DNA of 64,000 nt from a virus. Made by a program: the position numbers and the translations under genes. The stretch's first letter is position 1, and each line of letters begins with the position of its first letter. Location of the stretch: positions 1 to 64,000 of the IMG/VR virus record IMGVR_UViG_3300033153_008530; one strand, 5' to 3'. Under the pieces are notes generated by a model that searched no databases, was not told the DNA's origin, and worked only from the letters and a program-made list of their open reading frames with translations. Shown one piece after another: positions 1 through 64,000 of the stretch.

Positions 1-804
1 AACAATTGTTTTTGTTCCTACGTTTACGTGAGTTGTTTTTACCCAACAAGACACACTTATTGCGGTGTCAATGCCAGTTTTTGTAAATTGAATTTGATCG
101 TCCACACCATCAAAGTTCATTGAGTAATTTGAAACCTTATCTTTATTTGTATTCTCAGGCATTAAAATTTGAGGCGTTTGATAAGTTGAATTATCTCCCA
201 TTCTATACCATGCAACTAAATTACTTACGCTTTCTAAGTTAGCGGGTTCTCCATTCTTACGTAAATATGATGAACTAACTAATGCGTCAAAAATAGATAC
301 CTCATCCATTAGTCCATTAAAATAATAACTGGAACCACCAACCATTTGATAACCTAATTGTAAAGGACTATTACTTTCAATAAATAATTCTGGGCCAATT
401 GAATTACTTGCCTCAGTTGAACCATCAAGAATAATTGATATTTGAGTATTCTGATTAATTGTGCCTAATACATGATGCCATTGATTGTCTTTTATATTAG
501 TTGTTCCTGTTGCTGTATATGTAACAATCCCATTTAATGTAACTAAGAATCTTAATACATTACCTGATATATACAATTGATAACCATATAGATTAACTGC
601 ATTATTTCTTTTACTTATCAACATCATTGTAGTTGCTGAATTTGTTTTAAACCAACATGAGACACTGATATTGGATGTAATTTGTAAATCACTTCCATTA
701 CTACAATCAATGTAATCATCTATACCATCAAATGATATAGATTTAGTATTCAGTAAAGGATCTGAAACAAGTCCATTCATATATCCAAAAGGTAATGGCT
801 TCAT
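1..804 (-). CDS. LamG-domain tail fibre/adhesin-like protein (3' end outside window)
   Basis: Open for 268 codons from the ATG at 804-802 to the left edge without a stop, so the C-terminus is missing. Two concanavalin/LamG-like repeats are visible: each begins with a FDGIDDYI- or FDGVDDQI-type strand followed by an ISVSCW strand, and there is a WHHVLGTI strand in the first. The N-terminus (MKPLPFGYM) matches that of the protein at 1090-3210 (MKTLPFGYM), so the two are paralogues. LamG folds bind glycans or proteins; a receptor-binding or virion decoration role is inferred. It sits last in view in a minus-strand cluster of fibre-like genes. Confidence 0.75.
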   Translation of the reverse strand, partial: MKPLPFGYMNGLVSDPLLNTKSISFDGIDDYIDCSNGSDLQITSNISVSCWFKTNSATTMMLISKRNNAVNLYGYQLYISGNVLRFLVTLNGIVTYTATGTTNIKDNQWHHVLGTINQNTQISIILDGSTEASNSIGPELFIESNSPLQLGYQMVGGSSYYFNGLMDEVSIFDALVSSSYLRKNGEPANLESVSNLVAWYRMGDNSTYQTPQILMPENTNKDKVSNYSMNFDGVDDQIQFTKTGIDTAISVSCWVKTTHVNVGTKTIV

Positions 805-808
805 ATTT

Positions 809-1063
809 TTAAGGTGTTATCTCTTCTGACCATTCAGGCGTAGCCATTAAAGTTATTGTTTGTTCATGATCTAGTATTTCACTAGGAACTACAACGCCCG
901 TGTTTATAAAAGTAGGCACTGATCCTTCAGGATACTTGATTACAAATAGTGTGTCGTCTAAACTTCTTCTACAAGTAAGTCCACTAGATTGTGCTACTTG
1001 TGAGAAATCTACATTTTGCATGTCGGTTGCTATATCACATATAGCATAAGTTAAATGATTCAT
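809..1063 (-). CDS. Small hypothetical protein between two LamG genes
   Basis: 84 residues, starting MNHLTYAICD. No recognised domain, no membrane segment and no signal peptide. It lies 4 bp upstream of the partial LamG gene and 26 bp after the 706-residue LamG gene, on the same strand, so it is very likely co-transcribed with the fibre cluster. It could be a fibre accessory protein or chaperone; that is context only. It reads as a clean ORF with a mixed composition and TAA stop. Confidence 0.6.
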   Translation of the reverse strand: MNHLTYAICDIATDMQNVDFSQVAQSSGLTCRRSLDDTLFVIKYPEGSVPTFINTGVVVPSEILDHEQTITLMATPEWSEEITP

Positions 1064-1089
1064 ATTTTCTATTTTTATTTACTTAATGT

Positions 1090-3210
1090 TTAAACTGGTG
1101 TATCTTCTTTTCTATCAGCTTCTTCCATATTATAACTTACTATATTACTGTTACTATTAGGTGCTTCTCCTACTCTATAAGTAGCTACAGTATTCTGACT
1201 TAAAGCGTTATTAGCACCATTAGGACTAAAACCGCTTAAATTAAAATTACCACTACCAGCTCCTCCAAAAGATGCTACTGCATCAGCACTCCCTATTTGA
1301 TCTGGTAAATCCCAATTTGATCCAACTGTATTGTATATAGCTTTATCTGCTCTCCAATATGCCACTGGACTATATGTAGATTCATCTACAGGTTCACCTA
1401 AGTTGAATAAAGCAACAGCATTTGAAGATTGATCAGTATTATATATTGCTGCAGTTGCGTGATTTCCTCTACATATAGAAGTTACACCATTACTCATTAT
1501 ACCTGATGTTGTTTGTATATTGTCTATACTTAAACTTCCTATAGTGTTAGTGTTTTCTAAATCACCATCTACATATATTTTTAAATCTCCACCATCATAG
1601 ACACCTAAAATATGATGCCAACCATCTTGAGTATTTGTAGTACCTGTTACTGTGTAGGCAGTTCCTCCACTTCTTATAACAAAAGAAGGTGTTGAACTAC
1701 TTTGTAATAAAGAATAATCTTGAGTGGTTTGGTTGTCACCTTTAACAAATAAATATGAACTTCCACCGCTTTCATAATTATTATACACCCAATAACTAAT
1801 AGATAATGGAGCTGCTGTTATTTGTAATGATGCTGGATTCCCGCTAATAGCTATATTTGCCCCAGTAATTAAAGCAGAACCAAATGAATAATTACCCACT
1901 TTATTTACGTTCTTTTGTTCAGTGCAAAAGAAAGGACCATCATGTAAACGTGATTCATCACCTAATTTCCACCAATTATCTGGATTTAAGTCTGTAAGAT
2001 CAGGTGGAGTACCTCCCCCATAAATCTCTGCAATATTAGCTATTTGATTACTTTTCCATATCGCTAATCCAGACATTAATCCTTCAAAACCATAATAATT
2101 AGGCGCACCATTTGAATAGGTACCTATACTACTCCATGCATATGTAGGATTTAACGATGAATCAATATTACCTGCAAATGTTATAGCTTGTGGAGCACCA
2201 TTTATATAACATTTAAGTCTACCAGCATTCTGTGTAGCTGGATCTCCATCTATAAATGTTCCATCGTAAAAGAAAGTTATATTATACCAATCATCAAGGG
2301 GAAAACCAGAACCAACAGCGAAATCTACTATTCCATTGTTACCAGCACCACTACTAAAGTATATATCAGCTCCAATTAAAGCAACAAAAAAGTCATTACT
2401 ACCTCCTTCACAAAAATATAATCCTTTCCATCCTAAATCATTCTTTTTAGTTATCCATATAGAAAATGTAAGTTTTGTAGTTGCAGGAGGAATTATATCT
2501 AAAGCAGCATTGGGTAATACAAAAGTAGTTCCTACACTATCAAAATACATAGAATAATTTTGAGATTTATCTTTATTAGCTTCTGCTGGTAATAACCATT
2601 GCTTTCTTAAAAATCTTCCATTATCCCCCATTCTATACCACACAATAGGCGGTGTTGTCATTGAATTTAAATCCGCAGTTGTATCAGCACTAGTAGTTAA
2701 TTCATAATCAAAAAACGCTAATTCATCTAATTTTCCAGCAAAAGGATATGGAGTTCCTGTTTTACGTTTTCCTATATAAAGTGGATTTGATCCAGGCGTA
2801 AGTGTAGTAGGAGTATTAGTACTTGTATAAACAGTTGTTCCAAGATTATCTGTTTGATGAAATGTAACACTACTTCCTTGATCTACTATTATAGCAACGT
2901 GAACCCATTTACCTGTTATTATAGGTGGTACAGATGACATAGTAATAGCTGGTCCAACATACATATACCAGCCTGATCCACCAGAAGAATAAAGTTCAAA
3001 AGTAACATTTAGTGCTTCAGAAAAAATAAATGATGTTATTGAAGCTGGCATATAATACCACAAGCTTATAGAGAATTCAGTTGATGCTGCTATTGTAGAA
3101 ATAGGAGAATCTGAAACTAACATATATTCATCTACACCATCAAACTCCATAGAATAGACATTCTCTAGACCTGCAGCAGCAGTCATATATCCAAAAGGAA
3201 GCGTTTTCAT
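1090..3210 (-). CDS. Triple LamG-domain tail fibre/adhesin-like protein
   Basis: 706 residues. Three LamG/concanavalin-like repeats can be followed, at roughly residues 20-180, 215-410 and 440-600. Each opens with a FDGVDEYM-like or FGSALI strand, has an S[IL]S[LIY]W strand, and a W[VHY]H-type strand further on (WVHVAII, WHHILGVYDGG). Conserved W-Y/K-[RL]-[MG]-D linkers (WYRMGDN, WWKLGDE) join the repeats. The start overlaps the stop of the upstream gene by one base (TAATG), so it is translationally coupled. Likely a receptor-binding or capsid/tail decoration protein; the ligand cannot be told from sequence. Confidence 0.8.
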   Translation of the reverse strand: MKTLPFGYMTAAAGLENVYSMEFDGVDEYMLVSDSPISTIAASTEFSISLWYYMPASITSFIFSEALNVTFELYSSGGSGWYMYVGPAITMSSVPPIITGKWVHVAIIVDQGSSVTFHQTDNLGTTVYTSTNTPTTLTPGSNPLYIGKRKTGTPYPFAGKLDELAFFDYELTTSADTTADLNSMTTPPIVWYRMGDNGRFLRKQWLLPAEANKDKSQNYSMYFDSVGTTFVLPNAALDIIPPATTKLTFSIWITKKNDLGWKGLYFCEGGSNDFFVALIGADIYFSSGAGNNGIVDFAVGSGFPLDDWYNITFFYDGTFIDGDPATQNAGRLKCYINGAPQAITFAGNIDSSLNPTYAWSSIGTYSNGAPNYYGFEGLMSGLAIWKSNQIANIAEIYGGGTPPDLTDLNPDNWWKLGDESRLHDGPFFCTEQKNVNKVGNYSFGSALITGANIAISGNPASLQITAAPLSISYWVYNNYESGGSSYLFVKGDNQTTQDYSLLQSSSTPSFVIRSGGTAYTVTGTTNTQDGWHHILGVYDGGDLKIYVDGDLENTNTIGSLSIDNIQTTSGIMSNGVTSICRGNHATAAIYNTDQSSNAVALFNLGEPVDESTYSPVAYWRADKAIYNTVGSNWDLPDQIGSADAVASFGGAGSGNFNLSGFSPNGANNALSQNTVATYRVGEAPNSNSNIVSYNMEEADRKEDTPV

Positions 3211-3695
3211 TAAACGTAATCTTGAGTTATTACACCTCTTATTGTTGTCCCATCATAAACAAGAGTAACAATATCAATTCTATTTGCTATTAATGTGATT
3301 ACTGGAGCAGCACCTGTTGGCCATCCAACTCCAGTCAATGTTGCCACACCATTTGCTGTTGTATTCTGTTTAATATATACAATATTAGTTCCTATAGATA
3401 ACCCAGTAAAATTAATTGTATAAGGACCAGCTCCATCTGGAAGAGTAATACTAAAATAATCTGCTAAAGATAAATTAGCTGTAAAAGTAGTTCCTACAGC
3501 AGGAACAGTAATCAAACTAGATCCTCCAGTTATATCTCTAACTCTTACCAATCTTGTTCTCATTGATGCTTGGGTAGTAGAATGAATATTCCCCACACCC
3601 GTTTGTCCTACCAACAAAAAGTCATTATCCTTTGGGTTACTAATAATCTGTTTGTTTCTAAATAGACCTACAAAGTCTGATATTACATTGCTCAT
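3210..3695 (-). CDS. Virion-type beta-rich protein, hypothetical
   Basis: 161 residues. The first 30 resemble the N-termini of phage tail-appendage proteins (short polar helix, then NDFLLVGQTGVG and a STTQASMRTRLV segment). The rest is glycine/threonine-rich beta sequence such as NFTGLSIGTNIVYI and ANRIDIVTLVYDGTTI, a pattern common in phage fibre or head-decoration proteins. First long gene of the minus-strand fibre operon and coupled to the triple LamG gene. The specific role is unknown. Confidence 0.65.
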   Translation of the reverse strand: MSNVISDFVGLFRNKQIISNPKDNDFLLVGQTGVGNIHSTTQASMRTRLVRVRDITGGSSLITVPAVGTTFTANLSLADYFSITLPDGAGPYTINFTGLSIGTNIVYIKQNTTANGVATLTGVGWPTGAAPVITLIANRIDIVTLVYDGTTIRGVITQDYV

Positions 3696-3730
3696 AATTA
3701 AAATTTTTTATAAATATACATTAAACAAAT

Positions 3731-3940
3731 TCAATTTTGAAATGAAGCCCTAATATCAGCCGCCCACTTTAAAATATACTCATTAACTTCTCTTTCAGTA
3801 TACTCCGTACTTTGAACAAGAGACTCAATCATATCCATAAATTCATTATAGTTAAGATTGCTTCCCTGCATCTCAATTTTATAAATCTTGCCTCCTTGTT
3901 CAAAAGTAAGTCTTGTTATATCAAAGTTTTCTTGCATCAC
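3731..3940 (-). CDS. Small hypothetical protein, start of fibre operon
   Basis: 69 residues, with two adjacent ATG codons at the start (MMQENFD). Sequence such as FEQGGKIYKIEMQGSNLNYNE followed by a helical MDMIESLVQSTEYTEREVNEY suggests a beta hairpin plus helices. No known family recognised. It is the first minus-strand gene left of the divergent region, 35 bp upstream of the next gene. An overlapping plus-strand reading frame over its start looks like a shadow. Confidence 0.6.
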   Translation of the reverse strand: MMQENFDITRLTFEQGGKIYKIEMQGSNLNYNEFMDMIESLVQSTEYTEREVNEYILKWAADIRASFQN

Positions 3941-3956
3941 TTCTATATATAATATA

Positions 3957-3964
3957 CAAAATTA
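3957..3964 (-). promoter_or_regulatory. Possible Bacteroidota-type -7 element in the divergent region
   Basis: Read on the minus strand this is TAATTTTG, which fits the Bacteroides -7 consensus TAnnTTTG. A TTTTG lies further upstream but at about 12 bp rather than the usual spacing of about 19, so the -33 match is poor. It would drive the fibre operon beginning at 3940 with a very short leader. The 59 bp between the divergent genes are almost entirely A and T. Confidence 0.2.
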
Positions 3965-3999
3965 TAAAGTTAAATTCAAAATTTTTCTATATTACATAT

Positions 4000-4188
4000 A
4001 TGAAATTATTACGTTTCTTTCTTATATGGTATTCACAAAACCTGGCTATACCTTTCTGGATCATAGGACACGTACACTTAAGCCTTAATAACTACCATGA
4101 CCTTATAGAAATTACAAGCTCAATAATGATGCATATTGCAGTTGCCGTAGGATTTTATCTTGACTGGACGGACCACAAGAACAACTAA
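4000..4188 (+). CDS. Small membrane protein
   Basis: 62 residues from the ATG at 4000 (MKLLRFFLIWYSQ). I prefer this start over upstream in-frame codons because those would run into the divergent gene at 3940. Two hydrophobic stretches (about residues 4-22 and 38-54) suggest a two-pass inner-membrane protein ending in DWTDHKNN. No family recognised. First plus-strand gene of the early block; unlike its followers it has no CAACTCC motif upstream. Confidence 0.5.
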   Translation: MKLLRFFLIWYSQNLAIPFWIIGHVHLSLNNYHDLIEITSSIMMHIAVAVGFYLDWTDHKNN

Positions 4189-4330
4189 CCTATAGAAAAA
4201 AGTTATGCACGTGAAGATTTAGTGGGTCCCTATGATGAAAAAATATTTTTCAAAAAGTTTTGCCCCACCCCCCATTGTTTTGTGAAGGCAACTCCTTATT
4301 TCAATCAAATAATAACAAAAAACCTCTGCT
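4189..4330 (+). other. Intergenic leader with inverted repeat and C-rich tract
   Basis: No ORF. Contains a perfect 7-bp inverted repeat around ATA (4236-4252, TGAAAAA/TTTTTCA) and, at 4261-4273, a C-rich stretch (TGCCCCACCCCCC) that stands out in this AT-rich genome. The first early motif follows at 4289. Possible terminator/regulator for the preceding gene; function unknown. Confidence 0.4.
4289..4301 (+). promoter_or_regulatory. Early motif copy 1 (CAACTCCTTATTT)
   Basis: First of eight near-identical elements in 4289-6832. It starts 42 bp before the ATG of the membrane-protein gene at 4331. All copies are intergenic and on the same strand. Candidate promoter for the phage's own RNA polymerase (inference from position and repetition). 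Confidence 0.55.
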
Positions 4331-4594
4331 ATGAAAAATAAAGTCTTCTCTCTTCTCTTGTTATCATATGTTATATCATTGATATGTTTGATAACATTCT
4401 TATGTTATGATTACTTCTTTGCTTACAATGTTACATTGTTTATTATGTGTGTACAAGTTCTATTGCTTGGTCTTATATATGCTATTAAGATACGTAAAGA
4501 TAATGAAGTTATAGTACCTGAAGTACTACCACCAACACACATTACACTAGCTGACTGGCATAGGAAGTGGAACAAGAATAGGAAGGCTCAGTAA
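4331..4594 (+). CDS. Small two-helix membrane protein, early region
   Basis: 87 residues. Two long hydrophobic segments (about 5-27 and 31-52) are followed by a soluble tail containing a proline-rich PEVLPPTH stretch and a basic end (WHRKWNKNRKAQ). The topology suggests an inner-membrane protein with a cytoplasmic tail. No family recognised. It is preceded by an early motif and its TAA stop lies inside a terminator hairpin, so it is probably transcribed alone. A host-takeover or superinfection-exclusion role is possible but unproven. Confidence 0.6.
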   Translation: MKNKVFSLLLLSYVISLICLITFLCYDYFFAYNVTLFIMCVQVLLLGLIYAIKIRKDNEVIVPEVLPPTHITLADWHRKWNKNRKAQ

Positions 4595-4608
4595 GCCTTT
4601 CTGTTTTG
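4581..4608 (+). terminator. Intrinsic terminator overlapping a stop codon
   Basis: Stem GGAAGGCT (4581-4588) pairs with AGCCTTTC (4594-4601) with one G-T wobble, loop CAGTA, then TGTTTTG. The TAA stop at 4592-4594 sits in the loop and arm. Confidence 0.6.
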
Positions 4609-4613
4609 TGTTA

Positions 4614-4626
4614 CAACTCCTTGTTA
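4614..4626 (+). promoter_or_regulatory. Early motif copy 2 (CAACTCCTTGTTA)
   Basis: Lies just after the preceding terminator and before a unit without a convincing ORF that ends at the terminator 4783-4811. Its presence ahead of a non-coding unit argues that the motif acts in transcription rather than translation. Confidence 0.5.
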
Positions 4627-4811
4627 ATAGTAGACCTAATTCCTCTTTTATCTCAATGAAGAGATAATTGAACTGATGTGGGAATGGAGGGTAATGGAGG
4701 CATCCATCATATGGAAAAGCAGAGGCTTTCACCTTATTGCTTTGGTGATGTAAGGACCGTAAACAGCTTTAGCAGGCACACTAAGCACCCATTAATTTGG
4801 GTGCTTTTTAC
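4627..4811 (+). ncRNA. Candidate small RNA unit (or micro-ORF)
   Basis: About 180 nt bounded by an early motif and a strong terminator. The only ORF of any size is 25 codons at 4676-4753 (starts MWEWRVMEAS), plus a three-codon ORF at 4656. Two readings remain open: a phage small RNA or a micropeptide gene. No RNA family recognised. Confidence 0.35.
4783..4811 (+). terminator. Intrinsic terminator
   Basis: Perfect 8-bp stem AAGCACCC/GGGTGCTT (4783-4790 with 4799-4806), loop ATTAATTT, followed by TTTA. Confidence 0.75.
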
Positions 4812-4816
4812 TAAAC

Positions 4817-4829
4817 CAACTCCTTATTA
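4817..4829 (+). promoter_or_regulatory. Early motif copy 3 (CAACTCCTTATTA)
   Basis: Starts 37 bp before the ATG at 4854. The whole 37-bp leader closely resembles that of copy 4 (both continue with A/T-rich sequence containing TTAAACTT and end TATT before ATG), suggesting unit duplication. Confidence 0.6.
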
Positions 4830-4853
4830 TACTTAATCTTTAAACTTTATATT

Positions 4854-5006
4854 ATGACGATAGAAAGCACAGCAACTGCAATCATTGATGGTATTATAAC
4901 TACTATCCAGATCCTACGCTATTCTGATGGCAAACGTTCTAAACGTTTTTATCAGAAAGGTAGACTCACTGATGTAATTATCCTTGAACCTGAGAAGCCT
5001 ACATAG
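4854..5006 (+). CDS. 50-residue early protein, hypothetical
   Basis: Begins MTIESTATAIIDGI and has a basic centre (RYSDGKRSKRFYQKGR) followed by a beta-like TDVIILEPE. No family recognised. Supported by its own upstream motif, ATG at the same distance from the motif as the next gene, and a TAG stop placed in the loop of a terminator. The composition could suit nucleic-acid binding, but that is a guess. Confidence 0.55.
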   Translation: MTIESTATAIIDGIITTIQILRYSDGKRSKRFYQKGRLTDVIILEPEKPT

Positions 5007-5018
5007 GCTTCTTTCTTT
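4993..5018 (+). terminator. Intrinsic terminator with stop codon in the loop
   Basis: Perfect 8-bp stem AGAAGCCT/AGGCTTCT (4993-5000 with 5005-5012), loop ACAT, then TTCTTT. The TAG stop at 5004-5006 spans loop and arm. Confidence 0.7.
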
Positions 5019-5031
5019 GCATAATGTAAAA

Positions 5032-5044
5032 CAACTCCTTATTA
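5032..5044 (+). promoter_or_regulatory. Early motif copy 4 (CAACTCCTTATTA)
   Basis: Identical to copy 3 over 13 bp and 37 bp before the ATG at 5069. Confidence 0.6.
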
Positions 5045-5068
5045 TTACTAATCCTTAAACTTAATATT

Positions 5069-5434
5069 ATGGCGTACAAATGTAAAATACCTTTTCGTGT
5101 TAGATATGTAGCACCAAGGAGAGGTAAACTTAAAAGCGAAATGCTTTATTACTGTTATTGGTACAATAATAAAGCATTAATGGTTAGAAGAGACTTAGAT
5201 GATAGTTTACCTCTTCTTAGACTTCCAATCTATCACTTTAAACACTATAAACCCAAATTACCACTATCTGCAGACCAACAAAGAGCACAACGCTTTAAAC
5301 TCAAAAGTACAGGTCATAGAAACATTGTAGAATACAATGAAATCAAACTTGCTGAACACGATAAAAAGTATGGCATTAATAGAGCTCAAAAGATAGCAGA
5401 ATATAATAATAAGGGTAAATCAAGAGAGTCTTAG
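5069..5434 (+). CDS. Basic early protein, hypothetical
   Basis: 121 residues, rich in Lys and Arg, starting MAYKCKIPFRVRYV. The first half alternates basic and aromatic residues (YYCYWYNNKALMVRRDL), resembling a small beta domain. The second half is a long charged helix-like region ending NNKGKSRES. No signature of a known family. Nucleic-acid binding is plausible from charge only. It is a single-gene unit between early motif 4 and a terminator that contains its TAG stop. Confidence 0.6.
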   Translation: MAYKCKIPFRVRYVAPRRGKLKSEMLYYCYWYNNKALMVRRDLDDSLPLLRLPIYHFKHYKPKLPLSADQQRAQRFKLKSTGHRNIVEYNEIKLAEHDKKYGINRAQKIAEYNNKGKSRES

Positions 5435-5449
5435 GGCTCTCTTTTTATT
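5422..5449 (+). terminator. Intrinsic terminator with stop codon in the loop
   Basis: AGAGAGTC (5423-5430) pairs with GGCTCTCT (5435-5442), one wobble, loop TTAG containing the TAG stop (5432-5434), then TTTTATT. Confidence 0.7.
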
Positions 5450-5460
5450 AAAACACAAGA

Positions 5461-5473
5461 CAACTCCCTACTT
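5461..5473 (+). promoter_or_regulatory. Early motif copy 5 (CAACTCCCTACTT)
   Basis: 29 bp before the ATG at 5490, the shortest motif-to-start distance. Diverges from the consensus at two positions (CCC, TAC). Confidence 0.5.
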
Positions 5474-5489
5474 AACCTAAATCAATACT

Positions 5490-5747
5490 ATGGCAACAAA
5501 AATCAAATACAATGTAGTGCACGGTAGACCCGTGGGTAAAGATAGTGAAGGTGCAACCATCTATAAAAACGTGCAAGTTGGCGTGGTTATGGAGAAAGAT
5601 GGCAGGTTCCTGCTTAAACTTAATTATCTGCCAGCTGAAGGAGCCTTGTTCTTCAACTTGTGGAAGCCTAAACCAAAGGCAGAACCAAAACCAGAACCTA
5701 AAGCAGAAGTAATTGCTGATGATGGAGATGATGAAGCACCATTCTAA
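5490..5747 (+). CDS. Small SSB-like protein with an acidic DDEAPF tip
   Basis: 85 residues. Residues 1-57 look like a small beta barrel (KYNVVHGRPVG, VQVGVVMEKDGRFLLKL, ALFFNLWKP). They are followed by a KPKPKAEPKPEPKAE linker and a C-terminal tip DDGDDEAPF. Bacterial SSB proteins end in a very similar acidic DDxxPF-type tip that docks repair and replication partners. Small mobile-element proteins with a beta domain plus such a tip are known. Likely binds single-stranded DNA or mimics the SSB tail (inference). Own motif and own terminator. Confidence 0.5.
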   Translation: MATKIKYNVVHGRPVGKDSEGATIYKNVQVGVVMEKDGRFLLKLNYLPAEGALFFNLWKPKPKAEPKPEPKAEVIADDGDDEAPF

Positions 5748-5753
5748 CAACTT

Positions 5754-5778
5754 GAGCCACTAACGTGGCTCTTTTTTT
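5754..5778 (+). terminator. Intrinsic terminator
   Basis: Perfect 7-bp GC-rich stem GAGCCAC/GTGGCTC, loop TAAC, followed by seven T. It lies just after the TAA stop rather than over it. Confidence 0.85.
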
Positions 5779-5782
5779 AACT

Positions 5783-5795
5783 CAACTCCTCATTT
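5783..5795 (+). promoter_or_regulatory. Early motif copy 6 (CAACTCCTCATTT)
   Basis: Directly after the terminator T-tract and 35 bp before the ATG at 5818. Confidence 0.55.
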
Positions 5796-5817
5796 TATTT
5801 AATTAAAATTAAATAAT

Positions 5818-5964
5818 ATGTATAAATATAGCATAAATGAAGTGATGCATTTCAGTCCTTCAAGGTCATTAGTAATGGGAATACTGAATACATCCAGTAA
5901 ACCCAAAAAGATTAAACTTCCAAGTAGGAAGAAGAGAAAGTTTAACAAAAGAAGGTCTAAATAG
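5818..5964 (+). CDS. 48-residue basic early peptide
   Basis: Begins MYKYSINEVM and ends in a strongly basic tail rich in Lys/Arg from about residue 29 (KPKKIKLPSRKKRK then FNKRRSK). Such a tail suits RNA or DNA binding. No family recognised. Supported by the upstream motif, the motif-ATG spacing like its neighbours, and a TAG stop inside a hairpin. Confidence 0.5.
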   Translation: MYKYSINEVMHFSPSRSLVMGILNTSSKPKKIKLPSRKKRKFNKRRSK

Positions 5965-5972
5965 GCCTTCTT
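5950..5972 (+). terminator. Hairpin over a stop codon, weak terminator
   Basis: AGAAGGTC (5950-5957) pairs with GGCCTTCT (5964-5971), one wobble, loop TAAATA; the TAG stop is at 5962-5964. The T-tract is short (TT then AAAA). Read-through into the next gene, which lacks its own motif, is likely. Confidence 0.45.
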
Positions 5973-5986
5973 AAAATCAATTAACT

Positions 5987-6289
5987 ATGAGTAATATAAA
6001 ATTTAAATTAGACTTCTGGGAACAAAGACAAAAACTACAAGTAACAGTTTGTGAAGAAGAAATATACACAGATAATGATGAAGACTTTACATATGATGAA
6101 CTTATTGCAAACAAACTTCGTCTAGGTTATGTAATAGTATATCAGTATTGGCATGCTGCAGTAGGTCAAGTAACAGTATTTGAACCTCAACGTCTCTTTG
6201 CAGATGAATCACTTCAGAGTGTACTTAATCAAGCACTTGAACCTGAAGATCCACGTGATTATCCAGAACCAACACTTGGTGAAGACTAA
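5987..6289 (+). CDS. Acidic early protein, hypothetical
   Basis: 100 residues, strongly acidic, starting MSNIKFKLDFWEQRQ. Stretches of Asp/Glu occur around residues 20-35 (EEEIYTDNDEDFTYDE) and at the C-terminus (EPEDPRDYPEPTLGED). Small acidic phage proteins are often DNA mimics or inhibitors of host enzymes, but nothing here identifies a target. No early motif precedes it; it probably shares the transcript of the 48-residue gene. A strong terminator follows. Confidence 0.55.
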   Translation: MSNIKFKLDFWEQRQKLQVTVCEEEIYTDNDEDFTYDELIANKLRLGYVIVYQYWHAAVGQVTVFEPQRLFADESLQSVLNQALEPEDPRDYPEPTLGED

Positions 6290-6291
6290 CC

Positions 6292-6316
6292 AAAAGGCCT
6301 TAACGGCCTTTTTTTG
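6292..6316 (+). terminator. Intrinsic terminator
   Basis: AAAAGGCC/GGCCTTTT stem around TTAAC, running into a T-tract (TTTTTTT). Confidence 0.8.
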
Positions 6317-6373
6317 CAACCTTTAGCAGAGTAAGTGACTTAAGAGCAACATTAAGCACATACTTTCTCTTTT

Positions 6374-6386
6374 CAACTCCTCATTT
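6374..6386 (+). promoter_or_regulatory. Early motif copy 7 (CAACTCCTCATTT)
   Basis: Preceded by TCTCTTTT, exactly as copy 8 is. No protein-coding gene follows within its unit. Confidence 0.5.
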
Positions 6387-6778
6387 ATTTTGTACAACAA
6401 CACCAAAAAGGTTTGCAAGCCTTTTTGTGGTCTTTGGCTGAATAATACTTTGTATAGAGGTATAAGGCACATTGATTAGAGGACACTCTGCAGGTATTAG
6501 GAATCTAATATCTGACTGTTTAGCAACAGAATTAAATGGTGAAATTTGTAGGCAACAGATCTAAAGCATCTATAAACGTTAGTAACTTGAATTAGGCGTG
6601 ATACCCATCAAGTGCACATTATCCTGTAGCGGGAATTTCAATGATAGTTCAAGAGCAGTCTTGCGGAGAACTATTGAGAGATATTTTGTAGTTAGTGTGT
6701 TAACGTAGATAAGACCTATATCATCAAATATTTGCAGGGAAAACTTAATCCTGTAAGACCACGTTGTTGTGCTTTTTT
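6387..6778 (+). ncRNA. Candidate structured non-coding RNA, about 390 nt
   Basis: Lies between early motif 7 and a weak terminator. There is no ORF longer than about 19 codons (an example starts at an ATG near 6537). Hairpins are visible: CAAAAAGG/CCTTTTTG near 6402-6427; ATAGTTC/GAACTAT (6644-6650 with 6668-6674) enclosing AAGA/TCTT; TGCAGG/CCTGTA near 6733-6755. The base composition is less AT-rich than the intergenic DNA. It does not match a tRNA, and I recognise no RNA family. Could be a regulatory or protein-binding phage RNA. Confidence 0.4.
6760..6778 (+). terminator. Weak intrinsic terminator
   Basis: Short stem CACG/TGTG around TTGT followed by CTTTTTT. Confidence 0.35.
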
Positions 6779-6819
6779 AGTAAAGTTAAAAGACAACCTT
6801 AAAAAACTATTTCTCTTTT

Positions 6820-6832
6820 CAACTCCTTACTA
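6820..6832 (+). promoter_or_regulatory. Early motif copy 8 (CAACTCCTTACTA)
   Basis: Located 73 bp before the ATG at 6893, the longest leader in the set. The leader contains a hairpin (CTATAA/TTATAG around AAG, extended by wobble pairs) that could protect the mRNA 5' end. Confidence 0.55.
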
Positions 6833-6892
6833 TACCTGCGTCTATAAAAGTTATAGGTGCGCAACTAATCTAACATAATAAATTATATTACT

Positions 6893-7378
6893 ATGGCAGT
6901 AAATACAAGCCTTAAAGCATCTTGCATAAATACTTATAGCAAGTTAGACAGGAATCAGAATCCTATAGACGTATTCGTCTACAAAATCACTGGTACTAAA
7001 TCAGCGTTAGCACGTTATGAAGAACTCCAAGGAGATAATTATCGTGAAGACGAAGAGACAGGTGACGTCTTGTTCTTCTCTACAAGATATTTTGGAGAGA
7101 GTGGTAACATCATCATTACAGCAAATGATAAAATTGCACCTGATTTAAGTAGCGTTAAGAAACAAGCATCTCTTGTAAATCAGTTTGGAGGTCAAATTGG
7201 TGAGGCTTTAGCACAGAAAATAGCAGATCAACTGCTTGGTGTGAAAGCAACAACACCACCTGCTGAAACTCCTGTTGTGACAGAGAGTGAAGATAAGGCA
7301 GAAGAAGAGATAGTAGATGAGGTGGAAGAAAGTGAAGTTGATGAAACTATAGATGAAGATGCAGATTTTAATGCATAA
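6893..7378 (+). CDS. Early protein with long acidic C-terminal tail
   Basis: 161 residues. Residues 1-105 form a mixed alpha/beta domain (MAVNTSLKASC, VFVYKITGTKSALARYEEL, FFSTRYFGESGNIIIT, LVNQFGGQIGEALAQKIADQLLG). From about residue 120 the chain is a Glu/Asp-rich tail ending EDADFNA. The organisation of a small domain, a flexible acidic tail and an aromatic residue near the end recalls single-stranded DNA-binding proteins. I do not recognise the domain, so the function is open. Its leader hairpin and strong terminator suggest an abundant single-gene transcript. Confidence 0.6.
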   Translation: MAVNTSLKASCINTYSKLDRNQNPIDVFVYKITGTKSALARYEELQGDNYREDEETGDVLFFSTRYFGESGNIIITANDKIAPDLSSVKKQASLVNQFGGQIGEALAQKIADQLLGVKATTPPAETPVVTESEDKAEEEIVDEVEESEVDETIDEDADFNA

Positions 7379-7396
7379 TCAGATATTAAATGGAAT

Positions 7397-7425
7397 AAGG
7401 GTGTGTAATAGCACCCTTTTTTGTT
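7397..7425 (+). terminator. Intrinsic terminator
   Basis: AAGGGTG/CACCCTT stem (7397-7403 with 7412-7418) followed by TTTTTTG. Closes the early array. Confidence 0.75.
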
Positions 7426-7608
7426 TATTTTTTTAGTTTCCAAGTTTATTCATTACATTACTTACTGAATTTCAAAGCATAAATACAAAAAAAGAACTTT
7501 GAGACGCAAAGAGCTTTGATTGAGAAACCCTCTACATACGTACTATAATATAGTCAGTCAATACTAAATTACTATATTATATATAATACTATTATAATAT
7601 ATATAGCT
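7426..7608 (+). other. AT-rich intergenic region with short inverted repeats
   Basis: 183 bp without a gene. Several CAAAG/CTTTG repeats occur at about 7472-7520, one as CAAAG-AG-CTTTG. From 7540 on the sequence is nearly all A/T with runs of ATAT. Presumably holds the promoter of the gene at 7609; no clear -33/-7 pair was found. Confidence 0.3.
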
Positions 7609-7884
7609 ATGAATGTTATAACAACTAAAAACAAAGAAACAATAAGACAACTACAAATTGCAATACACAACATAAATAAAGATATGAATGCTTTACAGTC
7701 TTATATACATAGTAAGGGAGAAACTATTAGTATCCCGGAATGGATAGTAGATTATTACAATGTTGATATCCCAGTTTTGAAAAAATCACGGAGACAATAT
7801 GCAATTGATCAAGCTAATGATATGTTCTATGAAGATATTATAGATGATATGTGTAGTGAGTTTGATTATGATGACTATTATTAA
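7609..7884 (+). CDS. Small acidic hypothetical protein
   Basis: 91 residues starting MNVITTKNKE. Mostly helical (RQLQIAIHNINKDMNALQSYIH), ending in a very acidic, tyrosine-rich tail with FDYDDYY as the last residues. No family recognised. The downstream gene begins 13 bp after the stop, so they form a pair. The tail might be a protein-protein contact. Confidence 0.5.
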   Translation: MNVITTKNKETIRQLQIAIHNINKDMNALQSYIHSKGETISIPEWIVDYYNVDIPVLKKSRRQYAIDQANDMFYEDIIDDMCSEFDYDDYY

Positions 7885-7897
7885 ATCCCAAAACACT

Positions 7898-8140
7898 ATG
7901 AATGTTAATGAGCCTACTATAAGACAATTATCTCCACATCAATGGATTCCACAGGTAATGATGCATTTGTTTTATGAACAAATTGAAGAAGCAGCAAAAG
8001 AAATCTGGAATGTAGAGAATCATATACTTACTTTTGATCAGTGTAAAGATATTATAGAAGAATATCTGAAGATTAAGAGTTGGAACTTTCTAAACCCAAC
8101 ACCTGAAATATTAATACTTGACAATTACAGAATGAATTAA
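7898..8140 (+). CDS. Small hypothetical protein
   Basis: 80 residues from the ATG at 7898 (MNVNEPTIRQLSPHQW). I chose this start because an earlier in-frame ATG at 7844 would overlap the upstream gene. The peptide is helical and mildly acidic, with FDQCKDIIEEYLKIKSWNF near the C-terminus. Both this protein and its neighbour begin MNV and have an E/KTIRQL segment close to the N-terminus, which hints at distant duplication. Confidence 0.5.
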   Translation: MNVNEPTIRQLSPHQWIPQVMMHLFYEQIEEAAKEIWNVENHILTFDQCKDIIEEYLKIKSWNFLNPTPEILILDNYRMN

Positions 8141-8666
8141 GATGTAAGATAAGGCAGTCCTTTAAATGACGGTACTATTTCCTTATGTAGAGTGGCGTAG
8201 GACTCATCCTCTACAGCATCTTATTTATATAGGCGTTGAATGGCTTAAAAGTCCAGACGTGGTTGTACCAACTTAATAGAGAACAAAACACTTGCGTTGC
8301 CAACTCTCTACCTATTTTATTATCAAAATTGACAACTTTGTGGGTAATTTTTGATCACTATTGACAGAAATTAACCACTACTTATTTTAGTCAAATAATT
8401 AAAATACTGATTATCAAATGATTAGTATTAAATGAATTAGTGGTATAGATATAGTATATCTATCTAGTAATAATACAGCGGAACTGTTGAAAACCATTTG
8501 TCTTTACAGAGATGATGTAAGCATGGAGGGCCTGTAAGTACTCTAGTCAGACGGCTGTAGAAGCACGTATACCAAATTGTGGGTGAAGGGCATTAATTCT
8601 CTTTACCTACATTTGTTTTAATCTCAGTATTATAGCTATAATTATTAATTTTACAAAAACACTACT
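8141..8666 (+). other. Long non-coding stretch rich in inverted repeats (possible origin or structured RNA)
   Basis: No convincing gene; a 36-codon ORF (8166-8276, starts MTVLFPYVEW) is possible. Part 1 (8145-8223) can fold as a branched RNA: TAAGAT/ATCTTA closes a stem AAGG/CCTT and a perfect 7-bp stem TGTAGAG/CTCTACA (8186-8192 with 8209-8215). Part 2 (8374-8463) is AT-rich with nested inverted repeats: ACCACTA (8374) facing TAGTGGT (8438), an imperfect palindrome around 8404-8430, and a perfect 19-bp palindrome with 9-bp arms at 8445-8463. Candidate replication origin, operator or ncRNA; it cannot be decided from one sequence. Confidence 0.35.
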
Positions 8667-9146
8667 ATGAAAGATATTATACCCTTTACAAAAGATAATC
8701 TTCCTGTCATACGTATGATGGAAGCTTACGTAACGGAGAATCCTTATTGTGAATGTCATTTCCCAAGTCAACGTAAGTATGATCACTGTAGTCAAAAAAC
8801 TACAAGCATACATTTCTCAAAAGGAAAAGAAAAGAATTTAACCAATGTTTCATCCTGGATGGCAGTATGTACAAGATGTGATAGCATTTTAAATAACCCA
8901 AAGCATGCTAAGTTAGCAGTCAAATATGGTTATACTGATCCAGCACATGTGGTTTACCCTAAGAATAAAGTTATTTCAGCTTCTAAAGCTGCATTAAAAG
9001 ACATAAGTAACCATATTAAAGAAATGGTACAACCTTTTCTTTGGAAAAGAGAAGAGTATGTTAACCCAAAACATTTAAACACAAAAGAAACACGTAATCT
9101 TAATAGAGAATTAGGTGTTCACAAATTAAATATGAAAAACAAATGA
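8667..9146 (+). CDS. HNH-like zinc protein, probably degenerate
   Basis: 159 residues. A block from about residue 27 (NPYCECHF, then SIHFSKGKEK, then WMAVCTRCDSI and KYGYT) parallels the HNH domain of the protein at 13464-13871 (HPMCEAA, EIHHIKGR, WIAVCRNCHDWI, EMGYR). The HH pair of that protein is reduced here to IH, and the final CxxCH is CxxCD. Metal binding may persist but nuclease activity is doubtful. First gene of a three-gene operon with 4-bp overlap to the next. DNA or RNA binding is the most reasonable guess. Confidence 0.5.
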   Translation: MKDIIPFTKDNLPVIRMMEAYVTENPYCECHFPSQRKYDHCSQKTTSIHFSKGKEKNLTNVSSWMAVCTRCDSILNNPKHAKLAVKYGYTDPAHVVYPKNKVISASKAALKDISNHIKEMVQPFLWKREEYVNPKHLNTKETRNLNRELGVHKLNMKNK

Positions 9147-9784
9147 AAAAAAACACTAAAGAATCGGAGATCACATCATTAGAGAAAGTAGCGCTTCAAG
9201 CCACTCTTAAATTAAATAATGAACAATTAGATAATGTATTAACAGTATGTCTTGCAACAGCTGACTTTCGTAAGGCTGTAGAAATATTATGTGGAGTATA
9301 TGTGGAACCAGAAATAGGAACATATGGAATCATAGACTATGCAGGAAATAATTGTGCAGCTAAATTTATATCTTTTAATCCTTTTACAGAAAAGGTAGAA
9401 TATAGTTTTAGAAGACAAATAACTAATAGAGTTTACTGTCCAAATGGTATGGAACAAAAAGAGTTACAAGAGAGAGTTGATGAATTTGCACATATGTCAA
9501 GATCAGAAGTAGAAGAAAAACATGGTGGTTATGACTATCATTTTATTGTAACTGATCCAGATCATATGATGGATGATCATGATGACTGTCGTTTAAGTAC
9601 ATGGATAAATTGTGTTCATGAACATGAGAATCTTGCAATGAAAAAATCAAGACAACTACATGAAGATATAGATTGGAATGGTGAAGAGGATAATACATCT
9701 ATTACACCTGGAAAAATATCACTGTCGCTTGGAGAAACAAAGGCATTAGCTGAACTTAAAACTAAAATGATAAAAAATAAATAA
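9143..9784 (+). CDS. Hypothetical protein
   Basis: 213 residues. Begins with a Lys-rich MKKNTKESE followed by helices (LEKVALQATLKLNNEQLDNVL). A middle part contains YGIIDYAGNNCAAKFISFNP. There is a His/Asp-rich patch (TDPDHMMDDHDDCRL) around residues 138-153 that might bind metal. No family recognised. The start ATG overlaps the upstream stop (ATGA), and the next gene begins 3 bp after its TAA, so all three are co-translated. Confidence 0.55.
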   Translation: MKKNTKESEITSLEKVALQATLKLNNEQLDNVLTVCLATADFRKAVEILCGVYVEPEIGTYGIIDYAGNNCAAKFISFNPFTEKVEYSFRRQITNRVYCPNGMEQKELQERVDEFAHMSRSEVEEKHGGYDYHFIVTDPDHMMDDHDDCRLSTWINCVHEHENLAMKKSRQLHEDIDWNGEEDNTSITPGKISLSLGETKALAELKTKMIKNK

Positions 9785-9787
9785 CCT

Positions 9788-10150
9788 ATGAGATTAACTG
9801 TACACCTTGATAAACCATTTTTTGTTACTAAAGAGCAAAAAATATGGAAAGTGAAACTTGAGAATGGCAAAGAAGACACTGTCAGAAAACCTAAAAAGCC
9901 TAAGTGTATCGTGAATACACTTAGCTTCAAGGATCTTAGAAATAAAGACCAAATAAAAGAGAAACTTGCTTATGTAAAGAGTCATTATGGCATCAGAATA
10001 GCTAAAGAGACCACTCATAATTGGAAAAGGGGCCAACAAATGTATGAGGTTAAAGGAGTATCCCCAGATATTCAGTTAAATCTATCGCAAACATTAAAAG
10101 ACTTCTGCAAAAGAATGTATGATGAGGCAATAGAAAGAGCAAGTAAGTAG
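9788..10150 (+). CDS. Hypothetical basic protein
   Basis: 120 residues starting MRLTVHLDKPFFV. N-terminal beta segment, then a Lys-rich stretch (VRKPKKPKCIV), then helices (FKDLRNKDQIKEKLAYV; LSQTLKDFCKRMYDEAIERASK). Overall basic, no known motif. Last gene of the operon 8667-10150, followed by a large-loop terminator. Confidence 0.55.
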   Translation: MRLTVHLDKPFFVTKEQKIWKVKLENGKEDTVRKPKKPKCIVNTLSFKDLRNKDQIKEKLAYVKSHYGIRIAKETTHNWKRGQQMYEVKGVSPDIQLNLSQTLKDFCKRMYDEAIERASK

Positions 10151-10169
10151 TCTCCCTCGTAAGACGAAG

Positions 10170-10246
10170 AAAGTCACAGTAATGAGTATGTATATTACCT
10201 CTGTATAAGGAGGTGCAGCTACAGAAAGTTATTGTGACTTTTTTAT
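10170..10246 (+). terminator. Terminator with a 46-nt internal loop
   Basis: A 13-bp stem (AAAGTCACAGTAA at 10170-10182 pairs with TTATTGTGACTTT at 10229-10241, one wobble) is followed by TTTATTT. The loop can form ACCTC/GAGGT (10197-10201 with 10210-10214) or CTGTA/TACAG (10201-10205 with 10220-10224), two alternatives that share a base. Either a terminator with an insert or a small structured RNA. Confidence 0.6.
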
Positions 10247-10270
10247 TTATTAACAATTTAAAATATTATT

Positions 10271-10489
10271 ATGAAAAAGCTAAAAAATAATTTTTACAAA
10301 TGGCAAAAAATAGTTACTATATTTATATCACTGTTATATGTTATAGCAATCATAGTTGTAGTTAATGTTATGTCCAGTTGTTCAACAACTTATGAATCAG
10401 GTGCAAGAAAAATAGCACCAATAGTGCATAAATATGATGTTAAAGATATTAAATATCAAACATCACATAATGTATCACCTAAAGACTAA
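10271..10489 (+). CDS. Small membrane or lipoprotein-like protein
   Basis: 72 residues. A basic N-terminus (MKKLKNNFYKWQK) precedes one hydrophobic segment (about residues 14-34) ending VVNVMSSCSTTYESG. The cysteine after the helix could be a lipobox cysteine (VMSSC), although the N-region is longer than usual for a lipoprotein signal. The remaining 35 residues are hydrophilic. No family recognised. First gene of a three-gene unit; a 5-bp gap separates it from the next start. Confidence 0.5.
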   Translation: MKKLKNNFYKWQKIVTIFISLLYVIAIIVVVNVMSSCSTTYESGARKIAPIVHKYDVKDIKYQTSHNVSPKD

Positions 10490-10494
10490 TTATT

Positions 10495-10662
10495 ATGAGT
10501 GACAATGACAAGAATGTATTATACAGATATAAGAAAGATAATATATTGCATATAACACCTAATCTTCAGGTTGCTATTAAAAGAACCCAAGATGGAACAA
10601 TTGGTATGTTTAGAAATAATATATTAATTGATGAAATTATAATTGAACATGAAAAAATTTGA
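10495..10662 (+). CDS. 55-residue hypothetical protein
   Basis: Starts MSDNDKNVLYRYKKDN and continues as a beta-rich peptide (ILHITPNLQVAIKR, IGMFRNNILIDEIIIEHEKI). ATG at 10495, TGA at 10660-10662. It overlaps the following gene by 14 bp, which supports translational coupling. No family recognised. Confidence 0.45.
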   Translation: MSDNDKNVLYRYKKDNILHITPNLQVAIKRTQDGTIGMFRNNILIDEIIIEHEKI

Positions 10663-11509
10663 AAGACATTTTTATACTGAAGGTGAAAAAAAAGGATATG
10701 ACAGATATATAAATGCCTTTAACCTTCCATTGAAGTTGCAAAAATTCCTACATTATAAGAACAAATTACCTGGTCATATTTCTTATATAGATGTTGTTGA
10801 AAAAGATGAAACTATTAGTATGATATATAATAAAGCATCTATAGGAATGGGTAGTAAGAGTATTTATAAGAAAATAAGAGAAAAAATAGCATTTACTTAT
10901 TATAAAAAAGGAAGGTCAAATGCAAGAATTAAAATATGGTCCAATGGTAAAGCAAATGACATGTGGTTATTAATGACACAGCTTACCAAATATCTCAATA
11001 TAGATATTTCTTGGTTTGAACAGAAGGACCTTGGAGTTGAGGCGATTAAACATTGTATGACTAAAGGAATGTGGAGTATGATTATTTGTAATAAAATTAA
11101 ATCTAATGATGATTTAGTTAAGTATTGGATAAAATATTCTTTACGTATGAAAATAGATGAGAAATATGTTAATGAGATAAAAACCTTATTAAGTACTTTT
11201 CATACACATAATACAAGAAGGATTTTATATACGTCACATAATCCTAATAGTTTTTTAGAAAGTATATCTAACAAGGCATATAAACATACACCATGGTCAC
11301 CACCTGTTATAGATTATGATCAAATTGAAATGCTATGTGATAATTTAATGGCATTAGATGTGAAAGTAGACTGGTCTTCAACTAAAGAGCAGTTTTATGA
11401 AATTGAGAGAAAAACTATACTTGAAATAGATAAAGGTCTTAGACTATTTGAAATGTGGGATAAAGGACAAGATATAGGAAAAAATGCACTTAGTGACTTA
11501 CCGTTTTAA
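10649..11509 (+). CDS. Hypothetical protein, 286 residues
   Basis: I take the ATG at 10649 (MKKFERHFYTEGEKKG) rather than a TTG six bases earlier. The chain is basic and mostly helical. It contains IYKKIREKIAFTYYKKGRSN and an N-terminal domain with PLKLQKFLHYKN, and ends KNALSDLPF. No catalytic signature seen. Its size and position between small operons, and a strong terminator after it, support a real gene. The function is unknown. Confidence 0.6.
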   Translation: MKKFERHFYTEGEKKGYDRYINAFNLPLKLQKFLHYKNKLPGHISYIDVVEKDETISMIYNKASIGMGSKSIYKKIREKIAFTYYKKGRSNARIKIWSNGKANDMWLLMTQLTKYLNIDISWFEQKDLGVEAIKHCMTKGMWSMIICNKIKSNDDLVKYWIKYSLRMKIDEKYVNEIKTLLSTFHTHNTRRILYTSHNPNSFLESISNKAYKHTPWSPPVIDYDQIEMLCDNLMALDVKVDWSSTKEQFYEIERKTILEIDKGLRLFEMWDKGQDIGKNALSDLPF

Positions 11510-11545
11510 TGGTTGATGATAGGAATCGTTGACATAAAAGGAGAA

Positions 11546-11590
11546 AAGGGAAGTATTTTTTTAGTGTATTTATACTTCCCTTCCTTTTTA
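11546..11590 (+). terminator. Intrinsic terminator
   Basis: AAGGGAAGTAT/ATACTTCCCTT stem of 11 bp around a T-rich loop, followed by CCTTTTTA. Confidence 0.75.
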
Positions 11591-11693
11591 TATCTATATA
11601 GATGACATATATTTACTATATATCATTTAATAAACAATAATCTTTATAATTAAGAATTATATTTGAATAAGACTTTAGAAATAAAGATTATTA

Positions 11694-11942
11694 ATGTTAT
11701 ATCAACTACAAGATGGAAGAACAATTGAACTATCTATTGAGGATTACCTTAGCTACTCTGATCAAGAATTGCATCAATTAATAGGCAACGCCTATTATGG
11801 AGACTTTGTAAATAATCCTTCATATGGAAGTTCAATAACTAAACCAGGGAAACCTGATCCTAATCCTGCTGACGTTAAAAAACTATATAACATAACTGAT
11901 GAATCAAAACTTGCGGATAAAGATTTCCGTAATGAAGAATAA
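11694..11942 (+). CDS. Small hypothetical protein
   Basis: 82 residues starting MLYQLQDGRTIELSIEDYLSYSDQEL, which reads as a short beta hairpin followed by a helix. The second half is Pro/Gly/Asn-rich (PSYGSSITKPGKPDPNPADV) and likely disordered. No known enzyme motif. It is the first gene of a two-gene unit, 25 bp before the next ATG. Confidence 0.55.
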   Translation: MLYQLQDGRTIELSIEDYLSYSDQELHQLIGNAYYGDFVNNPSYGSSITKPGKPDPNPADVKKLYNITDESKLADKDFRNEE

Positions 11943-11967
11943 TTAATAACTTTTCTAAAACTATTAT

Positions 11968-12537
11968 ATGAATTCTAAAGTTAGAGTTACAGCTAATGAA
12001 GCTGGCTCTGTAATAAAAGTATCTGAAAAAAATCCTGAATATGGGAGTGTAAAAATAGAACAAACCAAGATTATGTTTAAAAAGAATGGTTGGGTTCAAA
12101 AAAAGAGACTTACTGCATTACTACATGGTAGTGTAGAAGAATTAAAAAGTATGAATTTTTTTAATGGACAAGAATTACCTGGCAATATTGTTATTACTGA
12201 ACAATTAGAACCATTTAATTCAGAAGATCCTGATAAAGATTTTAAGGTGGCTGGAGATACGGGTATTGTTTGTTGTGTAGATGGAGAGCCAATATACAGA
12301 ACAACATCCTATGATCAAGATCCATTATCTACTGATTATCTCGTTCAACATACAAATGGTGAGGATATTAAAGACGCCTATTTGAAAGATTTAGATAATC
12401 TAATGGACCAACAGAAAGAGAAAAAAAATAAGAAAGAAAATAAAAAAGAGGAAATAACTAAAGAAGAGAATGAAGAAGAAATATTAGAAGAAGATAATGA
12501 ATTGTCATCAGAAGATGACGCCCAGTTTACCTTATAG
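11968..12537 (+). CDS. Protein with basic/acidic tail, possible ssDNA-binding-like
   Basis: 189 residues. Residues 1-130 form a beta-rich domain (SKVRVTANEAGSVIKVSEK, GSVKIEQTKIMFKK, GWVQKKRLTALLHGS, VAGDTGIVCCVDGEPIY). Then comes a Lys/Glu coiled-coil-like stretch (about 145-165) and an acidic end finishing SEDDAQFTL. The acidic tail with a late aromatic residue resembles SSB-type tails seen elsewhere in this window. A single-strand-binding role is a hypothesis; a structural protein cannot be excluded. Confidence 0.5.
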   Translation: MNSKVRVTANEAGSVIKVSEKNPEYGSVKIEQTKIMFKKNGWVQKKRLTALLHGSVEELKSMNFFNGQELPGNIVITEQLEPFNSEDPDKDFKVAGDTGIVCCVDGEPIYRTTSYDQDPLSTDYLVQHTNGEDIKDAYLKDLDNLMDQQKEKKNKKENKKEEITKEENEEEILEEDNELSSEDDAQFTL

Positions 12538-12566
12538 AGTGTTATGCTCTAAAGGTTGAGTATACA

Positions 12567-12628
12567 GGCTTGCATGCGTTGCAAGTCAGAAAATAAAGGA
12601 AGTTGTCCACGGATGGCTTCCTTTTTTT
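12567..12628 (+). terminator. Tandem hairpins, second one a terminator
   Basis: First hairpin GGCTTGCA/TGCAAGTC (12567-12574 with 12580-12587, one wobble). Second: an 8-bp stem AAAGGAAG/CTTCCTTT (12595-12602 with 12617-12624) with a 14-nt loop, then TTTT. The pair resembles a terminator preceded by an extra RNA element. Confidence 0.65.
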
Positions 12629-12650
12629 AATTTATTTAAAACAGATTCCT

Positions 12651-13142
12651 ATGAAACCACAAGTATTTAAAAGTCTAAAAGACCTTAGAACAATCAGTAA
12701 TAACAATGTTAATTACAAAGGGCAATTAAAAGATTATCAACAAAAAGGAAATACATATAAAGGTAAGAAGTACATGTCATACCAAAGAGATATGTTTTGT
12801 CAAACACAGAATAACCTTTATAAAAGAGCATTGTTTGGATTAAATGTTTTTACTCAAGATGAGATAAAAGATATGAATCCAAACAAAAGAAAAAGAATTA
12901 AAAAAGTTAATTTAAAAGCACAAAATGTGTTAAATTTATATAAACAAGTTAAAACAAACTATCAACTAAATAGTTTTTTAGCACTTTATTTTCCAAATAA
13001 CAGAATTGGAAAGTTTGATATTATTGATTCTAGTTACATATCTAAAGTAACATTAAAAGAATTAAATATCTCAAAAAAAGATGTAATAGATCTATTTATT
13101 AAAGAAGGTGTTTTAGCAAATAATTTTTATAAGATAAAATGA
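12651..13142 (+). CDS. Hypothetical basic protein
   Basis: 163 residues from the ATG at 12651 (MKPQVFKSLKDLRTI). An earlier TTG at 12603 lies inside the terminator and is rejected. Very Lys-rich (NPNKRKRIKKVNLKAQ), helical, with a C-terminal part (VTLKELNISKKDVIDLFIKEGVL) that resembles a small helix-turn-helix. First gene of the long operon running to 19871. It overlaps the next gene by 4 bp. Confidence 0.55.
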   Translation: MKPQVFKSLKDLRTISNNNVNYKGQLKDYQQKGNTYKGKKYMSYQRDMFCQTQNNLYKRALFGLNVFTQDEIKDMNPNKRKRIKKVNLKAQNVLNLYKQVKTNYQLNSFLALYFPNNRIGKFDIIDSSYISKVTLKELNISKKDVIDLFIKEGVLANNFYKIK

Positions 13143-13486
13143 ATTTTGAAACATTAAATAATGAAGAATGGATCTTTATATATTTATATCTTAGTGATGT
13201 ACATCAGTATTATGATGATATTATTAATAAAGGAGGTATTGAACATCAAATACAAGGACCTTTTGGTGATTTGAAAGTATTTCAGAATTTTGATGACAAT
13301 AAAATTCAAGAAATATTATCAAGTTTAAAATATAAATACATAAAAGATATCATAAAAAAGATAGATCCAATATATGATATTATAGAAGATAGTGCTCCCT
13401 CTCTGGTAGAAAAAGTACAGAAAAGTGTATATGAGGACACAAAATCATTTGATTTAAATATTGATGATGAAGACGAAATTATGTAA
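13139..13486 (+). CDS. Acidic hypothetical protein
   Basis: 115 residues starting MNFETLNNEEWIFIYLYLSDV. Mostly helical with a final acidic segment (LNIDDEDEIM). Overlaps the upstream stop by ATGA. Its 3' end overlaps the HNH gene by 23 bp in another frame. No family recognised. Confidence 0.5.
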   Translation: MNFETLNNEEWIFIYLYLSDVHQYYDDIINKGGIEHQIQGPFGDLKVFQNFDDNKIQEILSSLKYKYIKDIIKKIDPIYDIIEDSAPSLVEKVQKSVYEDTKSFDLNIDDEDEIM

Positions 13487-13871
13487 AGGATGTAACAAAC
13501 AAAAAGTTATATGGAAGAATATTGGAGGAAATAGATATTGTAAATATTGTTGGGGTAAAATCCAACTAAAAAGCAAACCAACAAACTTTAAAAAGTTAAA
13601 ACCTATTTCCTTTAGTTCTTCCAAAAGAATAAAAGAAACCAAAGAATACTCTAAATTAAGAGAAATTTATCTCAATACGCACCCTATGTGTGAAGCAGCA
13701 GTATCTAACTGTAGTCTTAATGCTTCTGAAATACACCATATAAAAGGTAGAAATTCAAATTATTTACTTTGTAATGAATGGATTGCTGTCTGTAGAAATT
13801 GTCATGACTGGATAGAATTACATCCTAAAGAAGCTACAGAAATGGGATATAGGAAATCTAAAATAAGATAA
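13464..13871 (+). CDS. HNH endonuclease with N-terminal zinc ribbon
   Basis: 135 residues from the ATG at 13464 (an adjacent ATG at 13467 is equally possible). Zinc ribbon at about residues 6-27 (CKGCNKQ, CKYCW). HNH nuclease domain in the C-terminal half: a cysteine pair (MCEAAVSNC), the HH pair at residues 91-92 (SEIHHIKG), and a final CRNCHDW. This order matches the HNH family with structural zinc. Such proteins cut DNA; here it may act in recombination or packaging, or be a free-standing homing-type nuclease. A real start inside the preceding gene is typical of the tight operon. Confidence 0.75.
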   Translation: MMKTKLCKGCNKQKVIWKNIGGNRYCKYCWGKIQLKSKPTNFKKLKPISFSSSKRIKETKEYSKLREIYLNTHPMCEAAVSNCSLNASEIHHIKGRNSNYLLCNEWIAVCRNCHDWIELHPKEATEMGYRKSKIR

Positions 13872-13872
13872 A

Positions 13873-13962
13873 ATGCCAGTTACTGATATAGAAATATTTG
13901 TATTAATTTCTATAATGGGCTTTTTTCTAATAATAAGATTTCATAAAACTAAGAAAAAATGA
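13873..13962 (+). CDS. 29-residue single-pass membrane peptide
   Basis: ATG at 13873, one base after the HNH stop, and TGA at 13960-13962 overlapping the next ATG. Sequence: a short acidic head (MPVTDIEIF), a hydrophobic helix (about 8-22) and a basic tail (RFHKTKKK). The coupling on both sides is the main support; such micro-proteins are easily false positives. Confidence 0.4.
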   Translation: MPVTDIEIFVLISIMGFFLIIRFHKTKKK

Positions 13963-14063
13963 AAACTAAAACGTGCTATAATTGTAACCAAAAGAAACCT
14001 AAATCTGAAATGACATTAATAGGAGTTTGGGTCTGTAATGATTGCATTAAAAAACCAAAATAA
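13959..14063 (+). CDS. 34-residue zinc-ribbon protein
   Basis: Two CxxC knuckles (CYNCNQKK at residues 6-9 and VCNDC at 26-29) separated by a beta turn, the pattern of a minimal zinc ribbon. Overlaps the preceding stop (ATGA) and is followed 2 bp later by the next ATG. The paired knuckles make chance unlikely. Possibly a nucleic-acid- or polymerase-binding ribbon. Confidence 0.5.
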   Translation: MKTKTCYNCNQKKPKSEMTLIGVWVCNDCIKKPK

Positions 14064-14065
14064 AG

Positions 14066-14203
14066 ATGAGAGACTTTCATAATGCAGCTTCTAAGAAAGA
14101 AGTAAATAAATTAAAAGAAAAATTAAAAGAAATAAATGTCTTAGTATGGACAAGTTTGATCTTTAATTTTGGACTTTGTATATATTTAATATTAATACAA
14201 TGA
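14066..14203 (+). CDS. 45-residue coiled-coil plus membrane helix
   Basis: Starts MRDFHNAASKKEVNKLKEKLKEI, a short amphipathic/coiled-coil helix. A hydrophobic segment (about 25-44) ends at the stop. TGA at 14201-14203 overlaps the helicase ATG at 14200 (ATGA). The tail-anchored topology suggests an inner-membrane protein; role unknown. Confidence 0.4.
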   Translation: MRDFHNAASKKEVNKLKEKLKEINVLVWTSLIFNFGLCIYLILIQ

Positions 14204-15330
14204 AAAGTAAAGATACTATTCAAGAAGAAGCTCTTGTAAAATTATCAAAATATGAAAGAGCAGGTCTTGGGATCTCCATGGGAGTGGGAAAAACATTGAT
14301 TGGACTAAAACATTTTGAAAGGATCTGGCATCATTATAAAGATACTTTACAATTAGATAAAGATAGAATTGGTGCTAAAGCATTAGTTGTAGCACCAAAG
14401 AAATCTATATTTAAATCCTGGAAAGATGAAGCAGTTAAGTTTAAACTTGATTATTTACTGGAAGATGTAACGTTTAGTACGTATAGATCTTTAGTTAAAC
14501 AAGATTTAGATTATGATGTTATCTATTTAGATGAGTGTCATAGTTTATTGCCCAATCATAGTAGATGGTTAAAACAATATAAAAATAGAATTATTGGTTT
14601 AACTGGTACACCACCAAAAACAATCTATTCTGAAAAAGGTAGATTAATAGAAAAGTATTGTCCTATTATATATGAATATATAGTAGATGAGGCTATAGAT
14701 GATAGTATATTAAATGATTATGAGATTACTATCCATTTGTTAACTCTAGGTGTGGATAATACTTTAAAGAAGACCCACGGAACAAAGATATGGTATACAT
14801 CTGAACAGAAATCATATGATTACTGGACAGATAGATATAATCAATCTGAAACTGGTAAACAGAGACAAATATCCAGTGTTATGCGTATGAAAGATATGCA
14901 AACATTTGTAAGTAAAGCAGTATATGCTAAAAGACTATTAGAACAGTCTGAAAATAAATGTATATTATTTGCAAACTATCAAGAACAGGCTGATAATTTA
15001 TGTCAGCATAGTTATCATAGTAGTAATCCTGATGCAGATAAGAATTTTGAAATGTTTGTTAACGGAGAAATAGATAAACTATCTTGTGTACTTCAATTAA
15101 ATGAAGGAGTTAATATTCCGGGTTTAAAAGAAGGGATTATTATGCATGCATATGGTAATAATAGAAAAAGCACACAAAGACTTGGTAGATTACTGAGATT
15201 AAACCCTAATGACAAGTCAATAATTCATATACTATGTTATAAGAATACTATTGATGTTAAGTGGGTAAAAGATGCTTTAGAAACTCTTGATCAATCAAAA
15301 ATAAATTGGTATGATCCTGATGAATTTTAA
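14200..15330 (+). CDS. SF2/SNF2-type DNA helicase
   Basis: 376 residues from the ATG at 14200, chosen because it overlaps the preceding stop. Helicase motifs are in order: Walker A MGVGKT with Lys31, Walker B DECH at 111-114, motif III TGTPP at 135-139, and motif VI QRLGRLLR at 326-333. This is the arrangement of superfamily 2 ATPases related to phage SNF2-like helicases. It probably remodels DNA or DNA-protein complexes during replication or recombination. No accessory nuclease domain is attached. Compact compared with cellular SNF2 proteins. Confidence 0.85.
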   Translation: MKSKDTIQEEALVKLSKYERAGLGISMGVGKTLIGLKHFERIWHHYKDTLQLDKDRIGAKALVVAPKKSIFKSWKDEAVKFKLDYLLEDVTFSTYRSLVKQDLDYDVIYLDECHSLLPNHSRWLKQYKNRIIGLTGTPPKTIYSEKGRLIEKYCPIIYEYIVDEAIDDSILNDYEITIHLLTLGVDNTLKKTHGTKIWYTSEQKSYDYWTDRYNQSETGKQRQISSVMRMKDMQTFVSKAVYAKRLLEQSENKCILFANYQEQADNLCQHSYHSSNPDADKNFEMFVNGEIDKLSCVLQLNEGVNIPGLKEGIIMHAYGNNRKSTQRLGRLLRLNPNDKSIIHILCYKNTIDVKWVKDALETLDQSKINWYDPDEF

Positions 15331-15383
15331 GTAAAAATCTCAGAAAAAAGCTGTAAATTGTATATGTAAATCTTATAATATAA

Positions 15384-15686
15384 ATGAAAGAAAATAAATT
15401 AATAGCAGAATTTATGGAGAAGTATTGGTATAACCCTGAATGGAGCGACAAAGCCAATGCAGAACAATGGAAATACCATACTTCTTGGGATTGGCTCATA
15501 CCTGTACTTAAAAAAATAGGTAATATAATATCTAAATTAGAAAATTCAGACTTAGAAAGTGCTGAGAAAATATTTGAAGATATAAACTATTGGATAATGT
15601 CTGATGATATTAAATCTGTTTATAATGCTGTTATCAAATTTATAATATGGACGAAGAAGATGAAAAATATAAATATCATAGTATAA
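15384..15686 (+). CDS. Hypothetical protein
   Basis: 100 residues starting MKENKLIAEFMEKYWYNPEW. Helical and tryptophan-rich in the first half (EQWKYHTSWDWLIPVLKK). This resembles many small Bacteroidota phage proteins of unknown function. It overlaps the next gene by 40 bp in another frame. No motif that assigns a function. Confidence 0.55.
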   Translation: MKENKLIAEFMEKYWYNPEWSDKANAEQWKYHTSWDWLIPVLKKIGNIISKLENSDLESAEKIFEDINYWIMSDDIKSVYNAVIKFIIWTKKMKNINIIV

Positions 15687-15844
15687 AACATCCTAAACAT
15701 CTTTTTAATAAAGGAGTCAATTTAGGATCAAAAACTATACCTTATTATGAAGATGAAATGTTATATGGAGAATTGAATTTAATTTATAAAATAGAAGATT
15801 TTAGTAAACAAGAAATAGAAACCCCTATAAAAAAGAAAAAATGA
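15647..15844 (+). CDS. Small hypothetical protein
   Basis: 65 residues starting MDEEDEKYKYHSIKHPKHLF, charged with a Lys-rich end (PIKKKK). Begins inside the upstream gene and its TGA overlaps the ATG of the MazG-like gene (15841). No family recognised; support comes from coupling on the 3' side. Confidence 0.45.
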   Translation: MDEEDEKYKYHSIKHPKHLFNKGVNLGSKTIPYYEDEMLYGELNLIYKIEDFSKQEIETPIKKKK

Positions 15845-16146
15845 TGGATTATTTTGAATTAGAATGTTGTGTACATGCATGGGCTGATGAGAGAAAAATC
15901 TTTAATAGGTCTACCCCTATTAAACAAGCACTAAAGACACAAGAAGAGTTGACTGAGCTGTTGAATGCTATAGTTAATGAAGATAAAGAAGAAATAGAAG
16001 ATGCATTAGGAGATATAATGGTTACATTATTAATTCAGGCTCAAATGCAAGAAACTTCTCTTGAAGAGTGTCTTACAAAAGCTTATAAAACTATAAGAAA
16101 TAGAAAAGGAGAAATGATTAACGGACAATTTGTAAAAGAAAAATGA
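15841..16146 (+). CDS. MazG-like nucleotide pyrophosphohydrolase
   Basis: 101 residues, the size of a single all-alpha NTP-PPase domain. The metal-binding pattern is present as QEELTELLNAI (ExxE type, about residues 33-43) followed by KEEIEDALGDIMVTL (E..D type, about 48-62). MazG-type enzymes hydrolyse (d)NTPs to monophosphates plus pyrophosphate. Phage versions are proposed to clean the dNTP pool or lower ppGpp signals. Overlaps the previous and next genes by four bases each. Confidence 0.75.
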   Translation: MMDYFELECCVHAWADERKIFNRSTPIKQALKTQEELTELLNAIVNEDKEEIEDALGDIMVTLLIQAQMQETSLEECLTKAYKTIRNRKGEMINGQFVKEK

Positions 16147-16349
16147 AAAAATTAATACTACTCATGATATTATGTGCAGGATGCTCAAAGTATCAGGTTG
16201 TGTCAGAAGTTAAAGTAAATCTTTATCACTTACACAATCCAAAAAAAATGGATGCTGAAATTATTGTAACAAAAGACAGCCTCGTGATAGGTGGGTGGTA
16301 TAAATTAAGACAAATAAATATAATTGATTTAGAAGATGGGAAAAAATGA
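16143..16349 (+). CDS. Small lipoprotein
   Basis: 68 residues with a typical lipoprotein signal: MKKLILLMILCAGC, lipobox cysteine at residue 14. The mature part is beta-rich (VVSEVKVNLYHL, AEIIVTKDSLVIGGWYKL). It lies directly before the cell-wall hydrolase gene, overlapping it by 14 bp. An outer spanin (Rz1-like) role or a hydrolase partner is possible; only the lipoprotein nature is visible. Confidence 0.55.
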   Translation: MKKLILLMILCAGCSKYQVVSEVKVNLYHLHNPKKMDAEIIVTKDSLVIGGWYKLRQINIIDLEDGKK

Positions 16350-16803
16350 GATTATGAATAGAGATGATTTTATAAAATTCGTAGATAAATTTGGAATGTG
16401 GATCTTTGCAATATGGATCTTCTTAGTGGCGTTACTTGTAATGAATTCAATTAATGCACAAACTGTAGATAAAGTAAGATTAGAGATTAATAAGTATGAT
16501 ATCAATGAAGAACATAAAGATATTATATTGGCACAATCAATTCTTGAATCAGGATGGTATAAATCTTACTGGTGTAAAAACCATAATAATATTTTTGGTC
16601 TAACCAAAAGAATTAAAGATACAAGAGGACCCCAAGTATTTAAAACATGGGAAGAGTGTGTACAATCATATTATTATCAAATATATATGAAATATACACG
16701 TCTTAAACGAGATAAAGATTATTATGCATTTTTAGTTGATTTACCATATGCAATGGATCCATTGTATGTAAGTAAATTAAAAAAGATTGTAAATACTTTT
16801 TAA
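16336..16803 (+). CDS. Membrane-anchored glucosaminidase/lysozyme-like hydrolase
   Basis: 155 residues. One transmembrane segment (about residues 20-39) is followed by a glucosaminidase-like domain. DIILAQSILESGWYKS contains the likely catalytic Glu71 and is followed by NHNNIFGLTK and a FKTWEECVQSYYYQI segment, the order seen in GH73/FlgJ-type peptidoglycan hydrolases. It would cut peptidoglycan from the periplasmic face. An alternative start (ATG at 16354) follows the upstream stop. It lies far from the holin/spanin genes at 22237-23082, so lysis functions are split between strands. Confidence 0.7.
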   Translation: MGKNEIMNRDDFIKFVDKFGMWIFAIWIFLVALLVMNSINAQTVDKVRLEINKYDINEEHKDIILAQSILESGWYKSYWCKNHNNIFGLTKRIKDTRGPQVFKTWEECVQSYYYQIYMKYTRLKRDKDYYAFLVDLPYAMDPLYVSKLKKIVNTF

Positions 16804-16816
16804 TTATATAATTAAT

Positions 16817-17311
16817 ATGAATGAAATAAAAAACACAGAAAAAAGAGTAATTATTAATGAAGAAAATTATAATGATATTAAAGAGCTTTTAGTATCAGCA
16901 GATCATGGATCAATAAAAGTAGGCTTATCAATTCTTGAAGAAGCAGAATATAAAAGATCTGAAATTTATATTTTATGTTTATTAAAAGAAGCATTTCAAC
17001 TTCCTACGTTTAAATTCTCACTGCATGAATTGGCTGATGATTATCCAATTCTTTTTACTAAGACCACGAGATCTGTGGATGTAAGAGAAACTTGGACAAG
17101 ATCAAAAAAAGATACACAAGCAAATGGAGTAACAGTTGAAACATCCTTATCTTATCGTGTGTTGTATGACTTATCACTTGAAAGAGATAATCCCATAGCA
17201 ACTAAATTTATAATTAACTTATTTAAAGATGATTTAGTAAACTTCCTACAAAATTATGGATTTAGTTTTCTTGAATATCTAGATATAGAAATAAAACCAA
17301 AGAAAAAATGA
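16817..17311 (+). CDS. Hypothetical protein next to the VWA gene
   Basis: 164 residues starting MNEIKNTEKRVIINEENYND. Alpha-helical first part (IKVGLSILEEAEYKRSEIYILCLLKEAF), then a beta section (RSVDVRETWTRSKKDTQANGVTVET). Overlaps the ATG of the VWA/metallopeptidase gene by four bases (ATGA). It may therefore belong to the same functional module as that gene and the AAA+ ATPase. No family recognised. Confidence 0.55.
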   Translation: MNEIKNTEKRVIINEENYNDIKELLVSADHGSIKVGLSILEEAEYKRSEIYILCLLKEAFQLPTFKFSLHELADDYPILFTKTTRSVDVRETWTRSKKDTQANGVTVETSLSYRVLYDLSLERDNPIATKFIINLFKDDLVNFLQNYGFSFLEYLDIEIKPKKK

Positions 17312-18657
17312 TAAAAAATTCTGATACATTGGCAAGAGCCACAAAAGAATTAATGTTAAAAGAGCCTTTTTACGGGCTCTTTTTAATCACATTAAATAAA
17401 GTATGGATAGATAGTATAGACACAGCAGGTGTCAGTAAAAACGGGATTAACATGCAATTAGCAATTAATCCAGTGTTTTGGATGAATTTATCTTCTGAAT
17501 ATAAAGTAGGTATATTAAAACATGAATTACTTCATATTGCTTTTCAGCATTTAACTTTAAGAGATAGATATAAAAGTCATAAGTTATTTAATATAGCAGC
17601 TGACTTAGAGATCAATCAATATATTGATAGAGCATATTTACCAGGAGGTAATTATCCTGATAAAGAAACTTATGAAGCTGACTTAAAGATATTTATGGAT
17701 GAAGTTAAAAGAAAACTTAAGGCAGATGAATATACTAAAGAAGAAGCAAGAGCACAAATGCTTAAACTTCCTATTAGAGCCTTATTTCTTGAAGATTTTA
17801 AAGAATTAAACTTAGATACTAAAGCAGGTACTGATTATTATTATAAAAAACTTCAAGAAGCACAACAATCAGGACCTGATGGTAAAGGCGGATGTCCTTA
17901 TTTAGATGAGTTAATGCAAGGTGGTGGAGAGGGAGAAGGAGAAGGTAAACCAGGAGATCCTAGAGAACCTCATCATGCACATGCTACGTGGAAAGAATTT
18001 GACGCTCTTGATGAAGCAGAAAAAAAGTTAATCCAAAAACAGGTTGATTATCAACTTAAAGGTGTAGCAGAACAAGTTCAAAAATCTAGAGGATATGTTC
18101 CTGGAGAGATTGCAGATTATATTAATGGCTTATTTGATGATACACCACCTAAATTTGACTGGAAAGGTTTTCTAAGAATGTTTGTAGGAGGGTCTATTAA
18201 GACTTTTACTAAAAAGTCAAGAAGAAAACTTAGTAGAAGATATGAAGGTAATCCAGGTTTAAGGATTAAACAGAAAAAACATATCTTAGTAGGTATTGAT
18301 ACTTCTGGAAGCGTAAGTAATGATGAGTTAGTTGAGTTCTTTAATGAAATCCATCATATGCATAAAACTGGAGCAGAAGTTACTGTTGCACAATGTGATG
18401 CTTCAATAAGTAGTGTTAAATCTTATAAAAGGCCAGCAGACGGTAAAATTGAAGTTACCGGGCGTGGTGGAACCAGTTTTCAACCTGTAATTGATTATTA
18501 CAATGAAAATAAAAGAAAGTTTTCTTGTCTTGTATATCTTACTGATTGTGAAGCGCCTGCGCCTGATCCAAAGCCAAGAGGAAGAATGCTATGGGTATTA
18601 TCATCACGTTCATATGATAATAATGATTTACCAGGAGCAGTAATCAAATTAAGTTAA
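17308..18657 (+). CDS. VWA-like protein with putative metallopeptidase domain (DUF2201-type)
   Basis: 449 residues. The N-terminal half carries a zincin-like HELLH motif at residues 72-76, followed by DLEINQYID, as in the putative peptidase half of DUF2201 proteins. A Gly/Glu-rich linker (about 205-220) leads to the C-terminal von Willebrand A-like domain. MIDAS residues are DTSGS at 331-335, Thr392 in GRGGTSF and Asp413 in LTDCEAP. In cells such proteins pair with MoxR-type AAA+ ATPases, and exactly such a gene follows at 18684. Probable role: a metal-dependent protein remodelling or maturation complex; the target is unknown. Confidence 0.8.
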   Translation: MIKNSDTLARATKELMLKEPFYGLFLITLNKVWIDSIDTAGVSKNGINMQLAINPVFWMNLSSEYKVGILKHELLHIAFQHLTLRDRYKSHKLFNIAADLEINQYIDRAYLPGGNYPDKETYEADLKIFMDEVKRKLKADEYTKEEARAQMLKLPIRALFLEDFKELNLDTKAGTDYYYKKLQEAQQSGPDGKGGCPYLDELMQGGGEGEGEGKPGDPREPHHAHATWKEFDALDEAEKKLIQKQVDYQLKGVAEQVQKSRGYVPGEIADYINGLFDDTPPKFDWKGFLRMFVGGSIKTFTKKSRRKLSRRYEGNPGLRIKQKKHILVGIDTSGSVSNDELVEFFNEIHHMHKTGAEVTVAQCDASISSVKSYKRPADGKIEVTGRGGTSFQPVIDYYNENKRKFSCLVYLTDCEAPAPDPKPRGRMLWVLSSRSYDNNDLPGAVIKLS

Positions 18658-18659
18658 AC

Positions 18660-18668
18660 AAACCAAAG
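18660..18668 (+). promoter_or_regulatory. AAACCAA-type motif upstream of the MoxR-like gene
   Basis: AAACCAAAG starting 24 bp before the ATG. The same AACCAA core lies 14-24 bp upstream of five other starts in the plus-strand block (19916, 20648, 24356, 25931, 32861). Possible middle-phase control element or translation signal. Confidence 0.25.
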
Positions 18669-18683
18669 TAATAAAAGTAAAGA

Positions 18684-19871
18684 ATGAATAACACAGTAAA
18701 CTTAAATGTTAATGAGCTAAAAGATTTTTTAGGTCATATTATTAAAAACAACAGACACTTACAGGCTAATGGAAAAAATTCTGTTTCCGTTGAAGTAGTA
18801 GGTGAATCTGGTATAGGTAAAACTTCAAGTATATTACAACTTGCTGATGAAATGAATCTAAATTTTATAAAATTAAATTTAGCACAAATAGAAGAATTAG
18901 GAGACTTAGTTGGGTTTCCTATTAGACAATTTCAAATGGCAAAAAAAGATAAAGATGATAAATGGTCAATGAAATGGGCTGATGAACATCTTGTTGGCTC
19001 ATTTAAAGACAAAGGATACCAACCAACTGGTAAATCTCAAATGTCTTATTGTGCACCTGAATGGATTGCAGATAAGAAAAAAGGTGGGATATTATTATTA
19101 GATGATTGGAACAGAGCAGATGTAAGATTTATACAAGCTGTAATGGAATTAATTGATAGACAACAATATATATCATGGACATTACCAGAAGATTGGCATA
19201 TTTTATTAACTGCTAATCCAGATAATGGAGATTATTTAGTTCAAGCAATTGATTCAGCTCAGAGAACAAGGTTTATTACTGCTAATCTAAAGTTTGACGC
19301 AGAAACATGGGCTAAGTGGGCAGAAGGATCACAAATTGATGGTAGATGTATTAACTTCCTTTTAATGCATCCTGAGTTAGTTACACAAGAAACTAATGCA
19401 AGATCAATTACTACTTTCTTTAATGCAATTAGTTCATTTGAGAAATTTGAAAGTGAACTTCCTATGATCCAAATGATTGGTGAAGGGTCAGTAGGACAAG
19501 AATTTTCTACTATGTTTACTACATTTATTAATAATAAGTTGGATAAGCTTCCCACACCAGATACAATGTTGTGTCATGAAAATGAACAACATGTTAGAAC
19601 AACGTTAAAAGAGGCTATTGGTGTTGAACATAATTATAGAGCAGATGTTGCTGCAGTACTATGTACTAGATTAGCTAATTATGCTTTACATTATTCAACA
19701 TCTAATACAATATCTCAAAAAATCATAGATAGATTAGTAATGCTATCTACTGAAGAAATTTTTGCAAATGATTTGAAGTATTACGCTATTAGAGAAATCT
19801 TAAATGGTAATAAACAAAAATTTCAAAAATTAATGATGAATGCTGAAGTAGTTAAAATGGCTACTAAGTAA
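18684..19871 (+). CDS. MoxR-like AAA+ ATPase
   Basis: 395 residues. Walker A GESGIGKT at 40-47, Walker B LLLDDWNRA with Asp140/141, then LLTANPDNGDY (sensor 1 region) and a SAQRTRF arginine-finger-like segment. This is the layout of MoxR/dynein-related AAA+ proteins. The C-terminal 150 residues form a helical lid. It directly follows the VWA/metallopeptidase gene, and the MoxR plus VWA pairing is well known for chaperone-like modules. Likely uses ATP hydrolysis to load or remodel a substrate with its VWA partner. It is the last gene of the long operon. Confidence 0.8.
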   Translation: MNNTVNLNVNELKDFLGHIIKNNRHLQANGKNSVSVEVVGESGIGKTSSILQLADEMNLNFIKLNLAQIEELGDLVGFPIRQFQMAKKDKDDKWSMKWADEHLVGSFKDKGYQPTGKSQMSYCAPEWIADKKKGGILLLDDWNRADVRFIQAVMELIDRQQYISWTLPEDWHILLTANPDNGDYLVQAIDSAQRTRFITANLKFDAETWAKWAEGSQIDGRCINFLLMHPELVTQETNARSITTFFNAISSFEKFESELPMIQMIGEGSVGQEFSTMFTTFINNKLDKLPTPDTMLCHENEQHVRTTLKEAIGVEHNYRADVAAVLCTRLANYALHYSTSNTISQKIIDRLVMLSTEEIFANDLKYYAIREILNGNKQKFQKLMMNAEVVKMATK

Positions 19872-19884
19872 ATCATATCTAACA

Positions 19885-19907
19885 TAAGAGGGTGTAATGC
19901 CCTCTTA
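19885..19907 (+). terminator. Hairpin terminator
   Basis: TAAGAGGG/CCCTCTTA 8-bp stem with loop TGTAATG, then ATATTTAT. No long T-run, so termination may be partial. Confidence 0.5.
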
Positions 19908-19939
19908 ATATTTATAAACCAACAATTAAAATTTGTATT

Positions 19940-20185
19940 ATGGCAAAAACTGCTAAAAAAACTACTGTAAAGAAAAAAACAGTTACTAAAAATGCATCTG
20001 ATCTAAGAAAAAATTCATTAGAGATTGCAGATGCATGTAAAGACATATGGGATGACAGAGAAGATTTAAAAGCTGCGCAAGTAGCCTTAAAAGGTTATGC
20101 AACAGCTAATTCTGTTACTAAATCACAACTGATATATAAAAAGATGTCAGGTAAACCTGCTAATATTAAATTCCTTGAAGACTAA
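19940..20185 (+). CDS. Small basic histone-like protein
   Basis: 81 residues. The first 20 are a Lys/Thr repeat (MAKTAKKTTVKKKTVTK) like bacterial histone-H1-type tails. They are followed by helices (LRKNSLEIADACKDIWDDREDLKAAQVALKG) and a short basic end. Possibly a DNA-binding accessory protein. An AAACCAACAA motif lies 24 bp upstream, and the 3' end overlaps the next ORF by 11 bp. Confidence 0.55.
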   Translation: MAKTAKKTTVKKKTVTKNASDLRKNSLEIADACKDIWDDREDLKAAQVALKGYATANSVTKSQLIYKKMSGKPANIKFLED

Positions 20186-20573
20186 ATGTAAAAATTGTAC
20201 TAAGTGTAAAAAACATTTACCTCTTACTGATTTTTATAAGTCATCAGCAATTAAATTAAATGGATATAAATGGGATGGAAGAAAATCAAGATGTAAATCT
20301 TGTATTTCAAAAATAAATTATGAGAATTATAGGCTAAAACATGAAAATGTAATAGAAAATTATCATGCTAAAAGTCCCATTCCTCTAACAGTAAGAAGAA
20401 AGAAAGTGAGACAAAAACATGTTGATACACTTTCTGATTCATATATTAAACATCGTATTTTTAGTAATCTTTTAATGGATCATGATTGTCGTATAACTTA
20501 TGATGACATTCCACAAGAGCTTATTGATAGTACAAGAAAAAAGATAGAATTGTATAGAGAATTATACAAATAA
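20175..20573 (+). CDS. Zinc-ribbon/HNH-like protein with TTG start
   Basis: 132 residues. No ATG is available at the 5' end. The TTG at 20175 inside the previous gene is the best start, giving MKTKCKNCTKCKKHLPLTDF. Cysteine knuckles CKNCTKC and SRCKSC, with an intervening FYKSS and DGRKS segment, match the zinc-binding N-terminus of many phage HNH endonucleases. The downstream part is helical and basic and lacks an evident HNH active site. It is probably a DNA-binding protein or a truncated relative. Confidence 0.5.
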   Translation: MKTKCKNCTKCKKHLPLTDFYKSSAIKLNGYKWDGRKSRCKSCISKINYENYRLKHENVIENYHAKSPIPLTVRRKKVRQKHVDTLSDSYIKHRIFSNLLMDHDCRITYDDIPQELIDSTRKKIELYRELYK

Positions 20574-20575
20574 AT

Positions 20576-20645
20576 AAAGAGGGAGTGCAAGAGATTGCTA
20601 GGCGTTTTTAGATTGTGTTTCGCCTTCATAACCTCCCTCTTTTAT
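20576..20645 (+). terminator. Terminator with a 47-nt internal loop
   Basis: 10-bp stem AAAGAGGGAG/CTCCCTCTTT (20576-20585 with 20633-20642) followed by TATT. The loop holds a second stem, AGGCG/CGCCT (20600-20604 with 20621-20625). Same design and loop size as the element at 10170-10246. Confidence 0.6.
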
Positions 20646-20661
20646 TAAAACCAAAAGAAAA

Positions 20662-21057
20662 ATGAAAGGACTATTTGAGGCCAAGTTGAAAAAGAAAGAT
20701 GGTAAATTAATATATACAAAAGAAAGTTATAACATTTTGTATAAGGAGTTTATTAATCTTATAAAGAATAATGACGAGGTAAGTATGATCATGGAGATAG
20801 ATACCGGGACAGTAACATTAGCACAACTAGCTAAAGTCCATAAATGTATAAGAATACTTGCATCAGATTTAGGTTATGATTTTGAAGATGTTAAAATACT
20901 TATTAAAGATAAAGCAGGTTTAGTAATTAAAAGAACTGTTGAAGGAAAAGACTACATGGACTGGAAATCTTTTGGACAATGCTCTAAAGAAGAAATAAAC
21001 CTGGCTATTCAGGCATGTATTACATTAGGAGATATGGTTGGAAGTAATTTAAGATGA
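20662..21057 (+). CDS. Hypothetical protein, possibly recombination-related
   Basis: 131 residues starting MKGLFEAKLKKKDGKLIYTKE. The C-terminal part (GKDYMDWKSFGQCSKEEINLAIQACITLGDMVG) has the flavour of small phage recombination accessory proteins, but I could not match it to NinB or another named family. An AAACCAAAAG motif lies 14 bp upstream. The 3' end overlaps a convergent minus-strand gene by 9 bp. It sits immediately ahead of the uracil-DNA glycosylase region. Confidence 0.5.
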   Translation: MKGLFEAKLKKKDGKLIYTKESYNILYKEFINLIKNNDEVSMIMEIDTGTVTLAQLAKVHKCIRILASDLGYDFEDVKILIKDKAGLVIKRTVEGKDYMDWKSFGQCSKEEINLAIQACITLGDMVGSNLR

Positions 21058-21426
21058 TTCTTTATGTGGTAACCAGATATCAAACAAACTGGAAACTGTA
21101 TTTTCATCAAGAGGAAGTTCTTCAGTATAAAAAAGATCTTTTTCTCTAAACTTAGTATCAATCTCATTTAATAATAAGACTAAAGTCTGTAAATCAAATG
21201 CAGACTTTTTATTTTCAGGAAAGTCTTGATATGTTCCACATTCAGATGCTAATTTATGTGCTTCTTTTATGGCACTCTCATCATTAAAAGTTTGAGAAAA
21301 TGTCATATATAATTTTTGAAGTCTTAAGAAAAAATCAGCACCAACATCTAATGATATTACAGAGCCTTCTTTTACAAATTCAAATTTGTATTTTAATTCT
21401 CCGTCATCTTTTTTATCTTCACTCAT
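21049..21426 (-). CDS. Isolated minus-strand acidic protein, hypothetical
   Basis: 125 residues starting MSEDKKDDGELKYKFEF. Beta-rich start (VKEGSVISLDVGADFFLRL) and helices with acidic composition; ends LFDIWLPHKESS. It is the only gene on this strand between two plus-strand units. Its start is 18 bp from the divergent UDG ATG. The natural protein composition and lack of a good competing plus-strand ORF support it. Function unknown. Confidence 0.6.
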   Translation of the reverse strand: MSEDKKDDGELKYKFEFVKEGSVISLDVGADFFLRLQKLYMTFSQTFNDESAIKEAHKLASECGTYQDFPENKKSAFDLQTLVLLLNEIDTKFREKDLFYTEELPLDENTVSSLFDIWLPHKESS

Positions 21427-21444
21427 AAATGTAAATATACAAAA

Positions 21445-22143
21445 ATGAAAGAAACCAAATTAAAAGAAGTTCAATTAAAATTATATGAAAGATTATGTAA
21501 AGCAGATTGGGGGGAACCCTTAAAATTATTTGTTCTCTCTCAAGAGTTTATAAATATACTAGATAAATTATGGGATGAATCTCGTAATGGAAAGAAATTT
21601 ACACCAGTTATTAAACAATTATTCAGAGCATTTGAAGAATGTTCATATAATGAAACTAAAGTTGTCATAATTGGTCAGGATCCATATCCGTACTTAAATT
21701 CTGCAGACGGGATTGCCTTCTCATGCAGTAATAAAAACAAAACAGAAACTTCATTAAGATTCATTGGTAATGAAATTAAGAGAACAGTTTATCCAGATCA
21801 GGATTACATAGTACCTAATGATCTTATTTGTTGGGCTAACCAAGGTGTATTATTACTTAATACAGCCTTTACTACACAAGTAAAGAAGGTTGGAAAACAT
21901 TATGAACTCTGGAATCCTTTTATGACATACTTACTTGATGTTCTAAATACTAACCCTAACCTCATATATGTGTTCATGGGAAGAGTGGCCTCACAATGGA
22001 ATAAAAATATAAATGACAAAAATCTTAGGTTTTTTCTAAACCATCCTGCTCACGGAGCGTATAGTAAAAAAGGATGGGACTGTCAAAATGTATTTAATGA
22101 AATAAATAAATTATTAACTAAAAAAGAAAGAATAAAATGGTAG
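21445..22143 (+). CDS. ung: Uracil-DNA glycosylase
   Basis: 232 residues, the normal length of family 1 UDG. The water-activating loop GQDPYP is at residues 77-82, a CWANQGVLLLNTAFT block (about residues 131-145) contains the uracil-binding region, and the DNA-intercalation loop starts at His200 (HPAHGAY in place of the usual HPSPLS). It removes uracil from DNA and leaves abasic sites. In the phage it probably repairs deaminated cytosine or acts on host or rival uracil-DNA. It is divergent from the minus-strand gene at 21426. Confidence 0.92.
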   Translation: MKETKLKEVQLKLYERLCKADWGEPLKLFVLSQEFINILDKLWDESRNGKKFTPVIKQLFRAFEECSYNETKVVIIGQDPYPYLNSADGIAFSCSNKNKTETSLRFIGNEIKRTVYPDQDYIVPNDLICWANQGVLLLNTAFTTQVKKVGKHYELWNPFMTYLLDVLNTNPNLIYVFMGRVASQWNKNINDKNLRFFLNHPAHGAYSKKGWDCQNVFNEINKLLTKKERIKW

Positions 22144-22304
22144 AAGAATGTAGAATAAACGACTTAATATTGAAATGTATACACAGAAATTATAAAATTG
22201 AAACAGCTCAAAGATACTTAAGAAGATACTGTAAAATTAATTTATCAAATGAAGTATTAGGAGCACGCCACAAGCTATTGTTGAAACTCCAAACCCAGCT
22301 TTAA
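22137..22304 (+). CDS. 55-residue hypothetical protein overlapping antisense lysis gene
   Basis: ATG at 22137 overlaps the end of the UDG gene by 7 bp; TAA at 22302-22304. Starts MVEECRINDLILKCIHRNYK and contains a regular helical pattern (ETAQRYLRRYCKINL). Its last 68 bp run antisense to the C-terminus of the minus-strand gene 22237-22647. No family recognised; it could be spurious, but coupling to UDG supports it. Confidence 0.4.
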   Translation: MVEECRINDLILKCIHRNYKIETAQRYLRRYCKINLSNEVLGARHKLLLKLQTQL

Positions 22305-22647
22305 ATATTTTTAATTTGCGTTCTGATTTTTTTAATGATTTTTCTAAAGTATCAATATATCCTTCATTGTTACTGATGATAATCTTATGTTTTACACTGA
22401 TGCTATCACAATTTATTAATTGGTAATCTTTACCTTGTATGACTAATTCTAAAATTTTAATTTCTTTATTTGTTGCATCTAAAAGATCCTGAGATTGATT
22501 GGCCTTAATTAGCTTTCTAGCAATTAAACGAGCCTCATCAGCTTTATAGCATACAACTGTGTCACCATCTGAATCAATTCCAATTTGACCGTATGATACT
22601 GTCAAGTTGATAAATAGTAGAGGTATTAATATATTGAATAGTTTCAT
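22237..22647 (-). CDS. Secreted/membrane protein of the lysis cassette
   Basis: 136 residues. Cleavable signal peptide (MKLFNILIPLLFINLTVSYGQ), a periplasmic alpha-helical part with coiled-coil character (EARLIARKLIKANQS, TLEKSLKKSERKLK), and a C-terminal hydrophobic segment (about 117-136). Overlaps the upstream coiled-coil protein by 74 bp in another frame, a layout familiar from nested spanin genes. Likely an accessory lysis protein, but no sequence signature proves it. Confidence 0.5.
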   Translation of the reverse strand: MKLFNILIPLLFINLTVSYGQIGIDSDGDTVVCYKADEARLIARKLIKANQSQDLLDATNKEIKILELVIQGKDYQLINCDSISVKHKIIISNNEGYIDTLEKSLKKSERKLKIFKAGFGVSTIACGVLLILHLIN

Positions 22648-22882
22648 GATAGATATGTCTTATTGAATCTTTATAAAGGATAATAGTATCTCTTTTAATT
22701 TCTAAATTTTCAATTAAATTTGTAAGAGAATCATTTTGAGAGTGTAAGTCTGTTATTTCTTTCTTAAGCCCGCTATTATCCACTTTTGGTGGAAAAGTAA
22801 CAGGCTTTTGAAAGATTAAAAAGCATATTAAAATAACTATCACTATACTCATAATGATTATTATTTTAGATGGTAAATTCAC
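22574..22882 (-). CDS. Inner-spanin-like protein (Rz-type)
   Basis: 102 residues. N-terminal membrane anchor (about residues 6-24, IIIIMSIVIVILICFLIF) followed by a periplasmic heptad-rich region (LKKEITDLHSQNDSLTNLIENLEIKRDT). That topology is the hallmark of i-spanins, which link inner and outer membranes during lysis. The gene starts at the stop of the holin-like gene and extends into the next ORF. Assigned from topology and context only. Confidence 0.5.
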   Translation of the reverse strand: MNLPSKIIIIMSIVIVILICFLIFQKPVTFPPKVDNSGLKKEITDLHSQNDSLTNLIENLEIKRDTIILYKDSIRHIYHETIQYINTSTIYQLDSIIRSNWN

Positions 22883-23082
22883 TATCCTTTCTTTTTCTTT
22901 AAGCCGTTTGCAATGTGCTCTGCACCATTACCCGCTGCATAAAGACCAAAGATCCAGACAATTGAATCTAACCATCCAGCAAAATCACACTTATCCAGAA
23001 ACAAGAAAGTTGTTACTGCAATAAATAATAATAATGCAAAAGTAGTCTTACGACCACCACAGAAATTAAATAACTTTTCCAT
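22882..23082 (-). CDS. Holin-like membrane protein
   Basis: 66 residues from the ATG at 23082 (MEKLFNFCGGRKTTFAL); upstream in-frame codons would run towards the divergent gene at 23121 and are less likely. Two hydrophobic helices (about 14-31 and 36-54) and a Lys-rich C-terminus (GLKKKKG) fit small phage holins. It overlaps the spanin-like gene by one base. Its product would open the inner membrane at the end of infection. Confidence 0.6.
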   Translation of the reverse strand: MEKLFNFCGGRKTTFALLLFIAVTTFLFLDKCDFAGWLDSIVWIFGLYAAGNGAEHIANGLKKKKG

Positions 23083-23120
23083 AATTTTTAATTTAAAATG
23101 TAACATAATATACAGAAAAT

Positions 23121-23606
23121 ATGACACTTAGAAAAATAAAAATAAAAGAAGCTGAAGAACTTATAGATAGTTTTAGATCAAACTTTAAAGAATTAATAGG
23201 AACAGACGTAATAATTAAATATATGCTTAAAGACGATTATACAAAAGAAAATCTACCCATATTGAATCTTATTGAACTTGAAGAAATTGTTAATAAATTT
23301 CTATTAGAAGTATTTCCAAGTGGAATAAAAGATACTATTAAATCCAGAAAAGGTTCATATATTATGTATAAACACATATTTTGTAAACTTGCATATGATA
23401 TGAATCACACAACAGTTGAAATTGGAAAATATTTAAATCAGACACATTCAACAGTATGTTGTGGAAAACTTAGATGTAAAGATCTTTTATTCTCTAGAGA
23501 TAAAGAATATGTTGAAACATATACTAAGATAGTAACCTATATAAAAATAATTTATGGATATGATGACAATGTACAACATACTGATAAAGAAGAATGTAAC
23601 ACCTAA
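23121..23606 (+). CDS. DnaA domain IV-like DNA-binding protein
   Basis: 161 residues. The C-terminal half contains YDMNHTTVEIGKYLNQTHSTV followed by a basic helix (CGKLRCKDLLFSRDKEYVETY), matching the DnaA domain IV helix-turn-helix and its signature (IGxxF...HxTVxxxxRK). The AAA+ domain of DnaA is absent. Such proteins could bind DnaA-box-like sites in the phage or host. Its last 53 bp overlap the next ORF. Located near the start of the replication genes. Confidence 0.6.
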   Translation: MTLRKIKIKEAEELIDSFRSNFKELIGTDVIIKYMLKDDYTKENLPILNLIELEEIVNKFLLEVFPSGIKDTIKSRKGSYIMYKHIFCKLAYDMNHTTVEIGKYLNQTHSTVCCGKLRCKDLLFSRDKEYVETYTKIVTYIKIIYGYDDNVQHTDKEECNT

Positions 23607-24147
23607 TCAATTCTATTTGATGTATTGTATTAAAGAAAATCTTGATACACCCTTAATTAATATATCACTTGAATTAAGATTATTAAAGAAAAATGACTGG
23701 ATAGATAACCAAAATACTCTATTACCAAAAAGTCTAAAACTTATTGATGATATAGAAAGTTATTTTAAAGTTTCTAAAACTAAAACAAACAAAATTATAT
23801 TAGGTAATAAGTTTAGTGATAATATAAAAATATATAGAGAACTCTTTCCTAAAGGATTGTTACCACACGGTAAACCAGGAAGAAGCTCTATTAAAAATTT
23901 AGAAATAGGATTTAGATGGTTTTTTAAAAACTTTTCCTACACATGGACTATTATATTAAAAGCTACTGCAATTTACGTTGATGAATATGAAAAAGCCAAC
24001 TATAAATTTATGCAGACATCACAATACTTTATAAGAAAACAAGCAAGTGATAAAAGCTGGAACTCAACATTAGCTGATTATTGTGAAATTGTTGATTCTG
24101 GTGAAGATATAGAAGAAGATACACACTTCTCAGAAAATGTAGTATAA
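23554..24147 (+). CDS. Hypothetical protein, replication block
   Basis: 197 residues if started at 23554; ATG codons at 23560-23569 give slightly shorter forms and reduce overlap with the DnaA-like gene. Helical N-terminus (TPNQFYLMYCIKENLDTPL), basic centre (GKPGRSSIKNLEIGFRWFFKNF) and an acidic end (GEDIEEDTHF). It lies between DNA-binding and helicase genes. No family recognised; a helicase-loader-like role is only a thought from position. Confidence 0.5.
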   Translation: MDMMTMYNILIKKNVTPNQFYLMYCIKENLDTPLINISLELRLLKKNDWIDNQNTLLPKSLKLIDDIESYFKVSKTKTNKIILGNKFSDNIKIYRELFPKGLLPHGKPGRSSIKNLEIGFRWFFKNFSYTWTIILKATAIYVDEYEKANYKFMQTSQYFIRKQASDKSWNSTLADYCEIVDSGEDIEEDTHFSENVV

Positions 24148-24329
24148 TGGAAAAAACAAAAACAAAAACAAAGTCACATTTTAAAAATATTTTTATAGGA
24201 ATTATATGCTCATTATTAGCATTTACACTGATAAATCTTTTGATAATTAACATTAGCATTTATCAATATATATTCCTTGAAATATGTTTTGTAATGTGTC
24301 GTAAATTACATATATTAGCACAAGAGTAA
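24147..24329 (+). CDS. Small membrane protein
   Basis: 60 residues. Basic head rich in Lys/Thr (MEKTKTKTKSHFKN), one long hydrophobic helix (about 15-37) and a short tail. The ATG overlaps the upstream stop by one base (TAATG). Function unknown. Confidence 0.45.
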   Translation: MEKTKTKTKSHFKNIFIGIICSLLAFTLINLLIINISIYQYIFLEICFVMCRKLHILAQE

Positions 24330-24355
24330 ACTGACGATACTCCTATATATGCTAT

Positions 24356-24365
24356 AAACCAATAA
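24356..24365 (+). promoter_or_regulatory. AAACCAATAA motif upstream of the DnaB-like helicase
   Basis: 20 bp before the ATG; identical 10-mer at 32861-32870, 19 bp before the gene at 32880. Confidence 0.25.
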
Positions 24366-24375
24366 ATTTAACTAT

Positions 24376-25407
24376 ATGTCAAGTATGGCCCTTAAACCGT
24401 GGAAAAAACAAAAGGAAGGGTTTGAAGATTCATTAATATATTTAAAAGGCAGACAGAAAGGTATAATCACAAGTATCAAAACACCTTGGTTAAAGGTAAA
24501 TGATGCAACAACAGATGGTATAGAATGGCATTCTATGACTGTTATTGGTGGAAGACCAGGTAGTGGCAAGACGTTAATGAAAGATCAGCTTATAAAAGAA
24601 GCTTTTCCTTTAAATCCAGCGGAGAATTTCAGATGTTTAGAATTTCAATTAGAAATGCTAGCAAGAACATCTGCAATCAGAGCGTATTCAAGTGAATTAG
24701 GAGTTACATATAAATATTTATGTAGCGCTGATGGTAAGTTATCTGAAAATGACTTATCAAGATGCTATGAATATGCTAAAAAGAGGATTAAATATCCTAT
24801 AGATATTGTTGAATTAGCACCAACAGTTGAACAATTAAAAAATATAATTGAAGATTATATGAATGTACATAGTAAGTACATTGAAAAGACAATTAAAAAA
24901 GAAGGGGTTGAACAAATAGTTAAACTTAAAGAGTTTACTAAAACTATTATAACTCTTGATCATTCAATATTAATAAAATCTGCAAAATCACATAAAGGAA
25001 AACAAGATACTTTATATGAATTAGGTGAAGTACTTACTGAACTTAAAAGAAAATATCCTATAGCGTTTATTATTCTTAGTCAATTAAATAGAGGAATTGA
25101 TAAACCAGAAAGAAATGAAGATGGAAAGTATGGGAACTATGTATTAGATTCAGATATATTTGGAGCTGATGCTCTATTGCAACATGCTGATACTGTGATT
25201 GGTCTTAATAGACCAGGTAAGCAGAAAATACGTTTTTATGGCCCTGATAGATATATCATTGAAAATGATAAAGTACTTGTTATGCATTTTTTAAAATGTA
25301 GAAATGGAGACGCAAGAATGAGTTTCTTTAATGCAGCATTTGAAAGAATGTCAATTGAAGAAATGGCAACTCCTCCTACAATGGATAGAAGATCAAATAG
25401 AATGTAA
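24376..25407 (+). CDS. DnaB-like replicative helicase
   Basis: 343 residues, RecA-fold. Walker A GGRPGSGKT at 58-66, Walker B-type ITLDHS with Asp195, and motif ILSQLNRG at about 233-240, which is characteristic of the DnaB helicase C-terminal domain. The N-terminal primase-interacting domain of DnaB is missing, as in many phage versions. Expected to unwind DNA at the fork as a hexamer, working with the primase at 27385. It begins the unit 24376-27331. Confidence 0.85.
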   Translation: MSSMALKPWKKQKEGFEDSLIYLKGRQKGIITSIKTPWLKVNDATTDGIEWHSMTVIGGRPGSGKTLMKDQLIKEAFPLNPAENFRCLEFQLEMLARTSAIRAYSSELGVTYKYLCSADGKLSENDLSRCYEYAKKRIKYPIDIVELAPTVEQLKNIIEDYMNVHSKYIEKTIKKEGVEQIVKLKEFTKTIITLDHSILIKSAKSHKGKQDTLYELGEVLTELKRKYPIAFIILSQLNRGIDKPERNEDGKYGNYVLDSDIFGADALLQHADTVIGLNRPGKQKIRFYGPDRYIIENDKVLVMHFLKCRNGDARMSFFNAAFERMSIEEMATPPTMDRRSNRM

Positions 25408-25408
25408 A

Positions 25409-25933
25409 ATGAATTTAGAAAAAAAGAAACCAACACCTCAAGAAAGAAAACATATTACAGAAGAATTAAGAAAAAAACATAAGCCAATTTTTGATAAATT
25501 AGATGCACCAGATGCATTATATATCCCTAAAATGGCATATGTACCAAAAGGACTTAATGAAGTGTGTATGGGGTTCTTTGAGAGTGAATTAGATAACGGT
25601 GATATTTACACTGAAAAAGTAAGTATGAGTATGGAATCAGAAGATCCATCAAGAACATTGTATAAAATAAAATATAATCCTTATTACAAGGATGAATATG
25701 CAGCAAGTGAGCCTAATAACATTACGGGTAACGTAAGGTATTATGTACCATTTGCGGAAATGGAGGTAGTTCAAGAACCTGAAGAAGAAAGTGAGTTTAA
25801 CTTAATAGATCCAGATGAAGACATGCCTTTAGACCAAATGACTATGAGAGATTTTGCTGCCATTGTGCTGGTTGAACCAGTGAGTAAAAAAGAATGGCTA
25901 AATAAGATAATTAAGAATGTAAATATAAAATAA
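25409..25933 (+). CDS. Hypothetical protein between helicase and Sak4
   Basis: 174 residues from the ATG at 25409, one base after the helicase stop; an upstream in-frame start inside the helicase is rejected. N-terminus helical and basic (MNLEKKKPTPQERKHITEELRKK), then a beta-rich region, an acidic stretch (EEESEFNLIDPDEDMP), and a terminal helix. Position within the replication operon suggests a helicase or recombinase partner; no motif confirms it. Confidence 0.55.
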   Translation: MNLEKKKPTPQERKHITEELRKKHKPIFDKLDAPDALYIPKMAYVPKGLNEVCMGFFESELDNGDIYTEKVSMSMESEDPSRTLYKIKYNPYYKDEYAASEPNNITGNVRYYVPFAEMEVVQEPEEESEFNLIDPDEDMPLDQMTMRDFAAIVLVEPVSKKEWLNKIIKNVNIK

Positions 25934-25950
25934 CCAACAAATAAGTAAAT

Positions 25951-26634
25951 ATGGCACAAAGTATTTTGATCATTGCTGAGTCTGGAGCTGGTAAATCCAC
26001 TGCAGGTAGGCATTTAAATCCAAAAGAAACATTTTGGATAAACGTAGCAAATAAACCATTACCATTTAAGGGATGGAAAAAGAAGTATAAAAAATTAAAT
26101 AAAGAAAATTTAGATGGTAATTTATCATCTGTTGCAACACCAACTGGTATTATTAAGGCCATGGACTATGTAAGTAATGAGAGACCTGAAATTAAAGTTC
26201 TAATTGTAGATGATTGGCAATATATGTCAGCATTTGAATATTTTGATAGAGCAGATGAAGTAGGTTATGCTAAGTTTACTGACATTGGTAAATGGTTAGC
26301 CAAAGTTGCAAAAAAACCTATGTCATTAAGAGAAGACCTATTTATATTTTTCATGACTCACTCTGAAGAAACAACAGACTATAAAGGAAAAAGAAAACAA
26401 AAAGCAAAAACAATTGGTAAGATGGTAGATGAAAAGCTTACCCTTGAAGGTTTATTTTCAATTGTCCTTTATGGAAAGATAAAACAGAATGAGAATGGTG
26501 AAACTGACTATGTATTTGAAACAACAAGTGATGGATCAAATACATGTAAAGCACCTATGGGAATGTTTAAAACAGAAGTTATACCAAATGATCTGAAAAT
26601 TGTTAAAGAAGCAATTATTGAATACGAAAAATAA
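25951..26634 (+). CDS. Sak4-like recombination ATPase (AAA_24 type)
   Basis: 227 residues. Walker A AESGAGKST at 9-17, Walker B VLIVDDWQ with Asp87/88, and a motif FFMTHSEE around residues 130-137. This is the compact RecA-core arrangement of phage Sak4 proteins, which anneal single strands with help of an SSB. The next gene, which looks like an ssDNA-binding protein, fits that pairing. A TAACCAACAA motif lies 20 bp upstream. Confidence 0.75.
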   Translation: MAQSILIIAESGAGKSTAGRHLNPKETFWINVANKPLPFKGWKKKYKKLNKENLDGNLSSVATPTGIIKAMDYVSNERPEIKVLIVDDWQYMSAFEYFDRADEVGYAKFTDIGKWLAKVAKKPMSLREDLFIFFMTHSEETTDYKGKRKQKAKTIGKMVDEKLTLEGLFSIVLYGKIKQNENGETDYVFETTSDGSNTCKAPMGMFKTEVIPNDLKIVKEAIIEYEK

Positions 26635-26641
26635 AATAAAA

Positions 26642-27331
26642 ATGATTAGTACAAAAAACATTAGTAATGGTGGTTCTATTTCAAAAGTATTAGAACCAGG
26701 GAACAAAGTAATTAAAATAAATTCAATTAAGCTTGAAGAATATCCTTATAGAGATAATGCATATCATTTTGTAATGCATTGTGAAGGTCAGGATCTTGGG
26801 AAAGATTTTGAAGGGTTTTATATTGACCCCGCTAAACCAAAAACAGGAAGATATAAAGGACAAGTAGGGAATGTAAAAGCTGGTGAATGGGCCTTTAGTG
26901 ATTTTATCACACAAAGCGGTATTGAAATCAGTAGAGATGAAGAGATACTTAAGTTTGTTAAAAACCTTTGTGATTTATTTGATTCAGAATGGTTAGATGC
27001 ACAAGATAATAAGCATGAAACTATTGAAGAATTAGTAATCCAGTTTAATGAAGATAAACCTTTTCAAGGTGCCTTCTTTAATGCATGTCTATGTGGTAAA
27101 GAATACACAAATAAAAATGGATATACTAATTATGATATATTTCTACCAAAGTTTACAAGGAATGGTCTTCCATTTGAACCTGAAGATGTAGATTCATCTA
27201 TCTCACGTGTTTATACTTTTGATCCTAATGAACATATTAGAAAGAAAAAAGTATCAAAGGAAGTTGATTCCTTTAAGAAGGAAGAAGAAAAAGAAGAAAC
27301 TACTACAAAGTCTGATGATTTTGAGCTATAA
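26642..27331 (+). CDS. Putative single-stranded DNA-binding protein
   Basis: 229 residues from the ATG at 26642 (MISTKNISNGGSISKVL), eight bases after the Sak4 stop. Beta-strand-rich body with charged loops and aromatic residues (NAYHFVMHCEGQDLG, EWAFSDFITQSG, YTNYDIFLPKF), then a Lys/Glu segment and an acidic tip ending KSDDFEL. The layout is like T7 gp2.5-type and other phage SSBs. Probable partner of the Sak4 ATPase. No diagnostic motif is visible, so this is inference. Confidence 0.55.
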   Translation: MISTKNISNGGSISKVLEPGNKVIKINSIKLEEYPYRDNAYHFVMHCEGQDLGKDFEGFYIDPAKPKTGRYKGQVGNVKAGEWAFSDFITQSGIEISRDEEILKFVKNLCDLFDSEWLDAQDNKHETIEELVIQFNEDKPFQGAFFNACLCGKEYTNKNGYTNYDIFLPKFTRNGLPFEPEDVDSSISRVYTFDPNEHIRKKKVSKEVDSFKKEEEKEETTTKSDDFEL

Positions 27332-27338
27332 TTAACAC

Positions 27339-27370
27339 TAATGAGGAGGTACTAACCTGCCTCCTCATTA
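27339..27370 (+). terminator. Perfect 11-bp hairpin without a T-tract
   Basis: TAATGAGGAGG/CCTCCTCATTA (27339-27349 with 27360-27370), loop TACTAACCTG. No run of T follows, so it may act as an mRNA-end stabiliser or attenuator between the SSB-like and primase genes. Confidence 0.45.
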
Positions 27371-27384
27371 ATAACCTTCTAACT

Positions 27385-28332
27385 ATGATAAGAACTAAGA
27401 TTGATATTGACAAAATACCATCTAATTGGATATTTGAATATTATTGTAAAACAACTGAAAAATTACATGGACAGGACTTAAAGATACTATCATTATTTAA
27501 TGAGTCAGATACAGTACCTTCTATGTGTATTTATGTTAAAGATAATAAGTATAAATTTAAAGATTTTTCATCTGGTTACGGAGGAGATGGCATACAACTA
27601 GTGTCCTTACTTTTTGATATTAAATCAAAAGACAGAGTTATCCGTAAGATTATTGATGACTATGATCAACAAGAAAATGTAATTCCAAATGACATTAAAC
27701 CAGTTTCTAAATTTAAAATAACATCACATATAAAAAGAAAATGGAATGTTATTGATGCAAAATACTGGTTAAACTATAATATAGATTCAGATATACTTCA
27801 AAAGTATAATGTATTCCCTTTAAAAGGAGTAACTCTAAGTAAAAATATTGATGATAACATTGTTGAATTTAAAAGAACAAATAATCAAATGTATGGTTAC
27901 TTTAAGAAAGATGGTACTCTATATAAAACATATCAACCAAAAGATAAAAAGAGGAAGTTTTTTAATGTAAGTTCCTATATTCAAGGTACTGACCAATTAG
28001 AATATAAGAATAAAACATTAGTTATAGCCTCTTCATTAAAAGATATGATGTCTATTGACTCATTGAAACTTGCAGTAGATTTGGTTGCTCCAGGAAGTGA
28101 AAATACACTTATTCCAAAAACAAATATGTCGTCATATGTATTAAAGTATGATAACATGTATACATTATTTGATAATGATGACGCTGGTTTCAGAGCATCA
28201 GATAAATATGAGAGTGTATATGGAATTAGTAGTATATACTTAAATCTTGCTAAAGACGTATCAGATTCAATATATGAATATGGCGCAAATACTGTTAAAA
28301 ATTGTTTAAAACCTTTAATTCCAATATTATGA
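27385..28332 (+). CDS. DnaG-like DNA primase, degenerate Toprim
   Basis: 315 residues. The N-terminal part matches the primase zinc-domain region in layout (SMCIYVKDNKYKFKDFSSGYGGDGIQLV) but lacks the CHC2 cysteines. The Toprim-like part has ASSLKDMMS at 215-223, where the usual catalytic Glu is replaced, and LFDNDDAG with Asp263, Asp265 and Asp266. Related forms with SLKD are common in Bacteroidota phages. Expected to lay primers for the DnaB-like helicase and family B polymerase. First gene of a unit extending to 33329. Confidence 0.75.
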   Translation: MIRTKIDIDKIPSNWIFEYYCKTTEKLHGQDLKILSLFNESDTVPSMCIYVKDNKYKFKDFSSGYGGDGIQLVSLLFDIKSKDRVIRKIIDDYDQQENVIPNDIKPVSKFKITSHIKRKWNVIDAKYWLNYNIDSDILQKYNVFPLKGVTLSKNIDDNIVEFKRTNNQMYGYFKKDGTLYKTYQPKDKKRKFFNVSSYIQGTDQLEYKNKTLVIASSLKDMMSIDSLKLAVDLVAPGSENTLIPKTNMSSYVLKYDNMYTLFDNDDAGFRASDKYESVYGISSIYLNLAKDVSDSIYEYGANTVKNCLKPLIPIL

Positions 28333-28511
28333 GTAATATTACCGTAGAAGAACTTGAAAAAACATATGATGAAATGATTGAAAAATCAGATAGCCCTTTT
28401 GAAAAGAATATTCTTAAAGCTGAATTAAAACATAAATTATATTTACTTTCAGTAGGATTGGAGAATATAACACCTCCAGATCCAGAAGATTGTATTGCAT
28501 GTAGCGGATGA
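28329..28511 (+). CDS. Small hypothetical protein
   Basis: 60 residues from the ATG at 28329, overlapping the primase stop (ATGA). Helical (VEELEKTYDEMIEKSD) and ends PEDCIACSG with a CxxC pair. The stop overlaps the start of the resolvase. Function unknown. Confidence 0.5.
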   Translation: MSNITVEELEKTYDEMIEKSDSPFEKNILKAELKHKLYLLSVGLENITPPDPEDCIACSG

Positions 28512-28951
28512 AAATATTAAGCTTAGACATAGCATCTACAACAGGATGGTGTATTGATGAACATCTATATGGAACGTGGGATTTTAAAACACGTAAAGAT
28601 GAATCAATGGGTATGAAACTCATTAGATTTATGTCAAAATTAAAAGAAGTATATGAATATGAAAAATTTGATATTGTTGTATATGAACGTCCCGCAGGGA
28701 GACATGCTCATGCTATTATACATCAGGCAAAACTAATTGCCATACTTGAAAAATTTTGTGAAGAAAATAATGTAGACTACAAATCCTATTCTGCATCTGA
28801 AATAAAAAAGTTTGCCACCGGAAAAGGGAACGCAAACAAACAACAAATGATTGACGCAGCAAAAGCAAAACATAATTATCTTGGAAATGATGATAATGAA
28901 GCTGATGCAATTCATATGCGTTATCTTATAAAAGACGAATTAGGTCTTTAA
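28508..28951 (+). CDS. RuvC-like Holliday junction resolvase
   Basis: 147 residues with the RNase H-like fold signature: Asp7 in LSLDIASTTGW, Glu60 in VVYERP, and the acidic cluster at Asp128-Asp133 (NDDNEADAIH). Length and spacing fit RuvC-type crossover junction endonucleases, which cut four-way DNA junctions. It overlaps the upstream gene by 4 bp and sits between primase and polymerase genes. Likely resolves recombination or packaging intermediates. Confidence 0.8.
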   Translation: MKILSLDIASTTGWCIDEHLYGTWDFKTRKDESMGMKLIRFMSKLKEVYEYEKFDIVVYERPAGRHAHAIIHQAKLIAILEKFCEENNVDYKSYSASEIKKFATGKGNANKQQMIDAAKAKHNYLGNDDNEADAIHMRYLIKDELGL

Positions 28952-28969
28952 TTTAAAAAATTAATAATT

Positions 28970-30127
28970 ATGGCATACAATCCATTTATAGAATTGGATG
29001 ATGCTGAGATATCAAAACTTGGTTTTGAGTTCAAAGAGCATCCCTATTTATATTATTCTGAAACAACTGGTAAAAATTTAGGAACCATTTATTCAGTTGA
29101 TGATAAAATATATAAAACAATAATAAAAATACTTGAAGGAGATTCTAATAATACAATATCTAAAAAAGATAAAGTATTTTTTACTCCAGGTTGTAAACTA
29201 CCGCAATTTAGAATTAAGGAATATCTTAAATCTATAAAAGCTACAATGACTAGAGATATGTCTAAAGCAACAATAGTTGTAGGGACAGATGATATTGCTG
29301 AAAGTGTTCAGCATGGAACTAATGATTATAAACAAGCTAGACTTGGTAGACTTCTCTTTGAAGATGATACTTTATGGAGAGTGGATGATCTAGATAATTT
29401 TAGTGATGATGATATAGAAACATTACATCAAGATATAAGAAATGAAATTGGAGGTTATATTAGTGATAAACTTACAGATGATCAACTTTTAAATTTACGT
29501 ATGTCTAATGCATATAGAAATGAAACCTCATGGTCAGATATTTTTGTAAAAGATAGTGAATATTATCTTTATATATATCCAATAACTCTAAAAATCATTT
29601 ATGAAGTATTGGCTAATAAATTACCAATAATCCATGAAGATGACTTTTGTTCTATTGCTAATTCAGGAATGAAATTAAATGATCAAGAGACTTTTAACAG
29701 TATACTGTTAATGTTAGATAGTCAAGACTCTAAAGATAAATCAATGGCTGTTGAGATGTTATGCAATTGTGATTTTTCTGATGCAACATATGAGCTATGG
29801 AAAATAGCTACAAAGCATTCACATATTCAATATATTAATAATAGTAAAAATTTGAAATATTTTCTAAATGAGTCTAACTTTTGGAAATTGGGACTCATGA
29901 ATGAGTCAGAATTTATAAGTTATTTAAAAGAGGATAATGAATTAACAAAAGATTTATTTGGAAAATTTCTTCCAGACTTTATGAACAGTGCTTTTGTAGA
30001 ATGGGAAAATAATACTCATATGGAGAAATTTTTTGATATAACATTAACTCTTAAAGATAATTGGAAGGACTATTCCTATAAAAAAGATCATATTACTAAA
30101 AAAACTAAAGAACATGAAATGGAATGA
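28970..30127 (+). CDS. Tandem paralogue A, unknown function
   Basis: 385 residues. Shares a recognisable pattern with the next gene: KKDKVFFTPGCKLPQFRIKE, then DMSKATIVV, and later NDQETFNSILLML with MAVEMLCNCDFSDATYELW. The first part looks like a small alpha/beta domain with a FFTPGC loop; the last part is helical. No known family recognised. Duplicated just before the RecE-like nuclease and the polymerase, so a role in replication is likely. The 3' end overlaps the paralogue by 14 bp. Confidence 0.6.
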   Translation: MAYNPFIELDDAEISKLGFEFKEHPYLYYSETTGKNLGTIYSVDDKIYKTIIKILEGDSNNTISKKDKVFFTPGCKLPQFRIKEYLKSIKATMTRDMSKATIVVGTDDIAESVQHGTNDYKQARLGRLLFEDDTLWRVDDLDNFSDDDIETLHQDIRNEIGGYISDKLTDDQLLNLRMSNAYRNETSWSDIFVKDSEYYLYIYPITLKIIYEVLANKLPIIHEDDFCSIANSGMKLNDQETFNSILLMLDSQDSKDKSMAVEMLCNCDFSDATYELWKIATKHSHIQYINNSKNLKYFLNESNFWKLGLMNESEFISYLKEDNELTKDLFGKFLPDFMNSAFVEWENNTHMEKFFDITLTLKDNWKDYSYKKDHITKKTKEHEME

Positions 30128-31253
30128 ATTTGATAATGTAGTTGTCATTGAAAGTCTTCATCATCCTGCCTCTAAAGAGGAAAAAATACATTATTCTAAA
30201 AGACTAATGTATAAGGATGGGAATACAGATCCAATGTTAACATTAAATAAATATATACCTCAGAAAAATGATAAATTATTTTTTAGTCCAAGTTGCATCG
30301 CACCCAGACATAAAGTAAGAGAATGGGGTAAAAAGAATGATATAAAAATAACAATTAAATTAGAAAAGGCTACTGCTAATTTTGTTAGTAATAAATGGTT
30401 TTTTAATATATTTGATTGGTATATTTCATGTTATGCTACTGTTATAAATGCAGATAACATGATTAAGTTTATTGAACTTAATTATCCTGATGAAAAAGGT
30501 ATTATAAAAGAAATTATCAATTCAGGAAAAGAAAATATATTACTGAGAAATTCATATGGTTCTACACAAACCATGATAGGTGACAAAGATACCTATGGAT
30601 CCAACAATCTAACCCAAATAAAAAAAGATGAAAAAGGTATTGTAAAGACCTTTTGTGAGATGTTTGGAACTGGCATAATGAATAATAAATTAAAAAGTAG
30701 CCGTTCTGTAGTTGCAGAAAATAAAGTTAGTGAACTTCGTAGATGTTTAAAAGAAACAGAGAATATTCCTTTATATACAGATACATCATTATTAGATTAT
30801 TTAACTGAAGATTGTGTTACTATTAATGATGAGATGTATATACAACTCAGAAATATGTTTGGTAGTCGTGATCATGCAAATTATGTTATTGGAATGGAAA
30901 TCCTAGCTAACTGTAATTATAGAACGTCTATACTTAAGATATTACTTACTCTTAAGGATTATGGACATGTTATGTATGGTACAAAAGAACGTACTCATGT
31001 AAACTTTAAAAGTTTTATAAAGTTTCTTGATGTACGTGATTGGACCCGTTTAACATTTGATGATATAATAAAGTGTATGATGGATAAAAAATATCTTACA
31101 GGAAAATTTTTAAAAGAGATGATGCCTCTTGTAAAGAAGGAAATGGAAAATAATTCAAATGGTAGATATGATAATTTTACTATTAAAACTATAACTGTTT
31201 CAGATGATATTAAAAGTTATTTTGGAGCACAAATTGAAGAAAAAAATAATTAA
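30114..31253 (+). CDS. Tandem paralogue B, unknown function
   Basis: 379 residues, divergent copy of the protein at 28970. Matching blocks: KNDKLFFSPSCIAPRHKVRE, LEKATANFV, and INDEMYIQLRNMF with IGMEILANCNYRTSILKIL. Identity is modest, so the duplication is old. It ends near the nuclease gene with 2 bp in between. Two copies of an unknown family being retained side by side suggests a heteromeric complex. Confidence 0.6.
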   Translation: MKWNEFDNVVVIESLHHPASKEEKIHYSKRLMYKDGNTDPMLTLNKYIPQKNDKLFFSPSCIAPRHKVREWGKKNDIKITIKLEKATANFVSNKWFFNIFDWYISCYATVINADNMIKFIELNYPDEKGIIKEIINSGKENILLRNSYGSTQTMIGDKDTYGSNNLTQIKKDEKGIVKTFCEMFGTGIMNNKLKSSRSVVAENKVSELRRCLKETENIPLYTDTSLLDYLTEDCVTINDEMYIQLRNMFGSRDHANYVIGMEILANCNYRTSILKILLTLKDYGHVMYGTKERTHVNFKSFIKFLDVRDWTRLTFDDIIKCMMDKKYLTGKFLKEMMPLVKKEMENNSNGRYDNFTIKTITVSDDIKSYFGAQIEEKNN

Positions 31254-31255
31254 TT

Positions 31256-32248
31256 ATGATAGAAGATAAAATTAAAGAATTTTATAATAAAGATTTCTAT
31301 TTTAGTTACTCAAGCTTGAATAAGCTTTTGTATTCTCCAACATTATTTTTTGATTGGTACGTATTGAATCAAAGAGAAGACAGAACAGATAAGCATCTTA
31401 TTGAAGGTAAGGTGCTTCATTGTCTTCTTCTTGAGAAAGATAAGTTTGATGATAATTTTATCATTGCACCTAATACAGTACCAACCGGGAATAATAAGGC
31501 TATTATAGAAAGTATATATGGACATTGGTTAAACGATAATAAATCATCCAAACTCAGTGATTTCAAAGATGAAATCATTGACTGGTTAAAATATAATGAT
31601 CTTCATCAGAAATTAAGTTCAGATGAAAAAAGAATAGAAAAGATAACTATTGATAAGAATGTTGTTTATTTTGAACATTTAATAAAAGCATCCGGGAATA
31701 AAGACATCGTAGATGAGGAGATGCTTGAAAAATGTGAAGGATATATAAAAGCTATAAGAGGTTATCAAAAAGCTGTAGAGCTTCTAAGATTAGGAGATAG
31801 CAGTTTTGAATTAGTTGAAGTTTTTAATGAAACCTTGCTAAAACGAAAATTAACCAAGTTTCCGTTTGGAATTCATGGAATAATTGATAACTTTGTAATA
31901 GATCACACTCAGCGTACACTCTACATTAACGACCTAAAGACCACTCAAAAATCACTCTCTGATTTTCCAGATTCAGTTGAATACTATAAATATTGGCTAC
32001 AAGCTGCCATTTATAAAACTCTCTGTACTGGTTACCTAAAAAACATCCAAAAAGAAGATTATAAAATTATCTTTAACTTTATTGTTGCAGATAAGTATAA
32101 TCAAGTGTATTGTTTTGAAGTTAGTAAATCAACTATGAGAGATTGGGAAATTAAAACAGCAGAAGTACTAAAAAAAGCGAAGTATCATTACAAAGAAAAA
32201 GAATATAAGTTACCATATGAGTTTGCCCAAGGAAGCGTAGTATTATAG
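31256..32248 (+). CDS. RecE/Cas4-like PD-(D/E)XK nuclease
   Basis: 330 residues. Begins with FSYSSLNKLLYSPTLFFDW and later GKVLHCLLLEKDKFD, typical of exodeoxyribonuclease VIII-like (DUF3799) proteins. Active site: Asp211 in GIIDNF, then 15 residues later Asp226-Leu-Lys228 (INDLKTT), followed by the RecB-type YWLQAAIYK motif. Probably a 5'-3' exonuclease making single strands for the Sak4 ATPase. It lies in the recombination part of the operon. Confidence 0.8.
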   Translation: MIEDKIKEFYNKDFYFSYSSLNKLLYSPTLFFDWYVLNQREDRTDKHLIEGKVLHCLLLEKDKFDDNFIIAPNTVPTGNNKAIIESIYGHWLNDNKSSKLSDFKDEIIDWLKYNDLHQKLSSDEKRIEKITIDKNVVYFEHLIKASGNKDIVDEEMLEKCEGYIKAIRGYQKAVELLRLGDSSFELVEVFNETLLKRKLTKFPFGIHGIIDNFVIDHTQRTLYINDLKTTQKSLSDFPDSVEYYKYWLQAAIYKTLCTGYLKNIQKEDYKIIFNFIVADKYNQVYCFEVSKSTMRDWEIKTAEVLKKAKYHYKEKEYKLPYEFAQGSVVL

Positions 32249-32257
32249 TTAAAATAT

Positions 32258-32848
32258 ATGAAGCCATATAAAATAAAAAATGTATATGAAAAATATTTTC
32301 AAAAATCCAGGGTGTTTTTATATCCTGCGTTGTCAATAAAAAGAGGAACAAGTGTTACTCCAATTGAGACATATGTATCATGGAAAAAAGTAATGGATAG
32401 ACATGTTGGTAGAACAGAGATGAAACTAATATGTCTATACCATTTAAGAGATGATGATGAATTTTTAAGATTTGAAGAGCAAAAACTACTTAGTAACCCT
32501 TTATTCTGTGATTATTTTGAAACAGATAAAAAAGATCAAGCAGTTTATACTTTTAATTTTGAAGATTATGAAAGAGACTGGTTTTACTTTCTGCATGGGA
32601 GATATTCAAAATTGTCAAATAGTCTTAAAAAATCTATAATGAATTTTTATGGAGAAAATAAGGCAAATTATAAGTTAATTGATAGTTATCTTAACCCACA
32701 TAAATATTATGATCAATATAGTAATCTCCTGAATGTTAGTGTAGAAACACTTGAGAAAGTAATTGAATTATGTAATAAGCCAAATTTTGAAAAAGAAGAG
32801 TTAGACTTAAAAATTGAAAAAACAATTTGTAACATTCAAGATTTATAA
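32258..32848 (+). CDS. Conserved-looking hypothetical protein
   Basis: 196 residues starting MKPYKIKNVYEKYFQKSRVF. Contains RGTSVTPIETYVSW and a FLHGRYSKLS segment followed by KKSIMNFYG and NVSVETLEKVIELCNKP, which I associate with crAss-like phage proteins of unknown function. Mixed alpha/beta and slightly charged. Between nuclease and polymerase genes; a role in replication is inferred from location. Confidence 0.55.
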   Translation: MKPYKIKNVYEKYFQKSRVFLYPALSIKRGTSVTPIETYVSWKKVMDRHVGRTEMKLICLYHLRDDDEFLRFEEQKLLSNPLFCDYFETDKKDQAVYTFNFEDYERDWFYFLHGRYSKLSNSLKKSIMNFYGENKANYKLIDSYLNPHKYYDQYSNLLNVSVETLEKVIELCNKPNFEKEELDLKIEKTICNIQDL

Positions 32849-32860
32849 CTAATATTGCAC

Positions 32861-32870
32861 AAACCAATAA
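32861..32870 (+). promoter_or_regulatory. AAACCAATAA motif upstream of 32880
   Basis: Identical 10-mer to the one upstream of the DnaB-like helicase (24356-24365). It starts 19 bp before the ATG. Confidence 0.25.
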
Positions 32871-32879
32871 TTATATATC

Positions 32880-33329
32880 ATGCCAGAAAAAAAATCATAT
32901 GTTGACCCATCAATGATGCTTGTAACAAGCAATTGGGGACCAAGTAAAACTTTCAAATTAATGCCTATAAATATTAGTTCTCCATTCATTGAAGGAATAT
33001 TCAATCCAGCTGCAAAAGTATTAGCAGTCATTGGGAAGGAGAAGAAAAACGTTTTTCATATGGTTGAAAGACTAGATGAAAATGGTGATCACAGAATAAG
33101 AAAAGGAAAACCAAACAAAGAAGAACCTTATCAAAAACAAAGAGTTGAAATTGAAAGTTATAGTGAATATTATATTACTGAAGAAAAAGAAATTATTGAC
33201 TTCATTAAAAAATTTACTATTAATCACAAAGAATATGATTATAAAGTACATATGGATGCCCCAAATATGGATCCAACTAATGGTATCACACAAATGGTTC
33301 CAGAAATTACTTTAGATACTAAAGTATAA
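32880..33329 (+). CDS. Hypothetical protein ahead of the DNA polymerase
   Basis: 149 residues starting MPEKKSYVDPSMMLVTSNWG. A beta-rich N-terminal part (FKLMPINISSPFIEGIFNP, VLAVIGKEKKNVFHMVERL) and a basic middle (HRIRKGKPNKEEPYQKQR), ending TLDTKV. Own AAACCAATAA motif and followed by a perfect terminator. Possibly a DNA-binding or capsid-related protein; not recognised. Confidence 0.55.
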   Translation: MPEKKSYVDPSMMLVTSNWGPSKTFKLMPINISSPFIEGIFNPAAKVLAVIGKEKKNVFHMVERLDENGDHRIRKGKPNKEEPYQKQRVEIESYSEYYITEEKEIIDFIKKFTINHKEYDYKVHMDAPNMDPTNGITQMVPEITLDTKV

Positions 33330-33350
33330 TTATATACTTTTCAACATATT

Positions 33351-33376
33351 AGCACGGATAGTCCGTGCTTTTTTTT
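33351..33376 (+). terminator. Strong intrinsic terminator
   Basis: Perfect 8-bp stem AGCACGGA/TCCGTGCT with loop TAG, followed by seven T. Separates the recombination unit from the polymerase unit. Confidence 0.9.
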
Positions 33377-33394
33377 GCTTAAAATTTAAAATAT

Positions 33395-35305
33395 ATGGAT
33401 AACCATTGGGTAATGGATTATGAAACCATGATCAATTGTTTTGTGGGTGTATTTGAGCACTATAAAACAGATGAACAAAAGATTTTTATAATTCATGAAT
33501 TACAAAATGATTTCATTGACTTAGTTAAATTTTTAGAACAAAATAAAGAAAACGGAGAAAAACATATTTCATATAATGGTTTAGCATTTGATGCTCAAAT
33601 CACTGAATACATACTTAAAAATAGCACAAAATGGGCTAAATTAAGTGGAGATGAAGTAGTTACTGAAATATATAAAATGGCACAATATGTTATTGAAAGA
33701 TCTAATGCCAGAGAATGGTTAGATTTCTATGAATATAACATGTCAATTCCTCAATTAGATGTTTATAAACTTAATCATTGGGATAATGCCGCTAAAAGAT
33801 CAAGTCTTAAATGGATACAATTTTCAATGGATTGGTATAACTTACAGGATATGCCAATTAAACATGATGAATTTATTCACTCAAGAGAAGATCTTGATAT
33901 AATAATTAATTATTGTATTAATGATGTAAAGTCAACAAAAGAAATTTTATATAAATCAAAAGATCTCATTTCTTTACGTAAAGATCTAACAAATAAATAC
34001 AAGATAAACCTATACAATGCTTCAGAACCTAAAATATCTAAAGAACTATTTCTACACTTTTTAAGTAAAAAGTCAGGAGTTCCTAAAAATGATATTAAAT
34101 ATTCTAGCACAAATAGAAAAGAAATAATAGTTAAGGATATTTTACTTGATTATATTAGTTTTAATAATCTTGTATTCAAAGAGTTACATGAAAAGTTTAA
34201 AGAAAAAGTTATATATGCAGATCAAACCAAAGGAGGTTTTAAAACAACTGTAAAGTTCCATGGTGTAAAAACACATTTTGGATTAGGTGGAGTGCATGGC
34301 GCTAGACCAAGTGGGGTATACGAGAACAATGAAGATATGATGATCATGACTTCAGATGTTACAAGCTTCTATCCCAATTTAGCTATTAAGAATAAATGGT
34401 CTCCAGCTCATTTACCAAAAGAAGACTTTTGTGAGCAATATGAGTGGTTTTTTAATGAAAGGAAATTAATTCCTAAAACAGATATTAGAAACTACACATA
34501 TAAGATCATACTAAATTCTACTTATGGTCTCTCTAATGATAAGTTTAGTTTCCTATATGACCCGCAGTTTACTATGCAGGTTACAATCAATGGTCAATTG
34601 TCATTGATGATGTTATATGAAATGATCATGGACGGTATTCCTGGTGCTATTCCAATCATGCAAAATACTGATGGTTTAGAAACTATGATACCAAGAACTT
34701 ATGAAGATAAATATCTTGAGATCTCTAAAAAATGGGAAGAGATAACTAAGCTTAATCTAGAGCATGATAAGTATCAAAAGCTAATTCTTGCAGATGTTAA
34801 TAGTTATATAGCTGTTAACACATTTAAAGAAGTTACTAAAGATGAATTTAGTGATCTGAAAAAGAATCCACATAATATCATAAAAGAAGAGGATGGTAAA
34901 TATTATCATGCAAAAACTAAATGTAAAGGTAGATTTGAATTTCAAGATTTGCCATTACATAAAAATAAGAGTAACTTAATCTTTGACTACTGTATAGGAG
35001 TTAAAATCAAAGGAAACTGGACATTTAAGATGAGATGGATTGATGAAGAATTAAAAGAAGAAGCTCTTCAGAAAACAATTAGATACTATGTGAGTAATCA
35101 TGGTAGTAAAATTTATAAATGTAATAATGCAGATGGACGTGAAATCCAAGCTGAAAGTGGTAAATGGTTACTTAAACTATTTAATGTATATAAAAAGAAA
35201 GCCTGGAAAGATTATAATGTTAATGAACAATATTATCTGAAATCTATTTATAGAGAAATAGAAAATATAGCAGGTCCAAAACTAAAACAACTAAAATTAT
35301 TTTAA
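33395..35305 (+). CDS. Family B DNA polymerase with exonuclease
   Basis: 636 residues. The exonuclease domain has DYET (Asp8, Glu10), NGLAFD (Asn61 to Asp66) and YCIND (Tyr173, Asp177). The polymerase domain has motif A DVTSFYPN with Asp321, motif B KIILNSTYG with Lys370 and Tyr377-Gly378, and motif C QNTDGLE with Asp426. Motif C lacks the usual first Asp (N-T-D) but keeps the metal-binding one. Only 49 residues separate Asp321 and Lys370, so the fingers are short. It is the replicative polymerase of the phage and the first gene after the terminator at 33351. Confidence 0.9.
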   Translation: MDNHWVMDYETMINCFVGVFEHYKTDEQKIFIIHELQNDFIDLVKFLEQNKENGEKHISYNGLAFDAQITEYILKNSTKWAKLSGDEVVTEIYKMAQYVIERSNAREWLDFYEYNMSIPQLDVYKLNHWDNAAKRSSLKWIQFSMDWYNLQDMPIKHDEFIHSREDLDIIINYCINDVKSTKEILYKSKDLISLRKDLTNKYKINLYNASEPKISKELFLHFLSKKSGVPKNDIKYSSTNRKEIIVKDILLDYISFNNLVFKELHEKFKEKVIYADQTKGGFKTTVKFHGVKTHFGLGGVHGARPSGVYENNEDMMIMTSDVTSFYPNLAIKNKWSPAHLPKEDFCEQYEWFFNERKLIPKTDIRNYTYKIILNSTYGLSNDKFSFLYDPQFTMQVTINGQLSLMMLYEMIMDGIPGAIPIMQNTDGLETMIPRTYEDKYLEISKKWEEITKLNLEHDKYQKLILADVNSYIAVNTFKEVTKDEFSDLKKNPHNIIKEEDGKYYHAKTKCKGRFEFQDLPLHKNKSNLIFDYCIGVKIKGNWTFKMRWIDEELKEEALQKTIRYYVSNHGSKIYKCNNADGREIQAESGKWLLKLFNVYKKKAWKDYNVNEQYYLKSIYREIENIAGPKLKQLKLF

Positions 35306-35306
35306 A

Positions 35307-36656
35307 ATGCCAAAAAGTATAGAAAATATATCAGAAATGGAGCTTAAACAAGTTCCACTTCCAACAAGTCATAGTAAACAATACGCTGTGGTATCTCATG
35401 GATACATAATTGATATTGTTAAACAAGAATTAGAAAATAATAATCTTGAAATAGATGCTGAGTATTATAGATCTACTCACGATGGTCAAGTAGCACAAGG
35501 AATATATCATATAAAATATGATAATGACCCTGAATTAGGTCTCATGTTTGCATGGTGTAACTCATATAATAAAACTATGAGATTTAAGTGTGCAGTAGGC
35601 GCACATGTGTTTGTATGCGGTAACGGAGTCATGGTTGGTGATATGGGTAATTATACCAAGAAACACTATGGTGACTCAGCTAAAGTAAAAGGTTTAGTTA
35701 AAAATCATATAGAAACACAAATAGCATCTGCAGATAATTTCTATAATATGTTACAAAAGGATAAAGAGGCAATGAAATTAGTTTGCTTATCTGAAGAGGA
35801 CATAGCAGGGATGATGGGATGTGTATTCTTTAAAGATATAATGACTATTAATCAGTTAAGTATTGCTAAGAAGCAATATGAAAAACCGGATTATGATTAC
35901 AACGCAGAACGTAACTCTTTATGGTCTGTATATAATCATATTACTTTTGCTCTTAAGACAAGTCATCCCAAGAATTGGATGGATCAACAAGCAGACTTGC
36001 ACAAGTATGTAGTTAAAACATATTTACAAAATAGTTTAACTCCTCCTGTTGTCACGGAGCTAGATCCTAACCAAATCAACATTGTTGATCAGATTGATGA
36101 AATAGAAAAAGAAGATTCTAATGATCAATTAATTGATAGGGAGATAACTCCTAGTCCACTTGAATGTTCTAAACCTGAAGGGACAGAGTTTGATACTCCA
36201 CATGATATCCCGGAAGACATAATGGAACAGTATGATGATCAAACTAGATTAGAAGAAGGTTTAGATCATAAAGGTGAATTTCCTGAACATGATCCTGTTA
36301 GTTTAAGAGTGAGAGATGATAAAATAGAACAGTTTGATGATGAAACAGGTGAAGTAGTAAAAAATGAAGCTTTAGATAATGCTGCTAATGAAGAAGCTGA
36401 TATGATTGAAAAAGAAGAGATCATTGAAGAAAGAGAAGAAGAAGATCTTGAGGAGTCAGACCTTACGTTTGAGGATTATCTAGGTAGCGAAGATGCTGAC
36501 CTGGATCCACTTCATGATACTGAAGCTGAACTTAATAAAGAATCAGAAGAAGTAATTGAAGAGGAAGAACCAGACTTAAGTACTGACAGTGATGTTGGAT
36601 TAGTTGATGAAGATTCAGATGAAGGTAAATTGGAGTTGCCAGATTTTGAGTTTTAA
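35307..36656 (+). CDS. DUF932-like protein with long acidic tail
   Basis: 449 residues, starting one base after the polymerase stop. The N-terminal 250 residues show MFAWCNSYNKTMRFKCAVGA, VFVCGNGVMVGD and LWSVYNHITFALKTSHPKNW, the pattern of DUF932-type phage and plasmid proteins. The last 180 residues are extremely rich in Asp and Glu and end LELPDFEF. Function of the family is not settled; the tail could bind basic partners or the polymerase. Co-transcribed with the polymerase. Confidence 0.65.
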   Translation: MPKSIENISEMELKQVPLPTSHSKQYAVVSHGYIIDIVKQELENNNLEIDAEYYRSTHDGQVAQGIYHIKYDNDPELGLMFAWCNSYNKTMRFKCAVGAHVFVCGNGVMVGDMGNYTKKHYGDSAKVKGLVKNHIETQIASADNFYNMLQKDKEAMKLVCLSEEDIAGMMGCVFFKDIMTINQLSIAKKQYEKPDYDYNAERNSLWSVYNHITFALKTSHPKNWMDQQADLHKYVVKTYLQNSLTPPVVTELDPNQINIVDQIDEIEKEDSNDQLIDREITPSPLECSKPEGTEFDTPHDIPEDIMEQYDDQTRLEEGLDHKGEFPEHDPVSLRVRDDKIEQFDDETGEVVKNEALDNAANEEADMIEKEEIIEEREEEDLEESDLTFEDYLGSEDADLDPLHDTEAELNKESEEVIEEEEPDLSTDSDVGLVDEDSDEGKLELPDFEF

Positions 36657-36660
36657 TAGA

Positions 36661-36690
36661 AAAAGGGAGGTGAAAACCTCCCTTTTTTTT
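36661..36690. terminator. Bidirectional terminator between convergent blocks
   Basis: Perfect 9-bp stem AAGGGAGGT/ACCTCCCTT around GAAA, with A/T runs on both sides. It can therefore terminate the plus-strand polymerase unit and the minus-strand giant-gene unit. Confidence 0.85.
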
Positions 36691-36793
36691 TACTAACCTT
36701 TAATCTAACTATATAGATTGTAATAAACTTGACGATTGTCAAATATAAACAAAAATTATTTATTAAACAATTTTAATTAACCATTATCTGATA

Positions 36794-39700
36794 TTATCTA
36801 AAACGTTGTCTTATTGCATTATGATTTTTAACAGCATTTGCAGGATCAATACTTGAACCTGTTATACCAAATAGTTTAAAGAAGTGATTCCAAGCTTTTG
36901 CAGAACCTTGTTTCTGCCATGAATATGGGCCAACATCTTGTTGATAGAATCTTCTATCATCTCCTGTAAGACTCTGATAAAAGTCAACTACGAGTTTGCC
37001 ATAACCATCAAGAGTAGGGCCAAATACCACTGAAGTAACATTCTTTAATTGTAATAAATCTCCAAGACCATACCCTGGTAGTGGAATAAATTGTTCATTC
37101 TCTGCACGTATATTCATTAACAACCATAATCCATGATTGGCCATCCAGCCAGTCCATTGAAAGTCTTCATCTTTACCTTGTTTTGTTCTTAACTTCTTAT
37201 ATTTCTCCTCATCGTCTGGATCCCATCCATATAGTAATGCCATTAATAATACAAGTGAACTCAACATAGCAACTTCAACTCCTGTTTTCATTAATGCCTG
37301 TTTTTCTTCAGGTGTAGCATACATCATTTCTTTCCCTCCTGACTTAAGTCCTCTTCCTAACCACTTCATTGACCTTACATAATAACCCATTGATGATTCT
37401 CCAAGGCCAATATTATATCTTTCCTGTGGATCCTTCCAACTTCCTTTATATGACCATCTATTTACCATCATTGGTACAAAATATCTTCTTAAGAAACTTA
37501 CCATTCTAAAAGCTAAGTATCTCTGAGCTTCAGGTTGATCAAATTTTGAGTATGCTCCTTGTAGATTATTGTTCACCATATGAATTCTATTTTTCATTTG
37601 ATGAAATTTAGTACCACCTAGATCCCATGACTTATCTTCTACGTCATCTCTTAATTTAATTTGTTGATCAACTGTCTCATACGCATGTAATAATGATATT
37701 TCAGTACCATCTTTAAGTTTTACTTTCTGATGTTCCATCATCCCTGCAAATGTTTGGAGTGTTGCTTCAATCTCCATCCACTTTCTTGGTGAGTACATCC
37801 ATGATGTTCCAATGGCATCCATTAAAAACCCTCTAGAAGATGAATCTCCTAGTTTAGACTCAGTTCTTCCTTGGACAGCATCATACTCATCCATTAACTG
37901 TAATTTATGTGTTTTTGGACCACGTTTATAAATTTGTGCACTCATTTCTATTGCTGTTGCAGCTGACCATACTCTCCCTTTTGCATATGAGATTGGTGTC
38001 ATGTATCTGCCTGCTGTTGTTTCAATAGTTGCTTGAAACATGGCCCCATATCTGTTCTTTAATGCTGACGGTATGTTTAATGCAAAGAAAGCAAACGAGG
38101 CACGTCCCATAATTGCATTTACTGTCTTATGTAATGTATTATTATCTTTTCCCAATCCTGTCAATGTCTGACCTTCAAATTCCCTTTCATAGAAACCATT
38201 CACCATCATTGCTCTAACATTCTTATCCTTCTTATTACGATATGTAAACATACCTTTATTGAGAAAGTTTTGTTTCTGAATCTCTTTTATCTGATTTGCA
38301 GGATCATGTAGGGTATCTCTTAATGCTGCTGCAACTGGGTTGATCTCAGTTTTCTTAGATTGCTCATTTAAACTCTGATTATATATTATAAGTGCTTTTA
38401 CTACATCTAATGAAACCTGATCTAAAGGTATATCATATATACCTTTTACAGGTATATTTACAGTCTTATCAAATAAACCAGCATTTGTTAAATTATCTGT
38501 CTCATCATAGTTTAAATCATTATAATGATCATATTCTGTCTCAACGAAAAAATCCTTTATTCCCTGCCATATGGTTTTAACTTTACTATATGCTTTTTTA
38601 CCAGTTCCTTTGGCTTTTAAATATTCAAAGTTTGACATTGGGAGACGTGGTACATCCAAATATAATCTACTTTCTTCTTCTGAATCACTTTGAAAGTCTA
38701 ATGAGGCTTTTACTAACTTTTCAATTAATTTAAAACGCTCTGGATCTTCACGTTTAATTCTAAAATAATCTTCATTTCTAAAGATATCAGGTACACCTGG
38801 GGCTAGATCTTTCCCTTCTTTTGGTAACCATCTTCCCCTATTGTCAACGGTCTCTCCAACTATTTTTGGAGTTTTTAATTGAATAGTTTCTCCTGTTTCC
38901 TCATCCACATATGAATCCTTTACTTTTCTATCAAAATACTCAAAGGTTGGGACACCTACAATTGGATCTCCTATTTGCTTACCTTCTTTATCTCTTATTA
39001 TTGTTGTTTCATAATACTCTTCATCATTTGGTCTTACAACTGTCCATGCATAAACAATGTCATATCTTTTAACATGAGATTCACTAGCTTTATCATAAAC
39101 CTTTTTATCAATATGATTCTTATCAAACCAGTCTTTAAATTTATCATCTTGAGATAGCATTTTAAGAACTAAACTTCTATTATTTAAAAATGCAGCAACG
39201 TTTGCTTTGGTTACTTCATTTGTTTTGAGTTTTAGGATCATATCTGTTGTATCAACCTTACTTAAGTAGTTATTTATTATATCTAAATAATATTCAGTTG
39301 GCTCTTTATGTTGAAGTTCATTTAATTCACCAAACAAAGAGAATAACTCAGATCTTTCAAATTTATTGAGACCAATTTTTACTTTCTCACCTGTTATAGG
39401 ATCTATAGACATTCCCTCATCCATAATTTTTCTAAGAACAGACCATCTATCTATTTCAGATTGAGTAGGTTGTATATCATTTTTGAGTTTATATTGTATT
39501 TCGTCAAACTCTTCTTTTTCCTGTAGTGTTAATCCGCTATATCCGGCAACTCTTTCTTTTGCCTCAATTAATTCTTCTTGTAATGCTTTAATATGTGCTA
39601 TGAGTTTATCAGCCATATCTGTTCCTTCAGGTTGACCATCAACATCTTTATATGGCCCAATTGAGTCAAAGATTTGAGTATATATATCTGAAAGGTCAAG

Positions 39701-42700
39701 TTTTTCCTGAGTTTCTTCTGGAAGTTTTGATATAAGCTCACTTAATCTTGCACTTATGTCAGCTCTTGTATCATAAAATTCTTTTTTAACCTGGACTCTT
39801 GTATTGTTAGTTACCCACTCTTCTAATTTAACTTTAATCTCATCTTCATTAAGACCAAATCCCTCTAACTCTGTTCTATAATCCTCATACTTTCTTTGCC
39901 ATAGGTTTGGTGACTCAGTGTATTCAAAGAACTTACGTGAATCTTCATTATATTGTTTTAATATCATAGCAACATCAAGATCATTATGCGCATCCTTTGC
40001 TCCTGCAATCTTTCTATTACCGTTTAAGTCTGTTAATGATGATAATTGTCTAAGTTGTCTTAAAAGAGCTTTTTTATCATCTAAATTCTCTATTTTTTGT
40101 GTTTCATTGCCTGCTATTCTATCTAGATTTGACAATGCTTCTAATATCTGTTGTCTTCCCGTCCACGCCTTTTGACCAGCAGGTGTATCAAATACTTGCT
40201 GTCTATCATAGTATACTTGGGTAAAAGGTCTCCAATAATAATCTCTTAAAAATTTTCTAAATTTGTTTGATGCATCAATAATACCTGTTTTATTTCCAGT
40301 TTCAACAGCATCATTTTTTGCTTGTTGAATTGCATTAAGATGTTCCTGATATGCTTTCCTATTTCCAATAAAAGGATTTAAGAATGTATAAATCTCTCTT
40401 TCTTCCCATGTTACTTCACCCTCTTCAGTCTCAACTCTTTTAAGAAGGATGTCTACAAATGTTGTTTTTTCTCCTATTGCTCGTGGATTCATACTTACAT
40501 TTGCAGCTTTAATATCAGCCTCCATTATCTTAAGAAATCCGTTTGTTTCTTTGTTTGTCTTGACAATTATATCAGATATTGCATTTTTTACAAAGACTGC
40601 TAATGACGAAATAACAGGATCTGCATTATACATAAATCCCTCAAAGAAACTATTTGCCCAATGGGCATCTCCTAATTCTCCTTTAAGAGTCTTGAGCATT
40701 TGGGGTTTTGTCAAGTTTAACTTATCAAAATCTGCTTTTAATTTTTTTAAGTATTTATCTCTTGCTTTTCCTTCTGGTCTTACTTCCTCAGCATGTTTTT
40801 TTAATTCTTCATAACGTATTTTAATATTTTCTAACATTGGTTCAAGCTGCTCCATTAAAGCATCTTGTAAACCATATAGATATATACCCTTTATTGTTTC
40901 CTGAGCATGGGTGATTTCTGTTCTTATATCTTTTATGATATCAAAAAATGGTGAACGTCTATTTATAGACTTACCTTCTTTATTTAATTGTTCTATTATA
41001 GATGTAAGATCCTTATCAAATTGATCCCAGTACTTAATTATCTCCTTATAATAAAAGGCTTTCTGTAAGTTATCTTTGTTATTTGGATCTCGTGATATCT
41101 CATCAAGATGATCATTTATCTTTACTAACATATCTCTAGTCTGAAGCATGTTGGTTACTAGACTTTCTTGATGTTGTCTCACATAATCAACGTCCTCACT
41201 TAATTTCATCATCTCTTTCTCTAGATTCTCTGCAGATAGGTTTTCCATTGTTTGATAGTTACGTAAACTCTTTTGTATCCCAGATAAATAACCACGCCCT
41301 TCTTCTGTAGCAAGTATTTCTTTCATGGCCTCATAATTCTTATTATTAAGAACTTCTTTTATCTGTCTACTAACTGTATCATAATATGCATTTGTTATCT
41401 GTAACAAATCTGAATTTTTTAAATTAGCAAGACTATCAGAAAATTTGTTTAAGTTACTTGCATATGCTGCAACATCTTTATCTGTGATTATCTCAGTGTC
41501 AATCTGAAACTGCTCACTAACTAACATATCTGCAAGTTCACTAAGAGTTGTATTTTCAGATAGATTTTCAATTTTTACTTTTCCAAACACTTTTCTTAAA
41601 AGTTGTTTTAAAGCAAATACTATCTTATTAATTACTTTTTGAAATGCTGATGGGGCTTTTAAGTCTTCTGTATTAACTTTACTCTTCTCCGCAAGGGCCC
41701 TAACTATGGCTTCTTCTTTGAAATATTTGTAAGTTTCATCATATTCTTCCTTTAGATTCTCAATTATCTCTTTTCCTTCCTTTGTTTTTACTAGATCCTC
41801 ATAGATCTTGTTAAACAATCTGGGATTCTGAGCCCCAATTGAGCGCACCAATGGATGAGCAAACTCATGTAATACATCTTGTAATGATGCATTATCTCCT
41901 ACTAAGAACACTTTACCATCAAAGAAGAATGCATTCTGGCCCTCATATGGATATATTGTATTTTTTAAAAGGTCAACAGCCTGTTCAGATGTAATAACAT
42001 TAAAAGGAATGCCTAGATTAATAGAAAGATGATTGGCAAGCTTGTAAAGGATCTCTTTAGCTTTGAGTTTCTTTTGTGATTCAACATCCATTTCTATTGG
42101 TGCTACTTCAGGATCCTTTTCTTCTAATATAGCTTCTACAACAGTTTCTTCAGTAGTAGATTCCTCTAATCCATACATTAATGGATTTTTATAATTATAA
42201 TTTGATAAATCAACTAAATAACCACCTGCATCATTTTTAATTCCAGATATTTTGTGTACATATTTTAACTTAATACCAGGCATTGATGAAAGTGTGTTAT
42301 AGAGAGCACCAGTAGTTAAAGGTTGATTGTTTGTTTCAGCAAAAAGAGCCTTTACATATTTCACCATCTTACTATTGTCCTTGTATTTATAAATATTTAA
42401 AGCCTTTTTTATATCTTCAATTGTTCTTGGAAAATTTATTTCCATCATATCAAAAGTAACGGGATCTTCATCATATAATTTATCAAAAATCTGTCTTATA
42501 ATATTATCTACTTTTTCTTGTTTAACTTGATTATATTTTTTAGTATAGTCTTTTTTACTTATTTTTTCACCATTTTCTCTATATACTGGTTGTTTTCCGT
42601 CTTCTAAAAATGCAGTATATTTTTCAGCTCCAAATTCAAAACTCTCAAAAGCTACAAATTGTGCTACTTCTTCTGGACCTGCATATATTAAAGCTGTTTG

Positions 42701-45700
42701 TTTACTTGATTGAAGCAGATTTGCTAATTCAAATCCAGAAAAATACATTGGCATATCTTTTCCAAATCTATTTATATGTCTTTGTATAGCTTCATTAACT
42801 AAAGGTCTAAAATAATTTTCTTCTACAGTAAGTGCTTGAGATAACTGATTTAAATCTGTAGTTTTAACTTTTTCTATAGCTTTATCTCTCTCAACTTCAG
42901 CCTTTTGCATCTCTTCTAATAAAATATAGTCAAGCTCCTGTTTTTTCTTATCACTTATTTTAGTTCTTTTATTAATGATTACATTCTTTAAGGCAGCTGA
43001 TAAAAAGATTTGTGCGTTATACTCAATGTTTGATGCATACTTAACAAACATATCTAGTGTCATATGCTTTTTTACATCATTTATTAATTTATGTTTTTTA
43101 TTGGTTTGTTCACTATATATTAGTTGTTGTTTAGCAAAATTTAACTCTTTATATACATGATCTTGATTTCTAATATTTGAAAATCTATTTATAATATTAA
43201 TATTTGTTCCTAATTCATCAACTCTTGGTTTTTTTACTACATTTACTTCATAAAAGGGTCTGAATCTTGAATTTCTTTCTTTAAAATATGCGAAATGTTC
43301 AGCAAGAAAGTCATTTATCTTTGCATAAACTGATCCCTCAGTCACACCTTGAGGCGTGTTACCAAGTGCTAGTTGAACCCTATTTTTCCTATCATTCATC
43401 CCTACTATCCCAATATTATTAACCTCTTCAATTATCCTGATAACTTCATCACTTACTTCTTGAGGCATAATATTAAGAATACCACCTTTTCCACGTATTG
43501 ATAAACTTGTAGGTTTATTTATGTAATCAAAAATATGTTTTTGAGTATATAATTCATCTACTTTTTTTCTTCTTCTTTTTATTTCTTTATTTACGTCTTC
43601 TATATTACCTATATATTGAAGATCTTCTTCTAATATTTCTTTAAAGCGGTCAAATAGGTTTTTTTGAGCCTCTTTTGAAACTGTTTTTATTGATCTCTCT
43701 ATCTGTAAATTTTTTACTGCTTCATCTATATTTGAAGGATCTATTTGTGAGATACTTATAGTCTTATTATAATAGTTCCTTATACCAATAGCGTGGCCTG
43801 CAGCAGATACTAAATAATTTAAACCTGTACTTATTGCTGGCCCATGCTGGGCAAAAAGCATGTCCCAATCAAAGCTAATACTCTCACTATTTAAGCTATC
43901 TAGCTTCTTTTTCCATCTTCTATTTAAATTAAATAAATGATCATCAAATTCTTCCTCAATTTTTTGATTTATATCTACATCATCATCTACTTTACTTTTA
44001 ACTAATTCTCTTATATGTTCTATATGATCATTCTGTATTTCATGAAGAATTACAGCATCTTTTTGAGAAGATGAAGGGTCTGAATAAAAATATGTTAAAG
44101 TTGCAAAGGCTGAAGGAGAACCAAAATCATGCATATAAAAATGTCCTCCACGTTGCATGGCTTCTTTATTAAATATTATTGATATTTTTTCATGTAAAAC
44201 TTGATCAACATGAACAGGAGTACTTTCTTTTAATGTAGTTAATACTCCTGGATCTATCACATCCTGAGCATTAAGAGCTGTAATTAGAAACTGTCGTTCT
44301 TCATATGGTAAATTTCTTATTTGATCTTCTGTAAGATTATTATAATGATCCATTTGTTCAACGGTTAAAGAGACATCAGCCTGTCTTCCCCCTGAATCTA
44401 ATCTTGTAAATGTGTTATTTACACCATAAGAAAGATGATCATTTTCATTCATAAAGGATAATAAATAATGAGCCTGCATGAATGCTTCTAATTCTTTAAT
44501 TAATTCAATACCTTTTATTGATTTTAATTTTGGATTTTCCTTTTTTATAAGATTAAGAATATCCTGATAAATACCTTTATCAAATTTTGGAAAACCTTCT
44601 AATTTAAGAGACTGATTAAGTGGAATGGATCTATCCCCATATTTTTCAATAAATTCAGAAACACTTCTTAATGAGGGTACTTTCTCTATATATTTTTTAG
44701 AAGTCTCTAACCTCTTTACTAGAGTTGGATCAACTTTCTTTTTTAAATCTTTACTTGCATCAAAAGATAATCTAAAGTGTTTTCTAATGTTAGGAGCTGC
44801 CAAAGTGGATTTAATTATTTTATTTATTGTTTTTGGAAGATACCTTGTTCTCTTTTTAAATTGATTATTAAGTTTCTTTATAATAGCAGATGATTCAATA
44901 ACTAAATCATTATTTTCTTTTTCTACAACAGCCTGGTATGACAACATACTTTCATGGAGAGATCCATACATTTTGTGATACTCATCAAAAGTCATTAGAT
45001 CTGTTAAATCTGATGTAAGTATTCTATATGCTGCATGATCCCATAGATTATTATCTTCATCTTTTAATTCAGCCGTTAAAGATCTCCATGAACTAAATAA
45101 ATCCTTAAACCATTTAATAAATGCTTTTAAGAAACTATAGTCTTCAGGTGTTGCAGCTTTTTTGTTTTGTACTCTCTCTATGGCATCAGCAATTAACTGA
45201 CCTATTGATTCTTCTGTAAGTGTATCTAGTAATTCTGAGGACACGTTAGAAGGGTCAATCACTGGTGTATCGCCTGAATACACATCCTTATATGATACAT
45301 CTTTTAGTAATTCTTGTAATTTATCAGATCTTTTTGCAGCCTCCCAGAGTTCTTTCTTTAATCCAGAATCTTCTTTTAACAATCTATAAAAAAAATGCGC
45401 TGCTTCTTCAGGGACCTTATCCCATGCTTTCTTTCTTTTTGTAATCTCATCTACAATGTCAACAGAACCATTCATAAAGTTGGCCACAGCTAATGCAGAT
45501 TTTACTACATCCCCTCTCTCAGATAATATTCTGGGAACTAAGTTTATGTCAACTCCAAGTTTTTCTAAGAACTGTTGAACAACGTCTATTGTACCAGAAT
45601 AAAATCTCCAGTTATCTTTATATTCATTTTTTAGGATACCAAACAAACTAGTTTGATCTGTAGTCTCTACTATCTTATCTAATTCACTGTTAGTTAATGC

Positions 45701-46054
45701 AGGTTTAGTATCTTCAAAATCTTCAACAATATGTAAATATAGCTTTTCAGTTAAGTCTTTTCCAATATAACTTGTGAATATAGGGTCATTAAATAGCTTA
45801 TCATTAGCCGCCTCTATTATAATTCTAGATGGCGTATTAGGTGTAAAAGCGTCTCTAGATTCTTCATCCACATATTGATCTAAAAGTAATGCAGCCTCAT
45901 TAAAATTATTCTCTAAAAAATTCTGATATAATGAAATTTTAGGTTCTACTATCTCATTGTTTCTTCCCCAGCTCTTCCAAGCTCCATCATCTTTTAGAAT
46001 CTCAACTGACTTTTTCCATTCTCGTGTGTTTGTATTTGGACATGTTGCTCCCAT
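36794..46054 (-). CDS. Giant polyvalent-type protein (3086 residues)
   Basis: One continuous ORF. Features: a degenerate zincin-like VPEEAAHFF (Glu216 to His220); ILHEIQNDHIEHI at about 669-681, similar to the E-I-Q-S/N-D segments of phage polyvalent proteins; a full metallopeptidase motif HEFAH at 1396-1400 with a downstream KEEAIVRALAE (Glu1447-1448) as possible third ligand; long coiled-coil regions (about 1550-1800); and a hydrophobic segment (VEVAMLSSLVLLMALLYGW) near the C-terminus. Polyvalent proteins are packaged and injected to act early in the host. Starts one base from the RNA polymerase gene's stop. Individual activities are unproven. Confidence 0.7.
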   Translation of the reverse strand: MGATCPNTNTREWKKSVEILKDDGAWKSWGRNNEIVEPKISLYQNFLENNFNEAALLLDQYVDEESRDAFTPNTPSRIIIEAANDKLFNDPIFTSYIGKDLTEKLYLHIVEDFEDTKPALTNSELDKIVETTDQTSLFGILKNEYKDNWRFYSGTIDVVQQFLEKLGVDINLVPRILSERGDVVKSALAVANFMNGSVDIVDEITKRKKAWDKVPEEAAHFFYRLLKEDSGLKKELWEAAKRSDKLQELLKDVSYKDVYSGDTPVIDPSNVSSELLDTLTEESIGQLIADAIERVQNKKAATPEDYSFLKAFIKWFKDLFSSWRSLTAELKDEDNNLWDHAAYRILTSDLTDLMTFDEYHKMYGSLHESMLSYQAVVEKENNDLVIESSAIIKKLNNQFKKRTRYLPKTINKIIKSTLAAPNIRKHFRLSFDASKDLKKKVDPTLVKRLETSKKYIEKVPSLRSVSEFIEKYGDRSIPLNQSLKLEGFPKFDKGIYQDILNLIKKENPKLKSIKGIELIKELEAFMQAHYLLSFMNENDHLSYGVNNTFTRLDSGGRQADVSLTVEQMDHYNNLTEDQIRNLPYEERQFLITALNAQDVIDPGVLTTLKESTPVHVDQVLHEKISIIFNKEAMQRGGHFYMHDFGSPSAFATLTYFYSDPSSSQKDAVILHEIQNDHIEHIRELVKSKVDDDVDINQKIEEEFDDHLFNLNRRWKKKLDSLNSESISFDWDMLFAQHGPAISTGLNYLVSAAGHAIGIRNYYNKTISISQIDPSNIDEAVKNLQIERSIKTVSKEAQKNLFDRFKEILEEDLQYIGNIEDVNKEIKRRRKKVDELYTQKHIFDYINKPTSLSIRGKGGILNIMPQEVSDEVIRIIEEVNNIGIVGMNDRKNRVQLALGNTPQGVTEGSVYAKINDFLAEHFAYFKERNSRFRPFYEVNVVKKPRVDELGTNINIINRFSNIRNQDHVYKELNFAKQQLIYSEQTNKKHKLINDVKKHMTLDMFVKYASNIEYNAQIFLSAALKNVIINKRTKISDKKKQELDYILLEEMQKAEVERDKAIEKVKTTDLNQLSQALTVEENYFRPLVNEAIQRHINRFGKDMPMYFSGFELANLLQSSKQTALIYAGPEEVAQFVAFESFEFGAEKYTAFLEDGKQPVYRENGEKISKKDYTKKYNQVKQEKVDNIIRQIFDKLYDEDPVTFDMMEINFPRTIEDIKKALNIYKYKDNSKMVKYVKALFAETNNQPLTTGALYNTLSSMPGIKLKYVHKISGIKNDAGGYLVDLSNYNYKNPLMYGLEESTTEETVVEAILEEKDPEVAPIEMDVESQKKLKAKEILYKLANHLSINLGIPFNVITSEQAVDLLKNTIYPYEGQNAFFFDGKVFLVGDNASLQDVLHEFAHPLVRSIGAQNPRLFNKIYEDLVKTKEGKEIIENLKEEYDETYKYFKEEAIVRALAEKSKVNTEDLKAPSAFQKVINKIVFALKQLLRKVFGKVKIENLSENTTLSELADMLVSEQFQIDTEIITDKDVAAYASNLNKFSDSLANLKNSDLLQITNAYYDTVSRQIKEVLNNKNYEAMKEILATEEGRGYLSGIQKSLRNYQTMENLSAENLEKEMMKLSEDVDYVRQHQESLVTNMLQTRDMLVKINDHLDEISRDPNNKDNLQKAFYYKEIIKYWDQFDKDLTSIIEQLNKEGKSINRRSPFFDIIKDIRTEITHAQETIKGIYLYGLQDALMEQLEPMLENIKIRYEELKKHAEEVRPEGKARDKYLKKLKADFDKLNLTKPQMLKTLKGELGDAHWANSFFEGFMYNADPVISSLAVFVKNAISDIIVKTNKETNGFLKIMEADIKAANVSMNPRAIGEKTTFVDILLKRVETEEGEVTWEEREIYTFLNPFIGNRKAYQEHLNAIQQAKNDAVETGNKTGIIDASNKFRKFLRDYYWRPFTQVYYDRQQVFDTPAGQKAWTGRQQILEALSNLDRIAGNETQKIENLDDKKALLRQLRQLSSLTDLNGNRKIAGAKDAHNDLDVAMILKQYNEDSRKFFEYTESPNLWQRKYEDYRTELEGFGLNEDEIKVKLEEWVTNNTRVQVKKEFYDTRADISARLSELISKLPEETQEKLDLSDIYTQIFDSIGPYKDVDGQPEGTDMADKLIAHIKALQEELIEAKERVAGYSGLTLQEKEEFDEIQYKLKNDIQPTQSEIDRWSVLRKIMDEGMSIDPITGEKVKIGLNKFERSELFSLFGELNELQHKEPTEYYLDIINNYLSKVDTTDMILKLKTNEVTKANVAAFLNNRSLVLKMLSQDDKFKDWFDKNHIDKKVYDKASESHVKRYDIVYAWTVVRPNDEEYYETTIIRDKEGKQIGDPIVGVPTFEYFDRKVKDSYVDEETGETIQLKTPKIVGETVDNRGRWLPKEGKDLAPGVPDIFRNEDYFRIKREDPERFKLIEKLVKASLDFQSDSEEESRLYLDVPRLPMSNFEYLKAKGTGKKAYSKVKTIWQGIKDFFVETEYDHYNDLNYDETDNLTNAGLFDKTVNIPVKGIYDIPLDQVSLDVVKALIIYNQSLNEQSKKTEINPVAAALRDTLHDPANQIKEIQKQNFLNKGMFTYRNKKDKNVRAMMVNGFYEREFEGQTLTGLGKDNNTLHKTVNAIMGRASFAFFALNIPSALKNRYGAMFQATIETTAGRYMTPISYAKGRVWSAATAIEMSAQIYKRGPKTHKLQLMDEYDAVQGRTESKLGDSSSRGFLMDAIGTSWMYSPRKWMEIEATLQTFAGMMEHQKVKLKDGTEISLLHAYETVDQQIKLRDDVEDKSWDLGGTKFHQMKNRIHMVNNNLQGAYSKFDQPEAQRYLAFRMVSFLRRYFVPMMVNRWSYKGSWKDPQERYNIGLGESSMGYYVRSMKWLGRGLKSGGKEMMYATPEEKQALMKTGVEVAMLSSLVLLMALLYGWDPDDEEKYKKLRTKQGKDEDFQWTGWMANHGLWLLMNIRAENEQFIPLPGYGLGDLLQLKNVTSVVFGPTLDGYGKLVVDFYQSLTGDDRRFYQQDVGPYSWQKQGSAKAWNHFFKLFGITGSSIDPANAVKNHNAIRQRFR

Positions 46055-46055
46055 A

Positions 46056-49000
46056 TTATGCTAAACATTTGTTTTTTAATTCTTGAATTTCATAATCACT
46101 AATAGGTTGATCTTTTTGGATTATGGCTCTTATACTGGTAGATCTTAATGATCCAGGATTAATATAACCAAATTTATCATAAAGTTTACTAGATAAGTGA
46201 ACATATGTTTTTCTTGATTTTACATTATCTAACAATTCTTTACCATATCCAGTTTTAATTAAGGCAATAGAATTGTTTCCCTTCATTAAATTAGCTATCT
46301 TATCAATAGCATTATCAATTAAGATCTTGTTTTCTTCTAATGTTTCATCAGTCATCATCTTTCCATCGTTTATTAATGGGATACCAAGACTGTTATCAAA
46401 CTCACTTAATGATTCATCTCTTCCTTTTTTTCCTCTCTCATTATATATAAAGGTTACTCCACCACTCTGAGTTGCTAAAACTTCATATTTACTTGATGAT
46501 GTTTGTGCATCATATATATAAACATCTTTAGTTTTATACTTTTTTAAGGGTATTCCTTCTTTAACTGGTACTTTCTGCTCAGATGTCATGGTACTTGCCA
46601 AAGTTTTATCAATCATATAATTTTTAGAGCGCATGTTTAATGATTTAGTTATTGCCCTATTCATTGTTATCATTCTATTTGTATAAAGTGTAAGAATCTC
46701 TTCATTTAGATTCTTAATATATGATTCATAAGGACCTTTAAGAAGTAATAATATATTACGTTGATCAATAATCCTAGTCATTGAGAGTGGGCTCTTTGTA
46801 TTTAACCCGGATTGTAAGAAGGCGTAGTAGTTAAATCTCTGAAAGAAGTTAGTTATTTTTAATTTATCCTCTGGATCATCTATTTTTATTTCACTTGGAT
46901 TACTAAGTTCTAGTAGATTCTCATGATAAACCTCTACTGTATCTGGGTCTAAAACAGTTTCTTTCAGTTTCAAGTTCTTTATTCTTTCACCAGGCTTTGC
47001 TTTTGATTGGATAATACTTTCCATTAATGGATAATCTCTTGATAATGAGGGATATTTAGCTTTAATATCCATAAACTGATTAACCATACTATTATGTCCA
47101 TAGAACATATTTCTAATATTAAGAGTATTGTCAAGAGCTTTGTCACGTAGTATCTCTTCGTAAGTGAGTAATTTCATTCTCTTCTCATACATGTTATCAG
47201 TTTCTCCTTCTTGTCTTTCTGTTTCAATAGAATCAACTTGATTCATGTTTCTCTTAAGTTTTTCTTTAAATTCTTCTTTTTTACTTTCTTCTTTAAAAGA
47301 AATAATACTTCTTAAGTATTCTCTTTCATATATAAATTTGTAAAATTCTTTTTCACTTAAAACATCTCTTGTTTTAAAAGCATCTGGAGTGAGAAGAGCA
47401 TGTCCTGATAACACCCATTCTTTCTTTACACCTTTTCCTTCTTTGTTAATCTTCTGCACCCATCTAACTCTTTTATTTTGGTCTGCATATGTTTTGTTCT
47501 TAAACATATCATTAAGAGCTTCTTTGTTAACATATAATACATTATCTTTTACATAAGCGCCTACAGTTAATACATCTACTTCTTCAACTCCAATCTTATC
47601 ATTAACTGTTAGACTTCTATATTCTTTTGTATTCTTATTAAAACCTTTTATTGAATTTTGGAATATAAAGCTTACAAGATCATTTTTCCATGCAGCAACA
47701 AACTTCTCTTGTTCATTCTGACCATAGGTTGTTCTTACTGCACCTTTTCCAGCGGCTGTATCCAAAAAGTCATATAAGAATTTATTAACTAATTCATGAT
47801 TACGAAGTGGGAAATATTTACTCCATACCTCTTCTTGAAAGTCAGGTACTGAGGCAAATGAAGATATTGGACTTTCTGTAAGCAATCTATCTAAAGGTCC
47901 TCTTGGAAACAATCCATATTTGTTAATTGTTCTCATGTTTCTTCTTCTCTCCTGAACATTATATAAAGAGGCTGCGGGATCTGTATCTAAATTTGTATTA
48001 AGTTTTACATCACGTACAGAACCAGCTATTAATTCTAACTCAATAAAGTGTAAGAATGCATCTCGTGCTGTATCATTAACAGTTCCATTTAATGCAATCT
48101 CTTTAAGTTTAGCAGGATTAAAGTTTGATGTACGTCTCTGAGCTGTAAGAAGTATGTTTGGTACACTAGGTGTATTCGTTGCATCTAACCCTAATGTGGA
48201 ATAATTATCAAATCCATTACGTGCAATTACATTTACCTTTGCTTGATATCTAGTATACTGAGTTTCATCAGGGGCCATTCCTAGAGGCATTGAAAATGAG
48301 CTACTCATAATTCTCTGTTCCTTTACGTACTCTTTTATAAGAGGATTAGAAAGGAACATAACTGCGTCAGTCAATGATACACCTGATTCAACTAATAATA
48401 ATAATATAGGTGTTAACTCAGTATTACCCTGAAGATGAAAAATCCAAGGATCTTTTTCAACATCAACCCAACCATTTATTAATTGTTCTAGTATTTGAGC
48501 TATTTCAACACCGTCTACATTATTTATATTAGATAAAGATATTACGTCATTCTTACCAACTTTAAAAGTATTATGATCTAATAAGATTCTTGTATTAAAC
48601 TCACTCTTGTCTCTCATAAAAGTTGGCATTAAATACATACCTACTCTATTAAATAATGCATTATAAGTATTTGCAATTGCTCCTTGTCCTAATGTCTTTT
48701 TACCAACGTTAAAGGCCTCATGAATATCTGTATTAAATCCTATTTCTAATATTTTTGTATGACTAATGTTTTCTGCTTCTTCACCACGTATCTGATCTAC
48801 AACATCCATTGCAAGATGATTTGAGTTTGGACGAACAAGACTTATAAAGTTATGTGGTAATTCAAGAATTTCTTTCATCTTATACATTATCTCATTCTCC
48901 ACTCCTCTAACACCTTCAGTAGATAAAATTACTTCACCTTCTTTATTTCTTCTAATATTAGGCATCATTATAGTTAACTTGTCTATGTCAAAATCAGAAC

Positions 49001-52000
49001 CTGATTTAGAAACAATTTCTGATGGTGGAATAATTATGTTACCTGCGGATTCTGGTAAAAACTCATATACTTCCATGAACTCTGCGGAGTTAAGACCCTG
49101 AACTGGAATACGCACACCCACCATGGTGATTAGTTTCCTATTATCATCTCTATTTAACCACTGTTCATCTTTGATCATTTCATTAAGCCTAAGTCTTGTT
49201 TTTATTCTTTCACCATCATTATGTGTTAATCCTAATAATTTAATAAAACCACCTTGTAAAGCTATTTTAACTTTCATAGCAGATATGGTCTTACGTATAT
49301 TACCTTCTGCGTCAAACATTGAGTATGTAGGTAGATCACTTGATCCCCACTTTGCAATTTCTGCATCTGTAGGATTAGTGAAATTTCTATCAGCGGGGGT
49401 GGCCTCATTGTTTGTAAATAGAGCAGTTGATATCTGAACTAACATTTGTCCATTAACTTTTTGTCTAACAAGCTGTTTATTAACTACTGCAAAAAGAATA
49501 TTCTCAATACTCTCTGCATTAACTGACATTCCAAATGGAAATACTAAGTCTCCTTTATCATCAACTTCTAATACATCAAGTTCAGATGCTGTTATATCTT
49601 TTCTTTCAAGATTTGGTATGATAACTTTATTTAGAAGATCCTGAAGATTTCCTTCTAATTTACCTTTTTCATTATATGACCATCCTGCATCTTTAAGTAA
49701 TTGATCTTTCTTATACTTCATTAACTTATCTAATAACTCCTCGTATTCTTTATATTTAGAAAAGTAATCAGATTCATCCTTCATTACTTGTAAACCCTTT
49801 TTCTCAATCTTCTTCCATTCAACACGTCTCTTTGTAAGGCTTGTACCGGGCATAAAGTCAATTGGTACGCCACCTTCAACTAAACCAGTTTCAATTAGTT
49901 TTCTAAGCTGAGTAGAGAATGTTACTTTAGTTTTATGCTTTGAATCAATATCTAATTGATCTTTTAGAAATTCCAAAAACATAACATTAGGTGTATATTG
50001 ATCTGCAGATTCAACAGACTTAAAGATCCTTTTTATGGGGTCTGCATAAACTTCATCATAAGTTCCATCTTTTGTAATAGTACTTATTTTTGAACCTGAT
50101 TCAAATAATGCATAATCAAATTTTTGATCAACTAAACTATCATGAAGATCTTGTAATCTAGTATTCTCTATAACGTTTGGTATAAGAGGCATTAAAGAGA
50201 ACTTATGACCAGCTATAACTGGTAAACCATCTGTTTTTAAGGGCCCAAAATATTGTACTTTCTTTGGTGGAAAAAATTCTGTTACAAGTCTTGGATCAAC
50301 ATACTCACCAGCAACAATTTTTTTATAAAGTTGTTCTTGTGTATTACTCCATTTTCCTATTGCAAACTGATATATCCTATATGCATCAAATGTAATCCAA
50401 CCTTGACCATCACCTTCGTTCATTTCTTTGTAAGGTTTTATAGCATGGTAAACCGCATTCTCTAATTTTTTACCTTTTAATTCTGCTACAGTGCTATAAT
50501 AATCTCTAAACGCTTTTTCATATTCTTTAACATATACTGAAGATACTATATGATCCTGAAATACTGCTGACTTAAATGTACCATCAAAGTCTTTATCTTT
50601 TATCCCTCTTTTTATACTGTAATCACCCTTCATATTATTTCTAATATAATTGATAATTGCCTGATCAGTTCTAGGGAAACGTCCTGTTGATGCAACCATT
50701 TTGTTTCTCTTAAAGAACTCCATTCCATTCTTATATTGGGCAGGATCTCCATAAAAGAAAATTAACGTTTCAAAATCACGTATCCATTTATTATAAACAA
50801 AAGACTCAAATATTGCTTCTCTTATTTGTGGAGTTGTTGCACTGTGATTCTGATAAGATATTTGTTTTATCAATGAATCAGATATATAGTTAAGATCTCT
50901 ATATCTTTCAGTAACATCTTTTACTTGACTATTAAAATACTTAGTTATTTCATCATGTAATCTATTATATAAATCCTGATTAGTTTTTAATTCCTCAAGT
51001 AGTTCAACATTAAGATCTTTTAGTTCTTTCTTTAAAGGATTTGAAAGAATCTTGTCAAATATTGAAAACTCTTTAGCTCTTTTATTATAACCAGGTACAT
51101 TTTTTACTTGATCTGCTTTATTAATTCTAGTTAATTCAGCTTGTATATAAGGAATAATTATTTCTACTGCCTTATCTTCCCCAGTATTTGTAAAGAAATC
51201 TTTAGTGTCAACATATAAATGCTTATCACTTCCTAATGTGTGAGCTTCAGATATACCTGCAGAATAAGCGCTCCCAGCAGAAGCATGTCTTAATAACTCA
51301 GGAGATCCTGAGACTGGTGTACCACTTAACAGTGTATAATGAAGATCTGTGATTAGTTTTGTATGCTTGTCTGCCTCTACAGTAGTTGAGCTATATCCAA
51401 TATCTGTAATAAGATTATCTACTACCATCTGGTTTCCAGATAGATTATTTAAATCTAGTGTAACACCTTTTCTTTTAATACCACCATTTTCAAAATCAAA
51501 TAAAGAATTTAACCATTGTGATGTGCTTTTATTTTGCCCGTTTTCATCCTGATAAATATACGTCCATGGATTACGTTTTGATGAAAGATAAGACATAAAA
51601 GGTTTATTAATTAACTCATTAAAGGACTTTGAGTCATTAATTTCATTGATAATCACACTTAGCGAACTTTGAAGTGAATATTCATATTGGATATCACCTA
51701 ATGCATTTGTAACAGCTGCAGAAGAATATTTATCTGAGTATTTTAACTGTAATAAAGCTAACTCTTTAAGATTCCCTTTATGACCTTTATGTACAACTCT
51801 CCCTTTTTCAATTATATCATATTCTAAAGCTTCAATAATATTTCTTACTTTAGTACCTTTTTCATTAAAATATTTTAATCTTTTTACTATTTCCTCAACA
51901 AACACTCTGTATCTACTCTTACTATTAATATTTTGTTTTAATTTTATATTTCTTGTATCAAGATCAATTCCAATATCTCTTAAGAATACAAACGGATTAC

Positions 52001-55000
52001 CTGATGGAGATGCAAATTTTTTCATGACAGAATTTATGTCAAGATAATTTCCTTCTGTATCTGGTTTTATGTGTGGAGACTCTTTTGTTGTTGCAAAAGA
52101 ATTCATCCAATCAAATCTTATTCTTCTCCAATTTGCAGAGGCATTCCCAATTTTATCCGTGTATGACCATGCATTTTCTGTATCTCCAAATGCACCTTCC
52201 CTTGTTAAAAGTGTTCTATCCATTGTGTATTGGACCAATGGAATTCTTGTTCTGTTAAACGCTTCAACAAATTTATTCCATAACATGGCATCATAGTATG
52301 TCTCATGACCAGGAGTTTCATCACCTTTTTCATTTATAACAACAGGTTTACCAAGGCGCTCTATAAGTTGTTTATAAACTGGAAAGTCTTGAGAATCCTC
52401 TTCTAATAGATCATATATTTTATTTGAGTCTCTTACTCCCTGTAATAGAGATAATGTATGTTCCCAAGTTACTTTAAAGTTTGAAAGCTTTTTTACACCA
52501 AGTTTGTTATACACACCGTCAGGATCTTGTGGTGTCACTTCAAAGAGAGTCCTTAAAAGATAAAGCACCTCATTTGAAGCTAAATCTTTTACTGAAAGTT
52601 CATTACCTTTTCTGTCATGACCTTTAATTTTGTTAGATGTCTCCTCTTCAGAAAATTCTGTAATGAATTTATCCTCAAGATTTAAGATTTCAGTTCGTTT
52701 TTGATGAAAGGCAATAACACCTTTAGTTTGTTTTTTAGTTATGAATGATTCAAAGTCACCAAAATTATCAATTGCAAATGTCAATAGATCTATACTATTC
52801 TTTGTTACTATATCCTGTGGCTTCTTTTCTTCTTTTGTTCTAAGTTCATTTAGTCTTTCTATGACATATTCATATGCAGTATTTAATCCTGTCTTACTTG
52901 ATAATAATTTGCTTATAGCTGCACGTCCTTTCCCGCTTACAATAAACTCTCTATTAGCTTTATCTATAAGTTCTCCAATTAATGAATCAACTGTTTCACT
53001 GATTAAAATAGAATCAGTAAAAGATATTTGTTCGTCATTAAGTCCTTTTATACCACCCTTATCAAGCTTTGCAAACATCATATTATTTAGAGATGGCGTA
53101 TAATCATTTATGTCACCAATATATAATTTGTCATAAAGATCTTTAACTCCTTCAACACTTTGTTGATCAATAACAACTTGGTCAAGAGTTGAATTTCCAA
53201 ATAGTTGTTTTAGAAAGTCTAATATCTTTTGGAAAATAGTCTTGGCAGCTGGCGTATTTATTTTACGCTTGCCGTCTGAAAGTACATATAACCTAAAATC
53301 TTCAGCTAAATATTCTTCTAACATATAATCAGAAGCCTTTTTAAAACTGATTTTATCACCTAAATAATTTGTAAATGTTCCACTTCTCTTCTTTAAACTA
53401 TCATATAGATCTCTTTTTTGTTCAACTGTAAGATACATTTGACTAAATCCGTGCCATGCCTCATGATAGAGATCTGTATAATTAGAACCTTTGTATAATA
53501 TTATTCCGTTTTTAGTAAATTCTGCAAAGTTTTTGGAATTGACTATATTGAACGCAGCCTGGTATGGAAGATTTTCTCGCATTGGATGGTTGTTATACCA
53601 CTCTTCAGCATCTCTTATTTGTTTTTTAGTAGCTGCATTATTAATATTTTTGTTTTTATCTAACTTAAGAAATCTATTAAGTGCACTGTCCCTGTTATTG
53701 TCAGTGGGATTTTTCGTGACTGCATTGTAATCTTTAAGAATATTTTGAGTTAACTCATCTTCTAATTCTTGTTCTTCTAATTTAATTACTACAGCGGAGC
53801 TCTTTTTAATATTTGGGATTTCTCTTCTCTTTATGAAATCATCTGCATTATCTTTATTACCAAATCTACCTTCAATTCTTTTATTACTTGAGGGAACCTG
53901 GATTACATAATCAGCATGCTCAATAAAATTATACGTACCAGTCAAAATAACTTTACCTTCTTCTTTTAGATCTTTTATTTGCCCTAAGACATCATCTTGT
54001 ACAAGCTTGTAACTTACACCGCTATCTTTTTTCCAATATTCTAAAATAAAATTCTTATCCTTTTTCACTTTAAAATCAGGATCTCTTCTTTTTATTTCAG
54101 CTTTTAGTAGTTCATCCGCATCAATAACACCTTCCATTGTTGGGACAAAAGTAGTCTTACCTGCTCCAGGAGTTGCATAGATTAATTTACCCGTGTATTT
54201 TGATTTAGATTTTTTACCAGCTTTTGGAGTTGAAATAGAAGGATAAGTTGCTGTGTTCTCTAATACTTCACCAGGTTTATATTCAGTGTATATATCATAT
54301 ATGGATTTCTTTTTTAATGGTATAGTTAAAGAACCATCAGAAGATTTTGGAGATTCAGCTGTTGAATATTCTCTCTTACCAATCCCCTTATTTCTTATTA
54401 ATTTAGTTGTAACTGGAAATATTTTAAGTGTATCTAATACTATTCCTGTACGTTGTCTGAATAACTCAGCGTAGGCATTTAGTTGAATCTCGTCTTGAGC
54501 TTGATAATTATATTGTTTGGTTTTATAGGCAATACGTCTATTAAGACCAGATGTTTTAAGATCTACAAGATGAAAGGTTTTATTCTTTTCATGATATAAT
54601 AACATGTCAATTGTACCAGCATAATTAACATTTCCAAGTGTCCCCCATAGGGTTGGTATCTCAGTATATATTCTATAATTCTTCTTAAGTCTTTTCTTTG
54701 CCTCAGCATATACATCATAGAGTTCACCTAAAAACACATCTGAAAATACCTCAGTATTTTTTCTTTCAGGGTGTTCAACATACATTTTTTTAAAAGCCTT
54801 ATATGATGTTATCTGATCAGATAATGTAGCTCTAAATAAATCATCAGCAATTGTACCTCTTGTACGTGCTTGTCCTTCATCTCTAGGAGCATCAGCTGGA
54901 TACGGAATAAGATCTCCTTTAAAGGCGCTTACTCTTCTAAATGATTCTCTAGCTTCATCTATATAAAATTCAGAATCTTTTTTATTTACAGTTAATTTCT

Positions 55001-56810
55001 TTTCTGAAAGTGGTTTAAGTGCTTCAGTTGGATTATCTACTTTGCTTATGATCAGATCATCTGGAGTGCTCTCAATTATATTCTTTTTCTTTCTTCCAAT
55101 TTGTTCTAACGCCTTATTGGACAAAGCATATGTAAAATATGCATTTAACTTAACAATCTTCTTTTCTTTATTTATAGCTGTTTTAGCTTCAAAATTATCT
55201 GTAATCCATAGATTATACTCCATTTCTGTTAGAGTAACAATATTATCCTCAACACTAAAGCTATTAAACCTCTGATTGATAAACTTTTTATTTATGTTCA
55301 GTCTTGAGGCAGATGTATTGTTTTTTCTTTCTTCTTGAAGATATTGTATAATCTTATCTCTTACTGCTTCAGGATTATCTGATTTACTTATATTTTCCTT
55401 TTTAAACTTAAATATAATTGATTTACCTACCTGATCTCTTCTAAAATATATACCATCATACTTTGGGAAATATATAGAGGATAATAGTTCAAATCTCTGT
55501 TGAGGTCTTAATTCTTCTAAAGTTCCTCTTTTGGTTTTAATGTTAAGAGGCATTGTCATCATACTTGCCAAGTTAAAGATCTGATCATCAATCATCTTTG
55601 GTCTGTCAACATATATAGGATCAGTACTATTTTCTTCATAGTCAAAATATGTGAAACCTTTATTTTTTCCAAAAGAATTATCAAGTGCTGGATATGGAAG
55701 GAAACCAAACTCTCCAAAATCTATTTCAGAAAGTTTTGTGTTTCTTTCATATGATACAGGACGATATCCTAAACTGCTACTTTCTAATATTGATGCAGTT
55801 ACAGTTTCTCCATTACTTACAGATCTTTGTATTGCTACAATATCTTCTAAACCTTGATATTGAAGTTTCTTAACATGATCAGTTTGCTTTTTAGTTGGTG
55901 TATCACCATACATTTTTCTTGCAACCTCATTAACTTGCTGAATATCTGATCTCTCCAAAAATAATTTACCATCACTTTTTCTTATAGGCGTTCTCATTTT
56001 AATAGGAATGACATAACCATTTTCTTCATTGGTTATTTTTAACTCATCATTAAAATATATAGGATGTCCTTCACTATCAGTAATTATCCATACAACACCT
56101 TTTTTTGTTTTTTCAGGATTTTTTGTAATATACTGTTGTTCACCTTGGGTCCAATTTTTAAGAGGAACATCAGCTGCTAAAACTGCAGTTATATAATAAC
56201 CCATCTTATCCCCCGTGTCATCACTACTAATTCTTATTTTACTTATAATATCTCTTATAACAGCATATCTACGTTTTGAAGCTGGATCTTTACTTGGTAT
56301 ATTAGTAAATTTTCCTTTTTCTGTTTCAGGAGCTTCATTACCTGTTGTTGTATTTGAAGATATTGGTCTTGCTTCAAAATTTCCTTCAATGTCCAGCTCT
56401 TCATTGGTAAGATCTTTTCTCTCCTCTGGATCAAGCATATTTAATATTCTCAATCTTGTTACAATAATCTCAAGTTCTTTAATATCTACTTCAGGATATA
56501 CATACTTAAATACATTATCAAGATTTTCAAATGACTCTGTCATCTCAACTAACTCACTGTACTTATTACCAACGTATTTACCTATGGTATTATCATTTGC
56601 TGCCAGCTTCTTTACAAAATCTGGAACCAATTGAACATATGCAAGAACTTTTGCCTTTTCTTTTTTAAGGTCATTAGATGCAATGTTCTCTATATGATTA
56701 ATGATGTCATTAAGGTTATATTCAACCTCCTCATTCATCATATTTTTAAGTTTTCTTGCAGTAATAGACAATATTGCTTCTATATGTTTATCTGGTAATC
56801 TACATTTCAT
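46056..56810 (-). CDS. Giant virion RNA polymerase fusion (3584 residues)
   Basis: RNA polymerase signature: RIPVQGLNS (about 2575) then SGSDFDIDKL with the metal-binding Asp2606, Asp2608 and Asp2610, aligning with the RPPTLHR and NADFDGD blocks of beta-prime. Upstream modules: PD-(D/E)XK nuclease (GTIDML Asp735, VDLKTSG Asp750-Lys752, QLNAYAEL); a P-loop ATPGAGKTT with Lys885; and a zinc peptidase motif HEAWH at 1116-1120 with EEYLAEDF (Glu1165-1170). crAss-like phages package a giant RNA polymerase that transcribes early genes after injection. The nuclease/ATPase/peptidase fusion is unusual in detail. One base from the 3086-residue gene. Confidence 0.85.
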   Translation of the reverse strand: MKCRLPDKHIEAILSITARKLKNMMNEEVEYNLNDIINHIENIASNDLKKEKAKVLAYVQLVPDFVKKLAANDNTIGKYVGNKYSELVEMTESFENLDNVFKYVYPEVDIKELEIIVTRLRILNMLDPEERKDLTNEELDIEGNFEARPISSNTTTGNEAPETEKGKFTNIPSKDPASKRRYAVIRDIISKIRISSDDTGDKMGYYITAVLAADVPLKNWTQGEQQYITKNPEKTKKGVVWIITDSEGHPIYFNDELKITNEENGYVIPIKMRTPIRKSDGKLFLERSDIQQVNEVARKMYGDTPTKKQTDHVKKLQYQGLEDIVAIQRSVSNGETVTASILESSSLGYRPVSYERNTKLSEIDFGEFGFLPYPALDNSFGKNKGFTYFDYEENSTDPIYVDRPKMIDDQIFNLASMMTMPLNIKTKRGTLEELRPQQRFELLSSIYFPKYDGIYFRRDQVGKSIIFKFKKENISKSDNPEAVRDKIIQYLQEERKNNTSASRLNINKKFINQRFNSFSVEDNIVTLTEMEYNLWITDNFEAKTAINKEKKIVKLNAYFTYALSNKALEQIGRKKKNIIESTPDDLIISKVDNPTEALKPLSEKKLTVNKKDSEFYIDEARESFRRVSAFKGDLIPYPADAPRDEGQARTRGTIADDLFRATLSDQITSYKAFKKMYVEHPERKNTEVFSDVFLGELYDVYAEAKKRLKKNYRIYTEIPTLWGTLGNVNYAGTIDMLLYHEKNKTFHLVDLKTSGLNRRIAYKTKQYNYQAQDEIQLNAYAELFRQRTGIVLDTLKIFPVTTKLIRNKGIGKREYSTAESPKSSDGSLTIPLKKKSIYDIYTEYKPGEVLENTATYPSISTPKAGKKSKSKYTGKLIYATPGAGKTTFVPTMEGVIDADELLKAEIKRRDPDFKVKKDKNFILEYWKKDSGVSYKLVQDDVLGQIKDLKEEGKVILTGTYNFIEHADYVIQVPSSNKRIEGRFGNKDNADDFIKRREIPNIKKSSAVVIKLEEQELEDELTQNILKDYNAVTKNPTDNNRDSALNRFLKLDKNKNINNAATKKQIRDAEEWYNNHPMRENLPYQAAFNIVNSKNFAEFTKNGIILYKGSNYTDLYHEAWHGFSQMYLTVEQKRDLYDSLKKRSGTFTNYLGDKISFKKASDYMLEEYLAEDFRLYVLSDGKRKINTPAAKTIFQKILDFLKQLFGNSTLDQVVIDQQSVEGVKDLYDKLYIGDINDYTPSLNNMMFAKLDKGGIKGLNDEQISFTDSILISETVDSLIGELIDKANREFIVSGKGRAAISKLLSSKTGLNTAYEYVIERLNELRTKEEKKPQDIVTKNSIDLLTFAIDNFGDFESFITKKQTKGVIAFHQKRTEILNLEDKFITEFSEEETSNKIKGHDRKGNELSVKDLASNEVLYLLRTLFEVTPQDPDGVYNKLGVKKLSNFKVTWEHTLSLLQGVRDSNKIYDLLEEDSQDFPVYKQLIERLGKPVVINEKGDETPGHETYYDAMLWNKFVEAFNRTRIPLVQYTMDRTLLTREGAFGDTENAWSYTDKIGNASANWRRIRFDWMNSFATTKESPHIKPDTEGNYLDINSVMKKFASPSGNPFVFLRDIGIDLDTRNIKLKQNINSKSRYRVFVEEIVKRLKYFNEKGTKVRNIIEALEYDIIEKGRVVHKGHKGNLKELALLQLKYSDKYSSAAVTNALGDIQYEYSLQSSLSVIINEINDSKSFNELINKPFMSYLSSKRNPWTYIYQDENGQNKSTSQWLNSLFDFENGGIKRKGVTLDLNNLSGNQMVVDNLITDIGYSSTTVEADKHTKLITDLHYTLLSGTPVSGSPELLRHASAGSAYSAGISEAHTLGSDKHLYVDTKDFFTNTGEDKAVEIIIPYIQAELTRINKADQVKNVPGYNKRAKEFSIFDKILSNPLKKELKDLNVELLEELKTNQDLYNRLHDEITKYFNSQVKDVTERYRDLNYISDSLIKQISYQNHSATTPQIREAIFESFVYNKWIRDFETLIFFYGDPAQYKNGMEFFKRNKMVASTGRFPRTDQAIINYIRNNMKGDYSIKRGIKDKDFDGTFKSAVFQDHIVSSVYVKEYEKAFRDYYSTVAELKGKKLENAVYHAIKPYKEMNEGDGQGWITFDAYRIYQFAIGKWSNTQEQLYKKIVAGEYVDPRLVTEFFPPKKVQYFGPLKTDGLPVIAGHKFSLMPLIPNVIENTRLQDLHDSLVDQKFDYALFESGSKISTITKDGTYDEVYADPIKRIFKSVESADQYTPNVMFLEFLKDQLDIDSKHKTKVTFSTQLRKLIETGLVEGGVPIDFMPGTSLTKRRVEWKKIEKKGLQVMKDESDYFSKYKEYEELLDKLMKYKKDQLLKDAGWSYNEKGKLEGNLQDLLNKVIIPNLERKDITASELDVLEVDDKGDLVFPFGMSVNAESIENILFAVVNKQLVRQKVNGQMLVQISTALFTNNEATPADRNFTNPTDAEIAKWGSSDLPTYSMFDAEGNIRKTISAMKVKIALQGGFIKLLGLTHNDGERIKTRLRLNEMIKDEQWLNRDDNRKLITMVGVRIPVQGLNSAEFMEVYEFLPESAGNIIIPPSEIVSKSGSDFDIDKLTIMMPNIRRNKEGEVILSTEGVRGVENEIMYKMKEILELPHNFISLVRPNSNHLAMDVVDQIRGEEAENISHTKILEIGFNTDIHEAFNVGKKTLGQGAIANTYNALFNRVGMYLMPTFMRDKSEFNTRILLDHNTFKVGKNDVISLSNINNVDGVEIAQILEQLINGWVDVEKDPWIFHLQGNTELTPILLLLVESGVSLTDAVMFLSNPLIKEYVKEQRIMSSSFSMPLGMAPDETQYTRYQAKVNVIARNGFDNYSTLGLDATNTPSVPNILLTAQRRTSNFNPAKLKEIALNGTVNDTARDAFLHFIELELIAGSVRDVKLNTNLDTDPAASLYNVQERRRNMRTINKYGLFPRGPLDRLLTESPISSFASVPDFQEEVWSKYFPLRNHELVNKFLYDFLDTAAGKGAVRTTYGQNEQEKFVAAWKNDLVSFIFQNSIKGFNKNTKEYRSLTVNDKIGVEEVDVLTVGAYVKDNVLYVNKEALNDMFKNKTYADQNKRVRWVQKINKEGKGVKKEWVLSGHALLTPDAFKTRDVLSEKEFYKFIYEREYLRSIISFKEESKKEEFKEKLKRNMNQVDSIETERQEGETDNMYEKRMKLLTYEEILRDKALDNTLNIRNMFYGHNSMVNQFMDIKAKYPSLSRDYPLMESIIQSKAKPGERIKNLKLKETVLDPDTVEVYHENLLELSNPSEIKIDDPEDKLKITNFFQRFNYYAFLQSGLNTKSPLSMTRIIDQRNILLLLKGPYESYIKNLNEEILTLYTNRMITMNRAITKSLNMRSKNYMIDKTLASTMTSEQKVPVKEGIPLKKYKTKDVYIYDAQTSSSKYEVLATQSGGVTFIYNERGKKGRDESLSEFDNSLGIPLINDGKMMTDETLEENKILIDNAIDKIANLMKGNNSIALIKTGYGKELLDNVKSRKTYVHLSSKLYDKFGYINPGSLRSTSIRAIIQKDQPISDYEIQELKNKCLA

Positions 56811-56824
56811 AATCTCTAACTATT

Positions 56825-59800
56825 TTAAGTAGGTGAACAAGGGGGTTCATCTTCTAATGCACTAATATCCTCATCATCAGTTTTATCATCAGATAGTTTA
56901 ATTATCTCTTTAACTTTATCACTATCATCACCTATATCTAAAGCAGCATCTTTAGTTTCATTTATACTTTCTGCATCTTCTCCTGTTATTACCTCTGTTA
57001 TCTCTGGTTTAACAAACTTAGTCCCTTCAACAACACCTCTTATTTGTTTATCAAATGTTTCTCTTTTTATTACTAATTCATTTCCCTTTTGATCTTGTGC
57101 AATAATTTGGTTTTTAGAAACTTTAACTACCATCACGGGACCTGATATATCTTTACCGGGATTTATTGGACTAAGAAGCATTTTTGCTTTTACATCATCA
57201 AAGCTGAATTTTATTAGTTCTTTCTTTATGTTATACATATCTGTAATTAAATCTGAATTAAGTGATCTACCATCTATTATTATACTACTTCTTAATTTTG
57301 AGTTAAGTGTTAAGAGTTTTTCAGCTGCCTTAGACCATTTCTCTAAATCTTTAAAAGTTTTAATATTTTTATATTGTGATGATAATACTCTATGTATTTG
57401 CATATTAATATCAATATCTTCTGGATCAGCTTCTTTAATCTCTTTTTCAACTTCAACAATATCATATGCATGTAATTCTCCTTTTTTTAACCATGTTTTT
57501 ATAGTTGTGTCTTCAGTATCTACAATAAGATCATCAACAACTATATCTCCTACTGGGATACGCCCATGATGTACTAATGTATATACTTTATCTCCAATTA
57601 CTATATGACCTATTTGGTTTTTTGTTTTTAAACCAATCTGTGTAGCTCTTGTTGCATTTACAACTAAAACCTTTCTTCCTTCTTTTTCTTGTATATTTTC
57701 AATTTCTTCAGGTGTTAGTATATCTGAACTTATACGTATACCTAATTTTTCTTTTTCAATATCTGTTAATCCTTCAAGTTCTTTTGCTGAAGGCATTCCT
57801 TCTTTTAATGCAATGAGCTCATTATTTCTACGATCACTTATCTTTTTTATAAGCGCTTTTTTGCTACTTGCTTCAAGTTGAACTTTTTCTCCATTACTCT
57901 TTTCATAAATTGTTGTAAAAACCTTACGTGATCTTTCATCATCTAAATCTTCTATGTCTTCACTGATATTATCTATAGCATCTTTAGCTCTTCTGGCTAT
58001 ATCATCTTTTTTAGATAATTTTTTAGATTTCTTTTTAACTTTTTTCTTATCTGTTTTAAGACTCTGATTATATTTTGCAATAATTACAGCGGCAGAATTT
58101 GTATTTTCTATATATTCCTTTAATCCAATTGGTTTTTCATCAATTGCTTCTTTTCTCTTATTATGCGTTTCTAAACCTTTTTTAAGTTGCTCTATTAAGG
58201 GAGCTGGCAAATCTTCAATCTTTGTGTCAGGAGTAAAACCAAGATCAGGTCCATCATTGTCCTTTGGATCTTGTTTACCAGTGTTTGTCTGATCAATATA
58301 CTCTGTTGTTAAAGCTATTGTTTGATCTAAAACTGTATTACCCGTTTTGATACCTAATGCTTTATTTAAGAATCTTGTAACAGCTTTAAGGAATTCTTGC
58401 CAAGCGGATGTTTTTGCATCATCCCATTTGATTTCTTTTAATAACTTTTGGAAGTTATCATTTGTCATTGCTTCAGCAACAAATTCTTCAATATCTTTTA
58501 ACCCATAAGGAACTATACCAATTTTACCAGTATTAGCTAAATAATAATCAACTGTTTTTTTCCATATTTCCTCTATTGCTGTTCTATATTCTGTATCTGT
58601 TCTTAATCCTTTAACAGTAAGTCTATGTATTATTTCATGAAGAATTGTATGCTCAATTGCGTTTTGTCCTGCTGTATAGTCAATAGAAGAATATCTTACA
58701 TCTATATATACGTCACCAGATTCTGTATCATAAACACCGGGTGTTGAAAGGTTATTTACAAACTTGATTGTATCAGTTGCGTTTGTTTTCATTAATAATG
58801 CAGCCGCTAACTTTTTCTCTCGTGGTGTAGATAAAGACCCACTGTCTATAATTGACTGTAATACCACTCTTTGTAATACTGTACTTTCTGCAGAATCAGG
58901 ATCAAAACCAAATTGCTCTGCATAATCTTTATAAGTACGTTTATCATTTTTATATTTACTTCTTCCTCTTGGATCATATCTTGTATCAGCTCTTGCTTCA
59001 GGAATTGGCTTTCCAGTTACTTCACTCCATTTATTGACAATTTCTAATATTTTTACCCAATCTTCTGGATGAGTGTCTTGTGTTATTTCTTCAAGATCTG
59101 TTACTCTGTAAAAGGTAGCTGGTAATATCTTATCTGTTTTAAATGCTTGTGCATCATCTGGATCAAAAAAGTATCCTGCTTCATAAAGAGACTGAAACAA
59201 ACCATTATCATCTGATATATCTTCGTAAAGATTTAATAAGTGAGCTATATCTTCCTTTTTACGTTTGTATGTTTCCTTCATTATAGAAGCTTCTCTCCTA
59301 GCGCTATTGATCATAGGGGCTCCTGATGGATCTAGTAGTATGTTAACTGAGTTTGTTAGATTTATACTCTCATTTTCTAATTTATAGTAATCTGCTAGTT
59401 TTTCAAATGAAGCTTCTATATCTTCATTAAATACATGACCACTATTTATTTTAGCTATAACTTCTAAATAATTTTTATATTTATCAAATAACTTTTCCTT
59501 TGAAGTCATTTGTTTTTTAACCTGATCAAAATCAAACTCCAATTGACCAGCTTCAACTTTAGCATTAGTAATTGATTCTTCTTCTAAATTGTTTTTATAT
59601 TCCTCAATTGAATCTTTTAACTCTTTTAAAGCATCTAATTTTAATTGTTTAGACTTTTTAACTGCTTTAAATGTTTGATCACCCTCTGAAAATTGTTCAA
59701 CTTCTTTCTTTAAGAGCTCTATTTCTTTATAAATTGAACCAAGCGCAAGCTCTGTTGATTCATCTTTTGAATCAAATAAAAGATTAAAGTCATGGGCTTT

Positions 59801-62089
59801 AGCTTTAGATACAGGTATATCAGTTGATATATCCTGATAAATAGAATCCATTCTTTCTAATGCTCTATCAAATGAATGTGTCATAAAAACTGCACGTTTT
59901 AGTGCTTTGTCATATGCAAGTTGACGTATACCTTCATCTTCCCATTCTTTAGAACCAAAATCAAATTTGTTTGCATTAAAAGGATTAGTAAATCTTTTTG
60001 AAACATATTCATATCTTGCTTCTATTCTTTTTGATCTTTCAATAGTCTTATCAATTTTAGCATGAAAATCTTTTTTAGAAACAGCAAGTTTGTCTAATGA
60101 GTAACCATAAGCTTCTTTTAATTCTTCATTGCTCATGTTTTTCATTCCTTCTAACCTTTCTCTATAGAAATTCATTTTTCCAGTTTGAATTGCCGTTACA
60201 ACATGATTATAAATACTTTCATCTTTTAAATCTTGCCATGCTTTTCTATCACCATTACGTTCTGCTTCATTCATAGCTGATGCAAGCTTTCTGTTAAGAG
60301 ACATATTTTCCATATCAGGTGCAAAATATTTAAATGGATCAGCATACATCTGATTAAGTTGTTCTGCTACTTTGTCTCTATCTTCTTTACGTTTAGCATT
60401 TTTAGCTTTATATCCTTCTTTATCAGACATATATTCTAATGCTTTTGCGCTATATGTAGGTATTTTAATTATTGGTTGTACAAGACCTCCCATTAAGAAA
60501 CCAGACATAAAAATTTCAAAACCTTGTTGAGAATACTGTTTAGATATATTATTTGCAATATTTGTATAAATACCACCTCTTGCTGGATCATTCTTATATA
60601 GTTCAGTATAGTAATCAGTTGCAGTACCTCCAATTATTTCCTGCATAGTCTCTTGAATTCCTTCAGCAAAGTTTGCTTTAAAATATGATAAACCTATTCT
60701 ACCATATGTTCCAGGCATATATACACTTTTTGCAAGATTTTTAAAATTCTTTTCCTGAAATGAAAAGACATCATCAAGACCTTTTTTTGCTGCTTTTCTA
60801 TTATATACTAACCTTGCACCTAATGCATGTTCAAGCGCTCCTCCTCCTGCTTTAGTGTAAGGTCTAAAACCTCTGAACATATTGTCAAACACTATTCTAT
60901 TAGAAAATAAAATAACTGGTAAATTCCACCCAACTGTAGCAAATCCTGCTTTTTGACCTGTCTCTGCTATTTCTCTTGCTTCCTCAGAAGTTGGATTTTT
61001 TCCATTTTCTTGATAAAAATCATTAAATAACTTTGCAGATACTTCATTAGCTACTAATCCACCTTCAAGTTTAGATTCTGCTAATGCAAAATTAATTTCA
61101 CGTACATCTCTATAAAAAGATCCAAAAAAACTATGTGCTTTTGTAAACTCAGTTATGTTATCTGCGTTTCTAAACCCTTTAACATAATCAAATGTTCTTT
61201 CAAAAGGATTAATAAATCTACCCGCACCTCTGCCTAAGTTTTTCCAAAACTGTCTTGCTGTGCTAACATCATTTAATCCTTTAAATGCTTTTGTTGTTGA
61301 CTTTACTGCATTTCCAAATTTATTTACAGGTAATCCTTTTGCAATTCTACCCATACCACTTGCAAAACGTGAGGCACCTAATCCAAATGTAGAACCTCCT
61401 GTAAGAGCGCCTACACCTAAAAGAGCTGCTTCTTCCATGGCCATTTCTGCAAGAATACCAAATGTATGTGCACTATTTAGAATCAGATTGTTTGTGAATG
61501 CACCAACTCCTCCTCTTGAACTATACCCAACTGCCATTGCTTTAGCTTGTTCCTCAGCTGTTTCAAGATCTGGAGACATTGGTCTACCTGTGAACATATC
61601 ACCCCAACTTCTAAAACCACTTTTAATACCACTCCACATTAAATTAAAAAACTGATCATTACCTCTTTGCCAATCTTCATATGGAGTACTATTTTGATTA
61701 TAGTAAGAGTCATTATTTCTCCATGGATTAAAATCTAATTTTTCAAAAGCTGGATGTGTATAATATCTAGCAAAGTTAGCTCCAGTATAACTTGCATCAT
61801 AATATGTATTAGCTCCCATTTTATAGGGGTTAGCAGCATGTGAAGGTGCAGTTTGGAATGAATTCAACATATATGCATTCATATCATCTGGTGAAGGAAG
61901 TTCAGGGGGTTGTGAAAGATTACCTGCATATCTGTTTGACATGGCGTATCTTGAAGGCGCATTTGTACCATACTGGTCTGGTGTAAGAATACCTTGTTGC
62001 TGTAATATATCGTCTACTGCAAGAGAGATCTGATTAGGTCTGTCCCCTAACATCTTATCTAAAGGATCTATGTTATTATTATCTGACAT
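56825..62089 (-). CDS. Giant virion-associated protein (1754 residues) with zinc peptidase motif
   Basis: N-terminal 150 residues are Asn/Pro/Tyr-rich. Residues about 150-400 contain glycine/alanine-rich hydrophobic helices (MAMEEAALLGVGALTGGS, and SNRIVF with a GFMSGFLMGGLVQPI-like region later) that could insert into membranes, as in ejection proteins. The centre is coiled-coil. A metallopeptidase motif HEIIH lies at 1151-1155 with EEFVAEAM (Glu1201-1206). The C-terminal third is charged and acidic. Likely packaged and delivered with DNA. It lies 14 bp upstream (in transcription) of the RNA polymerase gene. Confidence 0.65.
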   Translation of the reverse strand: MSDNNNIDPLDKMLGDRPNQISLAVDDILQQQGILTPDQYGTNAPSRYAMSNRYAGNLSQPPELPSPDDMNAYMLNSFQTAPSHAANPYKMGANTYYDASYTGANFARYYTHPAFEKLDFNPWRNNDSYYNQNSTPYEDWQRGNDQFFNLMWSGIKSGFRSWGDMFTGRPMSPDLETAEEQAKAMAVGYSSRGGVGAFTNNLILNSAHTFGILAEMAMEEAALLGVGALTGGSTFGLGASRFASGMGRIAKGLPVNKFGNAVKSTTKAFKGLNDVSTARQFWKNLGRGAGRFINPFERTFDYVKGFRNADNITEFTKAHSFFGSFYRDVREINFALAESKLEGGLVANEVSAKLFNDFYQENGKNPTSEEAREIAETGQKAGFATVGWNLPVILFSNRIVFDNMFRGFRPYTKAGGGALEHALGARLVYNRKAAKKGLDDVFSFQEKNFKNLAKSVYMPGTYGRIGLSYFKANFAEGIQETMQEIIGGTATDYYTELYKNDPARGGIYTNIANNISKQYSQQGFEIFMSGFLMGGLVQPIIKIPTYSAKALEYMSDKEGYKAKNAKRKEDRDKVAEQLNQMYADPFKYFAPDMENMSLNRKLASAMNEAERNGDRKAWQDLKDESIYNHVVTAIQTGKMNFYRERLEGMKNMSNEELKEAYGYSLDKLAVSKKDFHAKIDKTIERSKRIEARYEYVSKRFTNPFNANKFDFGSKEWEDEGIRQLAYDKALKRAVFMTHSFDRALERMDSIYQDISTDIPVSKAKAHDFNLLFDSKDESTELALGSIYKEIELLKKEVEQFSEGDQTFKAVKKSKQLKLDALKELKDSIEEYKNNLEEESITNAKVEAGQLEFDFDQVKKQMTSKEKLFDKYKNYLEVIAKINSGHVFNEDIEASFEKLADYYKLENESINLTNSVNILLDPSGAPMINSARREASIMKETYKRKKEDIAHLLNLYEDISDDNGLFQSLYEAGYFFDPDDAQAFKTDKILPATFYRVTDLEEITQDTHPEDWVKILEIVNKWSEVTGKPIPEARADTRYDPRGRSKYKNDKRTYKDYAEQFGFDPDSAESTVLQRVVLQSIIDSGSLSTPREKKLAAALLMKTNATDTIKFVNNLSTPGVYDTESGDVYIDVRYSSIDYTAGQNAIEHTILHEIIHRLTVKGLRTDTEYRTAIEEIWKKTVDYYLANTGKIGIVPYGLKDIEEFVAEAMTNDNFQKLLKEIKWDDAKTSAWQEFLKAVTRFLNKALGIKTGNTVLDQTIALTTEYIDQTNTGKQDPKDNDGPDLGFTPDTKIEDLPAPLIEQLKKGLETHNKRKEAIDEKPIGLKEYIENTNSAAVIIAKYNQSLKTDKKKVKKKSKKLSKKDDIARRAKDAIDNISEDIEDLDDERSRKVFTTIYEKSNGEKVQLEASSKKALIKKISDRRNNELIALKEGMPSAKELEGLTDIEKEKLGIRISSDILTPEEIENIQEKEGRKVLVVNATRATQIGLKTKNQIGHIVIGDKVYTLVHHGRIPVGDIVVDDLIVDTEDTTIKTWLKKGELHAYDIVEVEKEIKEADPEDIDINMQIHRVLSSQYKNIKTFKDLEKWSKAAEKLLTLNSKLRSSIIIDGRSLNSDLITDMYNIKKELIKFSFDDVKAKMLLSPINPGKDISGPVMVVKVSKNQIIAQDQKGNELVIKRETFDKQIRGVVEGTKFVKPEITEVITGEDAESINETKDAALDIGDDSDKVKEIIKLSDDKTDDEDISALEDEPPCSPT

Positions 62090-62094
62090 TTAAC

Positions 62095-64000
62095 TTAAAA
62101 TTGTGACTGACTATCTAATATTTCATTAACTCTCTTTTCCACGTCAAGTGGTTGCCATGGTTTATACACTGCTTGATCTAAACTATTACCCATACCACCG
62201 TCTTGTGTAAACCATGCAGGCACCTGAGCTTTACCATTTTTAATTTCTCGTGCAAGAATACTCATCTGTCTATTATAGGCATCCTGCATAGCGAACTTAT
62301 TAACATAGAAATCTCTAGTTTTATCTGCATCAACAAAATTAATGGGACCTAAAAACTGTGTTTCTTCTTTTAATATTTTATGTACTAATTGGTTGTTACC
62401 CTCTGCATCAACTTGAACTTCATAACCTTTTAATTGATATGTTGAAAATAGTCCACCTTCTTTTGCAAATATCTTTACTCTTCCTGCAGTTTTATCATAA
62501 GTATCAATTACATATCCTTCATCACCATTTTCTCTTATAAGTAAATCTGTTTTAGTAAATGCAGAACTTGTTTTCATAACATGATCTGTTTTATCTGCTT
62601 TTTGATATATTGTAAAACCTTCTCCACTAGCTAGAAGATTTAAAAACTCAGCATCATTTGAATCTTTAATTTTACCTTTAAACCAATCTTTATGTTTTGC
62701 TTGCCATTCCAAATTTGGTTGAATATGAGCAACAGTCCAGTCTGCGTCATTCCCAGCTATATTTTGATATGAAAAGTTTGCCCATGCTCTATTTGTCTGT
62801 TTAAGTAATTCTTTAGTAGGATTAAATCTCTGTGCATCTCTATCTCCAAAAAATTGCATTGCTATAGTCTGAGCTAAATCTGAATGTTGAGGAATTTTTC
62901 CTACAGCTGGTCCACCAACTGATACATGATAATTTGATTGATCTCCTTGTAGTTGAAGAAAATTTCTTTGTATATCATCTAGATTTACATTAGCAATTGA
63001 CGTTTTATCAGCAGGATCTGAATACATATTTGCTGCCATTGTAGTTTCTGCAGTTGCTCCTTTACCCCAGCCTCCATAACCTGTAGCATTTTTCTGATAT
63101 GAATCTCCATATGCGTTTACTAAGTCATCATATAAGTCATTTATATTATTTGTACGAGTAGCAGGATAACGATTTTTAAATTGAACTGATCCAAAATAGT
63201 CACTACCAAATGTTAGTCCTTTTAAAACAAGATTCCTAAAACTTTTTAAAGTTTGATAACCATCTCTAAGAGATAAGGTTGGTTTAGAATTATAATTATA
63301 TGCTACTACTTTGGATAAAGATTGTTCTTTACCATTAATAATGACTTTTTTATTTGGATCAATTCTATCTAAATAAACATTATTATCACCATTTAAGTGT
63401 TCTTGATAAGTAGGCATTGCACTCTCCACTAACTCCCTAAACTCTTCTCTTGTTGGAAATTTAAAATAGTCACCATCTAAATAATTACCCGCCCAGTCCT
63501 GACGTCTTGCAAACATATCAAGGAGCATTGGTGCCCAGTCCATGCCTTCACCTAGAGATATAGGTAAAGCATCCAAGGCAGCTCTATTATTTTTATTAGA
63601 TAATTTACCAATTGCTGTTAAGGTCTCTTGCTTTGTTTTATTATCTTCAATTGCTGTTGCATTCTTAAGGAAAAAATTTGGTATTGATGCGTTTTTATCA
63701 TTAGCATACCAGCTTGTTGCAATATCATAACCTTTCCATTTTCCTCCTCTTAATGATATTATTTCATGATACAAAGATTGTTGTTGTGCAGCATCTAAAG
63801 TTCCAAGATATTTGTCTATTATTCCAGCATACTCTCCTCCTTTAGCTTTTTGAACTTTGTAAAGAACCTCCATAATTTTACTACTACTCTTTTTGTTATT
63901 CCATTGCCTATTTTCTATATTATCTAGAAAACTTGCTGCAAATGAGCCTGATATGTTTCCTTCTTCCTGATGATGCATTTTAGCATCAATAAACAATTCA
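62095..64000 (-). CDS. Large virion-type protein (5' end outside window)
   Basis: 634 residues visible, open to the right edge; an in-frame codon precedes the first possible TTG or ATG, so the true start lies beyond 64000. Soluble, with aromatic and polar composition (SWYANDKNASIPNFFL, GMDWAPMLLDMFARRQDWAGNYL). No catalytic motif recognised. It is the first visible gene of the giant-protein operon and ends 5 bp before the 1754-residue gene. Probably a structural or cargo protein of the virion. Confidence 0.6.
   Translation of the reverse strand, partial: ELFIDAKMHHQEEGNISGSFAASFLDNIENRQWNNKKSSSKIMEVLYKVQKAKGGEYAGIIDKYLGTLDAAQQQSLYHEIISLRGGKWKGYDIATSWYANDKNASIPNFFLKNATAIEDNKTKQETLTAIGKLSNKNNRAALDALPISLGEGMDWAPMLLDMFARRQDWAGNYLDGDYFKFPTREEFRELVESAMPTYQEHLNGDNNVYLDRIDPNKKVIINGKEQSLSKVVAYNYNSKPTLSLRDGYQTLKSFRNLVLKGLTFGSDYFGSVQFKNRYPATRTNNINDLYDDLVNAYGDSYQKNATGYGGWGKGATAETTMAANMYSDPADKTSIANVNLDDIQRNFLQLQGDQSNYHVSVGGPAVGKIPQHSDLAQTIAMQFFGDRDAQRFNPTKELLKQTNRAWANFSYQNIAGNDADWTVAHIQPNLEWQAKHKDWFKGKIKDSNDAEFLNLLASGEGFTIYQKADKTDHVMKTSSAFTKTDLLIRENGDEGYVIDTYDKTAGRVKIFAKEGGLFSTYQLKGYEVQVDAEGNNQLVHKILKEETQFLGPINFVDADKTRDFYVNKFAMQDAYNRQMSILAREIKNGKAQVPAWFTQDGGMGNSLDQAVYKPWQPLDVEKRVNEILDSQSQF

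Follow-up and report, generated by a model that had tools for sequence, protein, structure and literature searches.

What do eight short repeats do that stand at the head of one gene unit after another in a phage genome? In the window analysed here, the whole 64,000-nucleotide stretch formed by positions 1 to 64,000 of virus record IMGVR_UViG_3300033153_008530, eight copies of CAACTCC[CT][CT][AG][CT]T[AT] lie between positions 4289 and 6832, each ahead of a tiny gene or a non-coding unit. The same window encodes a giant RNA polymerase (RNAP) of the crAss-like type. The crAss-like phages rank with the most abundant viruses in the human gut. Their giant virion RNAP is known to be active, yet the literature that could be searched, which did not include Drobysheva 2021, yielded no published promoter motif for this polymerase family. 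Our analysis points to the motif as the probable core of early promoters, which the phage's own giant RNAP is likely to read. The promoter assignment is well supported, though by sequence evidence alone, with no transcript, start-site or binding data.

The motif is confined to a single intergenic array

The eight copies match CAACTCCYYRYTW with zero mismatches on the plus strand and start at 4289, 4614, 4817, 5032, 5461, 5783, 6374 and 6820, confirming the same-strand, intergenic set listed in the initial annotation. No match to CAACTCCYYRYTW exists on the reverse strand, and to the forward matches the full 87,011-bp record adds only one, which is found at 72770 and faces a gene on the minus strand. 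All eight array copies are intergenic, though non-coding sequence makes up just 43% of the region. The window contains the heptamer CAACTCC 19 times, compared with 3.97 ± 1.97 times after shuffling, and a count of 19 or more was reached in none of 100 shuffles. Eight copies within 2.6 kb, against 0.08 expected, yield a cluster score of 12.7, while the maximum obtained for any 7-mer over 40 second-order shuffles was 7.4. In a weight-matrix scan of the 87-kb record (14 columns), the array copies scored 18.6–21.0 bits, and the next-best site genome-wide, excluding the intragenic match at 72770, reached 13.7 bits. A degenerate ninth copy at 8375 was rejected, as its weight-matrix score of 10.6 bits falls within genome noise.

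Each motif copy heads a separate unit

The array comprises eight plus-strand units, each headed by one copy; six are coding and two are non-coding and fold well. Copy 1 (CAACTCCTTATTT, 4289–4301) heads a putative early gene for an 87-aa protein (4331–4594) whose N-terminal half is hydrophobic by eye. Copy 2 (CAACTCCTTGTTA, 4614–4626), located 6 nt past a hairpin with a T-run, heads a predicted non-coding transcript unit of approximately 186 nt (4627–4812; RNA fold z = −2.3), which ends in the terminator hairpin AGCACCC-GGGTGCT-TTTTT (approximately 4784–4809). Copies 3 (4817–4829) and 4 (5032–5044), both CAACTCCTTATTA, lie 10 and 18 nt behind terminator hairpins and precede genes for 50 aa (4854–5006) and 121 aa (5069–5434), the latter with an intrinsic terminator, AAGAGAGTCTTAGGGCTCTCTT-TTTAT, at 5422–5448. 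Copy 5 (CAACTCCCTACTT, 5461–5473) is followed by an 85-aa gene (5490–5747) with a weak match to phrog_18187 (function unknown) and by the terminator GAGCCACTAACGTGGCTC-TTTTTTT (5754–5778). The sole two-gene unit (5818–6289), encoding 48 aa (5818–5964) and 100 aa (5987–6289), stands between copy 6 (CAACTCCTCATTT, 5783–5795) and the terminator AAAAGGCCTTAACGGCCTTTTTTTG (6292–6316). Copy 7, also CAACTCCTCATTT (6374–6386), heads a structured non-coding unit of approximately 390 nt (6387–6778; fold z = −3.7), and copy 8 (CAACTCCTTACTA, 6820–6832) precedes the last gene of the array, which encodes 161 aa (6893–7378).

The distances from motif start to ATG in the six coding units are 42, 37, 37, 29, 35 and 73 nt, in agreement with the 29–73 bp first reported. 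The units behind 4614 and 6374, previously described as lacking a good ORF, indeed contain no credible one, and the next gene is 227 and 506 nt away, respectively. The motif stands, mostly right behind terminators, at the head of units with and without a coding gene, which supports the earlier proposal that it acts in transcription rather than translation.

The terminators restrict what else the intervals can hold. In five array copies an intrinsic terminator lies 6–18 nt ahead of the motif, a gap into which a sigma-type promoter cannot fit. Terminator-like sites are enriched in the array region (14 versus 2.8 expected). Across a set of ten records, a hairpin with a T-run is present within 75 nt upstream at 40 of 71 motif sites, as opposed to 7.4% of random positions, and these hairpins often end 3–18 nt before the motif. 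The copy-7 unit is closed by a 10-bp stem, in which 6392–6401 pairs with 6763–6772, followed by T6. The 5' arm of this stem begins 6 nt past the motif, and this adjacency suggests that the 5' end of the RNA is at the motif. Such a closing stem at the motif is not consistent in the non-coding units of other lineages.

A crAss-like giant RNA polymerase is the proposed reader

The minus-strand ORF at 46056–56810 (3584 aa), which the initial annotation called a giant RNA polymerase, was matched by phmmer to 6VR4 (phi14:2 gp66) with E = 1.7e-24, and the catalytic GSDFDIDK (DFDID; DxDxD motif) is conserved and aligned, establishing it as a crAss-like DNA-dependent RNAP. The gene order also follows that of phi14:2, with a replication block convergent with the RNAP-associated protein, the RNAP and the structural genes. 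The 3086-aa neighbor of the RNAP was equated with its phi14:2 counterpart by position only, not by sequence. Of the conserved Crassvirales markers (major capsid protein, portal, large terminase and primase), only a DNA-primase family match was seen, in an 87-kb record that is possibly incomplete.

The assignment of the RNAP as reader of the motif and the early timing of the array are both inferred by analogy with phi14:2 and crAss001 (PMC10136315, PMC8375218), which have an RNAP of this family and an early block that opens the replication strand. Rifampicin-resistant early transcription is driven by a crAss-like RNAP (PMC10136315). Packaging of the 46056–56810 polymerase in the virion and its activity on early genes are likewise inferences. 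In the proposed mechanism, which follows the one reported for phi14:2, the RNAP would travel in the virion and enter together with the DNA. The eight promoters, mostly directly behind intrinsic terminators, would then drive separate short early transcripts, of which six would be mRNAs encoding tiny proteins and two would be structured non-coding RNAs, and the start site is presumed to lie inside the motif or just downstream. Middle genes are also reported to be transcribed by a crAss-like RNAP; those of this phage that lie behind internal terminators (e.g., before 33395) have no motif, a gap that calls for a second class of promoter or a different polymerase.

Related phages carry lineage-specific motifs in a similar layout

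An exact search for CAACTCCYYRYTW in 56 related records detected no array. When k-mers were clustered across whole genomes, coding signal dominated, a problem solved by scanning intergenic sequence only. This de novo search, applied to relatives whose RNAPs are approximately 26–48% identical, revealed a like layout in no fewer than seven further records, with three more probable. Their motifs include AACCTCTCATAAC, ATATCAACCTAC, AAACACCCTT, CTAGCCCTTAACTT and AACCCCTTTTTT. One record, L159, is listed as no more than probable, because its motif, CCCTTTTTT, coincides partly with a terminator stem at three copies. Searches of whole records placed 8 of 8 motif matches within 2.2 kb in G013, 9 of 9 within 2.5 kb in G047 and 6 of 7 within 2.8 kb in G050; the motif is thus restricted, or nearly so, to the early block in these three. 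About two thirds of the scanned relatives showed no array above shuffles, either because the record is a fragment, because the early region is not covered, or because the array is truly absent. The early regions of phi14:2 and crAss001, unlike that of the present phage, yielded no array above shuffles by the same motif-search method.

Orthologs of gene 6893–7378 in other lineages have their own lineage's motif upstream. The expectation that the motif would precede orthologous early genes is therefore borne out for position and architecture, but the exact sequence is not conserved. Other crAss-like lineages would accordingly retain the layout with the motif replaced. Lineage-specific motifs fit the polymerase reading because promoter sequence and polymerase specificity would change together. 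The closest RNAP pair, G012 and G051 (54% identity), has CTAGCCCTTAACTT in common, and the motifs of RNAP pairs at or below 44% identity differ. This co-divergence is drawn from a single close pair, and any other vertically inherited phage factor would also fit it. Placement at unit heads and behind terminators, combined with the own-motif layout in relatives, suggests that the motif is most likely a start signal for the giant RNAP. A broader generalization is only slightly favored: crAss-like phages may possess a lineage-specific, fast-changing early promoter code, consisting of a terminator–motif–gene array where the replication strand begins, a motif co-evolving with the giant virion RNAP, and mostly monocistronic small proteins together with structured non-coding early RNAs.

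Alternative explanations

The host RNA polymerase could instead recognize the copies as early promoters, once redirected by a phage-encoded sigma-like or activator protein that is injected or made first. Every piece of the promoter evidence fits this scheme equally, and such a factor would co-diverge with the motif as the RNAP would. We nevertheless regard it as unlikely, given that the motif is often only 3–18 nt behind a terminator hairpin, without space for a two-element promoter upstream, that a conserved second element is not seen around the eight copies, and that the phage encodes a member of the very RNAP family reported for early transcription.

An RNA-level leader element, acting in translation, stability or processing, is harder to sustain. 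CAACTCCTTATT resembles, at 9 of 12 positions by eye, the 16S anti-Shine-Dalgarno tail, CACCTCCTTTCT; the ATG is usually 16–60 nt past the motif, and the motifs of several lineages are pyrimidine-rich. The motifs of other lineages (ACTRATA, TGCCAAATTTACATTC, CTAGCCCTT) are unlike the anti-Shine-Dalgarno sequence. Moreover, the motif also stands ahead of two non-coding units, the RNA of the copy-7 unit folds back and closes directly behind the motif, and scant space remains for a promoter upstream of it.

Ordinary host promoters, of the sigma-70 or Bacteroidetes type (TTTG...TAnnTTTG), are very improbable. Host RNAP is thought to serve late crAss-like genes (PMC10136315), but none of the eight motif windows (−80 to +60) contains TAnnTTTG, sigma-70-like −35/−10 sites are at chance (44 versus 45.7 expected), and the motif varies among phage lineages. 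There is just as little to recommend a DNA element outside transcription (replication iterons, recombination or gene-cassette borders, packaging sites): the repeats are direct and all on one strand, and copies 3 and 4 lie inside a 48-bp repeat of 85% identity that suggests local duplication, but the spacing is irregular (203–591 nt), placement is strictly at unit heads with terminators ahead, and position is kept while sequence changes in other lineages.

Comparison with known phage polymerase systems

The promoter arrangement proposed here resembles that of phiKZ and AR9, in which one short motif precedes many early genes, the phage packages its own RNAP, and over-representation predicts the motif (PMC5312081). 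The AR9 early motif, AAATATATATTAT-(6N)-G, was discovered in this way, and 33 of 34 predicted promoters were confirmed (PMC5312081). For AR9, 41 sites have been mapped and the motif is rich in A/T, whereas the motif here is of the CAACTCC type, in a single block, with start sites unmapped; the phiKZ/AR9 polymerase is multisubunit, in contrast to the single giant chain of another family found here. The Thermus phage P23-45 is closer in polymerase type, having a single-chain two-barrel RNAP of the class that includes QDE-1 and phi14:2 gp66. A conserved motif precedes its pre-early start sites and is common only to polymerase-carrying relatives (PMC10770324). Its motif, however, is AT-rich, its start sites are mapped, and its polymerase is fused to the tape-measure protein. 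The podovirus N4 also uses a large virion RNAP with early promoters, but requires inverted repeats around a GC-rich heptamer (PMC4496689), and a consistent hairpin is absent here. An N4-type hairpin promoter was rejected, as a significant fold was found at only one of the eight copies, downstream of the motif.

Precise candidate promoters in about eight records make the specificity of these RNAPs directly testable. If confirmed, they would constitute a family of matched polymerase–promoter pairs and show a virus retaining its early expression layout while rewriting the signal; they would also give the QDE-1-like giant RNAPs of crAss-like phages their first defined promoter class.

Predicted products of the array

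The structured non-coding early RNAs, whose transcription is inferred, represent an added and unexplored early product; neither non-coding unit of the window belongs to any Rfam family at threshold score. For the 161-aa early protein, AlphaFold gave only a weak model (pLDDT 57.7), without a convincing fold match. Single-query searches with this protein and a 213-aa early protein returned no relatives, and the orthologs of the 161-aa protein surfaced only once the arrays had been located by motif.

Motif-headed units form a compact array

The initial annotation had described eight same-strand intergenic motif copies, and these were borne out: CAACTCCYYRYTW occurs exactly eight times in the window within 4289–6832 (at 4289, 4614, 4817, 5032, 5461, 5783, 6374 and 6820), always on the plus strand with zero mismatches, and never on the opposite strand. 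One extra match lies at 72770 of the 87,011 bp record, whose first 64 kb make up the window, opposite a minus-strand gene. The CAACTCC 7-mer appears 19 times in the window versus 4.0 ± 2.0 in shuffles; its local cluster score is 12.7, compared with at most 7.4 for every 7-mer in 40 shuffled genomes. In a weight-matrix scan, a gap of approximately 5 bits separates the eight copies from all remaining genomic sites except 72770.

All eight copies lie between genes; non-coding DNA makes up 43% of the region. Six precede small genes (87, 50, 121, 85, 48+100 and 161 aa), and the units behind 4614 and 6374 contain no credible ORF. An intrinsic terminator hairpin ends 6–18 nt before the motif start in five of the eight copies, and terminators are strongly enriched in the array region (14 vs 2.8). 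The block is therefore a row of motif, leader, gene and terminator units, nearly all single-gene. Compared with shuffles, both non-coding units fold more stably (z = −2.3 and −3.7). In the longer one, behind copy 7 (6374), the first 10 paired bases start 6 nt after the motif and pair with the last 10 bases preceding a T6 tract; the position of this closing stem suggests that the RNA starts at the motif or just past it. Window positions 6414–6572, inside this unit, weakly resemble manA RNA (22.7 bits against a threshold of 55.2; E=0.00087 for 519 bases). At 8375–8611, a degenerate motif-like site, CCACTACTTATTT, which matches copy 1 at 82% over 28 nt, precedes another non-coding stretch with a strong terminator.

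Related phages carry arrays with other motifs

Relatives were located through DNA polymerase (54–69%), RNA polymerase (RNAP; 34%) and helicase (50–63%), and their early blocks were retrieved. Helicase homologs of this phage group also occur in bacterial MAG bins (L218, L219 and L220; Sphingomonadaceae, Campylobacteraceae and Pseudomonadales), probably phage contigs binned together with bacteria. The exact 13-mer was not found as an array in 56 related records. De novo searches limited to intergenic DNA revealed the same layout with other motifs, as did an independent, shuffle-controlled expectation-maximisation search. Clear cases are AACCTC[TA]CAwnAC in record G013 (8 copies), ATATCAACCTAC in G047 (9), CCAAACACCCTT in G050 (6), CTAGCCCTTAACTT in G051 and G012 (5 and about 4–5), AACCCCTTTTTT in G044 (7) and TTTYACTRAYA in G001 (12). 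Probable ones are ACTACTTTWTATT in the sequence piece L174 (5 copies), TGCCAAATTTACATTC in L154 (3) and CCCTTTTTTTCYTTAAA in L159 (about 8, three overlapping terminator stems). Whole-record searches, performed for three motifs only, placed 8/8 G013 matches inside 2.2 kb of 120.7 kb, 9/9 G047 matches inside 2.5 kb of 111.5 kb, and 6/7 G050 matches inside 2.8 kb. Across arrays, a terminator hairpin lies at most 75 nt upstream of 40 of 71 sites versus 7.4% of random positions, a somewhat flattering contrast, as the latter include coding DNA. Many relatives showed no array, their early block being uncovered or the motif too weak or absent; the expectation-maximisation search found none above shuffles in phi14:2 and crAss001.

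Homologs of the copy-8 gene (6893–7378) occur inside other arrays. G044 has two (E=2e-28 and 1e-16), and L154 (1e-11) and G047 (8e-5) have one each; a profile made from these four adds a pair in L159 and a single homolog in L158. They include L166:1841–2242, L166:579–974, L159:2888–3262, L158:695–1075, L154:1882–2403 and L228:11519–11941. In G044, L154 and L159, as at L228:11519 in G047, the leader of the homolog carries the motif of its own lineage; the L158 homolog has CAACCCCTT. A second array gene is common to G012 and G051 (E=8e-11), behind their common CTAGCC motif. Absence of the motif upstream of orthologous early genes, named initially as grounds for refutation, is therefore not met, provided that lineage-specific motifs are allowed. 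Gene 6893–7378 and its homologs make up an early protein family that recurs in crAss-like phages; it has no known function and no Pfam or PDB relative, and is sometimes duplicated within an array.

A phage RNA polymerase as the proposed reader of the motif

The ORF at 46056–56810 (minus strand, 3584 aa) matches phi14:2 gp66 (6VR4; E=1.7e-24), the alignment includes the catalytic GSDFDIDK, and gene order around the RNAP is the same in both phages, confirming its assignment as a giant crAss-like RNAP. In phi14:2, rifampicin-resistant early transcription is due to the phage RNAP (PMC10136315). The best reading of the motif, in the absence of expression data, is that the phage RNAP uses it as a core promoter. 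The proposal of an early promoter read by the giant RNAP is supported by the sequence evidence, the polymerase itself being inferred, with one correction: the 56 related records contain no array of the exact 13-mer. The "early" label rests on synteny; in crAss001, the early genes occupy the distal end of the replication block and are seen within 10 min (PMC8375218). Over-representation of this kind also predicted the virion-RNAP promoters of AR9, with 33 of 34 confirmed (PMC5312081). The literature searched reports no promoter for a phi14:2-type RNAP; that search missed the Nature 2021 phi14:2 RNAP paper, and an earlier report is not excluded.

The RNAP was detected in every longer array record; two fragments, L159 (40 kb) and L174 (26 kb), gave no match. 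The closest pair in the RNAP tree, G012/G051 (54%), has its motif in common; the remaining compared array pairs share at most 44%, short local matches aside, and their motifs differ. The pattern fits co-divergence of motif and RNAP, but a single pair is slender support, and the same would be expected of any vertically inherited factor. The virion RNAP promoter motif of P23-45 is lineage-bound (PMC10770324).

An RNA leader element, acting in the transcript, is disfavoured by the two motif-headed non-coding units and by the closing stem position in the copy-7 unit. Host promoter elements were not found at the array, and the back-to-back terminators leave no space upstream of the motif for a sigma-type promoter. 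N4-type hairpins were also considered, and none was seen at the motif copies.

Middle genes lack the motif. Terminator-like hairpins lie within their block at about 33340–33395, 12610–12650 and 19872–19940, and the genes after them are also motif-less, implying another promoter class or antitermination.

Structured RNAs were also observed in relatives. A Hatchet ribozyme (L108:2058–2220, minus strand; 81.1 bits, threshold 51, E=6.5e-15) lies about 1 kb downstream of the G012 array in a crAss-like early region, and a Pistol ribozyme (L094:18602–18670, plus strand; 42.8 bits, threshold 34.5) about 2.4 kb downstream of the G001 array. A permuted tmRNA of record G005 (L117:8424–8664, minus strand; 57.3 bits, threshold 47) is located near a roughly 900-nt ORF-free stretch upstream of replication genes.
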